64,000 nt of DNA from Daucus carota subsp. sativus (lineage: Eukaryota; Streptophyta; Magnoliopsida; Apiales; Apiaceae). A model generated the notes under the pieces. The model saw only the letters and a program-made list of their open reading frames with translations. It had not been told where the DNA came from and ran no database searches. The translations under genes and the position numbers were made by a program. Shown piece after piece: positions 1-64,000 of the stretch. The stretch is taken from assembly GCF_001625215.2 (NCBI RefSeq), contig NC_030383.2:50030380-50094379 (forward strand), given 5' to 3'. Every line of letters begins with the position of its first letter. Positions within the stretch are counted from its first letter, which is position 1.

Positions 1-20
1 AAGTTTACACATCAAATACT

Positions 21-326
21 TATGTAATGTTTGTTTGGGGTGAAGGAATTTGGAAGGAATGGAATAAATTTGAATTATATTATGGACACTTGTTCATAAA
101 TTTCATTCCTTCCTCCATTCCATTCTTTACACTCTATACCTGAAGTCACACCCCAAGGAAAGCTCCATTCTTGCATATAGCCAATTTCTTATCAAATCTC
201 ATCATAACAATTTTACACTCACTCATTTTCATGAAAACTTCCCTCCTTCCTCTAATATTTTATTTTATTTATACTCATTGCATTCCATTCCATTCCACCC
301 TCCCCAACCAAACACAACATTAGATG
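21..326. repeat. MITE-like element with imperfect terminal inverted repeats
   Basis: The two ends mirror each other: a left end around TGTTTGTTTGGGGTGAAGG faces a right end around CCCTCCCCAACCAAACACA, with internal GGAATGGAAT/ATTCCATTCC arms. The fold-back layout fits a short non-autonomous DNA transposon. No clean target-site duplication was found, so the superfamily is open. Confidence 0.4.
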
Positions 327-674
327 CCAACATATTACAGGTCCAAATGTGAAATGCAAAGCGTTGAACTTTTCCGTTGATTAATTTCCCTTGTTGGTAT
401 GATCTGAGGTTTGGAAGTTCATTTGTTATAGTCCATCAAGGTGAAAACTTGAGCTTAAAGCCTGTATAATAATTGAAATATTATTATGTAGATGAAAATG
501 TTGATTCTAGTTGTAAAACTCCAGTAACTTGATCATGAGATTTTTTTTACGTTTTTATCTGTGTAGTTTAATCTGTTTTTCAAACGACTATCTAATATCC
601 TTTAGTTATCAGACATATTGGGTTGTTTATACTCTATGTTATTTACATTGTTTTGCTACTTTTTATGTCATCAG

Positions 675-758
675 GAGAGGGATGTGAAATTCTTTACTGA
701 GACTGAAGAAAACAATCAGATGCGAGGTCCCAGAACAGGGGTACCTTATTTCTTGTAA
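675..758 (+). CDS. probable terminal exon of an unidentified gene entering from the left
   Basis: A pyrimidine-rich tract and a TCAG acceptor precede a 27-codon open stretch that ends in TAA. The residues run from ERDVKFFTETEE to RTGVPYFL. I do not recognise the family. The stop overlaps a perfect GTAAGT donor (from 755), so this could instead be a penultimate exon. Joining to either downstream acceptor near 800-822 reaches a stop within a few codons, so the gene ends here in any case. The 3' untranslated region probably runs to about 1020. Upstream exons were not recognised between 327 and 674. Confidence 0.4.
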   Translation, partial: ERDVKFFTETEENNQMRGPRTGVPYFL

Positions 759-1020
759 GTGATATCTGTTCGTCTTGTCAACTGTGAGATGGTTTCAGCA
801 CTTGATTATTGCTGCTCCAGTCGAAGAGATTAAAGAAGTTACTTTGATTAGAACTGCGACTGCGTGGATAACTAGCCACATAAGATGGGAACTGTGCTTG
901 ATATCTGTGATTTTGGATAGCTGACCTGTGTATTAAAAGATTCTTTAGTGGTCAACTGTTTTGCTCATTTCAAGTTTCGTAATTATTTATATCGATGTTA
1001 CATTGTAATTCACTTTTGGA

Positions 1021-2176
1021 TCAAAAGTATAAAATCTTAGATTACTCTCGACAATGGGACTGTTTTCTGTCTCTTGCTTTTTGTTTGGTGGTGTTGTAGC
1101 CGAGTCTTGGTATTAGTTGGTACCAGGATTTGGTCTTTACAATAAAAACTGAAGATTCTGCATGTCTTTTTTGCTTCAAATAAGTCAATCTTAATGTTTG
1201 CCATCTTTTGGTTAAATTATGATTTTTCTCCAAGTTAAAGGTTCTGTTTGTTGTTGTCAACTTTTAGCAAAAAGCTAGTGATAAAGTGTTTAGTAAATCT
1301 AAAAGCAGTTTTTTCGAACAATAATTTTTGGCTTAACAGCTATTTTTCCCCCATATTTTTGAATAAAGTTGTTTTTCAACTTTTGAAAGCTAAGTAACAT
1401 ATTTTCCGATCAAATTCTATAAAAAATATTATTTTTTTATAGAATTCCTTAACATATTTTGGCACCTCATCTTGAACCATTTTGACTTTATTTTTGTCGT
1501 TTTTAATGAAAATTAAAATGGTGAAATAAACTTAAGAATTAACTAAAATGTAATGTTACAAACTTTTAAGTCTACTTTATCTTTTTAATCTAACATATTG
1601 ATAGATTAAAACAAACGAAAATAGAGCAATTCAAAAAGGATGTATTGTGCAATTAATTGAAGTTTAGGTAATATTTGCAATTAACCCAAATTAGAAGGAT
1701 GCGCTTTGTAATTAACTCTTTATTATATCATAACTCAAAATATGAACTATGAAGAAAATAATCAAATTATTGTCTGATTTCTAAAACTTTACTTTTTTGT
1801 CGGCATTTTTTTCAACACACTAATTTTTTAAACGTACTCCTCGAACACAGAACCTGAGTCTCTCTTTAGTATATTGATATTAGGCTTTGCTGAAGGTCTA
1901 ATATAGCTGGTAAACTACTTTTACATTAATGTGTCACTTTCTAGTCATATATTCATTCATATTCTCTATATTGATCCCCTAGCATCCAAAATCTTGGATT
2001 AGAGCAGAATTGAGCAGAAGTTATTTTTACAGTAGGATTACCTATTATAAAGTCAATTGTATTGTAGGTCACCAACATCTTGCATTGTTTTGTTATTAGG
2101 TAAGGAAGGTAAGAACTTTGCAAAATTTCTAATCCAACTCCTCAAAGTGCTACCTACACAGACACCATATGCTTAA
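1021..2176. other. AT-rich intergenic DNA, no gene seen
   Basis: No coding signature was found on either strand. The part from 1262 to 1480 has fold-back stretches of the AAAAGCTA/TAGCTTTT kind, as in decayed hAT-type miniature elements, but I could not set ends. Confidence 0.4.
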
Positions 2177-2186
2177 CTATATATGG
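2177..2186 (+). promoter_or_regulatory. TATA box of the NHL6-like gene
   Basis: CTATATATGG lies about 100 bp before the start codon. The leader between them is rich in CAGCA/CAACAACTCC repeats, as in many plant 5' untranslated regions. Confidence 0.4.
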
Positions 2187-2283
2187 TCTCTTTGTATATT
2201 AACAACTCCATCAGCTTTACATATTCATAGCAGCATTCAGCAACAACTCCATCAGCAGCAGAAATATCTTGTATAGATGCAAC

Positions 2284-3093
2284 ATGGCTGACCATCTCAA
2301 AATTCATCCTGTAGTAGATATTGAAGCACCTCCAACGGCTCCTCTAGTGGCCAATTCTTCATCAAAAGCTTCCGAAAGAGGGGGATCATTATTGCATGTC
2401 AAAGACATGAATCCAGCTCCACCGCGGGCACAACCTCCACCAGGCCCTCCACCACCACAATTTAGGCAAACCACCCCCTTAATCCCATCACCACCACCAC
2501 GACGTAAATCAAGAAGCTTCTGCTGCAAATGCATCTGCTGGACAATCTCTCTGTTGATCCTCATTCTCATAATTCTTGGAGCCATAGTAGGCATTCTTTA
2601 TCTGGTTTTTCAACCAAAAATTCCTAAATACTCTGTGGACCGCCTCCAAATCTCCGACCTGAGGCTAAACACAGATGGCAGTCTCTACGCTAAATTTGAT
2701 GTCCAGATCACAGCAAAAAACCCCAACAAAAAGATAGGAATATACTATCAACAAGGAAGCCACTTAAGTGTATGGTATGCAAAAACAAAACTATGTCAAG
2801 GCAAGTTTCCGAAATTTTACCAAGGTCATATGAATAAAACTAGATTAGACGTGTCGTTAACGGGGCAAGCACAATATGGAAACACATTGTTGGGGGCATT
2901 GCAGGAGCAACAACAGACAGGAAGGATCCCATTAGACCTTAAAGTGGATGTTCCTGTCAGTGTCAAACTTGGGAAGTTGAAGCTGAGGAAAGTGAGAATA
3001 CTGGGGAAGTGTCTGTTGATTGTTGACACATTGAGCTCCAATAGTGTGATCACTATCAAAGCTAGTTCTTGCAAGTTTAAATTGAAGCTGTGA
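2284..3093 (+). CDS. NDR1/HIN1-like protein (NHL6-like), LEA_2 domain
   Basis: Single-exon gene for a 269-residue type II membrane protein. The ATG at 2284 (AACATGGCT context) is the start; the 15 bases before it have no in-frame ATG. Residues 1-80 are a proline-rich cytosolic tail with basic residues (PPPRRKSR) just before a membrane span at about 82-108 that opens with a cysteine-rich patch (CCKCICW). The outer part is an LEA_2 domain containing the family's NPNKKIGIYY segment and an NKT glycosylation site. Relatives act at the plasma membrane in pathogen response and in ABA and stress signalling. Membership of the NHL family is seen in sequence; the NHL6 subgroup rests on overall layout. 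No target or partner can be inferred here. Confidence 0.9.
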   Translation: MADHLKIHPVVDIEAPPTAPLVANSSSKASERGGSLLHVKDMNPAPPRAQPPPGPPPPQFRQTTPLIPSPPPRRKSRSFCCKCICWTISLLILILIILGAIVGILYLVFQPKIPKYSVDRLQISDLRLNTDGSLYAKFDVQITAKNPNKKIGIYYQQGSHLSVWYAKTKLCQGKFPKFYQGHMNKTRLDVSLTGQAQYGNTLLGALQEQQQTGRIPLDLKVDVPVSVKLGKLKLRKVRILGKCLLIVDTLSSNSVITIKASSCKFKLKL

Positions 3094-3601
3094 AGGCTGT
3101 GAAATGTGTGGGGGTTTATAGGTTAAATGAGATCTTTTGCATGGACTACTATTGTAATTTTGGGTATTGGTGTTTTGTTATTATGGGTATTGATTGATTC
3201 TTTTAATTCAATCTTTAAATGGTGTTTATAAATCAGTTTCTGTAATGGTCTGTAATAATTGTTTGGACAATTTATGCTACAAACTTTGGAAGAAACTAAA
3301 CAAATTTTTATCTACTGCTCCCTACCATACAATTTTATTAATTTTCAAAAACAAATTAGAAAGCAAGAGTGTTAGTAAAGCAAGGATTAATCAAACTAAA
3401 AATCGGATATATTTAATATTAAAATAATATTTAATATACTAGTTTAACTTACTATACCACATATTTAAAAAGAATATCATATTCATTAATCGGGGAGGGG
3501 GATTTGATCACTCGATTTTTAGTACGTCATATGAAATATCATCGAAATTATAAACTTTAACTTTAATTTCACAAAATTGACAGAGTATATGATAAGATAT
3601 A

Positions 3602-3831
3602 CTCCCTCTGTCCCCTCATTTTTTTACGTTACTTTTTGACACGCTTTTCAACACTCATTTAAAATATAGTTTCATGATATATTTTTAAATATTTTTTGCT
3701 CTGAATAAAAATTTGATATATAAACTTTTATTTAAAACAAGAAAATTATGAAAAAAATATTATGGAACCATACTTTATAAGAGTCTCAAAATGCGTGCAA
3801 GTGAACGTAAACACCTGAGAGGGAGAAGGAG
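3602..3831. mobile_element. Stowaway-like MITE
   Basis: The left end is CTCCCTCTGTCCCC and the right end is GGGAGAAGGAG, flanked by TA on both sides (3600-3601 and 3832-3833). The subterminal regions also pair (TTTTTACGTTACTT with AAGTGAACGTAAA). Non-coding. It sits in the 3' flank of the NHL6-like gene; the rest of the gap to 4868 is AT-rich. Confidence 0.7.
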
Positions 3832-4868
3832 TAATGCATTAAACTTGTCTTAATGAATTGAATTATTTTAATAATATAATAAAAGTCGATATATATATAT
3901 GTTCTCATATACATATATTTCAAATTTAAGCCTATTTTCAAAATCTATTTACTTTAATTAGAAATTAAATAGAAGTGTTAAAAATCTATTTGAACATAAA
4001 ACCCATTTTGTTGTGTGACTCTAGGATGTAGACCTATATATTCTTTTTTATACGGGAAAGCACCTACTTAAACCGAAATAAATACTCTCTCCGTCTTTAA
4101 ATACTTTTTCTGTTTGTACTTTTCACGTTTGCCAACGCATATTTTTGATCGTTAATATCTTTCATTTCATAGTAGCATTAAATATAAAAACTTCACCGTA
4201 TTAAAATACTCGTGAATATGAATCTAACAAGATATAAATTAGTAATTATATATAAATTAGTAATTATTTAGTTTTATAAATTAGATATATAAATTAGTAA
4301 TAGGAAAAGAAAAAAGAGTATATCACAAAATACTTTGTAATCTGGTCATCACCAATCCGTACAGACAGAACCTGCGATTTAACACTGTTCTTAGCTCCTC
4401 TTGCTGGACTGGAGTTTTCAAGCTTTGCACCGAACGACGTTGGTTAGTATCCTCTTAACTTTGCTCCCCGCACTTTCCGATTTACTCATGTATCAAATAT
4501 GTTTGTGTATTCACATGTTTTGTTTTGTCTTTCTGAAACCTAGGGTTTCATTCACCCAATTTGGCTGCCCTAATTTTAATCGTCATGTTAATTTCACTTC
4601 ATCATTATGCTCTGATTTTCTACTCTCTGATTTTGTTTTTATCGTAAATGGAAAATTTTGTGCAAGTCAGATTAATAAGCTAAAATAAGTACATCGTGAA
4701 CAAGTTAATTTATGTGAAACAAGAATAGTCTTGGATGAATGTTTAAGACGAGTTGTTGAATTTAATGCGAGATTATTGTGAATGGGGACTGTTTTTATAT
4801 AGCGGTTTGTGTTTTGATGAATGTATCTGGATTCTTCTAGGCGATAGTAAGTGTTTTGAAGAGAAACA

Positions 4869-6632
4869 ATGGGCAGTGAAGAAGAACTCAGTGTTGAGCA
4901 AGCAGCTGCAGAGCGTCGGGAGAGGTTGAGAGCTTTGAAAGCTGCGAGAGAACTTTCTGAAACTCCTGCTGAGGATGACAAGCCTGTTCAAGCTGAGGGC
5001 GATGATGAGCCTGAAGATGATGCTGAGCGAGATAAAGAAGAGAAGTAAGCTTTTATTCTATGTTTAGTCATGCTCTAGCTCTCTTATTCAATGACTATTT
5101 TTTACTGAAAAAAAATAGTTGTTTCACTGTGATTAATATTAGTCTGGGTTTTACTGATGCATACCAGTGAAAGTTCATGTTTTAAGTATCAATGTCTATT
5201 TCAAAAGTTATGAGATATTTTGATGGGTTTGATATTAGTGTTTTGCTTAGTATTATGTGCTAATGTGATTGTATTTATTGTATAAGCATGATTTACTTCT
5301 ACTTTTATATTACTGTGTTATAGGTAAAAGATGCAAACCACCGACTAGAAGTGCACAATATGTATATTAGATAAAAATATTTATCAGAAAAAATCTGTGC
5401 TTATGATAGCGAATTTTTGTATAGTAGACTATACCATCAACTGGCTGTAGATTTGGAGGAATTTTGTTATGTCATGGTGCCAGGTTGTATTTATTGTATT
5501 AGCTATGTGAATTTTCTTTTAAGTTGGATTTATCTTTTTTACAGCAATGTCAACATGAAATTTCGTAATTACCTTCCTCATGACAAGCAGCTTCAAGAAG
5601 GTAAGCTTGCTCCACCAGTGCTACCAAAGTTTGAAGACCCTGTAGCAACAGAACCTCCTGAACAGGATGATAAAGAGGTCAGTCGGCAGTCAAAAAATCT
5701 ACTTCACTTAATTCATTATTTGCACTTGTATATTTTGGTGTCCTACCGATGAGACTCTGACTTTTGGATCTGTTTAGGATCCATTTCTGAATATTGCTCC
5801 TAAAAAGCCAAATTGGGACCTCAGAAGGGATGTGCAGAAGAAACTTGACAAGCTCGAAAAACGCACGCAGAAAGCAATATTTCAACTCATGGGTATGTTA
5901 ACATTTACTTATCTGCATTCATAGTTCTATCCTGAATAATATAAGCTACCAATGTCAGTGCAATTAGGCAACTTATCTTCTTAAACAGTACATCTAGTCA
6001 GGTATATGATTTCCAGACATTATACGTTTAAGTTGAGGCTTCATGAAGTCAAGGCTTCATGTTTTAGTGGTCTTTTGTATTTGTACCTAGTGTTGTGGAA
6101 GGCACAAACTTAATAAAAAGTGCAAGAGTCAATTTTAAGTAGCAAGCAACAAAATAGTTTGTGGCATAATCACAAACCAGATTATAGGAGAAGGCAAGTG
6201 AGTTAGGGTTTTTTTTTTGATGAGAAGCTGAAGTGGCATCCACTCTTTTACATAAACTACAATTATTTTCCTTTCATGAGTGCTCTAGCACCAAATATGA
6301 AATCTATTATATATCTAATAGGAGAACTTTGAGTAATTTAATTCGAAAGGACTGATATACCCTTGCTCACTATCATATATATATACTTTATATAAAAGTT
6401 ATTATTGACTTTTAATATTAACCTATTTATTAAACATTAATGTCTATTCATTATACATTAATTACTTTACAATTAAAAATCCAATACATATATTTGTATT
6501 ATATTTATAATTATGATTTAATAAATAAATAAATATCCATAATTCTAAAAATCGGGAATCAGAAAATTAGCGATTTATCGGAATGATTAGTAGGGTCATT
6601 ATTCAGAATTAATTTAATACTATATATGTAAA

Positions 6633-6691
<59 letters not shown>

Positions 6692-6902
6692 TATATCATC
6701 ATTTTTAAAATTTTAAATTTCCCCCACACATTTTGTAAATTTTAATATTCTTCTAATTTTCGACTGATTAATCCAATTTTAGACCAATAAATCATCAATT
6801 TAACCGAATTTTGTCAAATCTGATTAAAAATCCGTATGATTATCGACTAATCGGTTGATCGACCGATTTTTAGAATATTTAAATATTATGATTTAATAAA
6901 AT

Positions 6903-6966
<64 letters not shown>

Positions 6967-7621
6967 AGTTCTATGGAGACTGAATTTTGTGGAGGATGGA
7001 GAGACTTAATCACAGCCATCCATTTCTTACACATCCAAGGGCTCATGTTAATTGTCCTGCACATTTGTTTTCTCTCCCTATCCTGTCCTGCACTTCTAAA
7101 TCGGTGAACAAGCAGTACTTCTAAATCCCGCATAACATAAAATAATAATTCTATAATATTGGTGTTCAATTATCGAAATCCTAACAAATAAAAATAATAA
7201 TTGCATACAAAATAAAGATGTAGTTGGACATTGCTATGATTGACACTGAACTCATTGTCATTGTCCTGCAACGAATTGAATTTGTTGCAAGACAAAATAA
7301 CACTTAGATATATAAGAAATATGCGGGACAAATTATTAATATTATATTACAAGAAATGCAGGACAAGAATAGTGTAAATTATAAAGATAGTTTTGATTTT
7401 TAAAATTAAAATAAGAAATGCAGGACAAGACTATTAATAATACATTATTAGAAATGAAGGACAAGAATAGTGTAAATTATTAATATTACATTACTAGAAA
7501 TGCATGATAAGAAATGCAGGATAAAGAATATTTAATCATGTCCATTAATTGCCCGATTATTTTAACGGTAGATCTGAGAGTCTCTAAAGACTCCAAAGTT
7601 TTAGGTCTCCATTGAGCCCAA

Positions 7622-7682
<61 letters not shown>

Positions 7683-8805
7683 TAATTTTAAATATAATAC
7701 ATAACTATATGACAAAGACTCTGATTCGGCAAGAATCTCATTTAATATATCAAATTTTCAATAATTTTAGGTAAGTGGTAATTTAATTATATAAAAAATT
7801 TTAAATAGTGTATATTTTTAATGTTTATATTTTAATAAATATCATAATAGTGAGGATATGTGTACCTACATCATTAACATAATATTACTTAAAATACAAA
7901 TAGATATATAATTTAAATTACTTTTATAATTCAAATAACCTCAAATTAAAAAAAATGGAATAAAAAGATATAAAATATATTGAAAAAATAATTTAAAGCA
8001 ACCCGTGCTTTGCACGGGTTTAAAAAGCTAGTTTGTTTAGAGTCATAACTTTTACTTGCTAAGTTTGCGCCTACTTGCAAAATGCAAGTAAAGACACAAC
8101 TAAGCTAGTAAGCATGCTTTTCCATTGATCGATCACCTGTATTCCACACTGATAGGTTTAGACGCTGTGGCTATATGACATGTACTCATTATTCGACCTC
8201 AATTAGTGTGTAGATTTTGGGTACTTGTGTCAGACACTACCTCTAGAGTCTAGACTGAGCCATGTCTTGGGACAGTTGGCACAACATTTTGGGCAAAAGA
8301 ACATATGCAGTGCTTTAAAATATCTTAGAATCTAAAAATCGGATACTTACTGGCCATTTGTTAATGTTTGGACATTTTCAACAAAGTCTGGTTGTGAAAA
8401 TTTGTTTTTGTGAAACAAAGACTAGTAACATCCTTAAATAACATCATAAGATAAATTAAGTAATTTAACTTTGTGCTACGTTCCATATCAGCTTATACAG
8501 ATTATATTATTATATACCGTGATTTTAATTTGGTCAGCTTGAGCTGAAGGATAACTAGGGTTGTTTTCTCATACACTATTAAGTGATTAATCCATCCTTG
8601 AAAGTGAATTTTTTTGATTTGATTTGCTTTTGCATTTTGATCCTTAGGAAGAACTTATTACTTCTGTTAGATATACTTAGATGGAGACCAGTTTTTTTGC
8701 TAAGATACTTTCCTGACTAAAGTTTGACATCTTGCAGAAGAAGAACAAGAGAAACAGAAGAAATTGGAAGAAGGAGAAGCAGAAGGCAGTGTGCAGGAGC
8801 AATGA
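4869..8805 (+). CDS. CCDC12/Cwf18-family pre-mRNA splicing protein
   Basis: Four coding exons give a 163-residue protein: 4869-5044, 5545-5677, 5778-5892 and 8738-8805. All junctions are GT-AG and phases agree. The N terminus is acidic and coiled (AAAERRERLRALKAARE). The centre has the conserved NVNMKFRNYLPHDKQL and PNWDLRRDVQKKLDKLEKRT segments of the cwf18 family, and the tail is Glu/Lys-rich. Family members belong to the Prp19/activated spliceosome complex in the nucleus. A non-coding first exon ending near 4440 (GTTG before GTTAGT) and an intron to 4840 are likely; a TAGGGTTT box lies in that intron at about 4542. The third coding intron is unusually long (2845 bp) because it carries a Helitron. 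Confidence 0.9.
6303..8031 (+). mobile_element. non-autonomous Helitron in a CCDC12 intron
   Basis: The left terminus TCTATTATATATCTAATAGG has the TC start of plant Helitrons and is preceded by A (6302). The right end has an 8-bp stem with a 3-base loop (8001-8008 pairs with 8012-8019, ACCCGTGC/GCACGGGT), followed 9 bases later by CTAG and then T (8032). This is the standard Helitron layout, inserted between A and T. No Rep/helicase coding was seen. It contains (AT)n runs and a further nested element. Confidence 0.72.
6945..7637. mobile_element. inverted-repeat element bounded by (AG)n and (CT)n, nested in the Helitron
   Basis: The left side reads (AT)n(AG)n then TTCTATGGAGACTGAATTTT. The right side is its loose mirror: TTTTAGGTCTCCATTGAGCC then (CT)n(AT)n. 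The inside has several copies of an AGAAATGCAGGACAAG unit between about 7350 and 7530. It fits a miniature DNA transposon that landed in, or seeded, a dinucleotide tract. No coding capacity. Confidence 0.5.
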
Positions 8806-9203
8806 AAATGTTAGAGAGGTTTAAGAGACTTACGAACTAGAAAAAAGAATCAAGATATGGGATTGTGTCTAATCTGAAAGGCCTTAGTTCTGCGTAATCC
8901 ATATTCAGGTTATTTGTCCAGACTGAAGTTGAATTTAAGGAAAACAAAATGAAGAGGAAGATTAACAGTTTCCCCTGTACAATTGACATGATGTTTTTAG
9001 TAGTTTAACTTTTCTGTGGGAGGTTTTATAGTTTGAATTATACGACATGTTTTTGCTTTATGGAAAATGCCAGATATTCAAAAATTGTTTCTATTTTTTT
9101 TTTCTCCAAATCCTAGTTGACAATGTTTGATTGCTCACATCACGAAGATTGATAAAAATGAGACTCATGACTCGTGTGTGTATACAAATCAATTAAAACT
9201 AGT

Positions 9204-9330
9204 CATTTATTTGACACGATATTGGGGGGGGGGGGGGGGGGGGGGGAATTGGGACATTTATTTGACTACGATTTTTTTTGTTTGGGTTGTGGGGGGTGGA
9301 GGTTGGGTCATTTATTTGACATGATATTTG
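9204..9330 (+). repeat. 23-base G run inside a threefold 53-bp repeat
   Basis: CATTTATTTGAC occurs three times (about 9204, 9257 and 9310), each followed by a GATAT/GATTT and G-rich stretch. In the first copy the G stretch has grown to 23 consecutive G (9224-9246). The rest of 8806-9814 holds the 3' untranslated regions of the two converging genes and no other gene. Confidence 0.75.
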
Positions 9331-9814
9331 GGGAAAAAATTGGGACTATATTAGGAGTACGTAACATTATTTTTTTTTCTTTTTATTACTTTTGAGAGTA
9401 GATGCTACTATAATTTTTGATGTACAGAAACTTACACTTAAATGCAATTTTATACTATAAAACATTAAAAAAATTAGAAATTCTTTTTTTTGTTGTTACA
9501 TGTAATAATGAAAGTTTGCACACGGCACAGGATTGTAAAATGCTATTCTATCAAACAATTAGCGACCTTTACCCACTTTGTATACATTCAAGAAATATAT
9601 GTGCAAGGCCTTCATCTTATTTGGACTTTGGCAAAGACCTCCCCTTCTTCTGCACTAGCAAATCCCATTAAGGGGATCTGTACCAACATAATATTTCATA
9701 TTTCGTTGGGGAAAATGATTTGTGAACGAATATGAATGGCTAAAGTGATCCTTCGGCTTTCACTTCTCCATTTGCTTTCTCTTTTCATTGTAAGAAGATA
9801 AATTTCGTAAATTT

Positions 9815-12800
9815 TCATGTTCTATTGCCATTGGCCTGTCCTTTGTCTTGCTTCTCATTGTGCCAAGAATTGTCCACTACAGGTAACTGAAATTCGTCCG
9901 GCTTCAAGGCCAAAGTAAAATCCGGTAATGTAGGGGCTGTCTCCATGATCCTATAGCCAACACTAGCACAATCAGTTAATGTTCCAAGAAATGATCAATA
10001 GTAGTACTGAGTGAATTGTTGAGATATGTAAGTATATAATACTGAACTAGAGAAAAATGTCGTTATTATATTGTTCTTCATGCATTACCTAGTAAAAGAA
10101 ATAAATGGGTAAACCGGAAAACAGCGCAAAACTTACTTTTCATAAGAGTAGAGATCCCGGTTAATGCGCACCTTGCTGGAAGTATCTTTGGGAATCTTCT
10201 CAGAGAGATACTTCATGGTTCCCCAGAGAGGGGGATTTCTGCATCGAAGATAACACAAAGATAAGGTAAGCTAATCTAAGTGTCCACCATTATTCGTAAA
10301 TATTGCAACTGTATTATAAAACACCGGTAAAAAGAAACGATGGCAATTTAACATAATATGTCAAAATCAATTTAATTGAAACAGAATATCTAAACAAAAA
10401 CCAAATTATAGAAATATCAAATCGTTCAGGTAAGTGGCCAATAATAAACAACTAGTGAACAATACAATTTTAGCAACGTGATAGGGGTAAAAGGTTCTCT
10501 CTCTAATCCCTGTGAATTGTGATGATTCCTGCCCTCGAGTTGGTGATGGAATATACGAACCAGAAATAGAGTGATTGAGATTTCAATTACAGGGAAGTGT
10601 CCTTTTCCTTTTGTTTTCTTTTCTTCTCAATCCCCGTCCCCAATACTCTTTCTTTACTCCATTAATAATACTGATGTACTATACAGTCTTTGTGTATTTG
10701 TCATGTTCCATTTGTTTTGTCCATAGATCTTTCCTCCTATGAGCATAGCAGAGAAGCGGTAACAGGAGCATAGGGGCGTTGCAGTTTGTAGGGAAGCCTC
10801 GGGGAGGCAGACAACAACAGTCCGATAACGTATCATGTTTTCAAGATAAGCTTTACAGGCCCCTGTTCAATTTATTACAGTAGCTTTTGTACCAGGATTT
10901 ATATGTTATATTATGTTTCTCTCGCTTAGATTTCATTTGCCCCTCCACGTTTTGACTTTATTGTTTAGATTCTTTTCCGTTGAATTATCGCCATACCCTA
11001 CTTTTGCAGCAAAAGCAAGATAGCGTAATGGTGTTACCGAGAGCGGTGACGGCGACGGTGGTTCCGAGATCAGAATGGGGTCCGGTTTCAGAAAAAAAGT
11101 TGTTAATTGTGCCTTAATTGGCTTTAATTGTGTCTCTTAATTAAGAGCGTAAATTGTGCCTCGTAATTGAGGGCGTTAATTGTGCCTTAATTGAGGGCTT
11201 TAATTGTGTCTTAATTAAGGCATTAATATTTTATTAATTGTGCCTTAATTGAGAGCTTAATTGTCTCAATTATGAATTATCATGATTGTGGGAATATTTT
11301 GATCAGCACTTGCAATATACACGTGTTTTTAATAATTACTCCCTCCATCCCAAATTAGATGGCCCCGTTGACTTTGGGCACACAATTTAAGGTTCATTGA
11401 CCGCATAGATACGTGATTTATTTTTAAAATTTTATTTTTGCAAATAAAAATTAAAATATGAAATTTTCATTTATAAAAGAAAAAATAAAAAAATAAATTT
11501 CGGAAGTAGACGGTCAATGCACCTAAAGTTACGTGCCCAAAGTCAACGAGGACATCTAATTTGGGATGGAGGTAGTATTATTTATTGGATATATATAATC
11601 TGTTACATATATCGACTTATATTATTCTTGTTTCCTTTGTTTTATTTTCAGGATTTTCGGAAGAAGACCGGTTTTTCTTTTCGGACATTAAAGTTTTATT
11701 GTCTAAATTTCCCCGGTCATCTTGCATGTCCGACGGTTAGATAATAAGCTTTCTTGAATGAAAGAATTATCACGGTGAATTGCTGATTCATATTCGTTGA
11801 GATTTATTCTCATTTTCAAAAAAAAGAAAAAAAAAAAAGGGGTAAAAGGTTCTTAAAAGATCAAGTTTAACTGATTATGTAAAGTTTAGTAGTGGTTGTA
11901 AAAGAGGTGGTAAAAATAGTAAGCAGGAAGTGAGCATAAGACAAGTTATGGATATTGTTAGAAACAACAGGATATCTAAAGGTCTCTCTAAGTATCTATC
12001 TCTTTTACTAATAATTCTTACCAAACAAGAATCTGAGTGGATTACTCAGATACTATATTCAGTATCTAAGTGTCAGCAACTGCATTTCATTCACACTTGG
12101 CAGGAAAAAATAGCCAATGCCATCTGCGAAATAGTTGCTGTTTCAGATTTTTGTTTGTCTTTATGGGGTAAATTTCTGGTTGATTCTTAATGATTGCATT
12201 CATGATTCACCCTATTTCTGTTTATCACTTTCAAGCATGATTATGCATGGTTATACATATCCTCCTTTTTTTTGTTTCTTCCCAGTGACAAATATGGATG
12301 CATAGATGTAAGCAAAAATCGAATTACCGTGAGAGAGGAGGAGCCATGTTGAATGCTTCACATATTTTTTTGCTTTCTTTGAGATACTCATCTGCCGCCT
12401 TTAAAGCAGCTACAGCCATCCCGTGTGATTTCTCGGTGTTCCCTTCGTCGAGGATCAAGCCATGATAATAATACGCAGCAGCCTGGAAAAATATATCCAC
12501 ATGTGGCTAGATGTTAACACACATTCTTTTAAAGGAAAGGGAAACTAGAAAGTAGAACAACGTTTGAATAAGGTGGCCACCAACTTATAAATAAAAATAT
12601 GTGTATCCATGAGGTTTCTTGAAGATTACCCTTGCTTCAATGTATTTCCACTTCACGAAGAGTTTATGCTTTTCTCCCCAACCATTTGTTAAAGGAAGAT
12701 TAGTGATATTATCTTGGGCCTGCAAATTAGAAAGAAGAGGCAGGATGAATAATATTTTTGGATACATAATCTGTACAAAGAAAAAGGAAACAAATTAGAT

Positions 12801-15800
12801 CAAAATCAAGGCAACAATACAATTAAATACAACAGTAGTGTGGTAAAATCAAATAAAAGAGGTTATAAGTTATAACACCATCAGAAAAATGATTTACGCG
12901 GAATAGAGGCAGTCTTTAGTGTCAAACTGACATGCTTTTGGTGATAGAAATATTAATAAAACAGAATTGCAGGAGTTGGGCTCTCACAGATTCGAAACAA
13001 ATGGACATGATAGATCTTCATTTTACTATATGTGTTGGATTTTTATGGCTACCAACCAGTTACTCCGATACTTGCAAAAGTTCACCTCAAAGCACAGTTT
13101 AAAGATCGCACAGCAAAAAGGATGCAACAAGACTTGAAGTATTATCATTTTTCTCCCACGAAAGAAGCTATGAGAATCTTAGGTACTTGACATCAGTGCC
13201 AGAAGAGACCGCTCTTTATCTGCTAACTCGCACTTACAGTTTGAAAGGTTAAGCTGGATGCAGTTGACCAGAAGCCAATGCAATCACAGATCAAAGGCGA
13301 TGCTGTGTACTTTTACTATAAACTAGGTATCAGGGAGAAGTAAAAAGAAGCAGCTCTGAAATGTGCTAGTGTAGAATTTAAAAAATAATATTGACTAACA
13401 TCGTTCAGGAACTTAGATATCTTTAGCAGAATTCTGTGAAGCGTTGCAATCAACATTGCACAAAATCCCTTGTTACATAATAGGGATGAGACATCTGGGA
13501 ATGTATTACAGTAAAACAGTAAAGAGAAGATGGAGTTCTTGAGTTAGTATCAGCAATGGTGTTTAGGTTGTAGTGCGCAGCATCCATGCACCAACTTGAG
13601 GGGATGTTTTAAATCATTTGGTAGTTGAAATATTTTATTTGTGGAGATAATTAGCAAATCCTAATCGCAGAACATACGAATACTATTAAGTTGAATCAGC
13701 ACGTGAATACACAGGTATTATGGTTTCCAAACGTTCCATTCTAGATTGTTCATGTAATGTAAGAAACAATCTTACATATTCTATTCTTTTACCTAGAAAT
13801 ACTATAATGAAATATTCCAACTTCATATACTAGTCATCATAGCAAATACTACTCTGTCTTTCTTTTGCACTTCCTATTACCAGCAAGTAATTACCCTTCA
13901 ATGGGGACTATTTTAAAGTATTACAAAAACTGCAGTACAATGAAAGCAAACAAAATTTTAATCAAAATCATGCAGCATACCTGCTGCCAGTATTTTGCCA
14001 TTTCACATGCAAGCCTACGTTTTACTGCAAGAGTGGCCTTCGTACTATCAATTGCAAGTCCAAGTTGTATATCCACACTCTAATCAAGTATCAAAATTTG
14101 AAATATATATCAGGACAAAGTAAACCTTTATATTTCTCTACAGAACATGTAACACTTCATTGCTAATGTCATATCATGAGTATTACAAGAAACAGATGGA
14201 AGATAGGGAAGAGAAAACAAAGATCACCATCAAGGTCTTAACAGTTCTTGTTTTATATTTTATGTGATAGGGAAGGCAGCTTACAGAACAAAGATCACAG
14301 ACTATGGATATCAGACTTTGCAATATTAGAGCAGTGTATTCACATAAGACGTATAAAACTCTAGACACCAGTAAATGTGAAACATAATTTTCCTGAGAGA
14401 TTGTATGATCATATTTTGCTTACAATCTGCATGAGCATATAGTAAAGACATGCATACAATCGAAGATCAAGTTCAATCTACAATCTGCAAGTCATTCCTT
14501 ACAGAATACTCAGTTTTCTGTATCTAATAAACCATGGGCAAAACATAATGCTTCCCTAACAATGTACTAGTATGATAAATTCTAGTAAAAAGTTCTTCAG
14601 CAAAGTTAATAATCCGTAATTGATGGCGGCAGGCTAAACATAATGCGCATGGAATGTTTCACTGGCCCAAAATTTATAACTTTCTCTTTAAGATGAGATT
14701 TCTACAGATCCAAGCCCTTTATTAGAATAATATACGGTCTTGTTTCAGCAGCTATCTATTAACTGACATACTAGAAATCAGACATCCGAAAAACATAAAA
14801 AATTCTGTTATTGTAAATTAGGATATTTTAACAAAGTGATGATACTTCAGGTACTGATCAACACCATCTTTCATTGCCTTCAAACAAACAGGTCAAGTAA
14901 AATAGATGGTCAAATCCCTAGCATTGTAGCCTATTGAATCCCCCTCTTCATTTGGTAACAAGAGGTTGAGAACTCAAGCCTCAATGGAAGCATCGGTGTG
15001 TGCAAATTTTATTTCCCGTAATTTACTAGAGAAAAAGGCTGACGAGATGGTACCTGCCCCAGTGCCTGGAGACAAAGAGCACGCAGGACTCCTTCCGCAA
15101 GGTCGACTGGGAGATCTCTCCTGAAAATAAAATTGGTAAGACAAGAGCATACTTGCAATTTCCAAAGCATTGGCTTGTATCAATGAACCTGAGTTCGGGA
15201 GGCAACTGTGGAAGAATATGTCGAACTGCACAATCTAGGTATCCAGCTGCCTTCAAAAAAATGTCGATGGAAGAACGCCTGTTCTCTGTTGCATTGGAAA
15301 AATAAGACAAACAGATCTCCCAACACAATAGAACACGTACTTATGAAAGAAAGTAAACACATACAAGTCGAAAAGTACTCCTTTTTACAAGCACATGAGA
15401 GACCATATATAGAATACATCTAACTATAAGCTCAGGTTCCCAGAATTAAATCAGATATACAGTAATAACTTCAGAAGATTATATTTATTCTCTTTGAGAG
15501 GATATTTTATTAAGAAAGAAAAGTTTTCAAGTGGTATCATAATCTTCTAAGTTCTAATTGCTTTGCTGAGCTTATTCTGTTGGATATTAATATATTCAGT
15601 TTCATAAGTCCATAGTGCATACAATTTTACAGTAAATCATTGCACATACAGTGCTTGCTGTTCGACCATCAAATAAAAGCATATTAAAACATAATTGCAA
15701 AATTTTTAAGAGGGACTGTTGCCTAGTCTACCTATATAACTAAACCTAACTTATGTTAATCTGACTAAAGGTGACTGACGAGTGAAGACATTTCAACTCC

Positions 15801-17234
15801 TTCTATCCACTCATTTAAAAAATTCAGCATCTATACACCATCATAACATTTAACATCCATGATCCAACATTCCCAGTTTTTTTATATTCAGATAGTACTT
15901 CTACATGGAATAACCATGTATGACTGTATCATGTAACACTAGAAACCAATAAAATCAAACCACACTGCACAATAATTTAAGGAAACAGTATTCTCACATA
16001 CTGATGATCTTAAGAGCAAAAAACACTACACACTACTGTGAACATTGTCCAATATAAATTACATATTAATATAAAGATACACAGATTTCTAACCGCAATT
16101 ACGGATAAGAAATTACCTGTGCTTCAATTTAATCTTTGAAACACTAGTTTGCTACTCCCTCCGTCCCACTCATTTCTATATATGTTGTTTCACTGCTCGG
16201 CATGCATTTTAATGCTTCTAACTTATTTTTAAAAAATTCACTTTTTGAATTAAAATTTGAACATTAAATTTGTATTCAGAATAATTTTTTTTTAAAAATA
16301 ATTTATGAAACTATACTTTACAGGAGCATTAAAGTGTGCGCCGCGTTTCCGTCCCCCAATGTATACTATTGGGTAGGACTGAGGGGGTATCAGTTATTAA
16401 TGAGAGAAGAACGAGTTGACATACATCATACAGAAACTTTGCATGAAATAAGTACCCACCTTCAGAAACCTTGGGCTGATACCCATCACTGGACATTCTA
16501 GGAAGAAGCAGTAAGTTAGCTTGCAAGAATGATAATGCTGCCATCAAGTGCAAAACCGATAGTACTTCGTACCAAGCACTAGACATTGCTGTTTCCTATA
16601 ATTTCAATACTATTCATGAATACAAGAATCCTCAATGAAATCAGGGGATACAAATATAATATTGTAACAAGTATAAGCTAACAAAGAAATGTTCACCTCC
16701 GCATCATCCTCCTGATTTACCCAAATGAATTGTACCTTGTGTTGTAGGAGGCTGCCTGCACATAGATTCAAGCAATGAATATTTTGAGTAACTAGACATA
16801 AAATCCAGGTCAAGAAAAATCATTAAGAATATACCATCTTTCACCAATCCCAAAAGAACTGGCAAATAATCATTAAGAGCCTGAATAAGATCTCCAAGTA
16901 CTGACCCCCCTGCAGATAGTAGCAGATACCACTTAGACCACAGTGTTAACAAATAAGATGATAGGCATGACTAAGACTAACCATGTTGGGTAGAGCTTCT
17001 CCTTCTTGTTCTGGTGATTGTTGGACCTTCTTGGCCAGCCATAACAACTATTCGGGTTCTAAGAGCAGACAGGCGCTCCACTAAACTCTTAGATAGGTGA
17101 TCACCTAGTGAATGAGATATATCTACAGGTTTAGGGATTCGTAAACCAGGAACAAACACTGTTACTTCACCGATATTTCCTGGCCGCCTTCGGTTTCCAC
17201 CAGTGTCCTTTGCAGTAGACACAAAGCATCCCAT
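9815..17234 (-). CDS. BRO1-domain (ALIX/Bro1-like) protein, probably myristoylated
   Basis: Eleven coding exons on the minus strand give 422 residues: 17234-16982, 16909-16835, 16755-16697, 16595-16460, 15285-15189, 15120-15054, 14079-13981, 12719-12630, 12482-12328, 10238-10137 and 9950-9815. All junctions are GT-AG and the phases add up exactly. The protein starts MGCFVSTAKD, a good N-myristoylation/palmitoylation signal, so it should sit on membranes. The body is helical and matches the short plant BRO1-like proteins (segments FLKAAGYLDCAVRHILPQLP, KWKYIEARVAAAYYYHG, GMAVAALKAADEYLKESKK). BRO1 domains bind ESCRT-III/endosomal membranes; plant members of this short type are little characterised. 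Introns of 0.97-2.1 kb account for most of the length. Confidence 0.9.
11098..11268. repeat. degenerate short tandem repeats in BRO1 intron 9
   Basis: About seven diverged copies of a roughly 22-bp unit built on TTAATTGTGCCTTAATTGAG. They lie in the 2089-bp intron (10239-12327) just before a Stowaway element. No coding or RNA signature. Confidence 0.65.
11339..11575. mobile_element. Stowaway MITE in BRO1 intron 9
   Basis: The left end CTCCCTCCATCCCAAATTAG and the right end CTAATTTGGGATGGAGGTAG are near-perfect inverted repeats, with TA at 11337-11338 and 11576-11577. The inner parts also pair (GTTGACTTTGGGCAC with GTGCCCAAAGTCAAC). Non-coding. Confidence 0.82.
16155..16387. mobile_element. 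Stowaway-like MITE in BRO1 intron 4
   Basis: The left end is CTCCCTCCGTCCCACTCATT and the right end is GGTAGGACTGAGGGGG, with TA on both sides (16153-16154 and 16388-16389). The ends are more diverged than in the 11.3 kb copy. It lies in the 1174-bp intron 15286-16459. Confidence 0.66.
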
Positions 17235-17277
17235 ATTCAAGTGTGTATTGTTCAATTCGAAACGTCTAGTTGTCAGT

Positions 17278-18046
17278 CTAAACAAATACAAGTAATTAAT
17301 AGAAAACTGTTAGTGAATAAGAATGCATATAGAACCATATGCATTTGTTGTTTCTTATATTTGTAATCCAAATATGGAAGAGAATAAAGGCAAGAATGAG
17401 TTACAAAAATATAATACTGATAACCAAAAACATATGACATAGACAACAGTCACATGAAAAGTTGAAAATTTGCTAGCATTGAACAACTAATATATAGGTG
17501 AATCTAATAAATGATCAACCAAAAAAGAAACAGACAGTCACGGGCATCATCACACATCGCCACAACCATCCCTCTTTACAGAGAAAGAAAGGTCTTTTAT
17601 ATCAAAGTCAAGAGTCTACATACATTAATACACAGTCAGATTTCTCACCCTAGCTAAAATTATCAGAACATCAAGCACATGAGATCAAATATTCTTACAG
17701 CTTCTGCATGATGAAGAATTTCATGAGGAAAGTGACCAAAAACATTTCGAACTTCTTTCATTTTTTCCAACGAACTTGAACAATTACACAAACAAAACTC
17801 AAAAACATATCTCAATAACATCAAGCACTACAAAACTTCACACCCACAACCACAATTGAGCTAATCCAAGAACTAAGACTAAGATCAAACATGACAAATA
17901 AACAAAAAACATTCATCAAGAAAGTCAAAAACCAAAATTCAAACCCACAAACAACTAATAAATGCACCAACTGAATTCCAGTTCATATTGTAAACCAAAT
18001 TACACAACCCGACAATTAAATCTAGAAAAGACTCAATCTTTCTTAC
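17278..18046 (-). other. intron in the 5' untranslated region of the BRO1 gene
   Basis: On the minus strand a CTG/GTAAGAAAG donor (intron begins at 18046) and a TTTGTTTAG/ACTGAC acceptor (exon resumes at 17277) bracket DNA without coding features. Leader introns of this kind are common in plant housekeeping genes. The first exon would run upstream of 18047 to a start near 18190. Confidence 0.5.
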
Positions 18047-18217
18047 CAGACCCACCAGCTGAATATTGTGAATTGTAGAACAAAGCTGAAAGAAAGACAC
18101 AATCTTTGAGAAATTGTTGATAAGCAAGCAATACAAAGAGACTTGTACAGAGAACCAAGTTCTCTTGTTTTGTCTTTGTCTTTGTAAGTACACTAACAAG
18201 AATTTTAGGTACCTTGC

Positions 18218-18228
18218 TTTATATATTA
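18218..18228 (-). promoter_or_regulatory. TATA box of the BRO1 gene
   Basis: TAATATATAAA on the minus strand lies about 30 bp before the inferred start of the leader exon. Confidence 0.4.
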
Positions 18229-18620
18229 CTCCATAGTACTATAACATTTGACTGATTTACTATATAAAATCTATACAATGGGGCATATTATATACACGTA
18301 TGTATACAAGGGGTGACTTGTTTTTGATTTCTGATCTGTTAAATTTGTTGGGCATGGAGTGGGAAGTTTTATGTTCTTGGTAAATATTGGACCTACTCTG
18401 CTGGTTTTTGTTCTTCATGTCGTTGAATTTTATTTTTTCACACATCACATAATCAATCACATGCTGTAAAGCTCTGAAATTTTTTTTTCCTCTGCACTAA
18501 AAAGAATAATTATGTAATTGACAAAGACCGGCGGCCCCAAGTACCAAGGCCCACCACTAAAGAGTTTGGATCTCAATTCGTCGGAAGTTATTTCTTTGGA
18601 GTACATCACTTTATTATATA

Positions 18621-18851
18621 CTTCCTGTTTCGAAATATAAGTCGTTTGACTGTTTTGCACGTATTTTTAAGTGCTTTGACTGCATGTTAAAAATCACTAT
18701 TTTTGAAATGTTTTATCTGAATAAAAATATATAATTGATATTATTATTCAAAAAAATAAAATTTCAAAAATAATGATTTTAAGCATCCGGTCAAAAAATT
18801 TAAAAATACGTGCAAAAAAATCAAACGACCTATATTTCAAAACGGAGGGAG
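18621..18851. mobile_element. Stowaway-like MITE upstream of the BRO1 gene
   Basis: CTTCCTGTTTCGAAATATAAG pairs with the right end TATATTTCAAAACGGAGGGAG, and TA flanks both ends (18619-18620 and 18852-18853). The long inner arms also pair (ACGTATTTTTAAGTGCTTTG with its mirror near 18800). Confidence 0.76.
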
Positions 18852-18858
18852 TAATTTG

Positions 18859-19384
18859 TTGTGTTTGGCCAGGATCTTAAGCACGACTTATAATTTAGAA
18901 ATACTTGTTTTGTGTAAAACGTTGAGAAGTATTTAAAAAAAATTAAAAATATTAGCTTTTGTTTTATTATTTTTATTTTTTCCCAAACATTTTAATCACT
19001 TATAAGTTTTAACTTATAATTCACTCTTTTATTTTAAGTAATAAACATTTATTTTAAACTCACCCAAACAGGTCCTTTGAGGTTGAAAATGTTTAGTGCA
19101 ACATATTTTAAATAAACTAGAAAAGATCAAGTGTTGGGGGTGAGTGTTTGGATAATAAAATTGTGAAGGTTATGGAGATTCATGATTTATCAAAAAGGGG
19201 TCGTGTTGATAATTTGGCTCGAGTAGTCTCGTGTATTGGATCTTGTAAAAAAATTTAGTCGACAAATGTTTTTATTGGTCTTGTGTATATACGTGCGCCT
19301 CAACTAATTTATAGGATCAAGGACATGTATCTAGAGCCGTTCCATTTTGGTATTTTTTTTATTAGGTTAATTATCAAATAGATT
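18859..19384. other. AT-rich intergenic DNA with hAT-like ends
   Basis: GTGTTTGGCC near 18859 faces CACCCAAACAGGTCC near 19060 across a stretch with repeated ACTTATAA. This resembles a decayed hAT-type miniature element. Nothing coding was seen. Confidence 0.3.
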
Positions 19385-20087
19385 ACTTGTTCCAACCCAA
19401 TGTATCATCCGTATCACCGTGAAATTTTTGACCTCACATAAACCACTTAACAAACTAACGGTTGCATGCCGTTAAATCAAATTAAAAAAGATGTTAAAGT
19501 TAACTTTTTCCGTTAAGTTCAGGTGACATGGCGCTTACGTGGATTGCAGGAATAAAATAAGTTTAAACCTAACAAATAAACTAAAAAAAATTCCTACAAG
19601 TAATATATAACGAGGTATAGCCATGTTCCAGGTTATGTCAGATGGCCTCCTGATATATTTCAGAAGAGGCAATTCTTACAAGTCCTGTCCGGCAAAAGGA
19701 AGCTGATATTTTTAAAGATGAAGAGGATTTAGAAGAGGATGAGGATTCTGGGCAGGGTGATCAACCATCGCAGCAACCAAGGAGGAGTGTCAAATATAAA
19801 ATATGTGACAAAAGATTCTACATTAATAAAGCTAGAGAGTAGTATTAAGCTTTTAGTTCACGTACAGGTCTAAAACTCCGAATACACTAAACATACTTAT
19901 GTTTACTGGGGAATGAAGTGAAGTGGAATATACGGTCAGCGGAAGTAGCTGTCACTTTTCCAACTTAGCTGCTCCTGTTAGTTTTTTTAATTTGATTTAA
20001 CGGAATGCAACCATTAGTATGTTGAGTGATTTAAGTGAGATGAAAAATTTCATAGTGATGCGGATGATACATTGAGTTATTAAACAG
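19385..20087. mobile_element. Mutator-like element with about 100-bp inverted repeats and unique inner DNA
   Basis: Left arm (19385-19489) and right arm (19986-20087) are inverted copies with mismatches; matching landmarks are CAATGTATCATCCGTATCAC / GTGATGCGGATGATACATTG and GTTGCATGCCGTTAAATC / GATTTAACGGAATGCAACC. Long arms and a short unique core fit a non-autonomous MULE, possibly a Pack-MULE. The core has a TTTCAG acceptor-like site at about 19663 followed by an acidic open frame of some 58 codons (segment DEEDLEEDEDSGQGDQPSQQ) ending at TAG near 19840. Another frame just upstream reads HVPGYVRWPPDIFQ. The source gene is not recognised, and exact element ends and target duplication are unresolved. 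Confidence 0.62.
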
Positions 20088-20129
20088 GCTAGTGGACGTT
20101 GATTAGCATGTCTATATTATGCTTATTAA

Positions 20130-20318
20130 TTCGTGTATTGTTTTTAAAATTTATATTCGTTGATTTTGTAACCTAAATCGAGTCGATTATAATTGAACTG
20201 AGATTTTTTAAATCGTAATTGAATTCAAACCGTCGGTTGGTTTTCGATTTTAAAAACCCAAAATATATGATTGCAATTCAAGTTTGTAACAGAACCGAGC
20301 CGAACCGAATCACTCTAT
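20130..20318. repeat. dispersed AACCGA-rich repeat, copy 1
   Basis: About 190 bp that resembles 29534-29728 in the same order (TCGTTGATTTTGTAACC, a central GTCGGTTG/GACGATTG part, AAAAACC-ATATATGATTGC, then GAGCCGAACCGA). It is an interspersed repeat family of unknown class. Confidence 0.5.
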
Positions 20319-21131
20319 CCCCGCATGCTATTATCATCTCTCGAGAAGGATCATGTTCCTCCGACTCTTCACTCTAATAACATATTAAATTGTATGGAAT
20401 AACTTATTTAGAAATCCAAATATAAATTCAACCTCGATCGTTAAATGCGCCGATCAATTACAATTTTTTGAAATTATGTAAATAAATTAATCCATTAAAT
20501 ATAAATAGAATAAAATATATTGATTTAAGCTGATAGTTGGACCTGGATTGACTAGAAAGCAGGTAAAAAGGGGCAGCCCAGCTCAACCCAGCCCAACAGT
20601 GGGACCCTATAAGATCCGCGCCTGATTGAAGCGTTTCAAAAGCATCCCTAACCCAACGGTACAATTTCATCTCCTCCGATACTCACACACAATTACTCAA
20701 TTCACTAATTCTGTAAGTCTTTTCAATTTCTCATCTACAACAACCTAATCTACACTATCGATTTCTGTAGTTTATGATTTTTTTGTATATATGTTTGTGT
20801 ATGTATGTAATTGGGCAAAGCTGTGTTGCTAGGGTTTTTGTTCTCTGTTAGTCGTGTTAATTGCTGTCAATTAGAGTTTTAGTTTCCATATTATGTGTGG
20901 TAATTAGCTTCATTTACTTGAATTTAGTCTTAATTGTATATTTCAGATCGATTTTGTTGTTCCTAATTTAAAAGTGTGGAAACTGTAGTTTCTCTGCTTG
21001 TTTTTGATGCGTACAATTGAATTTATGTCGAAATGATACTTTTAATTGAAAATTCTAGAGTCAATTGACTTTAACTTTACGTGTTTCCGTTTTTGTTTCT
21101 TATGAAGTTCATAGTGTTGTCGTAGCAAACC

Positions 21132-24100
21132 ATGGAGCAGATAAAATCTGAACAGATCAGAAAAACTGTCGATGCTCAAAATTTTGATTCCACGACTGTA
21201 AAGTCGAGTGATCTTCAGAGTGATGTTTTATCTCGGACACCAGCTAAAGCGAATGAGACTCTACCTAGCAGGGACAGAAGAGAAGCAACTGAACTTCCAC
21301 AAAAGTGGGTATTATACATGTCATTGACTACTTATTTCTGTGTTGGAACATAATTGTATAATCGATCACTTATTAGCCTTATATTTCTGTTTTGCCTCGC
21401 AGATACAAGACTATGGCAGAGGTTTTTAATCGTATGACTAGTTCATTGAGGTTGCTAAGTCTGCGAAAAAAGTCTCCTACTTTTAAGAATGTTTCTTCTC
21501 AAGTTCAAATACTTGCACGAAGGTTCATTTTATCCCTTTATTAGCCTATTATAATTTACTAGTTTTATATGTTATTCTTTGTTCCTGCATTATGAATTGG
21601 GCGTAGAATCTTGTACATCATCAGTGTCATTAAGAAAACTAAGCTACATGAAATTATATTATTGGTGTGTGTATTTATATATATAAATCTTGCCAGTTCA
21701 CATAAATTGGTTGTAAATGAGGTTCTCTTTGTTATTTTCTATATGATTTCTAACAGTGCTCAGTGCTATTTTTCCTCAAGTCATATCACTCGGAGCAAAA
21801 AGTAAGCTATCTGTTATAGGGTAATGTTGTAATTATTCTCATGGCGGACAATTGGGATTTGACAGTAATGACTAACCAGTCATCTCTTCTTTGTAAAAGT
21901 AATCTTTTAGCAATTATATTTTGGTGATGACTCCTCAAAATTGTTTACTAACATAAGTTAAACACTATGTATTTGTTACCAATATATATTTAAAGCCTGA
22001 GTTAGCCATGGCATAGAGTAAATCCCACCTTGGTGCTAGATGTCACTTCATTTGGGTTGATGTACTTCTTAGAACATTAATTATATGATATATAGATCGC
22101 AGCAACATATATATGGATTGTTAAATTATTATGTTTGTTGATCACATTGATGGATGCAGAAGCTAACTTTTGTAGAATTGTATTCCTCATTTAGTAATAT
22201 GCTTACTATCTTAATATTGCTGTAATGCTAACTAGCGCATATGAATCTGTAATTCTTAACTTTCTATTAATTAATGTTAATGAATTGCACTTGGTAGATG
22301 CCTTTAAATGCCATTCCTCAAATATCTGGTTCATTGTATTCTTCTGTTGCTTAGGGAGTTCTCATACAAACATCTTGCACAAATAATGTATATCCTCCCT
22401 GAAGCTGTCAAGACTGATAGGATACTGATCCATAATGAGAAGACGATGTGCATGGAGCCAGAAATGAAAATTACATTGCTGTTTGATATCGTGAAAGGTC
22501 ATGATGAGGGTTCTGATTATCTGGCTCTGTTTGTGTTATTCACTTCTAGGCTCTTCGATTTTCTCTCTGCAAATACTGAGGTAAGTTTTCTTGGAAGAGG
22601 ACATGTTCAGTTTAGTTTCTTGTCTATTTTGGCTGAGTTTATTAAGATGTGACTATGAATAATTATGATATGGCTTTGAGGGAGTATATGATATTTAAAT
22701 ACAGCTTTGGGATGCAAACTGTAGTAGTTGATGTTTATTAATGGATATACTGCTGTAATGTGCTTAACTTATAAGTTTTCGGTATACTGCTGTATATGAT
22801 ATTTAAATACAGCTTTGGGATGCAAACTGTAGTAGTTGATCTTTATTAATGATATACTGCTGTAATGTGCTTAACATATAAGTTTTCGATATCCCATGAA
22901 TTTGGTCTGCTTAACATAGAGCTTGTCCTAATGGGTTGGAAACTTGAATTTTAAATTCTTAAGTGTATCCTGTATTAGGAAGTGATGTCTTTGCTTATCT
23001 GTGCTGAAAGTAGAGGAAGAGGGTATTTCTATTACCAAATGAGCAAGAGATTATTTTGACTTGAGCTAGTACATGAAAGGCTAACCTGCATGTTCACATT
23101 TTAAAATCAGGGCTGTGAAATCCCCGAGGCAGAACTTCCTGAGCCTTTCAACAAACAGAGTATAAACATCACTGAAGACTCATTGACATTGGATTCATCC
23201 ACAGTACCAACACCTACTCTTGGTGAAGCTGAATTATCAAATGCTTCTAACTTACCTTCATCTTTCAGTAGACACTTCTCTCAGAAAGCAATAACAGAAA
23301 GGACTCAACTCTTAGCATCTGCAGATCCTCTCTTGCCTACTAAATGTGATAGCCTGACGCAAGAAGATACTGAACCACAAAAACAGTCTCCTGCTTCATG
23401 TGTAGATTCCACCATTTCCACAAACCCAGTAGAATTGACTAAGCCCCCATGCTTTAACCCCATTACATGTGAGAACACCCCTATAAAGTTTACATCAGAA
23501 AAAGAAAATTTGATGGTCGAAACACCTGCGCAAATGACACCTCAGAGATCACTGCCTAGTTGTGATGTTAAGTTGAAGACTGGATCGGTATTACAAAAGA
23601 CAACAAGCAGTTTGTCTGCTAAAAGGACTTTAGATTTTTCATACTCTGAAGGCAAGGGCAGAATTTTGGATTTCGGTGATGACATTACGGAGCATGGAGA
23701 AGTTGCACATAATACAAGGCCCGGAAGAGAAACAACTGATGTTGTGGAAAATGAAACTGCTTGTTTGGCTGTTCCTCCTGTAAAGGTAAATCTAGTGAGC
23801 ACTTCGTTTTTGATTTATCAGTATGTTTGCAATTATATGTAAAAGTTCATAGCTTGGTCTATCTTTTCTGCCATAACTATATACGCATCTTGTCACTTCG
23901 CTAGTAACTAGTCTAGTACGCAAAAGTTAGAACTCAGAATAGTTTGATGTCCTCCTTATTTAAGGTTCCTCAGACTATCTCTAGATGTTAACAATTGTTT
24001 TTCTTGTACCGATGTGCCATATCTTTTGGACTATGTCGGATGTTTTCCATTTATTTTTTTTCCATTCTCTGTTTCTTTACCTGGCTGGATGGTTCTATTA

Positions 24101-24585
24101 AATACTTGCTTATCTTAAGCACAAATAACCATAAATATCGACTGTGACAGGTCCACAGCTGCACCTCCGATAATAGCATTTTCAATCAAAGTGGATCAAC
24201 ATCAAGAAAGCAGATTCTTTCTTGTCTGCCTGACATTGTTGTCGTCGTTAATAATATCTTTCAGTGTGCTGACCGTACTTCAATCACCAAGGAGGAACTT
24301 GTGCATAAAATAATTATGAATAATCTTGATATTGTTGAGAGAAGTATGTACAAGTACTGCTAATCCTTTCTATTATTTACATCTATTCCCATGTGCACCA
24401 TATTAATAATTTTATCATCCTAAAGGGGTGGTTGAAGAACAAATAGACCTTCTTGAGAAGCTTGTTCCAGATTGGATTGGCAAGAAGTTGGCTCCTAGTG
24501 GTGATATCTTGTACAAGTTAGTATCTCATTTTCATCTTAGCTATAGTGATTCTGTATGTTGAGAACTGAAATCACCCCCCCCCCC

Positions 24586-24616
<31 letters not shown>

Positions 24617-25158
24617 ACACAAAAACAAAAAGAACACACACACTGATTGGTAGATGTAAATGAAGGAACAGAATGCCGCACAGAAGTATTATGCACTTTC
24701 TACCTCTCCAGTCTCCATGTCACTCTTTTTTACTTAGATCTTTAAGAAAACTGGTCTGCTCTGGTGAGAATAAGGCATCTTAACTTTGTTTGGTTTAATT
24801 GTGTAGTTTTTCCCAACAATGTTCCCTCATTGTCGCACTACAACTTAATCTACAACAAGAACGATATTATTGCACTCAATTATTTGTCCGAAAAATATGC
24901 ATAATTAGCACAGTAGATTAGAGCAGATGACTAAATTATGTCAGTATTATCTAAATTCTAAGGGCAGTGTGCTCTCCGGTCTTCCTTTAAACTAGGGAGT
25001 CTTTTGGAATTTAGTTTCTTTTGTTAACAATTCTCTGCCAAGCCTATGGTTCTTAGTTTTAATACAACTATCTATGTATCTGATATATTTCCCTGAACTG
25101 CAGTATTAAGAAAGTGTCTGATCTGAAGTCCATCTCGGAAAGGCTCATCTGCATTTAA
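21132..25158 (+). CDS. CDT1: CDT1-like DNA replication licensing factor
   Basis: Seven coding exons give 510 residues: 21132-21304, 21403-21522, 22355-22580, 23111-23785, 24151-24343, 24426-24516 and 25104-25158. All junctions are GT-AG and in phase. Residues 55-145 hold the conserved plant CDT1 core (FNRMTSSLRLLSLRKKSPTF, REFSYKHLAQIMYILPEAVK, HNEKTMCMEPEMKITLLFD), the fold that meets geminin-like regulators in animals. A Ser/Thr-rich disordered middle (exon 4) follows. The C-terminal winged helix, which recruits the MCM2-7 helicase to ORC/CDC6-marked origins, runs from about 405 (LVHKIIMNNLDIVE, LLEKLVPDWIGKKL). It acts in the nucleus in G1; some plant members are also plastid-targeted, which cannot be judged here. 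A leader intron starting near 20711 is likely. Confidence 0.88.
22685..22892 (+). repeat. 108-bp tandem duplication in CDT1 intron 3
   Basis: The unit beginning TATATGATATTTAAATACAG at 22685 starts again at 22793. It contains CAGCTTTGGGATGCAAACTG and ATACTGCTGTAATGTGCTTA in both copies, which differ at only a few positions and so look recent. It lies wholly within the intron 22581-23110. Confidence 0.82.
24575..24620 (+). repeat. poly-C run followed by (AC)n in CDT1 intron 6
   Basis: A run of 28 C (24575-24602) passes directly into about nine AC units. The complementary strand could form a G-quadruplex. It lies in the 587-bp intron 24517-25103. Confidence 0.9.
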
Positions 25159-25881
25159 GCAAGTTTTAAAGGTACACTCCAACTTCGACAGTTGATTTGC
25201 TCTGTTGCCAATGATGCTATGGATGTACCAATGTCTTCTAATGGTTCTAAAATTTGGCTGTGGTACACTGGATATAGAATCTAATAATTGTTCTATTTCT
25301 ATGCAGATCTAGCTAATCAATCAGGTTGAAAACAATATTTTTGTTAATAAGAGAGGTGTTCGTGTGCAAGAGGTGTTAGGATCAAGCAGTCTCGCCATGT
25401 CTTATTGGTGCCAGACTTGTGATATGTACTAAATTATCGTTACGCTTTTCCAGATTGTTATGTATGCGAGTGCACAATCAAACTTTATCATATTTAGATG
25501 AGATCCGTTATCACGAATTTGAAACTTTGCAATTCGGAGTTGTTCTGATTTCATAATAACGTGGCACACAATCTTAATTGTAATTGGTTGATTTATATGT
25601 ATACAGGGTCTAATCATTGTTAAAGTGAGTTGAACCAATTAAATTTTGTCAACTAAGATTTGAGAAAATTTTGGAAATATTTTTCAGGATACATTGCATT
25701 TTTCATTATTATTTGATAAAATTAATTATATGCCATTTATTCCAGAAACAATAACGAAACGTTATAATCAACTGGGACAGGTTGAATGCAGCAGCTCTAA
25801 CGTTTTATGACTGCAACTTGCATTCGATTGTCAGCTAGTTCCCATTGATATATTTTCCATCCCACAAAGTCACATACTACT

Positions 25882-25938
25882 AAACTCAAAGCTTAAACAC
25901 ATCTTTTGTGGTTGGTCAAGCACACCCATATATTTTAC
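25882..25938 (-). pseudogene. possible remnant of a Kunitz inhibitor C terminus
   Basis: On the minus strand an open frame reads VKYMGVLDQPQKMCLSFEF. This resembles the last residues of the intact Kunitz gene at 32.3 kb (RRYLGLTDQPRRVMFKTQ): Y, G and DQP align and a basic residue follows. It is short, and no upstream Kunitz motif survives clearly, so this may be chance. The rest of 25159-26138 holds the CDT1 3' end and the promoter of the next Kunitz copy. Confidence 0.3.
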
Positions 25939-26138
25939 TTGTGCAGTTCGCAGTATTTTGCTGCTGTTATGAAATTCTGGTACAAACCATCCAATGTATT
26001 TGATCTCTCCTTTGTTTTCGCCGCAGCAATCAGTCAGACTCACTATGTTATGAAATAAGATCATACGTTGCACTGTAATCTATAAGTACAACAATTATTT
26101 GGTCGTGATATTCATTCAGTTGCCAAATATTTCATAAT

Positions 26139-26766
26139 ATGAAGCCGGCTTTCCTGATTATTTTCTTTCTTCTGTATGCCTTTGATTTTGCAGCAGCAGA
26201 CCTCGACCCGGTTTACGATCCCTCACACCGAAAGCTCCAGACAGGGGTGGAGTACTACATTCATCCATTTTTGGGCGGCAGTAATGGCGGTGGCATCACG
26301 GTAGCTGCTACTAGGAACAAAACATGCCCGCTTGACGTTGCTCAGGACCGGAGCAACTTTGCGGATGGCCTAGGCCTGACGTTCCATCCAGTAAATATCA
26401 AAAAAGGCATGAGTGGCCGTGTCATACGTGTTTCTACTGATTTGGTGATTAAATTTTCATCTGTCAAGGGCTGCGCCCGATCAGGAGTCTGGAAGGTGGA
26501 TAAGTACGATGAATTGAGAAGGCGGTATTTTGTGACAATCGGAGGAGCAGAAGGCAGGGGAGCTGGTGAATCTTTCGTGGTTGGTTTAGGATTGAAAAAG
26601 AGAAAGATGATTACAAATTAGTGTATTGTAAACAAGTTCAGTGTATTACTGCGCCCTGCAATCCTGTCTGCGACAATGTGGGAGCGTATTATGAACACGG
26701 GAGGACTCTTCTGGCATTGACTGAGGAACCTCTTGTGGTTCTGTTTCAGGAGGTGTTCAAGGGCTA
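26139..26766 (+). pseudogene. Kunitz (miraculin-like) inhibitor gene with one frameshift
   Basis: The frame opens with a signal peptide (MKPAFLIIFFLLYAFDFAAA) and continues through the family core (YYIHPF, NKTCPLDVAQ, VSTDLVIKFS, WKVDKYDELRRRYFVT). In the last third, at the WF-IEK motif, the reading shifts: the proper C terminus (DDYKLVYC, CNPVCDNVGAYYEHGRTLLA) continues in another frame to a TAA at 26764-26766. The Gly of the N-terminal Kunitz signature (VIDxxG in its sisters) is His here, another sign of relaxed constraint. A single sequencing error is the main alternative. A polyadenylation signal (AATAAAATC) follows at about 26876. Confidence 0.8.
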
Positions 26767-27229
26767 AAGCTTATCTGTTCTGGATTATTATCATATGGCT
26801 GAACCACTAGCTCACATTCTGTCATATTGTACTGCCTTAAGTATAACATTGTTGTATTATTTACTTTCTACATATCAATAAAATCAACTACCTCTCTTTG
26901 GGCTCCTACTTGCTCTTATTTACTTCTCCTTGGTGTGTTATGGTTATCATGATTATCTGAAAACTGCAAATGTACAATTATTTGCGAAATCGGAGAGTTG
27001 AACTTAGCAAAATAAGTTTAGCTATTACACTTATCACAGACTGTAATACTGAAAGCATTTAGCTATTACATGAAATCAAAAGAAATAACTCAAGAGAACA
27101 TCTGGTGAAACTCAAATTTGCTTAGTACACATATGCCAAGGGCTTCTTTCGAACTTTTATTATAGATATAGCTTATAATCAATCCTTGAGGCAGAACTAT
27201 TAGTGACACTTGGGTTTTAATTGAAAAAC
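26767..27229. other. convergent 3' intergenic spacer, Kunitz/P450 pair 1
   Basis: 463 bp between the two stop codons. The P450 side matches the equivalent spacer at 32933-33397 (AGCTATTAC, TTTGCTTA, CTTTCGAAC, AGCTTATAATCA, CTTGAGGCAGAA), so the two spacers share ancestry. Confidence 0.7.
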
Positions 27230-28768
27230 TTAGGACCATCTGTTCTGAACAGTGACCTTCAAGCCATGTTTCATATACAAGATCATGGAGAGAGTGGGAG
27301 TCACTACATGTCCTTCCACCAACCGGAAACTGTAATTATGGATTAATGCAGCCGCAGCCAGTTTCATTTGCGAATAGGCCATATTTTTCCCCAGGCAGGT
27401 CCTAGGCCCTGCATTAAATGACACAAACTTATAAGGAGGTACATGTTTTGTTCTTCCATCATCACAAATCCATCTCTCCGGTTTGAACTCCCAGCAGTCT
27501 TTTCCCCACACATGCGCCATCCTTGCCATCGAATACAGGGGTATCATCACTCTCAATTCTGGATGGACCTGGTGGCCTGTGGGGAGAATGTCGGCCTTAG
27601 TGGCTTCCTTGTGCTGGAATGGAACTGGAGGGTACAACCTCAAAGCCTCGGAAATTGCAGCGTGCAAATAAGACAGGCCACTCAGCTCTGCCTCGCTGAA
27701 AAGACGCCTTGTTTGGGCTTCTTCATGCGGCAGGATTGCTTTTAGTTCATCTCGGATCTTTGCTTCTACTTCCGGGTGTGTTATGACAAGCCAAAGAAAC
27801 CAAGTGAGAGCTGAGCTAGTCGTGTCCCTCCCCGCAAGCATGTGATTTAGTATGATATCTCTTGCAAACTTGTCGTCATTTTTTAACTCCAGTGACTTAT
27901 CCTCCTCTGTTAAATACAATGTTAGAAGATCAACCCCTTCTTCATCTTTTTTCTCACGGCATTTGACTTCCCTGCTTCTTAGCTCAATTCGTTTTCTCGA
28001 TATATAAGTGTACATGATTCGGTCCAGAGCCTTATGAGCCTCCTTCATTTTCCGCTCACATCCTATATTCATCCATCTCAGCAACTTCCATAAGTACTGA
28101 GGAATGACATGCCGAGTGAATATCACTTCTTCAACATCATCCAACGCTTTAGAAAACGGAACATCTGGGAATTCAACGGAGAGGCTCATCGGATCATAGC
28201 CCGTGACAAACATGCAAGTAGTATCAAAACTGAGTCTCTGGAACACATCTTGCATGTCCACAACTAGGCCCTTCTTGGAGACATGATCTATAATCTTTAA
28301 CAGACCATTTTCGATCTTCTCCTGGCTTGTTCTCATCAAGAATCGGCGGAACTGATGATGATTAAAAAGGACTTGAGCATGTCTCCTCTGTTTCCTCCAC
28401 AGATGGTCCTCAGCATTGAAAATCCCATCTCCTAGAACATCGAAAATGACCTTGAATTCGGACCCTTTCTGAAAATTTTCATACTTTTGGTTGAGAATAT
28501 AGCGCACATTGGCAGGATCAGCTGTGAACAACATGTCGGCGTTAGCAAACCAAGGCCCTTTGAGCAGAAAAGTGCCGCCTGCTCGAGCAAGATCTGCTGC
28601 ACCTATGTCATGACGATCCTGACGAATAGAGGTATTTATGAGCCATGGGATCATTCCGACTAAGGACCAGTTCCATGGGAGACCATCGTCGTGGCGAAGC
28701 TTTCTGATGCAGTAAAAGCTTAAAACTGCAATAGCAAATTCAAATAACCCAAGGCCTAGTACTTCCAT
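27230..28768 (-). CDS. cytochrome P450, CYP96A-like (MAH1-type alkane hydroxylase family)
   Basis: Intronless gene for 512 residues, the normal length for this family. Residues 1-22 are a hydrophobic membrane anchor for the endoplasmic reticulum. Motifs in order: KGPWFANADMLFTADPANV and FKVIFDVLGDGIFNAE (typical of CYP96/CYP86 clan enzymes), the I-helix AGRDTTSS, the K-helix EALR, FKPERW, and the haem loop FNAGPRTCLGKN with its cysteine ligand. Nothing essential is missing. CYP96A enzymes hydroxylate very-long-chain alkanes or fatty acids in cuticular wax synthesis; the substrate of this one cannot be read from sequence. It converges on the Kunitz pseudogene at 26.1 kb, the arrangement repeated 6.2 kb downstream. 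Confidence 0.93.
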   Translation of the reverse strand: MEVLGLGLFEFAIAVLSFYCIRKLRHDDGLPWNWSLVGMIPWLINTSIRQDRHDIGAADLARAGGTFLLKGPWFANADMLFTADPANVRYILNQKYENFQKGSEFKVIFDVLGDGIFNAEDHLWRKQRRHAQVLFNHHQFRRFLMRTSQEKIENGLLKIIDHVSKKGLVVDMQDVFQRLSFDTTCMFVTGYDPMSLSVEFPDVPFSKALDDVEEVIFTRHVIPQYLWKLLRWMNIGCERKMKEAHKALDRIMYTYISRKRIELRSREVKCREKKDEEGVDLLTLYLTEEDKSLELKNDDKFARDIILNHMLAGRDTTSSALTWFLWLVITHPEVEAKIRDELKAILPHEEAQTRRLFSEAELSGLSYLHAAISEALRLYPPVPFQHKEATKADILPTGHQVHPELRVMIPLYSMARMAHVWGKDCWEFKPERWICDDGRTKHVPPYKFVSFNAGPRTCLGKNMAYSQMKLAAAALIHNYSFRLVEGHVVTPTLSMILYMKHGLKVTVQNRWS

Positions 28769-28835
28769 TGTTACAAAAAGTTTGCTGAAAATACGAGTGA
28801 ATGGTGATCTGAGGAGTATGTAGTTTGGGTGCCTC

Positions 28836-28846
28836 TTTATAAATAG
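28836..28846 (-). promoter_or_regulatory. TATA box of the first P450 gene
   Basis: CTATTTATAAA on the minus strand lies about 70 bp before the ATG. Confidence 0.45.
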
Positions 28847-28864
28847 TGGAAGATGGCCCGACTC

Positions 28865-29327
28865 GGTTTGTTTTGAAATATAAGTCGTTTTATTTTTGTT
28901 TTCAAATATAAGTCGTTTTATATTTTGCCCGTATTTTTAAGTGTTTTGACCACGTACTAAATTTGATTATTTTCAAATTTTTTTTGAATAAAAATATATG
29001 ATTGATATTTCTATTAAGGGATTTTCTATGGTGTGCCTAAGGGCACACAATAGTCCCTCGCTCCAATAAAAATAGTTCCTTTTGATTGGTGGATGAATAA
29101 TAAATGTTAATGGCCCCTGTATTCACATCAACTCCACCAATCAGAATATGCCATTTTTATAGTATTTAGTGATTATTGTGTACCCTTAGGCACATATTAG
29201 AAAGATCGTTCTATTAAAAAGGTAAAATTTCAAAAAACAATAATTTTAAGCATACGGTCCAAAGATTTAAAAATATCTGTAAAAAAGTCAAGTAATACTT
29301 TACAAATAATAAATAAACAGAGGGAGG
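28865..29327. mobile_element. decayed Stowaway-like MITE carrying another insert
   Basis: The outer arms match the 18.6 kb element (TTTTGAAATATAAGTCGTTTTA on the left; AATAAACAGAGGGAGGG on the right; AAGTGTTTTGACC pairs with GGTCCAAAGATTT). The left arm has an internal duplication of AATATAAGTCGTTTTA. A second element (29018-29208) splits it. It lies within 100 bp of the P450 start. Confidence 0.5.
29018..29208. mobile_element. 191-bp Mutator-type MITE with 9-bp target duplication
   Basis: The ends GATTTTCTATGGTGTGCCTA and TAGGCACATATTAGAAAGATC are inverted repeats of roughly 30 bp, including CTAAGGGCACACAAT against ATTGTGTACCCTTAG. The 9 bases TTCTATTAA occur at 29009-29017 and again at 29209-29217, the duplication length expected for Mutator-like elements. 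It is nested in the older Stowaway-like element. Confidence 0.78.
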
Positions 29328-31411
29328 GCTCTTCAAGTAATACTTTACAATCCAATACCGATATATACATGTTGAATGCTCAGACGGGATAGTAATCCCC
29401 TTGCCGCAAGCCAGCTTAAGTTTTTGCGTAGTAATCTCCTTGCCGCAAGCCAGCTTAAGTTTTTGTGTGAAAAACTTTGAAACTTTAGACAGTGAAGCAC
29501 TCTGAATTGCTCGCTTCAATTTGCTTCATATTATTTTTTTTTAAATTTTGTATTTGTCGGTTTTGTAACCGAAACCGAGCAAATTATAACCGAACCGGGT
29601 TTTTTAAGCCGAAACCAAAACCGAATTCGAACCGACGATTGCGGTTTTTATTTTAAAAACCGAGATATATAGTTGCGATTCCGGTTTTTACGGAAACCGA
29701 GCCGAACCGGCATATGCTCTCTCATAACTTACAAGTCATAACACACGCTCTAAATAGGTTATTATAATGGATGAGGGTAGTTAGAATATAAATTTTAAAA
29801 TAATTTTTTCTTTATATAATACCAAAGAGAAAATAAATATTTCAAAAATAAGTACACACAATTTTTTTTTATAGGAACACACAACTTTTATTTTGATTTT
29901 AAAAATATTTTATCCTTTTACTTATTTTGATAAAAATATTATCATCTCGTGTTTTCTTCCCTTCTTATAGTTCCTTATTATACATTTATTTTAATTTTTG
30001 TTTTTTCTCAGAATAATAAATATTTAGAATAATATTGTTTATATTTAATTAAAATTGATTTTAAACAATTAATAAGCACATCTAGATTAATATAGTTTTT
30101 ATAAGGTATGTTAAAAAACTTTCGATAATTAAGCCAATTAAAAAGTTAAATATTAAAATATGTCTTATTTATAATCAAATGAAACCAAAATGATGGTAAA
30201 CAAACTCATGGTATATCCAAAAATAAAATTTTTAATATTTCAGTAGTATCTGCAGTATAGCATAGTGTGAGTTTCAAAAATACTCTTGGAAACTTCTTAA
30301 AATTATAATGTTTGAATTCATCTACACTAAATATAAATAAAGGGTTTACTTCACCAGAAACTAAATTAGTCTAGAAAATGAAAACTCATCCATGGCCAAT
30401 TTTTCATCACTATTTTTAACTACAAAAATTACTATTTTATATATGCAAAATCTGACAAATATAAATATTTAAATACATATATATACGACGTATATCATCA
30501 TCATCTTCAATCATACTACATTGATGAAACTCCTGGTATCATGATCAACACCTTCCACTACTCGCCGTCACCTACAACAACAATTTGCCTATTACCGTTT
30601 GTCATCATAACTTACCACTACTAATGAATATCTGCCATCACCGCACACATCATCCTGTCATTTGATACCATCATTAACCTCCTACAACTATAATTGATCA
30701 TTAATCATCGATCACAAGTATCAATCATAAGTAATTTTTCTCAATTATTAAAAATAAAAACTTATGATTTTACTGTATTAAATAGTGATTAACAGCATAT
30801 ATAAAAACTAGTGATTTTTGTGGTTATAAACAGTGATTGAAGAAAAAGTTTCTAGTTTCCAGATTAATATTAATTTATATTTGATCACTTGCGTATAAAT
30901 ATATACAGTACTGTTAATATGCCAGCGGTTATTTGCTCGACTTGGACAACTCTATGTACACCAATGGATCAGTTTTTTTTTGCTAGGCTCACAATGGAAA
31001 CACATTACTTGCCCATCAAGGACAATTTATGTATGCATGGATAAAAAAAGAGACAGCTCGCAAGGCAGGACTAAAAGACGATGGTGATTCAACTAATCGA
31101 ATGTACATCCGAGACTTGATTGGTTAGCCCATTAAGTCGACAAACTATATTTATTGTAACATGTCGAGCCTTCTCGATCGATCACTTCTTAAAACATCAA
31201 ACTACCTCCTCCCCATTTCTTTAGGACCCGAGGCCCACAATTTCGCACTACACATGAACATATCAACAACTTGTAGATATAGGTCGATTATCGTGGGCAA
31301 AAGATAATGTTTTACAGGACAGGTTGGGAGTTGCATGCTTTTCAGAGATGAATAATTTCGGAACCAAATGATTCTATAAATGCGGTGGAGGAATTTCTTT
31401 TTAGTTGTATT
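29328..31411. other. AT-rich intergenic DNA with dispersed repeats
   Basis: Contents: an AACCGA-type repeat (29534-29728), a duplicated 37-bp unit with CCTTGCCGCAAGCCAGCTTA at about 29400 and 29441, and a stretch rich in CATCA/CACCA at about 30490-30730. No gene was seen. Confidence 0.5.
29534..29728. repeat. dispersed AACCGA-rich repeat, copy 2
   Basis: Same family as 20130-20318: GTCGGTTTTGTAACCGAAAC, ATTATAACCGAACCG, CGAACCGACGATTGCGG and GAGCCGAACCGG follow in the same order. Confidence 0.5.
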
Positions 31412-31472
31412 GTATATCTGGGACTGGGACTGACTCATCGATCAACCCGGGGTTATGTTCAAAACTCGTTAA
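31412..31472 (+). pseudogene. 3'-terminal fragment of a Kunitz inhibitor gene
   Basis: About 60 bp match the end of the intact gene at 32.3 kb: TATCTGGGACTG, GACT-ATCAACCC, then AGTTATGTTCAAAACTC-TAA in the parent against GGTTATGTTCAAAACTCGTTAA here. A GGGACT duplication and small changes are present. No upstream part of the gene survives nearby, so it is a relic of a lost copy. Confidence 0.62.
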
Positions 31473-32244
31473 AGCTTACTGTTGGGCCTCAATCTAGTTG
31501 AAGACCGAGTACAAGCCCACCAGAATAAAATTCAAGTGAAGAGACCTCTCCAATAGTGGTTCAAACATATGAGTAGAAATTCTCATCTAATTGTTAGAGA
31601 TTCTGGTTTTATTTCAACAGCGAATTTCAAATTTAAATAAATGACTCGAATAAAAAAAACATGTTGGATAAGTTTTTATAATGTAGTCAACTAGAAACTA
31701 GAATGAAGGATTGCTTCCGTACTCAATCTTTCCATATATTCATGTATGTATTATTTATATCTCAATCCGCTGCAAGTGCTTGATTGCTTGCCGCATAATG
31801 CACAAATCTAATTCCTGTGGATAAACGTTAATCGTTCCGTTCCATTCATTAGTATATGGAGAGTGGCACAAAGATTATAGAAAAATAGAAAAGTGGATGA
31901 AGAGGCGGGGTGAATAAAGTGGTAGAACCAACTAATATTTAATGTATAAAAATTTACTATGCTTGATAGGTATACGATTGAATGGAACGTCCCAAAAGGA
32001 AACTATATACACATGAATACGATAGAGGGGTATCTGACATCTTGCCATGGAATGGAAGAAGCCAAGATATGACTATTGGCATTCTAAACTCCAAAGTCAA
32101 AACCCATGCATCTCGTTAAATGGATTTCAGATTTGGTATTAGTCAACTTCTGCACGTTGCTCCTTTTTTATGACCTTTTCTCCGATCCTTTGCTTTGAGT
32201 TGGAGTTATAAGTTGTTATACATGGACTATAACCTTTCATTTCA

Positions 32245-32254
32245 GTATAAATAC
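32245..32254 (+). promoter_or_regulatory. TATA box of the Kunitz gene at 32.3 kb
   Basis: GTATAAATAC lies about 60-70 bp before the ATG in an otherwise featureless flank. Confidence 0.45.
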
Positions 32255-32314
32255 CTTAATCGTTCCTATTGTTACATATCATTATATCAGTAAAACAAAA
32301 TCAAGTTAAGTTAA

Positions 32315-32932
32315 ATGAAGCCATATATCTTTCTTCCTTTCTTCCTTTTACTTGTCCCTTGTGCTCTTGCGGCATCAGCACCGAATCCAGTGATTGACAC
32401 TTTTGGAAGGTATCTCCGACAAGGCGTCAGCTACTACATTGTGCCTGTTCCCCCTGAAGACCCGACGGTGAGCAGCCGAGGTGGCGGCCTCAACCTGGCT
32501 GCTACCAGGAACAAAACCTGCCCCCTAGACGTTGTTCAAGAGATGGATGAAAATAACAAGGGCCTTCCGTTCAGTTTTATACCAATTAATCCCAAGAAAG
32601 GCGTTATTCGCGAATCAACTGATTTGAACATCAAGTACATGGGTGACACGGCCTGTAATGAGTCCATGGTTTGGATGCTGAATCAGTTAGGTGATCCCAA
32701 TGGACCATATTTCGTGACGACAGGGGGAGTTGAAGGGAACCCTGGGGCTCAAACCATTGGCAACTGGTTTAAGATAGAAGTATTTATCGACGACTATAAA
32801 ATCATGTATTGTCCCACAGTATGCAAATACTGCAAAGTTATTTGTAGAGATGTTGGAATTGTGGTGGTGAATGGCAGGAGATATCTGGGACTGACTGATC
32901 AACCCCGCAGAGTTATGTTCAAAACTCAATAA
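32315..32932 (+). CDS. Kunitz (miraculin-like) protease inhibitor
   Basis: Intronless gene, 205 residues. Signal peptide at about 1-20 (FLPFFLLLVPCALAA), so the product is secreted or vacuolar. The Kunitz/STI signature is complete (VIDTFGRYLRQGVSYYI). Six cysteines are present: NKTC, DTAC, and the CPTVCKYCKVIC cluster typical of miraculin-like members. The WFKIE and TGGVEGNPG core motifs are intact. Family members form a beta-trefoil that blocks serine proteases, often in defence against insects or pathogens; whether this one inhibits any protease is unknown. It converges with the P450 at 33.4 kb. Confidence 0.93.
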   Translation: MKPYIFLPFFLLLVPCALAASAPNPVIDTFGRYLRQGVSYYIVPVPPEDPTVSSRGGGLNLAATRNKTCPLDVVQEMDENNKGLPFSFIPINPKKGVIRESTDLNIKYMGDTACNESMVWMLNQLGDPNGPYFVTTGGVEGNPGAQTIGNWFKIEVFIDDYKIMYCPTVCKYCKVICRDVGIVVVNGRRYLGLTDQPRRVMFKTQ

Positions 32933-33397
32933 GGGTTAGAGTTATGATTTTCACCAGCCATTTGAATATGTATTTCGTTTAATGTAACAAATAAAAAATC
33001 TGTGTGAACTTGTTTGGTTTGTAAAGCTGAAATTGAACCCAGATTGGTTATTCTTGAATTGAGGGGAGATTGTAAAGCTGGCTAAAAAGATAAAAGAATG
33101 TTGCATCATGCAAAGTTCACAAAAAACACAATATCACAAATAGTAGTACAACAATCACCAAGCTATTACAATTCAAAATACATAACTTAATCAAAAGAAA
33201 ATCTGCAGAACCTTGCATTTGCTTAATACAGAACAATATGCAAGGCTTCCTTTCGAACCTTAATATGAGTATATATGCTCGCACAATATGATGACTTTAG
33301 CTTATAATCAGATCCTGAGGCAGGATTATTACCAGGAACTCAAATTTTGAAGATCAAGGGGAGGTGGGGAGTAGGGTATTACATACCTATGACGGTT
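32933..33397. other. convergent 3' intergenic spacer, Kunitz/P450 pair 2
   Basis: 465 bp between stop codons, against 463 in pair 1, with matching stretches towards the P450. It contains the Kunitz 3' untranslated region (AAATAAAAAATC) and the P450 3' end. Confidence 0.7.
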
Positions 33398-34933
33398 TTA
33401 GGACCATCTATTCTTCACACTAACTTTCAAGCCATGTTTCATATACAAAATCATAGATAGACCGGGAGTCGCGACATGTCCTTCCACCAAATGAAAACTG
33501 TAATTATGGATCAATGCAGCTGCAACCAATTTCAGTTGATAATAGGCCACATTTTTCCCTAGGCATGTCCGCGGCCCTGCATTAAACGACACAAACTTAT
33601 AAGGTGGTACGTGTTTTGAACTTCCATCAGCTGAAATCCATCTCTCCGGTTTGAAATCGCTGCAGTCTTTTCCCCAAACACTCACCATCCTTGCCATCGA
33701 AAACAGGGGAATCATCACTCTTAAGTTTGGATGAACACGGTGACCTGTGGGAAGAATGTCTGCCTTAGTGGCTTCCTTGTGCTGAAAAGGAACTGGCGGG
33801 TACAACCTTAAAGCTTCCGAAAGTGCACAATGTAAATAAGTCATGTTACTCAGCTCTTCTTCGCTGAAAAGTCGCCTTGTTTGAGTTTCATTAGGCGGTA
33901 TGTGTGCTTGCAGTTCCTCTCGGATCTTTGCTTTTACTTCCGGATGTGTGATGACAAGCCAAAGAAACCAAGTTAAGGCCGAGCTAGTCGTGTCCCTCCC
34001 TGCAATCATGTGATTTAGCACGATATCTCTTGCAAATTTGTCGCTTTTCAACTCCAATGACATATCCTCTTCAGTTAAATACAACGTTAGTAGATCAACG
34101 CCCGCTTCATCTTCCTTCTCGTGGGATTCAACTTCCTCTGTTCTTAACTCGGCTCGTTTTCTTGATACATAAGCGTACACAACATCGTCTAAAATTTTCT
34201 GAGCCTCCCTCATTTTCCTCTCAAATCCGATGTTTAGCCATCTTAGCAACTTCCATAAAGGCAGAGGCACGATATGGCGCAAGAATATAACTTCTTCAGC
34301 ATCATCCATTGCTTTAGAAAACGGAACTTCCGGAAATTCAGTGGAGAGGCTCATTGGATCAAAACCCGTGACGAACCTGCAAGTCGTGTCAAAGCTGAGT
34401 CTCTGAAACACATCTTGCATGTCCACAACATATCCCTCCTCGGAGACATGATCCATGATTCCGAGTAGCCCCTTCTCGATCTTCTCCCGGCTCGTTCTCA
34501 TCAAGTAGTGGCGGAATCGATGATGATTGAAAAGGCCTTGCGCGTGTCTCCTCTGACTCCTCCACGAATGGCCATCCGCATTAAAAATACCATCTCCTAG
34601 AACATCGAATATGACCTTGAATTCGGACCCCTTGTTAAAAATTTCGTACTTTTCATTCAGAATATAACGGACATCGTCAGGATGAGTAGTGAACAACATG
34701 TCCATGTTAGCGAACCAAGGCCCTTTGAGTAGAAAAGTACCCCCTGCTTGAGCAAGATCTGCTGAACCAGATGCATGTGGATCTTGAACCATAAATTTCT
34801 TTATCATGTATGGCACCATCCCCACCAATGGCCAGTTCCATGGGAGACCATCGTTGTAGCGCAGTATTTTTATGCAGTAAAAGCTTAAAACTGCTATAGC
34901 AATTTCAAACAATCCAAGACCTAGTACTTCCAT
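33398..34933 (-). CDS. cytochrome P450, CYP96A-like, second copy
   Basis: Intronless, 511 residues, closely similar to the P450 at 27.2 kb along its whole length. Anchor at 1-22, I-helix AGRDTTSS, EALR, FKPERW and haem loop FNAGPRTCLGKN are all intact. Differences from its sister cluster in the N-terminal 60 residues (PYMIKKFMVQDPHASGSA against PWLINTSIRQDRHDIGAA) and around 260-275 (SRKRAELRTEEVESHEKEDE), away from the catalytic core. It is probably also an ER-bound hydroxylase of long aliphatic chains; sub- or neofunctionalisation cannot be judged. A TATA stretch lies at about 34999-35008 on the minus strand. Confidence 0.93.
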   Translation of the reverse strand: MEVLGLGLFEIAIAVLSFYCIKILRYNDGLPWNWPLVGMVPYMIKKFMVQDPHASGSADLAQAGGTFLLKGPWFANMDMLFTTHPDDVRYILNEKYEIFNKGSEFKVIFDVLGDGIFNADGHSWRSQRRHAQGLFNHHRFRHYLMRTSREKIEKGLLGIMDHVSEEGYVVDMQDVFQRLSFDTTCRFVTGFDPMSLSTEFPEVPFSKAMDDAEEVIFLRHIVPLPLWKLLRWLNIGFERKMREAQKILDDVVYAYVSRKRAELRTEEVESHEKEDEAGVDLLTLYLTEEDMSLELKSDKFARDIVLNHMIAGRDTTSSALTWFLWLVITHPEVKAKIREELQAHIPPNETQTRRLFSEEELSNMTYLHCALSEALRLYPPVPFQHKEATKADILPTGHRVHPNLRVMIPLFSMARMVSVWGKDCSDFKPERWISADGSSKHVPPYKFVSFNAGPRTCLGKNVAYYQLKLVAAALIHNYSFHLVEGHVATPGLSMILYMKHGLKVSVKNRWS

Positions 34934-35029
34934 TGTAAGAAAATGTTTAGTTCAAGGATAACTAAGTTAAGATCATAAAATCATCTAGCCTCTTGGTCTA
35001 TATATATACAAGAGTTGCACCTCAAATTA

Positions 35030-36794
35030 AATTAAGTAGTACTGTATTCTTTTAATCATCATTTCTCGGATAGGAGAGGTCAAACTATAAGAAACACGGG
35101 CATTTCTGACCGTTTCCGATATTTTTTATATACATTTTCCGTGATGCCGATATTTTATATTTAAAGAAACTAAAATACTACTAGTGTTTTTTCAATAATA
35201 AAAATACCCTGAATTGATAATTAGATATAGACGCACCTGCGAGATGATTTAAAATGCTTTCTAGATTCTTCGTGCTATAAGAAAGATAACCTACATTGAA
35301 AACATTAACCTCCGAGAGATATTTTCTTGTCGTGTATCACAAAATATTAATTGTCATCGCTCGCGAAAATTGTAAGAAGACTACGTCCAAATTACCTTAT
35401 AGAGGAAATTTAATGAACTGTGTTCACTGACATATACGAGTAGCTCTAGTGCAGCAAATATCCATGCATTTTTTTCTCTATTTGCAGCTTTCATATTATC
35501 AGTAGTACACAGGGGAAGTTATGAGAAAGTTACAAGACAGTAAGACTGCATGTACTTCAAATAGGCAACGTCTCTGCTCTTGCTACAAACCTTGTTATAA
35601 TCTGAGTTATTTGATTATTGTAATATTTGATTTGATATTGCCCGTTTTGGGTCGAGCTCGCACGACTTTGTTTTTTGACACCTCCCAAAATATATCATTC
35701 TATTGGAATTGTTCTGACTACATATGTTATAGCTTTATGCCCTTGTCCCACAACTGATGTGGACAACTCCTAACAGAATTTCCCAAAATTCTTGTATTTT
35801 CAAGATTTTTTTTGAAGATGTTATATATATTGGGTTTCTTGAGTAATTTATAATAATTGTGTTCAATATCTGATAAATAGTTTGGCCGGAAAAAACTCAG
35901 CGTTACAGTGGTTATATAAGAATGTCAGGCCTCTATGCATATATGAAGACACAAATTAGTGTATGCTGCTATATATATACTAGTATTCTTGTCCGCTACG
36001 CGTGGCAATATATTTACGAAATCGTAACATATCGAGGATTATGTTAAACTGATGCTTATTGTGATGTCCCAGGCATTCGAGAATTAGGTTCAGTATGAAA
36101 TAAAAAACTGTTCCCTCTGCTTCTAAGTTTGGTGGACCTGATAGAGAGGAACATAAATACTTTTGTAATTAATGTATTCCAGACCAGCGGTTTGGACTTG
36201 TCGAAACATTGATGAAAATACAGGGTTATATAATAGCACTACATAAATTTGTCTAAGTTATTGCTATTCCAACGTTCTGCAGTTCTGCTACTACTGCTGT
36301 TTACCCACAAAACTATTGCAGCACTAGCTCTCTACGCGTGTTTAAGTTTCATATTTCTGTACAATGGAACAATGCTGGTCCCTGTGAAAAATTAATGTGA
36401 ATAGAACATTAATCAAAATTTAAGATAGAAATAATTAACTCCAGATGAAATTATTGAATTAATCTGAAAAATGAATATCAGATGGGTCTCATCCCAACAC
36501 AATGCACGCACATGCAAACATTGAACCTAGCATTTTAGTGTTGTACAAACAATGAAGCAGAGAACAGAGAACTGATAAGGTATGGCCTTTTAAATGAGAT
36601 GATTGCACTGATTTATGCTGTATATATCAGTATCTCAACCGTAGACATGCATTAAGACTACTTAATAGTGAACTGGATTTGTGGGCCGACCTATTGGTAG
36701 CTCACACTTTGGTAAGTTAAATGCCATTTTATGTTGATGGGAGTTGGGGGTTTCATATTGCACTTTAATCTTGTTTGAAGATGGTTGGGTTATA
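35030..36794. other. AT-rich intergenic DNA, no gene seen
   Basis: No coding signature or clear element ends were found, apart from a weak CTAG-plus-hairpin motif near 35980. Confidence 0.35.
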
Positions 36795-37077
36795 CTCCCT
36801 CCTTCACATTTCAATAGTCTTGTTTCTCCAATATATATTTTTCATATTATTTGTCCTTCTTTTTGTCCAATACAAATTTTATACAAGTTTAAACGTTAAC
36901 ATTTATTAACCCACACAGTTTTCATGATTTACAATGCAAATTATGTTAACTTTTAACAAATTGAATGACAACTTAGTAGTATCTTTGTATAACCAATGCA
37001 TGACAACATATCACATTTAATATTTATTAATATGTGTGATTTTTGCTAAGTGGACTATTAAAATGAGAAGGAGGAAG
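36795..37077. mobile_element. Stowaway-like MITE
   Basis: CTCCCTCCTTCACATTTCAA opposes TTAAAATGAGAAGGAGGAAG, and the inner ATAGTC/GACTAT parts also pair. TA flanks both ends (36793-36794 and 37078-37079). Confidence 0.68.
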
Positions 37078-37104
37078 TAGTATTTATTTCATGTCATCTA
37101 TTTC

Positions 37105-37520
37105 CACTACAACAAATCGGCCTATTTACGACGGAAATTAAGCCTACAATCCGTCGTAAGTTCCTAATTTACGATGAAAAACTTCCGTCGTTTTTGCTCA
37201 AATAGTTAGTTTAAAAAACCGTCACAGTCTTCTACGTGCTTCGTAAGTTTAACCGAGCGTCGCAAGTTACCCCATGTAGGGCCCATAATTTTCATTATAA
37301 TCATATTTAAAACTACGATGTATAGTCCGTTGTAAGTTGAAGAGTTAAGACGGAACTTCCGTCGTATGTTCAGTGTGGGCCCACAATTTCGAAAATTTTG
37401 ATTTCAAACTTGCGACGGAAATTTTTGTCGGTAGTTAATTTACGACCGAGTCTATTATGAACATCCGGCATAAATTATAGAAAAATCTGGAACTTAAGAC
37501 ATATATATCCGTTGTAAGTT
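37105..37520. mobile_element. CACTA-type MITE, right end missing
   Basis: It starts CACTACAACAAATCGGCC and has the same inner motifs as 38122-38556 (TTACGACGGAAATTAAGCC, CCGTCGTAAGTTC, a GGGCCCATAATTT segment). No TGTAGTG right end was found, so it is truncated or rearranged. Confidence 0.5.
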
Positions 37521-37854
37521 TAGATTTATATTTTGAAGCCCATGTTGTTTCGATATTCCTGCCATTTTATACCAATAAAAAATAGTCAAAAACCTATTCA
37601 ACACCTAACAAATATTTTAGCTAATTATACCAATCCAAGCAAATAAATCAATCTACAATGTCATAATTTTCATGAACAAAACATCCCAAACACATAGTCA
37701 TGCACAAACAAAAGGCTAAAACATCCATAAATAATCATACACAAACAAAAGGCACTAAGACTCACCAGCATTATTTATTTTATATTATTAATAGGTAATG
37801 GGATAAGTAACCTATTGGACTTGCTCTAAATGCCTCTAGTATATGAAAGGCTTA

Positions 37855-38672
37855 GAGCAAGTACAAGAGTGTCCTAAACTAAAATTTGAAGCATTTCATA
37901 TAAATAAGTACTCCAAACTTGTCATAATGGTGCCTTAAAGCACCGGGACATCCATCAAGTGCCTCATTTTTAAGGCATTGATATGCAGGCATGTTTTATT
38001 TCACTTCTATCAATAAAAAAAAAAAATTCCCTCACTTTTTACACATCTCTTCTCTCTCATCTTCTCTCTTCCTCCAATTATAAATCGAAATATAATATTA
38101 TATTAATCATAAAGCACTATTCACTACAACAAAACAGGGTTTTTACAACGGAAATTAAGGCACTTTTCCGTCGTAAGTTCGTAATTTACGACGGACTATT
38201 TCTGTCATTTTGGGTCAAGTAGTAAGTTCCAAAAAATATCATAATGTCCAACATGTGTCATAAGTTTTCTAAAAGCGTCGCAAGTTAGGCCTAGTGGGAC
38301 CCATAATTTCATTAAAATACATTATGAAGAAATATTTTCATCGTCTTAAGCTCCAATAAAATGACGTCGATGTAAAAACTGGTACTTTTTTTTTATTTTT
38401 TGAAAATTAGGGAAAAATATTTAAATAAGCTAATTTATGACGGATATGTTGTCCGTCGTAACAACTTACGAAGGATACTTGTTTTACGTCATAAGTTCGG
38501 GCGCCCAACAAATCCGTCGCAAGTTATCCGTAGTAAATGCCCGATTTCTTGTAGTGGTTATAACACATATTGTTGGAGTTGATATACACAACTCATGCCT
38601 TAAATCATTAGAACACTATATTTTATTATATTTATATGACATATACTAGCTAGAACTCTGTTGGACTTGCTC
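37855..38672. mobile_element. Tourist/Harbinger-like MITE split by a CACTA element
   Basis: The left end GAGCAAGTACAAGAGTG opposes the right end CTGTTGGACTTGCTC. It is flanked by TTA on the left and TTT on the right, where Tourist elements duplicate TTA/TAA. A complete CACTA-type MITE sits inside at 38122-38556. The ends are short, so this is tentative. Confidence 0.42.
38122..38556. mobile_element. complete CACTA-type (En/Spm-like) MITE
   Basis: 435 bp with ends CACTACAACAAAACAGGG and CCCGATTTCTTGTAGTG. The flanks are ATT and GTT, close to a 3-bp duplication. The inside is full of TTACGACGG / CCGTCGTAA units that can fold back. It lacks a transposase, so it depends on a related element elsewhere. 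Confidence 0.76.
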
Positions 38673-38679
38673 TTTAAAT

Positions 38680-40563
38680 TATTTATTCGAATTGATTTAT
38701 CATTTGTAAATCTTTTATAGTGTTATTATTAGGAACTAATGAACCCACCAAACTGGCACAGTACATTTGGTTGGTGCTCATTAACGCATTCAACCAACAA
38801 CAATACTCAATAAAGACACCATCTGCGATTTAGATTCGCTTTTGACTTCATAAAATCTCATAAGACTATTGCTACTGTTAAATTGTTAATGCACGCACAG
38901 ACTGTCAAAAGATTAATAAAGCTGTACCAATCGAATTGAACATGTAAATAATGCATAAAGTGAACCCAAATGTTAAATTACCTAGTTACTCATTACTGAA
39001 TTCATTTAAGTAGTATACCTGTCACTTTCTCTCAAAAATTAGGATCCGAAAAACTGCATTTCATCTTTTTTATCTTTGTCCTTTTTCAAGCTAGTCGAGA
39101 AATTTTCACTAGTTTTTTCTCCGATGAAAAGCCTAATCAACTCTTTTGTTTTCTTTTGATTTTTGTTGATGTATTCAATAAAATCCAATTGTTTAGGTGT
39201 TCGTATGTCTCTGCTTTTGAAGTGTGTTTGTTTTGTCTCTACTTTTGTAGTGTTTTTTTATGTTTTCATTTAGTTATATTTGAGTTTATTTCATTTTGGA
39301 TTTGTTGAGAATGACTCTTTTGATCATTTTAAGAATGTGAAAAACCTTCGTCAAGTCTGGGGAGCCGGTGGTAACTATGACAAAAACTCATATTTTACAA
39401 CCAAAGATTGTTCATCCTTTGAGGGTTTACACTTTCAGCATGTTTATAGCTGGAGTAGTTGGGGCGCCGTTCCCCCAATCTCGGTTTATGCGATTAGAGT
39501 TTTTAAACACTGGTCTAACAATGACTTTTATATGATAAAATCAATTGTGATGTTGCTGCTTTCTACGATATTCGTGCAATTTAGATTGCTTATAATATCT
39601 TTGATTTCATTTTTGGCTTTAATAAATTTTAAATTTTAAACTTTTAACTTTAACCGGCAACAACATCACTCAACTCATGGCCAATTTGCAGGTTTAAAAC
39701 ATTTTTAGCAACTTTCGACCTATATATAAGATCTTGGCTTCAACGAACAATGGCTGTTGTCATTTAATCATGTTCTAAGTTCACGCAAAATGTTATTCAG
39801 GAGGAATTCAACTATGTATTCTATCAACGTTGTTTACTGTTTCAGATGGAAGATAGAAGATTTACTTGTGCTGTTTCTCAAACTTAATTTTTGTAATTAA
39901 TTTATTAAATATATTCTAAATTTACTGTATGATGCTCCCTGACTTCTAAAAGCATGTTTTTTTATATGTTCATTGAAGGAAGAAACCTAACCCTCCTCCG
40001 ATCAGGTACGGTGAGAGCATAGGAGTTAAGGACTCAAAGTTAACACTTGATGTGATAAATGGTCAAGGAGAGTACGTGTTAGAAGTAGGTGATCATGTCA
40101 TCAATCAATGTAAAATACTACTCCAAATTTTATGAGAAGCTGCACTCAAACATGTTCGAAAGCATACCACCAAGATTGATCACGGACTAGCTAGATTGCC
40201 TTGTATGATTAATTATTGTTATGTTTTTACGTCTCCCCTTAATTATTTGGTGGATGCTTGTTCCTTTGATGCTTCTTTTTAATGAAATCGGCTCTTTATT
40301 TCAGCCAAAAAAAAAAACAAAACAGAAACCCTTTGTAATCGTGGACAGTATGGTGCAAAAATGCTCGAATCGTATAATTATATGGTAATTAAATCTGCTT
40401 TTCCACATCATTTTACAAGGTAAATGCAAACTGGTAATCCAGCTGCTTTATTCAAATATGTACTACATATCATAATCCACGAAACATCAAACAAGATCGT
40501 GATTTATTTTATACATAATAATTAATCAAGCCCTCGCATGCTTGTCGATGCGTCGTAAGAAGC
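38680..40563. other. AT-rich intergenic DNA, possible LINE tail
   Basis: About 40240-40321 reads like a plant L1-type 3' end (AATGAAATCGGCTCTTTATTTCAGCC, split here as it passes 20 bases: AATGAAATCGGC then TCTTTATTTCAGCC) running into a poly-A tract. A 119-codon open frame at 39280-39639 matches nothing I know and is probably chance. Confidence 0.3.
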
Positions 40564-41187
40564 CTAAGCCTTCTTGAAGAAAACCTGAAAAGCTTTCTCA
40601 GTATTCAAAGCCAAGCGTCTGGTTCCACTCTTTTCAATTAAGATACCAAGGTCACCACAGACAGGTCTGCAAATGTCGCACACCCCGGGACAGAACACAA
40701 GCTTATACCAATTGTTGTTCCCCTCGAGCCTCTCTATTTTAAACCAGTTACTTAATGTATCACTGCCAGGATTTCCAATAACTCCCCCGGTTGAGACGAA
40801 TCGTTGATTCGAACCTGCATCGCCTCCATCGAGCCTCCACACAGTGGATTGCGGGCAGGCCGAGCCGCCAGAGAATTCAATGTTCAAATCTGTGGATGCT
40901 CGTACTGTGGTCTCGTTAGGGTTTACAGGGAAAAATGTGACAGGGACACCGTTGTTGAGCTCACCGCCCTCTTGGACGACGTCTGAAGGGCATTCGCTGG
41001 TTCTTCCACTGTACAACTTGAGGCCTCCGCCATTGCCTCGGACCACGGGGAGTATGTAGTATTTTGTGCCGGTATGGAGCTCCTGGCCGTCTGTGTCGAG
41101 AACTGCATCAGTAGCTGCGAATATGATCTGCAAATTTGTGATGATGAGAACGACAAGGGTGGAGAGTAAGACGTTTGTGTTCTTCAT
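40564..41187 (-). CDS. Kunitz (miraculin-like) protease inhibitor
   Basis: Intronless, 207 residues, with a signal peptide (STLVVLIITNLQIIFA) and the full signature VLDTDGQELHTGTKYYI. Core motifs are RGNGGGLKLYSGRTSECPSD, STDLNIEF, STGGVIGNPG, NWFKIE and the CPGVCDICRPVC cysteine cluster. It ends EKSGTRRLALNTEKAFQVFFKKA. The RGNGGGLK-YSGR and SGTRRLALNT motifs tie it to the gene at 48.2 kb rather than to those at 44.4 or 50.2 kb. It is one of two genes of the cluster read from the minus strand. A TATA box (CTATATAAAG, minus strand) lies at about 41238-41247. Confidence 0.93.
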   Translation of the reverse strand: MKNTNVLLSTLVVLIITNLQIIFAATDAVLDTDGQELHTGTKYYILPVVRGNGGGLKLYSGRTSECPSDVVQEGGELNNGVPVTFFPVNPNETTVRASTDLNIEFSGGSACPQSTVWRLDGGDAGSNQRFVSTGGVIGNPGSDTLSNWFKIERLEGNNNWYKLVFCPGVCDICRPVCGDLGILIEKSGTRRLALNTEKAFQVFFKKA

Positions 41188-41564
41188 TTTCTTGATTTTT
41201 GGTTTGATGATATGAATTGAAGTAATGCGGATGGTTCTTTATATAGCATGTTTAAGGATCGGACCGAATGTGTCTCTCTGGTGACTTCTTGATCTTGCGT
41301 CCGCTAATAAGGCAAAGCTGCCGTTTGCAATGAAAGTTTGAATAGTATTACAAAATATTGCTGCTTATTTTCTTAAGAATTTGGCGCCTACAATGTATAT
41401 GAATCAAACTCGTCATTTTTGTGAAATTTACGTTTACGTGAACATTTTCAAATTCTATACATTGTTTTTGTCAACCATCAGTACTCTAACATGGCCACAT
41501 GTAAATGCAATTCTTTTCTGTGGTAAAATGTGTTGCACACTGTGCGTCTATCATATAATTTTAT

Positions 41565-41797
41565 ATGATTGTTTTTTAATATTTGACGCTTTGACTTTGG
41601 GCACATATGTTTAAGTGCTTTGACCGAGTTGTTAAAATTATTATTTTTTAATTTTTTTTTTCTGAATAAAAATATATAATACAAATTTTAATTCACAAAA
41701 AAAATCAACCAAAAATAATAATTTTTAATATCTGGTCAACTCACCTAAAGATGTGTGCCAAAAGTCAAAACGCCAAATATTAAAAAAAGGAGGGAGT
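41565..41797. mobile_element. Stowaway-like MITE upstream of the 40.6 kb Kunitz gene
   Basis: The left arm TTTTTTAATATTTGACGC mirrors the right arm GCCAAATATTAAAAAAAGG, and CTTTGACTTTGGGCAC mirrors GTGTGCCAAAAGTCAAAA. Only the right side keeps GGAGGGAG with TA after it. Confidence 0.57.
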
Positions 41798-42174
41798 AAG
41801 TTAGAAATTTTACATGTCTATTTAAAGAATTTTGATTTATTAAAATTTATGAATTATTAAAAATATAATAATAAAAATAAAAGTGATTTATGGGTAATTT
41901 GTAACTTTTATTAAAATATTTAAAATATTTAAATAACTGAAAAAATACTTCAAACTAATTTTTATTTTAAATCAATTTTTAAGTTATCTAATATATTATA
42001 CAAACAAATATTCCTCGATTTAAAATGTCAAACATTTTTAAGCCTATCCTAGGAATTAGGATAGACAAAAGGATCTTTGTCAAAATAACCAAAATCTGTG
42101 ATCAAGTCAAAAAATAACAGCCCAGCTAAAAGCAGGTGCGGAATATTACAATTTACATGTTAATCTGGGAGTCC

Positions 42175-42300
42175 TGGAAAACAACTAGCGGTCCTTATTT
42201 GTTACTATTTCGGATAAATCCTAGAAAATGTGGGCATGGGTAACAAAAGTCCAATATTGACAGCAAGCTAGCAAGACATTATGCCCCGAGTTGAGGGTTA
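42175..42300 (+). repeat. dispersed duplication, copy 1 (second copy 43238-43340)
   Basis: AACAACTAGCGG, CCTTATTT, ATTTCGGAT, ACAAAAGTCCAAT and TTGACAGCAAGCTAGC occur in the same order at 43238-43340. Spacing differs slightly, so the copies are old. The function, if any, is unknown. Confidence 0.6.
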
Positions 42301-42383
42301 TCAAATTGTGGACTGTCATGCAAGGTCCAGCTTACTGCTTGGATGGATATAATTGGATAATGTATTTAATTCATCGACATAAC

Positions 42384-43047
42384 AGCAAGTCCAAGAGTGT
42401 CTTAATTCAAATCCCAAATATAATATACAATATCATGTCCTAATAATTTAGGACATATTTTACTCCTCCGTCTCAATTTATAGGTCCAGTTTTGAAAAAA
42501 AATTTGTCCCAAAATACTTGTCCTTCTCTTCTTTCAATACAAATTTATCTACATATTAATTGTGATTTTTTTGAAACTCAACATTATTCTCATTTCTCAA
42601 TGCACTAAATCCCTATATTTATTGTGATTTTTTTGAAACTCTACTATATTTTCACTTATCAATGCACTAATTAATGATACATGAGATAAGATTCCATCTA
42701 ATCAACTTTTTTCTTAATATGTGTGTTTATTCCAAAATAGACCTATAAATTGAGACGGAGAGAGTAGTAATTTGAACTCCAACAATGTGCCTTATTCTCA
42801 TAATATATCTAATATTTTATTATTAAAAACTTTCTTTCATCATTAAAGCATAATATAAAAGTAGAGAGAGAAAGAGAGTGTTGATGAGAATTTATAATAA
42901 AATATTGAATAGGGTAAGGAGAGATGTGCCCAAAAATAGGGTTTGAGGAGGTTGTCCTAGTGATACAGGGTATCACTAGGACATTGTTGGATCAAGTTTT
43001 TTCATCAATTGCCCCATAAAATAGGGCATCTTTTGAAATTGCTCTAA
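42384..43047. mobile_element. Tourist-like element with a Stowaway nested inside
   Basis: AGCAAGTCCAAGAGTGTC on the left opposes AAATTGCTCT on the right, as in the 37.9 kb element. The mirror is weak. It contains a complete Stowaway-like element and a hairpin of CCTAGTGATAC/GTATCACTAGG near 42955-42980. Confidence 0.4.
42463..42764. mobile_element. Stowaway-like MITE
   Basis: CTCCTCCGTCTCAATTTATA opposes TATAAATTGAGACGGAGAGA, with TA on both sides (42461-42462 and 42765-42766). Inside is a direct repeat of about 65 bp (ATTGTGATTTTTTTGAAACT occurs twice). Confidence 0.77.
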
Positions 43048-44364
43048 ATCTGGGCAAATATATACTTTGAACTAAACTTGATGCACTACTTCCACACTTG
43101 AGATACTTTGCTTCTTTAAGGACGGATCTATCCCAAAACTCGAAGAAAATAATATTGCAGTTTGATCTATCTACATGCAATCATGCATTTTGTAAGGTGG
43201 ATGAAGGTATCACATGTTAAAGTCAAAACAGGAAAAGATGTCAAAACAACTAGCGGGCCTGGTAAGGGCCCTTATTTCGGATCAGTCGGATACAAAAGTC
43301 CAATTTTGACAGCAAGCTAGCCAGAAGACATTAAGCCATATCGAATTCGATACACTGGATTTGATAATATACTTTTAGATGGATAATATATTAAATCTAT
43401 CTATTTAAGTCGGTGAAAATATTTGCTGCAGAATTTAATACATTACTTCAATTACATATATTCCTTTAAAGACATATATGACCCAAACTCGGAAGATTTA
43501 TATTGCATATTATGATCAGTGTGATTTATCTCTTATATACGTGGGAAATGATAAAAGATCCTGAGGTTTAGCCCGCGATCACTATTTTTTAGGAGATCCA
43601 TGGACATGTATCCTCAAAATTAAATTATCATGTTTTAATGTCATTTATAAAAAGATTAAAATGTTTTTTCTTGAGTATCAAACACTACTCTACATATATA
43701 AATTGAATTATTTTTTCTTAAACATATAACATCACATCTTCAACTGTATAAATTTTGTAGTAAAAATTAATTAAAAAATATTATAGAAAAATATTATAAA
43801 GATTTTACCAAAAAAAAAAATCCAAATCCAAGATATATTCCAGTAATTACTTACTTATAATTAAGTTTGGAATAAATTGAATGCTACCTTTTTTGCCCAC
43901 ACTACAAGAAAAACTTATAATTAAGTTTGGAATAAATTGAATACTTACTTATTTTATAAAATGTTTAAAATCATTTAAAAGTTAGTTTGGAGTATTTACT
44001 ATTATATTAGTAATATTTAATTAGTTCTAATAAATTATCTACATTAATAAATTAGAATTTATTTTTCATTCATAAATAATTAAAATTTTCTAAATTTAAA
44101 CCAAACCGGTAATTTTTAGTGAAAAAGTTCGGTCAACAATTTGAATATAAACCATAATCATAAGCTAACGAGCAGAACCTAACAAATAACAAGTGCCAAA
44201 AAAGAATTCCCTGAAAATTAACAATAATCAGATAATCTTATGGGAGAGAAGTATAGAAGTTCATTAGAACTTGTATCAAACTTGATACTTTATTGTGAAA
44301 TTATTCAGAGAATTACATTGTTTTATTCTCAGCTTCTCAAAAACGTTAGGAAACTCCGGTGTCT
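43048..44364. other. AT-rich intergenic DNA with a 30-bp direct repeat
   Basis: It holds copy 2 of the dispersed duplication (43238-43340). It also has a direct repeat of ACTTATAATTAAGTTTGGAA plus ten more bases at about 43852 and 43913. Between the two copies lies a 31-bp stretch with CACTACAAGAAAA, the CACTA terminal motif. No gene was seen. Confidence 0.55.
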
Positions 44365-44970
44365 TTAGGCTTTCTTGAACATAACTCTGAACGGCTCATC
44401 ATCTGTGAGCGCCAAAATCCTCCTCCCATTTTCTATAAAATAACCAACATCCTTACAAATAACTTTGCAGAACTTACACACCGTGGGACAGAACACAAGC
44501 TTGTAATCATCCCCATTTTTCTCAATCTTAAACCAGTTCCCTGTTGTGCTAACACCAGGACTTCCTTCAACTCCTCCACTAGTCACGAAATACTTCTTCC
44601 TCGATTCATCGTACTTGTCCAGCTTCCAGACAGTCGATTGCACGCAGATCGTGGCGCCCAAAAACTTGACATTCATATCCGTGGATTCGCGTATCACGCC
44701 TTTCTTGACATTTACGGGTGTAAATGTCACTGGAAGGCCATTTTTAACTTCATGCAGCTCCTGGACAACATCAAGTGGACAAGTTTTGTTCCTGGTTGCA
44801 GCTAGGGTAAGGCCGCCGCCTTGGCCACGGATCACGGGCAGTATGTAGTAGCCGGTGCCTGTAACCAGCTTCTTGCCTGCGATATCTAGCACCGGATTGT
44901 TAGTTGCCGAATTTACAGAATTTAGGGCACATAGAAGGGAAAACAAGAAGAGGAGTGTTGCTTTCTTCAT
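44365..44970 (-). CDS. Kunitz (miraculin-like) protease inhibitor
   Basis: Intronless, 201 residues. Signal peptide LLFLFSLLCALNSVNS; signature VLDIAGKKLVTGTGYYI; then GGGLTLAATRNKTCPLDVVQ, RESTDMNVKF, VWKLDKYDESRKKYFVTSGG, NWFKIEKNGDDYKLVFC and the CPTVCKFCKVIC cluster. The LAATRNKTCPLDV segment and the YDE-R-KYFVT loop tie it to the genes at 26.1 and 32.3 kb. A TATA-like stretch lies at about 45025-45035 on the minus strand, immediately before a tandem repeat that forms its upstream region. Confidence 0.93.
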   Translation of the reverse strand: MKKATLLFLFSLLCALNSVNSATNNPVLDIAGKKLVTGTGYYILPVIRGQGGGLTLAATRNKTCPLDVVQELHEVKNGLPVTFTPVNVKKGVIRESTDMNVKFLGATICVQSTVWKLDKYDESRKKYFVTSGGVEGSPGVSTTGNWFKIEKNGDDYKLVFCPTVCKFCKVICKDVGYFIENGRRILALTDDEPFRVMFKKA

Positions 44971-45040
44971 TTTGCTAGATTTTCTTTTGGTATTATGACT
45001 ACTAATTATACAGTGGAACCTGCGGTATATATTGATACTT

Positions 45041-45398
45041 GATAGTGTTGAAATAGAGCAATGATCTATTTGAAGTCTTCCTGTAACAACTTAAGAGTTT
45101 TAGATGTATTGGTTCTCAACATGGTATAGAGTCAGGTTTGACGGAGGTCTGAAGTTCGACTCTCCGTCAACTCCAGTATTTGATAGTGTTGAAATAGAGC
45201 AATGATCTATTTGAAGTCTTCCTGTAACAACTTAAGAGTTTTAGATGTATTGGTTCTCAACATGGTATAGAGTCAGGTTTGACGGAGGTCTGAAGTTCGA
45301 CTCTCCGTAAGAGTTTTAGATGTATTGGTTCTCAACATGGTATAGAGTCAGGTTTGACGGAGGTCTGAAGTTCGACTCTCCGTCAACTCCAGTATTCT
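45041..45398. repeat. tandem repeat (141-bp unit, about 2.6 copies) upstream of a Kunitz gene
   Basis: GATAGTGTTGAAATAGAGCA starts at 45041 and 45182. A third, partial copy joins at 45308, where TAAGAGTTTTAGATG restarts 75 bp after its previous occurrence. Each copy carries CAACATGGTATAGAGTCAGG and GAAGTTCGACTCTCCG. These resemble, respectively, the initiator-tRNA primer-binding sequence found in plant copia-type elements and a tRNA B box. No tRNA fold could be drawn. Confidence 0.85.
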
Positions 45399-45410
45399 TA
45401 CAATTTAATA

Positions 45411-46028
45411 CTAGCCTTTAACCCCGTGGGCAAAGCACGGGCGGGTATATATTTAATTTTTAACACCATTTTATTAGTATTTTAGTATTAATGAATTGGA
45501 TTTTAGTTAAATTATATTAACCAACTCGTTATATCTTCTAATGGAAATTTAGCTTTCACAATTTATTATCTATCTATAAATATTATTCTATATTAATATG
45601 TGACAGTTTATTATTCAATTTAAATCAAAATTTTCATATTTCATATATCCTCGTGTTTGTAATGAAATAGAATACGTAAGTGTTAAATTTCGAGTAGAAT
45701 GCGTTATAATTAAAAAATAGCGTCTTTAATTATTTATATGTATTTTAGACAAAAGATATTCAAAATTGTATATTTATAATTAGTTATACGTTTATCTATA
45801 AGTAATTTTTAATATTAATATATGTTATTAACAGTAGTTTCACCTTTTTTTTAACTAATTATAAATTATATTTAAAAAAATATTAATATACATAAGGAGT
45901 GTTTTTAATATATGGAACTGTTTAATAGATATCTATTTGTAGACTTTTAGTTTTAGAGGAGAGTACCAAACCAAAATTTTGTACGACTACAAATTATACC
46001 ATGTTGGCTTTTTATAGTATAGTATAGA
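45411..46028 (-). mobile_element. short non-autonomous Helitron
   Basis: Read on the minus strand it starts TCTATACTATACTATAAAAA, the plant Helitron 5' end, preceded by A. It ends with an imperfect hairpin (CCCGTGCTTTGCCCACGGG) and CTAG followed by T (complement of 45410). At 618 bp it has no coding capacity. Its 3' end lies 12 bp from the tandem repeat. Confidence 0.72.
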
Positions 46029-47524
46029 TAAGTTCTCAATAGATAGACTTAAATATATCGGCAGAAGACAACGATCTTAAAATGATCTTCTAAATTTGTA
46101 CAAGTCAATTCACTCAATAGTCAATATCAAATTGTATACTTGTTTGGTTATTTTATATGTAGATCATGTTGACATCTTGTCTTTATCTTTATCTATTTAT
46201 ATGTACCGTATATTGTCGTAATAAGAGTGCGAAGACAATAAGTTCTTCATCATGTGTTTATGGCTTTGAAGGTGGGTCGCAGAAAATCATACAATTGATT
46301 ACGAAGTCTATATACCTCATACCTGTGCTCAGATTTGGAAATTATTTTGAGATGTGCGCAAGCAATAATAAAAGTATTGAATCCCTGGGAGAAGTCCACC
46401 ACTAAATTATTATGGGGTCTTCTCGTAGACACCCGAGTCCAAAACATTTTCTTGCAAAAATATTATAGTTTTTTCAAATATTTGCAAAAATATCAAAATT
46501 TTAAATATATTTATAAAAATACTGTATGTAAAACCGTTGCAATCACGCAAGCAACAGATCCTCTCCTCATATATGTGTTTTTGTTTTTGCACTTATTGAC
46601 ATTAGCAGGTAGCCAAGTACAGTGATGAAAATGGCTATACTACCCTTAGTTCTAACTACAGCACTAGCTTTGTTAAATGATTTTTAACAAAAATACACAT
46701 AATACAAAAATCTTGAAACTAGCTACATATACACGCTTTGCTGGATTCGAAAATCGCATTTTACTCAAAATACTCCCTCTGTTTTTTAATATATGACGTT
46801 TGACTTTTTGACAAACATTTTTGATTTCTAGTTATTGGGATTGGGATACTGATCTCGGAGTTAAACAACAAAGGGGCAATTTGAGGTCCACCGACCACCG
46901 TGAGTGTTGACTCCATGATCCATATCGCGTATAACTCAATTCTTATCTTGAAGTTCAAATAACTGATTACATACACCAACTTGTATAATGTACCCTCCAT
47001 GTAGCTGCAAATTGTAGACAACTATATCCTATTTATCTTCCATTTTATTCGATTTCCATTTGCATTTGCGGCCGCTCATGACGACTTGTTGTTATCCACA
47101 GCGCTTCAAATACAAGAAACTGTAATATTACCGTTTACCGGAACATTTTGTTGAAAACGAATCAAACCGATGCATATGTGCTAAGTGCTATCATGTTTCA
47201 TCACTGTTGAACTGTTCAGTACAGTTGACTTAACTCGAACCTAGTGGAGTTTCTACCGAACTCGATTGCAATGAACGGTGGAAAGAAATGAGCCCAATAA
47301 GGATACAGAGTGGCCAGACATAAATTAAACGGCAAACATCTTGTGATTGAAATTGAATTAAACATATTCAATCAACTAAATCTGATCATATCTCGAGTAG
47401 GGTTTTTCTGGTATATTTACACTAACAAATGTACTCTCCACTTAGATGACAAGGGGAGATAATTGTTTGCGGAGATTAGGAGCGGGTTTGGGTAAGTTTA
47501 AAATTGTGACTATGTCCAGTTGCC
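46029..47524. other. AT-rich intergenic DNA, one truncated Stowaway end
   Basis: 46771-46820 reads CTCCCTCTGTTTTTTAATAT then ATGACGTTTGACTTTTTGAC, the left half of a Stowaway-like element without a partner. Nothing else was recognised. Confidence 0.4.
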
Positions 47525-48143
47525 AACTTTAACTTATACTAATTATTTTCGACCGGATTACATTTTCGACCGTATAGGATCAAATATAATTGTGGTAAAA
47601 AATTATGGTCGAAAATAGCCGCTTTTCCGATAGTGTTTTCCTTTTTGGGGTCCGCGGACTTTGCATTTTCCTTTGAGTGTTTTCCTTTTAAATATTAAGA
47701 TTTTTTATCTAAATTTTCATGAGACGTATATGGATGTCCTCTATTTAGATGAAATACGTTTATGTGTGGAAGAAGCTCTCACTTTCGATATTACATATCG
47801 ATATAATTCGTTTACGTAAAATTTAATAACACAAAAAGGTTATGATTACAGTTTATTTATAATTTTAGGCTAGATCTTAATTAGTTCAATATTCAGTTGA
47901 ACGAAATGTGTAACTCAAACTACGTTTACTTAGCTCCTAGAGTTCTCATTTTTTGACATTTGTATATCTACTCGAAATGTATTCATATTTGGGCGAAGAA
48001 AAGATTGACTTTTCCTTCTTGTTTCTCTCTTTTTACTTTCGCTTTGTAATAGAAGCAAAGGCGATTTTGCATTTGTGTCGTCAAGTTTCTGAAAGAGGCT
48101 CTAGACACGCATTTCAAATTATTCCAGTGTCTGGTTCTTGTTG

Positions 48144-48153
48144 TTATAAAAAG
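48144..48153 (+). promoter_or_regulatory. TATA box of the type A Kunitz gene
   Basis: TTATAAAAAG lies about 60 bp before the ATG. The same promoter, slightly altered, precedes the pseudogene at 55.9 kb. Confidence 0.5.
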
Positions 48154-48210
48154 GACCCTCTGGTTTGCAATTTAGCAGATATCCTTAAATATTAAAACCA
48201 CCAAGTGAAA

Positions 48211-48840
48211 ATGAAAACAGCAATTTTCTCACTGTCCTGCCTTCTCATTGGCTTCACAACCAACCTCTGGCTCGCTTCTGCCGCAACAAATAGAGTGATC
48301 GACGTAGATGGTAAGGATCTTCTAGCCCGAACAAACTACTACATTTTGCCAGTCCTTCGAGGCAACGGTGGTGGCCTTAAAATGTACAGTGGAAGAGATA
48401 CTGAATGCCCATTTGACGTTGTACAAGAACCGAATGAGGTTAACAGAGGCCTTAAACTTACAATTGTCCCTCAAAAATCTACGGAACAGTTTATTCGTGT
48501 ATCCACCGATGTGAACATTCAGTTTTCAGATAAATCAACATGCACTGCACACACAAATGTGTGGAGGCTTGACCAAGCCGATTTAGCTAATGGTACAACG
48601 TATGTCTCAACTGGAGGAATCTTAGGCAATCCCGGTGCTTCGACATTTAACTGTTGGTTTAAGATTGAGAAAGTTGAGCGTGGAACCAATTGGTATAAGC
48701 TTCGGTTCTGTCCTTCTGTGTGCAAGCATTGCCCGCCTGATTGCGGTGATGTTGGTGTTTTGATTGAGAAGAGTGGAACAAGACGCTTGGCTCTAAATAC
48801 CACTGGGAAAGCTTTTGAGGTTTTCTTCAAGAAGGCCTAG
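48211..48840 (+). CDS. Kunitz (miraculin-like) protease inhibitor, type A of the tandem blocks
   Basis: Intronless, 209 residues from the ATG at 48211, which is also the start kept in the pseudogene copy at 55913. Signal peptide FSLSCLLIGFTTNLWLASA; signature VIDVDGKDLLARTNYYI; RGNGGGLKMYSGRDTECPFD; VSTDVNIQF; STGGILGNPG; WFKIEK; cysteine cluster CPSVCKHCPPDC; C terminus EKSGTRRLALNT then VFFKKA. It shares the GNGGGLK-YSGR and SGTRRLALNT motifs with the gene at 40.6 kb. NWF of the other genes is CWF here, adding a seventh cysteine to the mature protein that could change disulfide pairing. Confidence 0.93.
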   Translation: MKTAIFSLSCLLIGFTTNLWLASAATNRVIDVDGKDLLARTNYYILPVLRGNGGGLKMYSGRDTECPFDVVQEPNEVNRGLKLTIVPQKSTEQFIRVSTDVNIQFSDKSTCTAHTNVWRLDQADLANGTTYVSTGGILGNPGASTFNCWFKIEKVERGTNWYKLRFCPSVCKHCPPDCGDVGVLIEKSGTRRLALNTTGKAFEVFFKKA

Positions 48841-49069
48841 ACTTCATTTTATTTGCACTTCGTCTTTTGCTAAAATAAAAACCAATAATAAGCATTTGAT
48901 CTGTTGGTCAATATCTACATCCTAATAAATCCATGTAATCTGTTTTCTTTATGGGTAACTATTATTGTTTGATCTGCTGGTCAATATCTACAGCAGGATG
49001 CGACGGATTTAATCATGAAAATTGTTGAAGTAAAAAACCGATGTAAGCCTTTGATGATATTTATAAGTC

Positions 49070-49346
49070 AACAATATCTGTCGGCTTTAAAGCTTATACA
49101 TGGATTACAAAAATTTTATACGTCAGTCAGTCAATAGGTTTTTATACATCGGCGATAGAGAACATTATACGTCGGAGTTTTCATCATTTACGTCGGTTTG
49201 AAAAAAGACGTATATTTAATATTTACGTCGCATTTTTAACCGACATAAAATCTTACGATTATATACGTCCCCTCTATATGTCGACACATCATCCTTTTGC
49301 CAACGTATAACACATATTTAACCGACGTAAAAGGCCTATTTTGTGA
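49070..49346. mobile_element. insert with TTACGTCGG repeats, probably CACTA-derived
   Basis: Flanking DNA (AAGCCTTTGATGATATTTATAAG before, ATAATAAGTT after) is nearly contiguous in block 3 at about 56295-56335, so this stretch is extra in block 1. It is dense in TTACGTCGG / CCGACGTAAA motifs that fold back, and its right side ends TTTTGTG. The first flank is quoted in two parts of the source (AAGCCTTTGATG, ATATTTATAAG). Confidence 0.5.
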
Positions 49347-50142
49347 TAATAAGTTAGTCAAATACTTTAGTCAAATACTTTTAACTGTAAAGCTGCTGGT
49401 AAATCTTTCTGGGACCAAAAGCAATGGTATGGTTTGTGTTAAATGAAAAGCAATCTAATTAATAATAAAAACTGGCGACTTTGGCTACACAAAACTCTTA
49501 TTCAACAATCCAAATTATCAATTTTCATTCTAACTAGATTTAATTAGAGTACGGCAACTTCCTCTCCCATTCAATTATATACATTATTTTTTGGCACGCT
49601 TATAAGAAACCTTTAAAATGAAGCTCTCTAATATATTTTTTTCTGAACAGAAGTTTGATGTTGAAACTTTTATTTAAAAAAAAACATTATGAAAATATAT
49701 TTTATAAAAGACTCTAAATACGTGCAAACAGTGAACGTATACAAATCAACATAACATAGAGAGAGAGTAAGTAGTAGGTTCGTCCCCTTAAAGCGTAGGG
49801 ACATGATTTTATAGAAGAGGTTTAACCGAATATACTCAACAAAAACCCATAATAATTTAGTACATAAGAACCGATAAATCGCCACACTGAATTGACTTCT
49901 CTTACAGACTGAGCCCACTGCAAAGATGCCATATATATATATTGAACACAGCCAAAGCAGCTACTAGTAAATTAAAAACCGAGAGAAACACAGTCGTTTA
50001 AAATGACCGCTGGAGTTTCATTTTCGTACTTTCCTAGAAAAAAAAAGGCAAGGATTAATAAACCCATGGTATCTTAGAAATATACACTGCAATTCTTAGC
50101 CGTGTTTTGATTTTAAAAGTTAATCGCCCATTTTCTTCTCCC

Positions 50143-50150
50143 TATATATA
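50143..50150 (+). promoter_or_regulatory. TATA box of the type B Kunitz gene, block 1
   Basis: TATATATA followed by GAGCAACGAGAGCTAGCTC. The same promoter occurs at about 53088 and 56868, before the other type B copies. Confidence 0.5.
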
Positions 50151-50215
50151 GAGCAACGAGAGCTAGCTCTTATGCTCCACACAAAATTAGTTTAATCATA
50201 TACAATAAATTCATA

Positions 50216-50821
50216 ATGAAAATATCATCAATAGCTTTCCCATGCCTTGGAATGGCTTTCATGGCATTTTTTCTGGTTTCGTGTAATGCAGCACCTGCTA
50301 TTGTGCGTGACATGAATGGTGACATACTCCGAGAGGGCGCTAACTACTACATCATTATGCCGGTGGACCACGGAAAGGCCGGTGCAGTAACTTTGTCGAG
50401 CAGGAATGGCTCCTGCCCGCTTGATGTCGTTCAGAGCAAATATGGGACCGATAAAAGATACCTTAACATTTTCTCATTCACACCAGTTAATCTCAAAACA
50501 GGCGTGGTTCGTGAGTCGACTGATCTTAACATCGAAGCTGCAGGTGGATCATACTGCGGAAAGCCGGTCTGGAAGCTAGACAGTTACGGGGGAGAGTTTG
50601 TTGTGAGTACCCTGGGAGTAAAAGGAAATCCTGGAGCTAAAACTATAGGCAACTGGTTCAAGATTGAAAAATATTTGAATCACTACAAGTTTGTGTATTG
50701 CCCATCAGTATGCAAAACTTGCAAAGCAATGTGCAAAGACATCGGCATTTCGAGGAAGGGTAAGAGTGGAAGATTGGTTCTTAATGATAAACCATTCATG
50801 GTTTCATTCAAGAAGTTCTAA
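50216..50821 (+). CDS. Kunitz (miraculin-like) protease inhibitor, type B, block 1
   Basis: Intronless, 201 residues. Signal peptide IAFPCLGMAFMAFFLVSCNA; signature VRDMNGDILREGANYYI; then SSRNGSCPLDVVQSKYG, VVRESTDLNIEAAG, NPGAKTIGNWFKIEKY and the CPSVCKTCKAMC cluster. It differs from the copy at 53.2 kb at roughly ten residues and lacks the Met of PMVWKLD (a 3-base difference). LG replaces RG in the STRGVKGNPG loop. Promoter and leader are almost the same as in the two other type B genes, so the three are probably expressed alike. Confidence 0.93.
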   Translation: MKISSIAFPCLGMAFMAFFLVSCNAAPAIVRDMNGDILREGANYYIIMPVDHGKAGAVTLSSRNGSCPLDVVQSKYGTDKRYLNIFSFTPVNLKTGVVRESTDLNIEAAGGSYCGKPVWKLDSYGGEFVVSTLGVKGNPGAKTIGNWFKIEKYLNHYKFVYCPSVCKTCKAMCKDIGISRKGKSGRLVLNDKPFMVSFKKF

Positions 50822-52452
50822 ATGTTTTATACCGACTCGGCGGTATTTCAAAAATCATATAGCATAATATTGTTATGTTATGGTTGATTTCAAATAAATG
50901 GATCAAATCCGATCCACAATGAATATCATGAAATAAATTCTGTTTTTTTAATATATATAAATACGAGAACTTTAATATCTTATTTGTTAATGAGTGAATG
51001 AGAGAAAATAAACTAGACTAAAATTTTGATGAGTAGTTGAATGGTTCACACCGCCATATATCATGTATACCGACTGAATATATGCAAATCTGGGCGACGA
51101 GTGTTGATTTAGTTCTTTTAAATAAATTTAATATCAAACAAAATGTTAAATCAAACTTTAAATTTATTAATAAATATTTAATAATATAATATATATGTAT
51201 GTATATATGTATCATCAGTATCGTATAGATATATAAACAAATCATAATATTAGTTTGTATTATAAATTCTTGTTAAATAACTGAAATATTTTTTTGATTA
51301 AGACATTCAATAGTTTTGAAATTTTATTCATTCAAAATATTTAGTCAATCCAGAAAATCAATTTTAAATTTAACAAATGAAAAATAATTCAATCATTCAA
51401 AATATTACTCATCCAGAATTCTCATTCATTCAGAAAATATGATTCATATTTAACAAATATGATTTTTTTCGAAGGAGTGTCTTTTTGGGAGATTTTTTGA
51501 TTATATATAATGATTTTATCTTCTCATCAATTAACGATTTTGCGCTTTTCTAAATGATTTTATTTAAATGTTTAGCAATAATTTTTGTACTTGATTTCTT
51601 ATTTCTCTTTTACATTCCTTCCTTCCGGCCCGCGCTTCTTCTGTCTTTTAATTGGATTTTCTTTTCAATCATTGAATTTAACTGACTAAATTTTCTGAGG
51701 TCATCTCAGCATGACATTTCGGTTAGAAAGTAGATTTGTCGACCCTGCTATTCTTGGCCGTCAAAACCTTGTCAAAAATATATTTTCGACCGCAACCGGT
51801 TGAAATTACAACTTCCACTCTTCTCAGCCGAAATCAAACACATAATGATAGTAGAAAATACATTTTCTACCGTTTGCAGTCAATATATATTCAACCATAG
51901 ATGATCGAAAATGTATTTTCTATCGTGCCTAGTTGCAAATAATATTTTGCGCCCTAATATTTCATATAAGAAAAAGCGGCAAGATTTCCGCCCAAGTTTT
52001 ATTTTCGACAACAATCTTATTTGACGGGGGATGTGGGCAGGAAAATACCCACTTATGTGTTGGAGGGATTGACTGCTTGTACGGAGTCGAAATTAGCCTG
52101 GCCCGTTCGATCAGCTTCTTATTCAACTGTGTCGCGGCGCCAACTTTAACTTCTACTAATTATTTTCGATCCGGCTATATTCTCAACCGTATACGATCGA
52201 ATATAATCGATATCGAAAATAGTCACTTTTACTCATGTAGTGTTTCCTTTTTTGGGTCCTCGGACTTTATATTTTCCTTGGAGTGTTTTTTTTTCAAATA
52301 TTAAGATTTTTTTCTATTTTTTTTATGAGACATCTCTGTATGTCCTCTGTTTAGATGAAATACTTTCATGTATGGAATAAGCTCTTGCTTTCGATATTGT
52401 ATATGAGTATAATTCATTTACGTGAAATTTAATGACACAAAAAGGTTATAGC

Positions 52453-52700
52453 ACTACAACAGATTCAGCATCAGCTCTTAAAACAGTTGTCTAACATGCA
52501 TCATTACACAATACCACAGTTAAGAAAACGTTGTCTAATTGAATTTACTAGACAACATTTTTTTAACCGTTGTAGGGCGTAGGTGTTAGACAATAGTTTT
52601 TCGAGGACGAAAAGAAAGTGTTGTGTCTTAATTCCAAACAACGCTTTTTTCACCCTGCGTTGTCTGATCAGTGTTGTCTAATGGTGTTTTTGTTGTAGTG
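52453..52700. mobile_element. CACTA-type MITE with perfect 3-bp duplication
   Basis: 248 bp with ends CACTACAACAGATTCAGC and TTTTTGTTGTAGTG, flanked by TAG on both sides (52450-52452 and 52701-52703). The other two blocks carry the uninterrupted site after AAAAAGGTTATG (about 47840 and 55540). The inside contains AGACAAC/GTTGTCT units. Confidence 0.85.
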
Positions 52701-53159
52701 TAGTTATAATTTATTTATAATTTAAGGCTAGATCTTAATTAGTTCAATATCCAGTTGAACGCAATGTGTAACCGAATCATATTATATACTCAACAAAGAC
52801 CTATAATAATTTAGTACATAAGGACCGATAAATCGCCCCACTGAATTGACTTCTCTTACAAACTGAGCTCACTGTAAAAATCCATATATTAAACACAGCC
52901 AAAGCAGCTACTAGTAAATTAAAAACCGAGACAACCACAGTCGTTTAAAATGACCGCTGGAGTTTCATTTTCATACTTTCCTGAAAAAAAAGGCAAGGAT
53001 TAATAAACCCACGGTATCTTAGAAATATACACTGCAATTCTTAGCCGTGTTTTGATTTTAAAAGTTAATCCCACGTTTTCTTCTCCCTATATATGGAGCA
53101 ACGAGAGCTAGCTCTTATGCTCCACACAAAATTAGTTTAATCATATACAAAAATTCATA

Positions 53160-53768
53160 ATGAAAATATCATCAATAGCTTTCCCCTGCCTTGGAATGGC
53201 TTTCGTGGCATTTTTTCTGGTTTCCTGTAATGCAGCACCTGATATTGTGCGTGACATGAATGGTGACATACTCCGAGAGGGGGCTAACTACTACATCATT
53301 ATGCCGGTGGACCACGGAAAGGCCGGTGCAGTAACTTTGTCGAGCAGGAATGGCTCCTGCCCGCTTGATGTCGTTCAGAGCAAATATGGGACCGATAAAA
53401 GATACCTTAACATTTTCTCATTCACACCAGTTAATCTCAAAAAAGGCGTGGTTCGTGAGTCGACTGATCTAAACATCGAAGCTGCAGGTGGATCTTTCTG
53501 CGGAGAGCCAATGGTCTGGAAGCTAGACAGTTACGGGGGAGAGTTTGTTGTGAGTACTCGGGGAGTAAAAGGAAATCCTGGAGCTAAAACTATAGGCAAC
53601 TGGTTCAAGATTAAAAAATATTTGAATCACTACAAGTTTGTGTACTGCCCATCAGTATGCAAAACTTGCAAACCAATGTGCAAAGACATTGGCATTTCGA
53701 GGAAGGGTAAGAGTGGAAGATTGGTTTTTAATGATAAACCATTCATGGTTTCATTCAAGAAGTTCTAA
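53160..53768 (+). CDS. Kunitz (miraculin-like) protease inhibitor, type B, block 2
   Basis: Intronless, 202 residues. All type B motifs are present: VRDMNGDILREGANYYI, SSRNGSCPLDVVQ, RESTDLNIEAAG, PMVWKLDSYGGEFVVSTRG, NPGAKTIGNWFKI and CPSVCKTCKPMC. Compared with its sisters it has KKY for EKY after WFKI and Pro for Ala in the last cysteine loop. Signal peptide is intact, so the product is probably secreted or vacuolar. Its upstream neighbour in the block has been lost. Confidence 0.93.
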   Translation: MKISSIAFPCLGMAFVAFFLVSCNAAPDIVRDMNGDILREGANYYIIMPVDHGKAGAVTLSSRNGSCPLDVVQSKYGTDKRYLNIFSFTPVNLKKGVVRESTDLNIEAAGGSFCGEPMVWKLDSYGGEFVVSTRGVKGNPGAKTIGNWFKIKKYLNHYKFVYCPSVCKTCKPMCKDIGISRKGKSGRLVFNDKPFMVSFKKF

Positions 53769-55912
53769 ATGTTGTATACCGACTCGACTGTATTTTAAAA
53801 ATCATATAGCATAATATTATTATGTTATGGTTGATTTCAAATAAATAGATCAATTCCAATCTACAAAATCAATAATATTTTCTCTTCGTTGTCATAATAT
53901 GATTATTGAATATTTGTGCTGATAAAGGTTGGAGTTCGCAATTCAAGTTAAGTTTGTGGAGCCTAAAGAAGTTGACACAATGAAAATCAAATCCACAATG
54001 AATATTATGAAATAAATTCTGTTTTTTTAATATATATAAATATGAGAACTTTTAGATCTTTTTTGTTAATGAGTGAACGAGAGAAAATGAAATAGACCAT
54101 TCTTTTTCACCATCCATGTTATTTGTTTTACACTTTCAAAATTTGGATGAGTACCTGAATGGTTAACACAACTGTATATCATGTATACCAACTGAATATA
54201 TGCAAATCTGGGCCACAGAGGGTTGATTTTAGTTCTTTTAAATAAATTTAATATTAAATAATATGTTAAATCAAACTATAGATTTATTAATAAATATTTA
54301 ATAATATAATATATATGTATGTATATATGTATCATTAATATCGTACAAATATATAAAAAAAATCACAATATTAGTTTGTATTATAAATTCTTGTTAAATA
54401 AATGAAATATTTTAAGATTAAGACATGCAATAATTTTGAAATTTTATTCAGTCGAAATATTTAGTCATCCATAAAATCAATTTTAAATTTAGCAAATGAA
54501 CAATAATTCAATCATTCAAAATATTACTCATCCAAAATTCTCATTCATTCAGAAATATGATTCATGTTTAACAAATATGATTTTTTCGAAGGAGCGTCTT
54601 TTTTGAAGTTTTTTTGATTATATATAATGGTTTTATCTTCTCATCGATTAACCATTTTGCGCCTTTCTAGATGATTTTATTTAAATGTTTTGCAGTAAAT
54701 TTTGTACTTAATTTCTTATTTCTCTTTTACTTACCTTCCTTCCCGAGCCTCTTGTGTCTTTTAGTTGGATTTTCTTTTCAATCATTAAATTTTACTGACT
54801 AAATTTCCGAGGTCATCTGTGCATGACATTTAGGTTAGAAATTAGATTTGTCGACCGTGCTATTTTCGACCACCAAAACCTTGTCAAAAATTAAAACTTC
54901 GAGTCTTTTCAGCCGAAAACACATAATGATAGTAGAAAATACATTTTTGACCGTTTGCAGTCAATATATATTCAACCAGAGATGATCGAAAATGTATTTT
55001 TCTACCGTGCCTAGTTGCAAATAATATTTTGCGCCCTAATATTTCATATAAGAAAAGGCGGCAAGATTTCCGCCCAAGTTTTATTTTCGACAACAATCAT
55101 ATTTGACGGGGGATATGGGCGGGAAAATACCCACTTATGTTTTGGAGGGATTGACTGCTTGTACGGAGTTTAAATTAGCCCGGCCGTTCGATCAGCTTCT
55201 TATTCAACTGTGTCCCTGCGTCAACTTGAACTTCTACTAATTATTTTAAATCGGGCTATAATTTCAAACATATACGATCAAATATAATCGCGATCGAAAA
55301 TTAGGATCGAAAAAATCACATTTCCTGTAGTGTTTCCTTTTTTGGGTCCGCGAACTTTACATATTTCTTTTAGTGTTTTCTTTTCTGATATTAAGATTTT
55401 TTATTTAAATATTTATGAGACATTTATGTGGATGTCTTCTGTTAGATGAAATACTTTCATGTATGGAATAAGCTTTTGCTTTCAATATTGTATATCAGTA
55501 TAACTTATTTACGTGAAATTTAATGCACACAAAAAGGTTATGGTTTCAATTTATTTATAATTTTAGGCTAGATCTTAATTAGTAATATGCAATTGAACAA
55601 AATGTGCAACTCGAACTACGTTTACTTAGTTCCTAGAGTTCTCATTTTTGACATTTGTATATCTACTCAGAAATGTATTCATATTTAGGCGTAAGGAAAG
55701 ATTGACTAATTTTGCTTCTTGTTTTTCGTTTTTTACTTTCGCTTTGTAATAGAAGCACATAGATGATTTTGCATTTGTGTCAACTTTCTAATAGAGGCTC
55801 TAGACACGCATTTCAAATTAATCCGGTGTCTGGTTCTTGTTGTTATTATAATAAGGATCCTCTGGTTTGCAATTTAGCATATAACTTTAAACATTAAAAC
55901 CACCAAGTGAAA

Positions 55913-56048
55913 ATGAAAACAGCAATTTTCTCACTGTCCTGCCTTCTCATTGCCTTCACAACCAACCTCTGGCTCGCTTAATTCTGCCGCAACAAATAGA
56001 GTGATGGACGTGAATGGTAAGGATCTTGTAGCCCGGACCGACTACTAT
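55913..56048 (+). pseudogene. 5' stub of a type A Kunitz gene
   Basis: It matches 48211 onwards through the signal peptide and the N-terminal signature region (ATAGAGTGATGGACGTGAAT, GGTAAGGATCTTGTAGCCCG), then stops. The rest of the coding region is gone; DNA matching the 3' flank of the 48.2 kb gene resumes near 56184 (GATCTGCTGGTCAATATCTA). A small insertion also interrupts the signal-peptide region. A miniature transposon occupies the junction. The promoter is intact enough that transcription is possible. Confidence 0.88.
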
Positions 56049-56182
56049 CTCCCTTTTATACATTAAAAATTAATGGGTGCCACCACTTCACCCTTTTTTT
56101 TCGCTCTTTCCCGCTACCTTATACAGATTTCTTAACCTCTTTGACTAAATCTTATGTAAACAAATGGCTGGGACGGAGGGAG
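56048..56182. mobile_element. Stowaway-like MITE at a deletion junction
   Basis: TCTCCCTTTTATAC on the left, GGGACGGAGGGAG on the right, with TA at 56046-56047 and 56183-56184. It is only 135 bp and the arms pair poorly beyond the tips, so it may itself be deleted internally. Confidence 0.5.
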
Positions 56183-56942
56183 TATTTTTGATCTGCTGGT
56201 CAATATCTACAGCAGGCCAAGCACTGTTGAATGCATATAGCCAATATTCAATGGATTTAATCATGAAAATTATTCAAGTAAAAAACCAATAGTAAGCCTT
56301 TGATGATATTTATAAGCACCGATAATAAGTTAACCAAATGCTTTTAACTATAAAGCTGCTGGTAAATCTTTCTGGGACCAAAAGCAATGGTAATTAGGTT
56401 TGTGTTAAATGAAAAGCAATTTTAAAATAAAAACTGGTGACTTGGCTACACAAATTATTCAACAATCCAAATTATCAATTTTCATTTCAATTGGATTTTA
56501 TCAGAGTGCGGCCGTTAAGTTGACAGTTAACTAGTAGGTTTGTGTCCTAAAATTCATATTATATATATACTCAACAAAGACCCATAATAATTTAGTACAT
56601 AAGGATTGATAAATCGCCCCACTGAATTGACTTCTCTTACAGACTAAGTTCACTGCAAAAATCCATATATTAAACACAGCCAAAGCAGCTACTAGTAAAT
56701 TAAAAACCGAGACGTCACAGTCGTTTAAAATGATCGCTGGAGTTTCATTTTCATACTTTCCTGAAAAAAAAGCCAAGGATTAATAAACCCATGGTATCGT
56801 AGAAATATACACTGCAATTCTTAGCCGTGTTTTGATTTTAAAAGTTAATCCCCCATTTTCTTCTCCCTATATATAGAGCAACGAGAGCTAGCTCTTATGA
56901 TCCACACAAGATTAGATTACTCATATACAATATATATTCATA

Positions 56943-57551
56943 ATGAAAATATTATCAATAGCTTTCCCATGCCTTGGAATGGCTTTCGTGGCATTTTTTA
57001 TGGTTTCGTGTAATGCAGCACCTGATATTGTGCGTGACATGAATGGTGACATACTCCGAGAGGGCGCTAACTATTACATCTATATGCCGGTGGACCATGG
57101 GAAGGCCGGTGCAGTAACTTTGTGGAGCAGGAATGGCTCATGCCCGCTTGATGTCGTTCAGAGCAAATATGGGACCAATAAAAGTTACCTTAATATTTTT
57201 TCATTCACACCAGTTAATCTCAAAAAAGGCGTGGTTCGTGAGTGGACTGATCTTAACATCGAAGCTGCAGGTGGATCATTCTGCGGAGAGCCAATGGTCT
57301 GGAAGCTCGACAGTTACGGGGGAGAGTTTGTTGTGAGTACTCGGGGAGTAAAAGGAAATCCTGGAGCTAAAACTATAGGCAACTGGTTTAAGATTGAAAA
57401 ATATTTGAATCACTACAAGTTTGTGTATTGCCCATCAGTATGCAAAACTTGCAAAGCAATGTGCAAAGACATAGGCATTTCGAGGAAGGGCAACAGTGGA
57501 AGACTGGTTCTTAACGATAAACCATTCATGGTTTCATTCAAGAAGTTCTAG
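56943..57551 (+). CDS. Kunitz (miraculin-like) protease inhibitor, type B, block 3
   Basis: Intronless, 202 residues with every type B landmark (VRDMNGDILREGANYYI, NGSCPLDVVQSKYG, PMVWKLDSYGGEF, NWFKIEKY, CPSVCKTCKAMC). It differs from the block 2 gene at about eleven residues. Two of these change Ser to Trp: TLWSR for TLSSR, and REWTD for RESTD, the latter at a position that is Ser in every other copy of the cluster. YIYMP replaces YIIMP after the signature. The changes sit in loops, so altered target range is possible but unproven. The big MULE begins about 265 bp downstream. Confidence 0.93.
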   Translation: MKILSIAFPCLGMAFVAFFMVSCNAAPDIVRDMNGDILREGANYYIYMPVDHGKAGAVTLWSRNGSCPLDVVQSKYGTNKSYLNIFSFTPVNLKKGVVREWTDLNIEAAGGSFCGEPMVWKLDSYGGEFVVSTRGVKGNPGAKTIGNWFKIEKYLNHYKFVYCPSVCKTCKAMCKDIGISRKGNSGRLVLNDKPFMVSFKKF

Positions 57552-57815
57552 ATGTTTTATACCGACTCGGTTGTATTTTAATAATCATATACCATAATAC
57601 TGTTATGTTATATATGGTTGATTTCAAATAAATGGATCAAATCTGATCTACAAAATCAATAATATTTTCTCTTCATTGTCATAATATGACCGATTATTAA
57701 ATATTTGTGCCGGTAAATGTTGATGTTTACACTTCCAAGTTAAGTTTGTCTGGGGAAAAGAAGTTGCCACAATGAAAATCTAATTTTTTAAAATAAATTC
57801 TAATTTTTTTAAGAG

Positions 57816-57990
57816 TGATTGACACTTTGCACCCCTTATGTTTGGGCGCTTTTTCGATTTGGTCTCAAACAATTTTTTTTGTCACTTTGCATCCGTAAGT
57901 TTAAAAAGCGCTTCACTTTGCACCCCTTTGACCAGTCTCCGTTTATTTGACTGTTAACTTTAACGGAGCCAGGGTTAAAAGGGTAAATTC
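57816..57990 (+). repeat. MULE left terminal inverted repeat
   Basis: Pairs with 62947-63121 with few mismatches. It probably carries the transposase promoter, since the coding start is only about 150 bp further in. GTGCAAAGTG-type motifs recur three times within the arm. Confidence 0.9.
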
Positions 57991-58142
57991 GCTTGCCGAT
58001 TAAAACTAAATAACATTTTAGCGAATTAAAATTACATTTCAGTAAATCAAACAAAACAAAACTCCATCCGCCTCTTGATCGAACCCTCTTCCCGCCCCCC
58101 AAATCTCTCTGATTTCGCCGATCGATAAACCCTAGTGCTGCG

Positions 58143-61100
58143 ATGAGAGGTCGATTACGAGTTGTTAGCGATGATAATCTGAGGACTTGCACTTGGGCTG
58201 AAGTCCCCGACTGGTATTGGCTCGCGAGTCTTGAAAACCACACTGAAGTGCCCACAATCGAAGTCCCTGCAGTGCCAGAAGGATCTGAAGTGCCTGATTA
58301 TGGGGGTAAGTATCTCTAATTGAAACTTGTCTAATGTTGATTTCACTTCGGATGTATATTGTATTTCGTATGCATGCATGATAGATTAGGGTATGAATAG
58401 TTTATTGTAGTGGTATGAATAGTTTAATAGTGTGTATTGTCCTGTAGTGCTCTTTTTATATTCACTTGTTTATATCCTGTAGTTGTAGATTTGTTGTGTT
58501 TTTCGAGCTTATTTTCTTCAATTAGGGTAATTTAATTTGGGTAATTAAGTTGTAGGTTTACTGTATATGTTGTAGTCCTTAAATTTGAGGTTGAATTTTG
58601 GTAATTTTGTTGTAGGTTTACTGCATTTGTTATATTCCTTAAATTTGTGTAATTTAATTTTTTCAACAGCTGACTCTATAAACTTCACCATCAAACTGTA
58701 TCATGGTGGAGAATTTGATGAAAAGTTTGAGAAATATACTGATGGGGAGTTCAAGTACTTTGACATGTGCTCACCTAAGGATTTTAAGTTATTTGACCTC
58801 CGGTCAATGTGTGAGGAAATAGGAATAGGTGAAGGTTGTTATGATTTGTGGTTCAAGATTCCTCACCAACCTTTAAGCGCAGAGATGTTGCTCCCCCTTG
58901 ACAGTGAAAAAGATGTGGGAGTGATGGTGGACTTGCTGATATATAGCAATTGTATGGAAGTGTACACATCTGCCAAAGATCAAGGTGAAGATGATATGTT
59001 TGACTTCTCGTTCACACAGTATGCAGAGGATGAAAGAGAGAGGAGAGTAGGTGAGATGTATGATGAATTGGAAGAGGGAGAAGGTGAGGCTGAAAATGAG
59101 GGAGAAGGTGAGGCTGCAAATGAAGAGCTGGAGGATGATGTGAGTTTCCATGGAGATTCTTCGAATCTGGATTCGAGTGAGAGTGAGGTTGAACCACCCC
59201 CGAAGAAAAAAAGGAGAATTCCTCCTCCAAATCAACCATTCAGGCTAAGAAAAAGAGGAAGATACTCAATGTTAAGGGTATGATCACATTTCAAACTTTG
59301 AATTACTGTGTTTCTTACTTACTGTCTGACTTACTGTGTTTCTTGTTTCTTGTTATGTATTAGGGACTATTCAAAAATACTCCTGATAATCCGGTGGTAG
59401 TGGATGATGAGGGTCCTCCAGTGACCCAACCAAGCCAACCAAGTGAAGATGTCAAAAAGAAGAGTGATAAAAAGAGGCAACCAAAAAAGCAGACTAAGAA
59501 GACTAAGAAGACCAAGACCAAAAAAAGTGAAATAGGGGAGTCAAGTGCTACCATTCCAGAAACACTGGAACACCCTGCAGATACAGAATTGAACCCCACT
59601 GCAGATGTACCTACCATTCCAGAAAAAGAAGACCCTGCAAAGGAGGAAATTCATGACAGTGCTGGTCATAATGCTGAGGACAATGCTGAGGAATTTGTGG
59701 CTGGTGACAATGCTGAGGAATTTGTGGCTGGTGACAATGCTGAGGAATTGGACAAAGAATTTTTTGGTGATGATAGTTCAGAAGGTGCATTCAACAGTGC
59801 AGATGAGAGGATGGCCTTGGACTCAGGGGATGAATCTGGCAGTGATTGCAAAGAATTCAATGAATTGACAGATATGGAAGACCCCCAATTTGAAATGGGT
59901 ATGAAATTCACCAGTGGGAGAGTCTTCAGGGCAGCTGTATGGAAGTATGCCATAAAAAATCAGAGAGCCCTCAGATTGAAGAAAAACCTACCAGATAAGA
60001 TTAAATGGGTTTGCGCAGATGGTTGTCCATGGAAATGCTATGGTCTGAAGCAGCAAAGGACTGAAACAATTCAGATAAAAGCTATCTGCAGACTACACAC
60101 TTGCAATCCCACCTGGGAGCAAAAATTTGTGAATTCAACATGGATTGCTGAAGCCTATGAGGATGAGATAAGGCTTAATCCAAGATGGGAAACCACTGCT
60201 TTTCATGCCAAGGTGGTTAATGACCTGAAATGCAAAATCTCCCTCTCTATTAATTACAGAGCACTGAGGAAAGCTAGAGACAACATAGCAGGCAAGCATG
60301 AAGCTGAGTATGCAAAAGTTTTTGCATATGGTAATGAGATAAAGAGACAAATGCCTGGATCTACAGTGAAGATTATGTCGGAACCTAATCAAGCTGGTAG
60401 GAGGTTTCTGCGGATGTACATATGCCTTGCACCATTGAAAGAAGGCTTTTTAGATGGCTGTAAACCAGTTATAGGTTTAGATGGGTGCCATCTCAAAGGA
60501 CCTCTAGGTGGCATCCTCTTGACTGCAGTTGGGACGGATCCCAACGATGGGATGTACCCAATTGCATGGGCCCAAGTAGAAGCAGAGAATAACTCCAGCT
60601 GGGACTGGTTTCTAGGCTTGCTGAAGGATGATTTAAACATAATGAATGATGGTAACTACACATTCATATCTGACAGGCAAAAAGGCCTTGTAAATGCACT
60701 TGAAAATCATGTTCCAATGGCAGAGCATCGCTTTTGTGTTATGCACTTATATAAGAATTTATGGAAGGAATTCAAAGGAATTGGTGTAAGGAGGCTTCTA
60801 TGGTCAGCTACAAGGTCAACTACAGAGTACTATTTCAAGAGGCACATGGATGAATTGGAAAAGGTAATTACTTATTTCTAAATTTGTTACCTATTTCTTT
60901 CCAAATACACCAAATGCACTGTAAATTTGTTATTTCACCTAGATTAAATGCTCTGTAAATTACATGTTATTTCACCTAGATGAAATGCACTGTAAATTTG
61001 TTATTTTACCTAGATTAAATGCTCTGTAAATTACATGTTATTTCACCTAGATTAAATGCACTGTAAATTAAGTTGTAGGACCTAGATTAAATGCATTGTA

Positions 61101-62525
61101 AATCTTGTGATTTGTTAGGTTTCACCTAGAGCTTATGAATGGCTGGCAGCAAAGCCAAGGTCACAGTGGAGTAGGTCGGCTTTCAGGGATGTCAGTAAGT
61201 CAGACACCTTCGTGAATAACAATTGCGAAGTTTTTAATCATGCCATTAACAACTTCAGAGACATGGGAATTGTCTCTATGTTCACTGCAATTCACAATGC
61301 CTGTATGGAAAGAATAAGTAAAAGAAAGTCTAAAATAGAGCAAAGAAGTACGAGGTTCTGCACAAAACCTCTGAAAAAACTACACAAGTAAGTGAAAACT
61401 CTTCTTACAGTTCTTACTTGCTCTTAATTTTGTATCTTCAATTTGTATCTAATTTTTGTTTTTTGATCTTATGAAGATCAATGGAAAAAGCAGGAACTGC
61501 TAGACCAGTGTGGAATGGGGGCTCTAAATATCTTGTCACAATGACCGAGGGTGGTCATCAAATTGTTTGTGACTTGCAGAACCAGACATGTGCCTGTAGG
61601 AAATGGCAACTGACAGGTATTCCTTGCTTCCACGCTTGTTCTTGCATCTTATTTCAAAAGCAAAGTCCCCTAGACTACATGCATCAATGCCACAACAGAG
61701 ATTGGTCCTTGAGAGTTTATAGTCATGTTCTTGAACCTATAAATGGGGAGCAATATTGGGAGGAAACACATGAAACACCATTATTACCTCCCAACATTAA
61801 GGTGGCTCCAGGAAGGCCTAAAAAAAATAGAGACAAAAAGAATGACATTCCTAAAACTAGACCAAATGATCCAACAATGATGAAAAGGCAAGGCACATCA
61901 GGTAGATGCACATGGTGTAAGGAGTGGGGACACAACACCAGGACTTGCAAAGCTAAGGTATTATATACCATTTTGCTAGGTATTATATATTCCTACTGCA
62001 AGGTTCTAACTAGGTTTTATTTTTTGCTAGAAACTTGATGAAGAGAGGAAAATGCAAGAGGAGGGACCTGGATCTGCTGAAAATGTGTCAAAGGAACCTA
62101 CCACTGCTGCTTGTTCTAAGGTATGAATTTGAGCATTCTTGATGTACAATTATTTGGCAAAGACAGGACTCTAACTATGTAATTACTTGCAGAAAAAAAA
62201 GGTGCAGTTTGAAGACACAACCGCAACCACAGGAGGTAGTCAAGACAAACAAGTATCAAACTCACAACCAAGAACAAAGCAGTTGGCAAAGAAAAGTGTG
62301 AGGACATCACCAATGAAGAGTGGAGGCAAAATCATACCATCAATCACAACCATAGATGTTGCTTCTCATGGAGGTATTATCAGACCCTTCAAAGCTCCAG
62401 GTAGAATAGCTCCTAAAACTCCATTGGATGTGCAGCCAGTAGAGGGCCAAAGGTTTACTTCATTGAAGAATTTGCAAGCTGCAGTACAGGAGAGGAAAAA
62501 TAGCAAGGGCAAGAAGAAAGCATGA
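58143..62525 (+). CDS. MURA-like MULE transposase
   Basis: Seven exons: 58143-58305, 58670-59277, 59364-60863, 61119-61387, 61477-61957, 62031-62120 and 62193-62525, giving 1147 residues with all phases consistent. Residues 55-257 form an N-terminal region with a beta-rich start (INFTIKLYHGGEFDE) and an acidic tail. A Lys-rich linker with three direct copies of EEFVAGDNA-like units follows. The plant MuDR DNA-binding domain is at about 430-530 (MKFTSGRVFRAAVWKYAIKN). The MULE catalytic domain has D630 (VIGLDGCHLKG), D694 (FISDRQKGL) and the H712-C715 pair (HRFCVMH). A SWIM zinc finger (CAC then CFH, about 885-905) and a CX2CX4HX4C zinc knuckle (991-1004) follow. The product would bind the element's ends and cut it out in the nucleus. 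Confidence 0.9.
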
Positions 62526-62946
62526 ACCGTGAGGGACCTTTTTTTTGGTCATTGTTGCCACCCATATCTTCAGCCAACTGTTTTTTTCTAGACATTTATG
62601 CTTGCATTTATCTTCTCAGATCTGTTTTTGGTTCAGTTGGTGGTTGATTTGAACTTAATGTTGCAACTACTATTTAGTCTATTTGGTCCCATGTTCTGTA
62701 AGATTCTATGCTACTTTGGAACAGCTTTTATCTATCAAATCTGTTTATCAACTTTGTAGATGTTCAGTCTTCTTTTTGAAGATATTCTATATTTGCTTTT
62801 ATGTTAATTTTAATGAATTTAGATGTTATTTAGTGCAAGTAATTGCTTTTATGCTTTGTAATTGTTCTATGGGCTCCAGTTTACTGCCAGGCGTTGCTCT
62901 GTTTCAGCATCTGCATGTTAGATATGATTTTTGGGTAAAAACGAGT

Positions 62947-63121
62947 GAATTTACCCTTTTAACCCTCGCTCTGTTAAAGTTAACAGTCAAATAAACGGAG
63001 ACTGGTCAAAGGGGTGCAAAGTGAAGCGCTTTTTAAACTTACGGGTGCAAAGTGACAAAAAAAATTGTTTGAGACCAAATCGAAAAAGCGCCCAAACATA
63101 AGGGGTGCAAAGTGTCAATCA
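62947..63121 (-). repeat. MULE right terminal inverted repeat
   Basis: Mirror of 57816-57990, ending AGTGTCAATCA. About 420 bp separate it from the transposase stop; that stretch is the probable 3' untranslated region and holds no second gene. Confidence 0.9.
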
Positions 63122-64000
63122 GTTTTAATTAACATAAATTATATTATATAGTGTAATTTTTTATATTTTAGGACTTTTAAATTTATAAAATAATATAATT
63201 TCATTTTATATGAGATTTTTTATTTTATTATATATTTTATAGATATAAAATAGTTCATGATAATATTATTAGTAGTTTTGGATTTTCTTCTCTATGATCT
63301 ATATGACTCATGACTCATCATGAGGATAATAAACTTTTATATTTTACTATGTTAATTTTGGGATAGGTAGTTGGGCTTTTAGGATAGGTAGTAATTGGGC
63401 TTTTGTGATTGAATGAAAATCAAAATAACTCAAAAAAATTTGTTTTTCAACTATTTTTTAGTGCCGGGGGCTTTTTGAGTTTTGTGACCTTAACACAACA
63501 AAATTAACAATGGTGATCATAAACGTGTCTTATTCAAATTACAATTTTCTTGATACCACCAATTTGTTATAATAATATAAACGGTAAATAATATGAAAAG
63601 TTTGTATATTTTTGTAAAATAAAATTCATGAAAAACATGAGTGATTTGATAATAGATATTTCATTACAAGTTTGGGGTATATTTTTGTTTCAAAAAACAA
63701 AAAAAAAAAGTCTGGGGTATATTTCCTTTGACTTAGATATTTAATTATTTCTACTATTTTGCTATTTATTTTGTGTTGCATGTTTATATTTTAATATTTT
63801 TATGATTTATATATTTTATTCAAATAAATAATTTGAATAGGTAAACGGCTAATATTTTCAAATACTAAGACCCAAATGTGTAGTATCTTATATCTATATT
63901 AATAACTTCTTATTTTTCAAAAGTTATACAAATAAACTTAATATGTCGTCGCTTTTCTAGAATAATATGATTATTTGATTTTCATGAATAAAAATTTTGA
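63122..64000. other. AT-rich DNA, no gene seen
   Basis: No coding frame or element ends were recognised. A direct repeat of GTCTGGGGTATATTT / GTTTGGGGTATATTT occurs near 63670 and 63710. Confidence 0.4.

Follow-up and report, generated by a model that had tools for sequence, protein, structure and literature searches.

The window (the whole 64,000-nucleotide stretch of carrot DNA analysed, C3:50030380-50094379; its coordinates are used throughout and continue beyond its end as window-frame coordinates, and features are on the plus strand unless marked minus) carries an array of three collinear direct blocks, found by self-comparison at 47509-57812. Each block contains an intact type B Kunitz gene. 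Judging from the distribution of variable sites, the middle block appears to be a recombinant, with a left part sister to block 3 and a right part sister to block 1. The history considered likely here (probability about 0.7) is duplication of an A-B gene pair, followed by a misaligned exchange that generated the middle block and then by the lesions in type A.

Block structure of the array and its Kunitz genes

The order upstream segment (U), type A gene, type B gene, downstream segment (D) had been read in all three blocks in the initial annotation, and collinear diagonals bear out both this order and the coordinates given for it. In the self-comparison, 47524-48341 matches 55222-56047 (85%), while 47509-47843 and 47846-47914 match 52126-52449 (79%) and 52704-52772 (93%), respectively; diagonals between the upstream segments, on which a proposed dot-plot check turned, are thus present. 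Further to the right, 49830-50919 matches both 52784-53866 (95%) and 56565-57653 (93%), and 50905-52449 matches 53984-55541 (85%, E=0). U1 (47509-47914), which includes fragments of dispersed repeats, aligns to 52126-52772 (U2) and to 55208-55612, where self-comparison and alignment place U3. The same two methods define D1 at 50822-52125; D2 occupies 53769-55207, and the start of D3 (57552-57812) is cut by a Mutator-like insertion. When D1 is aligned with block 2, a ~132-bp gap is seen at 50919/50920, with short direct repeats on its two sides. The corresponding stretch of D is present in blocks 2 and 3 and missing from block 1, probably as a private deletion between these repeats, and is therefore uninformative for kinship.

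The Mutator-like element interrupting D3 (57813-63121; ends approximate) has inverted ends of 178 bp that are 97.8% alike. It forms the left end of a 25.6-kb insertion closing at ~83442, with a T-rich repeat of ~9 bp at the edges of the insertion. Homology to D3 picks up again beyond the window, at about window-frame 83443-84048 (C3:50113822-50114427). The possibility that the array truly ends with block 3 was ruled out, as D3 resumes 25.6 kb on, past this insertion.

Both genes are complete in block 1, as first annotated: A1 (48211-48840) encodes 209 aa and matches the Kunitz_legume profile PF00197 at E=1.2e-51 (175.5 bits), and B1 (50216-50821) encodes 201 aa and matches at E=1.4e-42 (146 bits). 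B2 (53160-53768) and B3 (56943-57551), each of 202 aa, score 152.2 and 149.7 bits, so that type B is, as had been claimed, represented by a complete orf with a PF00197 match in all three blocks. The four intact array proteins match end to end (profile positions 1-176; E 1.4e-42 or better; curated cut-off 25.9 bits), as in plant Kunitz-legume (PF00197, STI-type) miraculin-like clusters. Comparison of A1 and B1 with PDB gave miraculin-like 5yh4 as the best match for each (A1, E=1.1e-50, first of 58 distinct chains; B1, E=1.4e-45, first of 46). On these similarities, both types belong to the Kunitz_legume family and are miraculin-like, predicted protease inhibitors.

The PF00197 profile, run against the whole 441-Mb genome (11 contigs), gave 16 matches above the cut-off, corresponding to 14 loci with a near end-to-end match and no stop, plus one frameshifted locus in two pieces. 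One cluster holds eight of the 14: 32315-32932, 40564-41187 (minus), 44365-44970 (minus), A1, B1, B2, B3 and B4, the last lying 27 kb beyond the window (window-frame 91302-91892). Outside the blocks, the window contains four further Kunitz loci, one of them frameshifted, and two more (S1 and S2) lie ~3.5 Mb off on the same contig. In a protein tree of 10 Kunitz sequences, A1, S2 and the window gene at 40564-41187 form one group (100/100), and B1-B3 another with B4 and S1 (99/96). These groupings, together with a saturated dS of 2.2 between B1 and A1, indicate that both types are old. Intact A-type relatives are found outside the array both nearby, at 40564-41187, and ~3.5 Mb distant, at C3:53639790-53640389.

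Lesions in type A and associated mobile elements

In block 2, U2 is joined straight to the region upstream of B2 at TAAC (52769-52772) and A is absent, in agreement with the fusion first placed near 52772. Block 1 has TAAC at both counterpart places (47911-47914 and 49823-49826). The stretch missing from block 2 is ~1.9 kb as measured on block 1, a figure that takes in a block 1-specific insertion located between A1 and B1 (49068-49345; ends approximate) and absent from block 3. This insertion is a repeat found at four other places in the genome, one with a second match inside.

U2 also contains a CACTA-like non-autonomous element (52452-52700), absent from blocks 1 and 3, with ends CACTACAAC/GTTGTAGTG and TAG on either side, which we take to belong to the CACTA superfamily. 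It has at least 39 other places in the genome (among the best 40 of 174 candidates), and most of those listed match only from position 20 of the element onward.

A3 of block 3 is a dead stub of type A (55913-56047). Alignment shows a 4-bp insertion that introduces a stop at codon 23, and a deletion has removed the remainder of the gene; homology to A ceases at 56047, which confirms the earlier reading of a stub ending at about 56048. The deletion ends at ACTA (56044-56047), inside a truncated Stowaway-like element (56048-56182) of which the left half is missing and the right end is intact with TA. Stowaway elements are characterised by ends of CTCCCTCCGTCCC or near, a TA flanking repeat and high copy number, and ends, TA flank and copy number of this Stowaway-like MITE type were found for the element at 56048-56182. 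It has at least 39 other matches (among the best 40 of 1440 candidates). Seven fuller genomic copies were aligned; all seven are flanked by TA on either side and carry CTCCC-type ends, the left end being exactly CTCCCTCCGTCCC in three.

The two losses of A had been described as reached by different routes. The breakpoints do differ, while both deletions look like one class, joined at 4-bp microhomology. A1 and A3 differ at eight of 131 aligned stub sites and at 22 of 292 promoter sites. Six of the eight stub differences could be polarised, with two A-type relatives as reference and the alignment judged by eye; all six fall on the A3 side, four of them amino-acid changing (two-sided sign test, p=0.03, on six sites only). 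This 6:0 excess suggests that A may already have been non-functional or under weak constraint by the time the middle block arose.

Kinship of the middle block and competing histories

Kinship of the middle block changes along its length. With the CACTA-like element removed, sites unique to one block number 41, 24 and 26 in U for blocks 1, 2 and 3, respectively, against 36, 43 and 81 in the combined B upstream region, B coding sequence, B 3′ segment (ending before the ~132-bp gap) and D. On these unpolarised counts, the ratio of block 1- to block 3-unique sites differs between U and the pooled B and D segments (Fisher p=9e-5). The contrast is 41:26 versus 15:42 for U against D alone (p=1e-4), and weaker, 41:26 versus 21:39, for U against B alone (p=0.004).

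To polarise shared-derived sites, copies of dispersed repeats served as outgroups, six of them for U and seven for D. Nine of 13 such sites in the left part of U join blocks 2 and 3 (blocks 1 and 3, three; blocks 1 and 2, one; 31 ambiguous), whereas in D, scored over block 1 positions 50943-51448 and the matching stretches of the other blocks, 10 of 12 join blocks 1 and 2 (one for each other pairing; 28 ambiguous); the contrast between the two main cells is significant (Fisher p=3e-4). On polarised sites, the part of U2 before the element is thus sister to U3, and D2 is sister to D1. In the B coding sequence, with B4 and S1 as outgroups, polarised sites are few and mixed (blocks 1 and 2, three; blocks 1 and 3, two; 16 ambiguous).

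An outgroup was also sought for the B upstream region and none was found, so the change point located there rests on unpolarised counts. Its best position corresponds to 49944-50191 of block 1 (within 2 lnL units), with a gain matched by 0 of 2000 permutations; a change point at the U/B junction is 4.0 lnL units worse. The final 69 bp of U, after the element site, contain four block 3-unique sites and one block 1-unique site. They fit kinship between blocks 1 and 2 and count against one clean switch located upstream of B.

Divergence was compared between segments. Within the coding sequence, pairs of the three B copies differ at 17, 29 and 31 positions. Block 1-2 pairs (B1-B2, dS 0.071; D1-D2, 0.086) appear younger than pairs with block 3 (B1-B3, dS 0.116; B2-B3, dS 0.153; D1-D3, 0.133; D2-D3, 0.152), and the apparent ages of B and D are in agreement with the kinship switch. 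In U the younger pairing is U2-U3 (0.155; U1-U2, 0.197; U1-U3, 0.212), and U is faster in every pairing, as expected from the repeat fragments within it.

A left-right switch of this kind would be expected in the new middle block after unequal crossing-over of two blocks, although gene conversion could mimic or move it. In the history proposed here, an A-B pair with its flanks would have been duplicated in tandem to give two blocks, today's 1 and 3. These would then have undergone a misaligned exchange, placed most probably 25-270 bp ahead of the B start codon, that produced the third, middle block, with its left part from the block 3 lineage and its right part from block 1. The middle block would subsequently have lost A through the ~1.9-kb deletion joined at TAAC, and A of block 3 would have been broken by the 4-bp insertion plus the deletion joined at ACTA within the Stowaway-like element. 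With the change point best placed upstream of B, the A gene that block 2 now lacks (A2) was probably of block 3 lineage. If so, one inactivation that preceded the duplication, with two different erosions after it, would fit equally well.

It had been proposed that a functional A was lost twice independently and that B was kept since extra dosage was useful or A dispensable. Two lesions with different breakpoints and an intact B in 3/3 blocks, under purifying selection (see below), are what this would leave. An exchange within U, as hinted at by the final 69 bp of that segment, would derive A2 from the A1 lineage and, that lineage being intact, would make the losses independent. This explanation nevertheless seems doubtful: the best change point places A2 in the A3 lineage, the one-sided excess of changes in A3 looks like weak constraint over some time, and intact A-type genes persist elsewhere. 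The suggestion that A is dispensable overlooks these relatives. The claim of two losses holds for the deletions themselves, which are separate and differ in their breakpoints; its extension to two independent functional losses is less certain, given a chimeric middle block.

A history with fewer events would have block 2 born without A, by tandem duplication of B1-D1-U (~2.95 kb) with U joined to the B upstream region at TAAC, so that only block 3 lost A. One event would then cover the missing gene, the 4-bp microhomology junction and the change of kinship from U to D, but this scheme appears to fit the pattern of sites less well and is considered unlikely. The switch should sit exactly at the junction, the position already disfavoured by 4.0 lnL units, and the end of U looks block 1-like. 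Moreover, the first 16 block 1- or block 3-unique sites of the B upstream region are U-like, 10 of the 16 being block 1-unique (p=0.002 under the right-hand ratio of 26/101, for a stretch picked after the change point had been seen). Wrong joining of haplotypes or copies during assembly, which is a general risk of tandem arrays and has nothing beyond this in its favour, is very improbable, given the private insertions in the blocks and their divergence at ~3-19% of aligned sites, depending on segment. Such divergence far exceeds consensus errors, and the array lies on a 64.6-Mb contig. Selection for B dosage is not needed under any of the histories considered.

Comparison with other clusters and selection on type B

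Unequal crossing-over is a general mechanism of change in tandem arrays, and this array resembles its products in consisting of collinear direct repeats with a chimeric middle copy, its left and right parts being akin to different neighbours; it goes beyond plain unequal crossing-over in that the middle copy is also without one of the two genes. The array represents ordinary birth-and-death of a tandem plant Kunitz family, a new instance of a known pattern. According to PMC11720115, the Kunitz inhibitor families of poplar, Arabidopsis and grape have grown mainly by tandem duplication, and most Kunitz tandem pairs of Populus yunnanensis have Ka/Ks <1; a KTI (Kunitz) cluster is reported in PMC6418295 to vary in copy number among soybean accessions. 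Differences from described Kunitz clusters are of detail only, the unit here being an A-B pair and the middle block recombinant. Among the titles and abstract openings listed from open-licence PubMed Central on Kunitz birth-and-death, tandem duplication and chimeric three-copy arrays, none concerned this array. It offers a compact example of change in a defence-type cluster, in which the sequence records duplication, exchange, microhomology deletion and transposon insertion alike, and a caution that gene absences in tandem arrays should not be counted as independent before the descent of the blocks has been tested.

The B copies are under purifying selection (dN/dS 0.17-0.28), which indicates only that their function as proteins has been maintained; such selection is expected for any working duplicate and says nothing of dosage. 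The B upstream region is slower, with divergence of 0.055-0.080, below that of D, reflecting either constraint or conversion. Gene conversion as a cause of low B divergence was set aside for the coding sequence, where dS of 0.07-0.15 is in line with the 0.086-0.152 of D.

On the arrangement proposed above, B2, formed in the same exchange that raised the copy number, would combine distal upstream sequence of block 3 lineage with a block 1 coding sequence and, after the later excision of A, would have U2 directly upstream; tentatively, it may represent a new expression variant of B.

Probable nested or composite structure of the Mutator-like insertion

The Mutator-like insertion that interrupts the downstream segment of block 3 spans 25.6 kb, its left end being formed by a 5.3-kb element (57,813–63,121) with inverted ends 97.8% alike. 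A third end, 89% alike, lies at the far right of the insertion (83,289–83,442, in window numbering continued along C3), and the whole looks nested or composite.

Repeats in the window

Among the three blocks, a stretch upstream of the intact type B gene B1 (49,557–49,760) is found in block 1 alone; it is 67% alike to 3,601–3,813 in self-comparison of the window and is probably another repeat insertion. Self-comparison also revealed a short tandem repeat at 45,036–45,396 (copy identity 99–100%; spacings 75 and 141 bp).

Further Kunitz loci

Another block duplication within the window comprises, in each copy, a Kunitz gene (26,139–26,755, carrying a frameshift between ~26,537 and 26,582; 32,315–32,932) followed by an opposite-strand orf (27,230–28,768; 33,398–34,933). 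These orfs share 82% DNA identity (window self-comparison) and presumably resemble cytochrome P450. Adjoining Kunitz gene B4, 27 kb past the window end, is an open frame of 309 aa (L046:8518–9447, minus strand), with leucine-rich repeats that we take to resemble those of plant resistance proteins.
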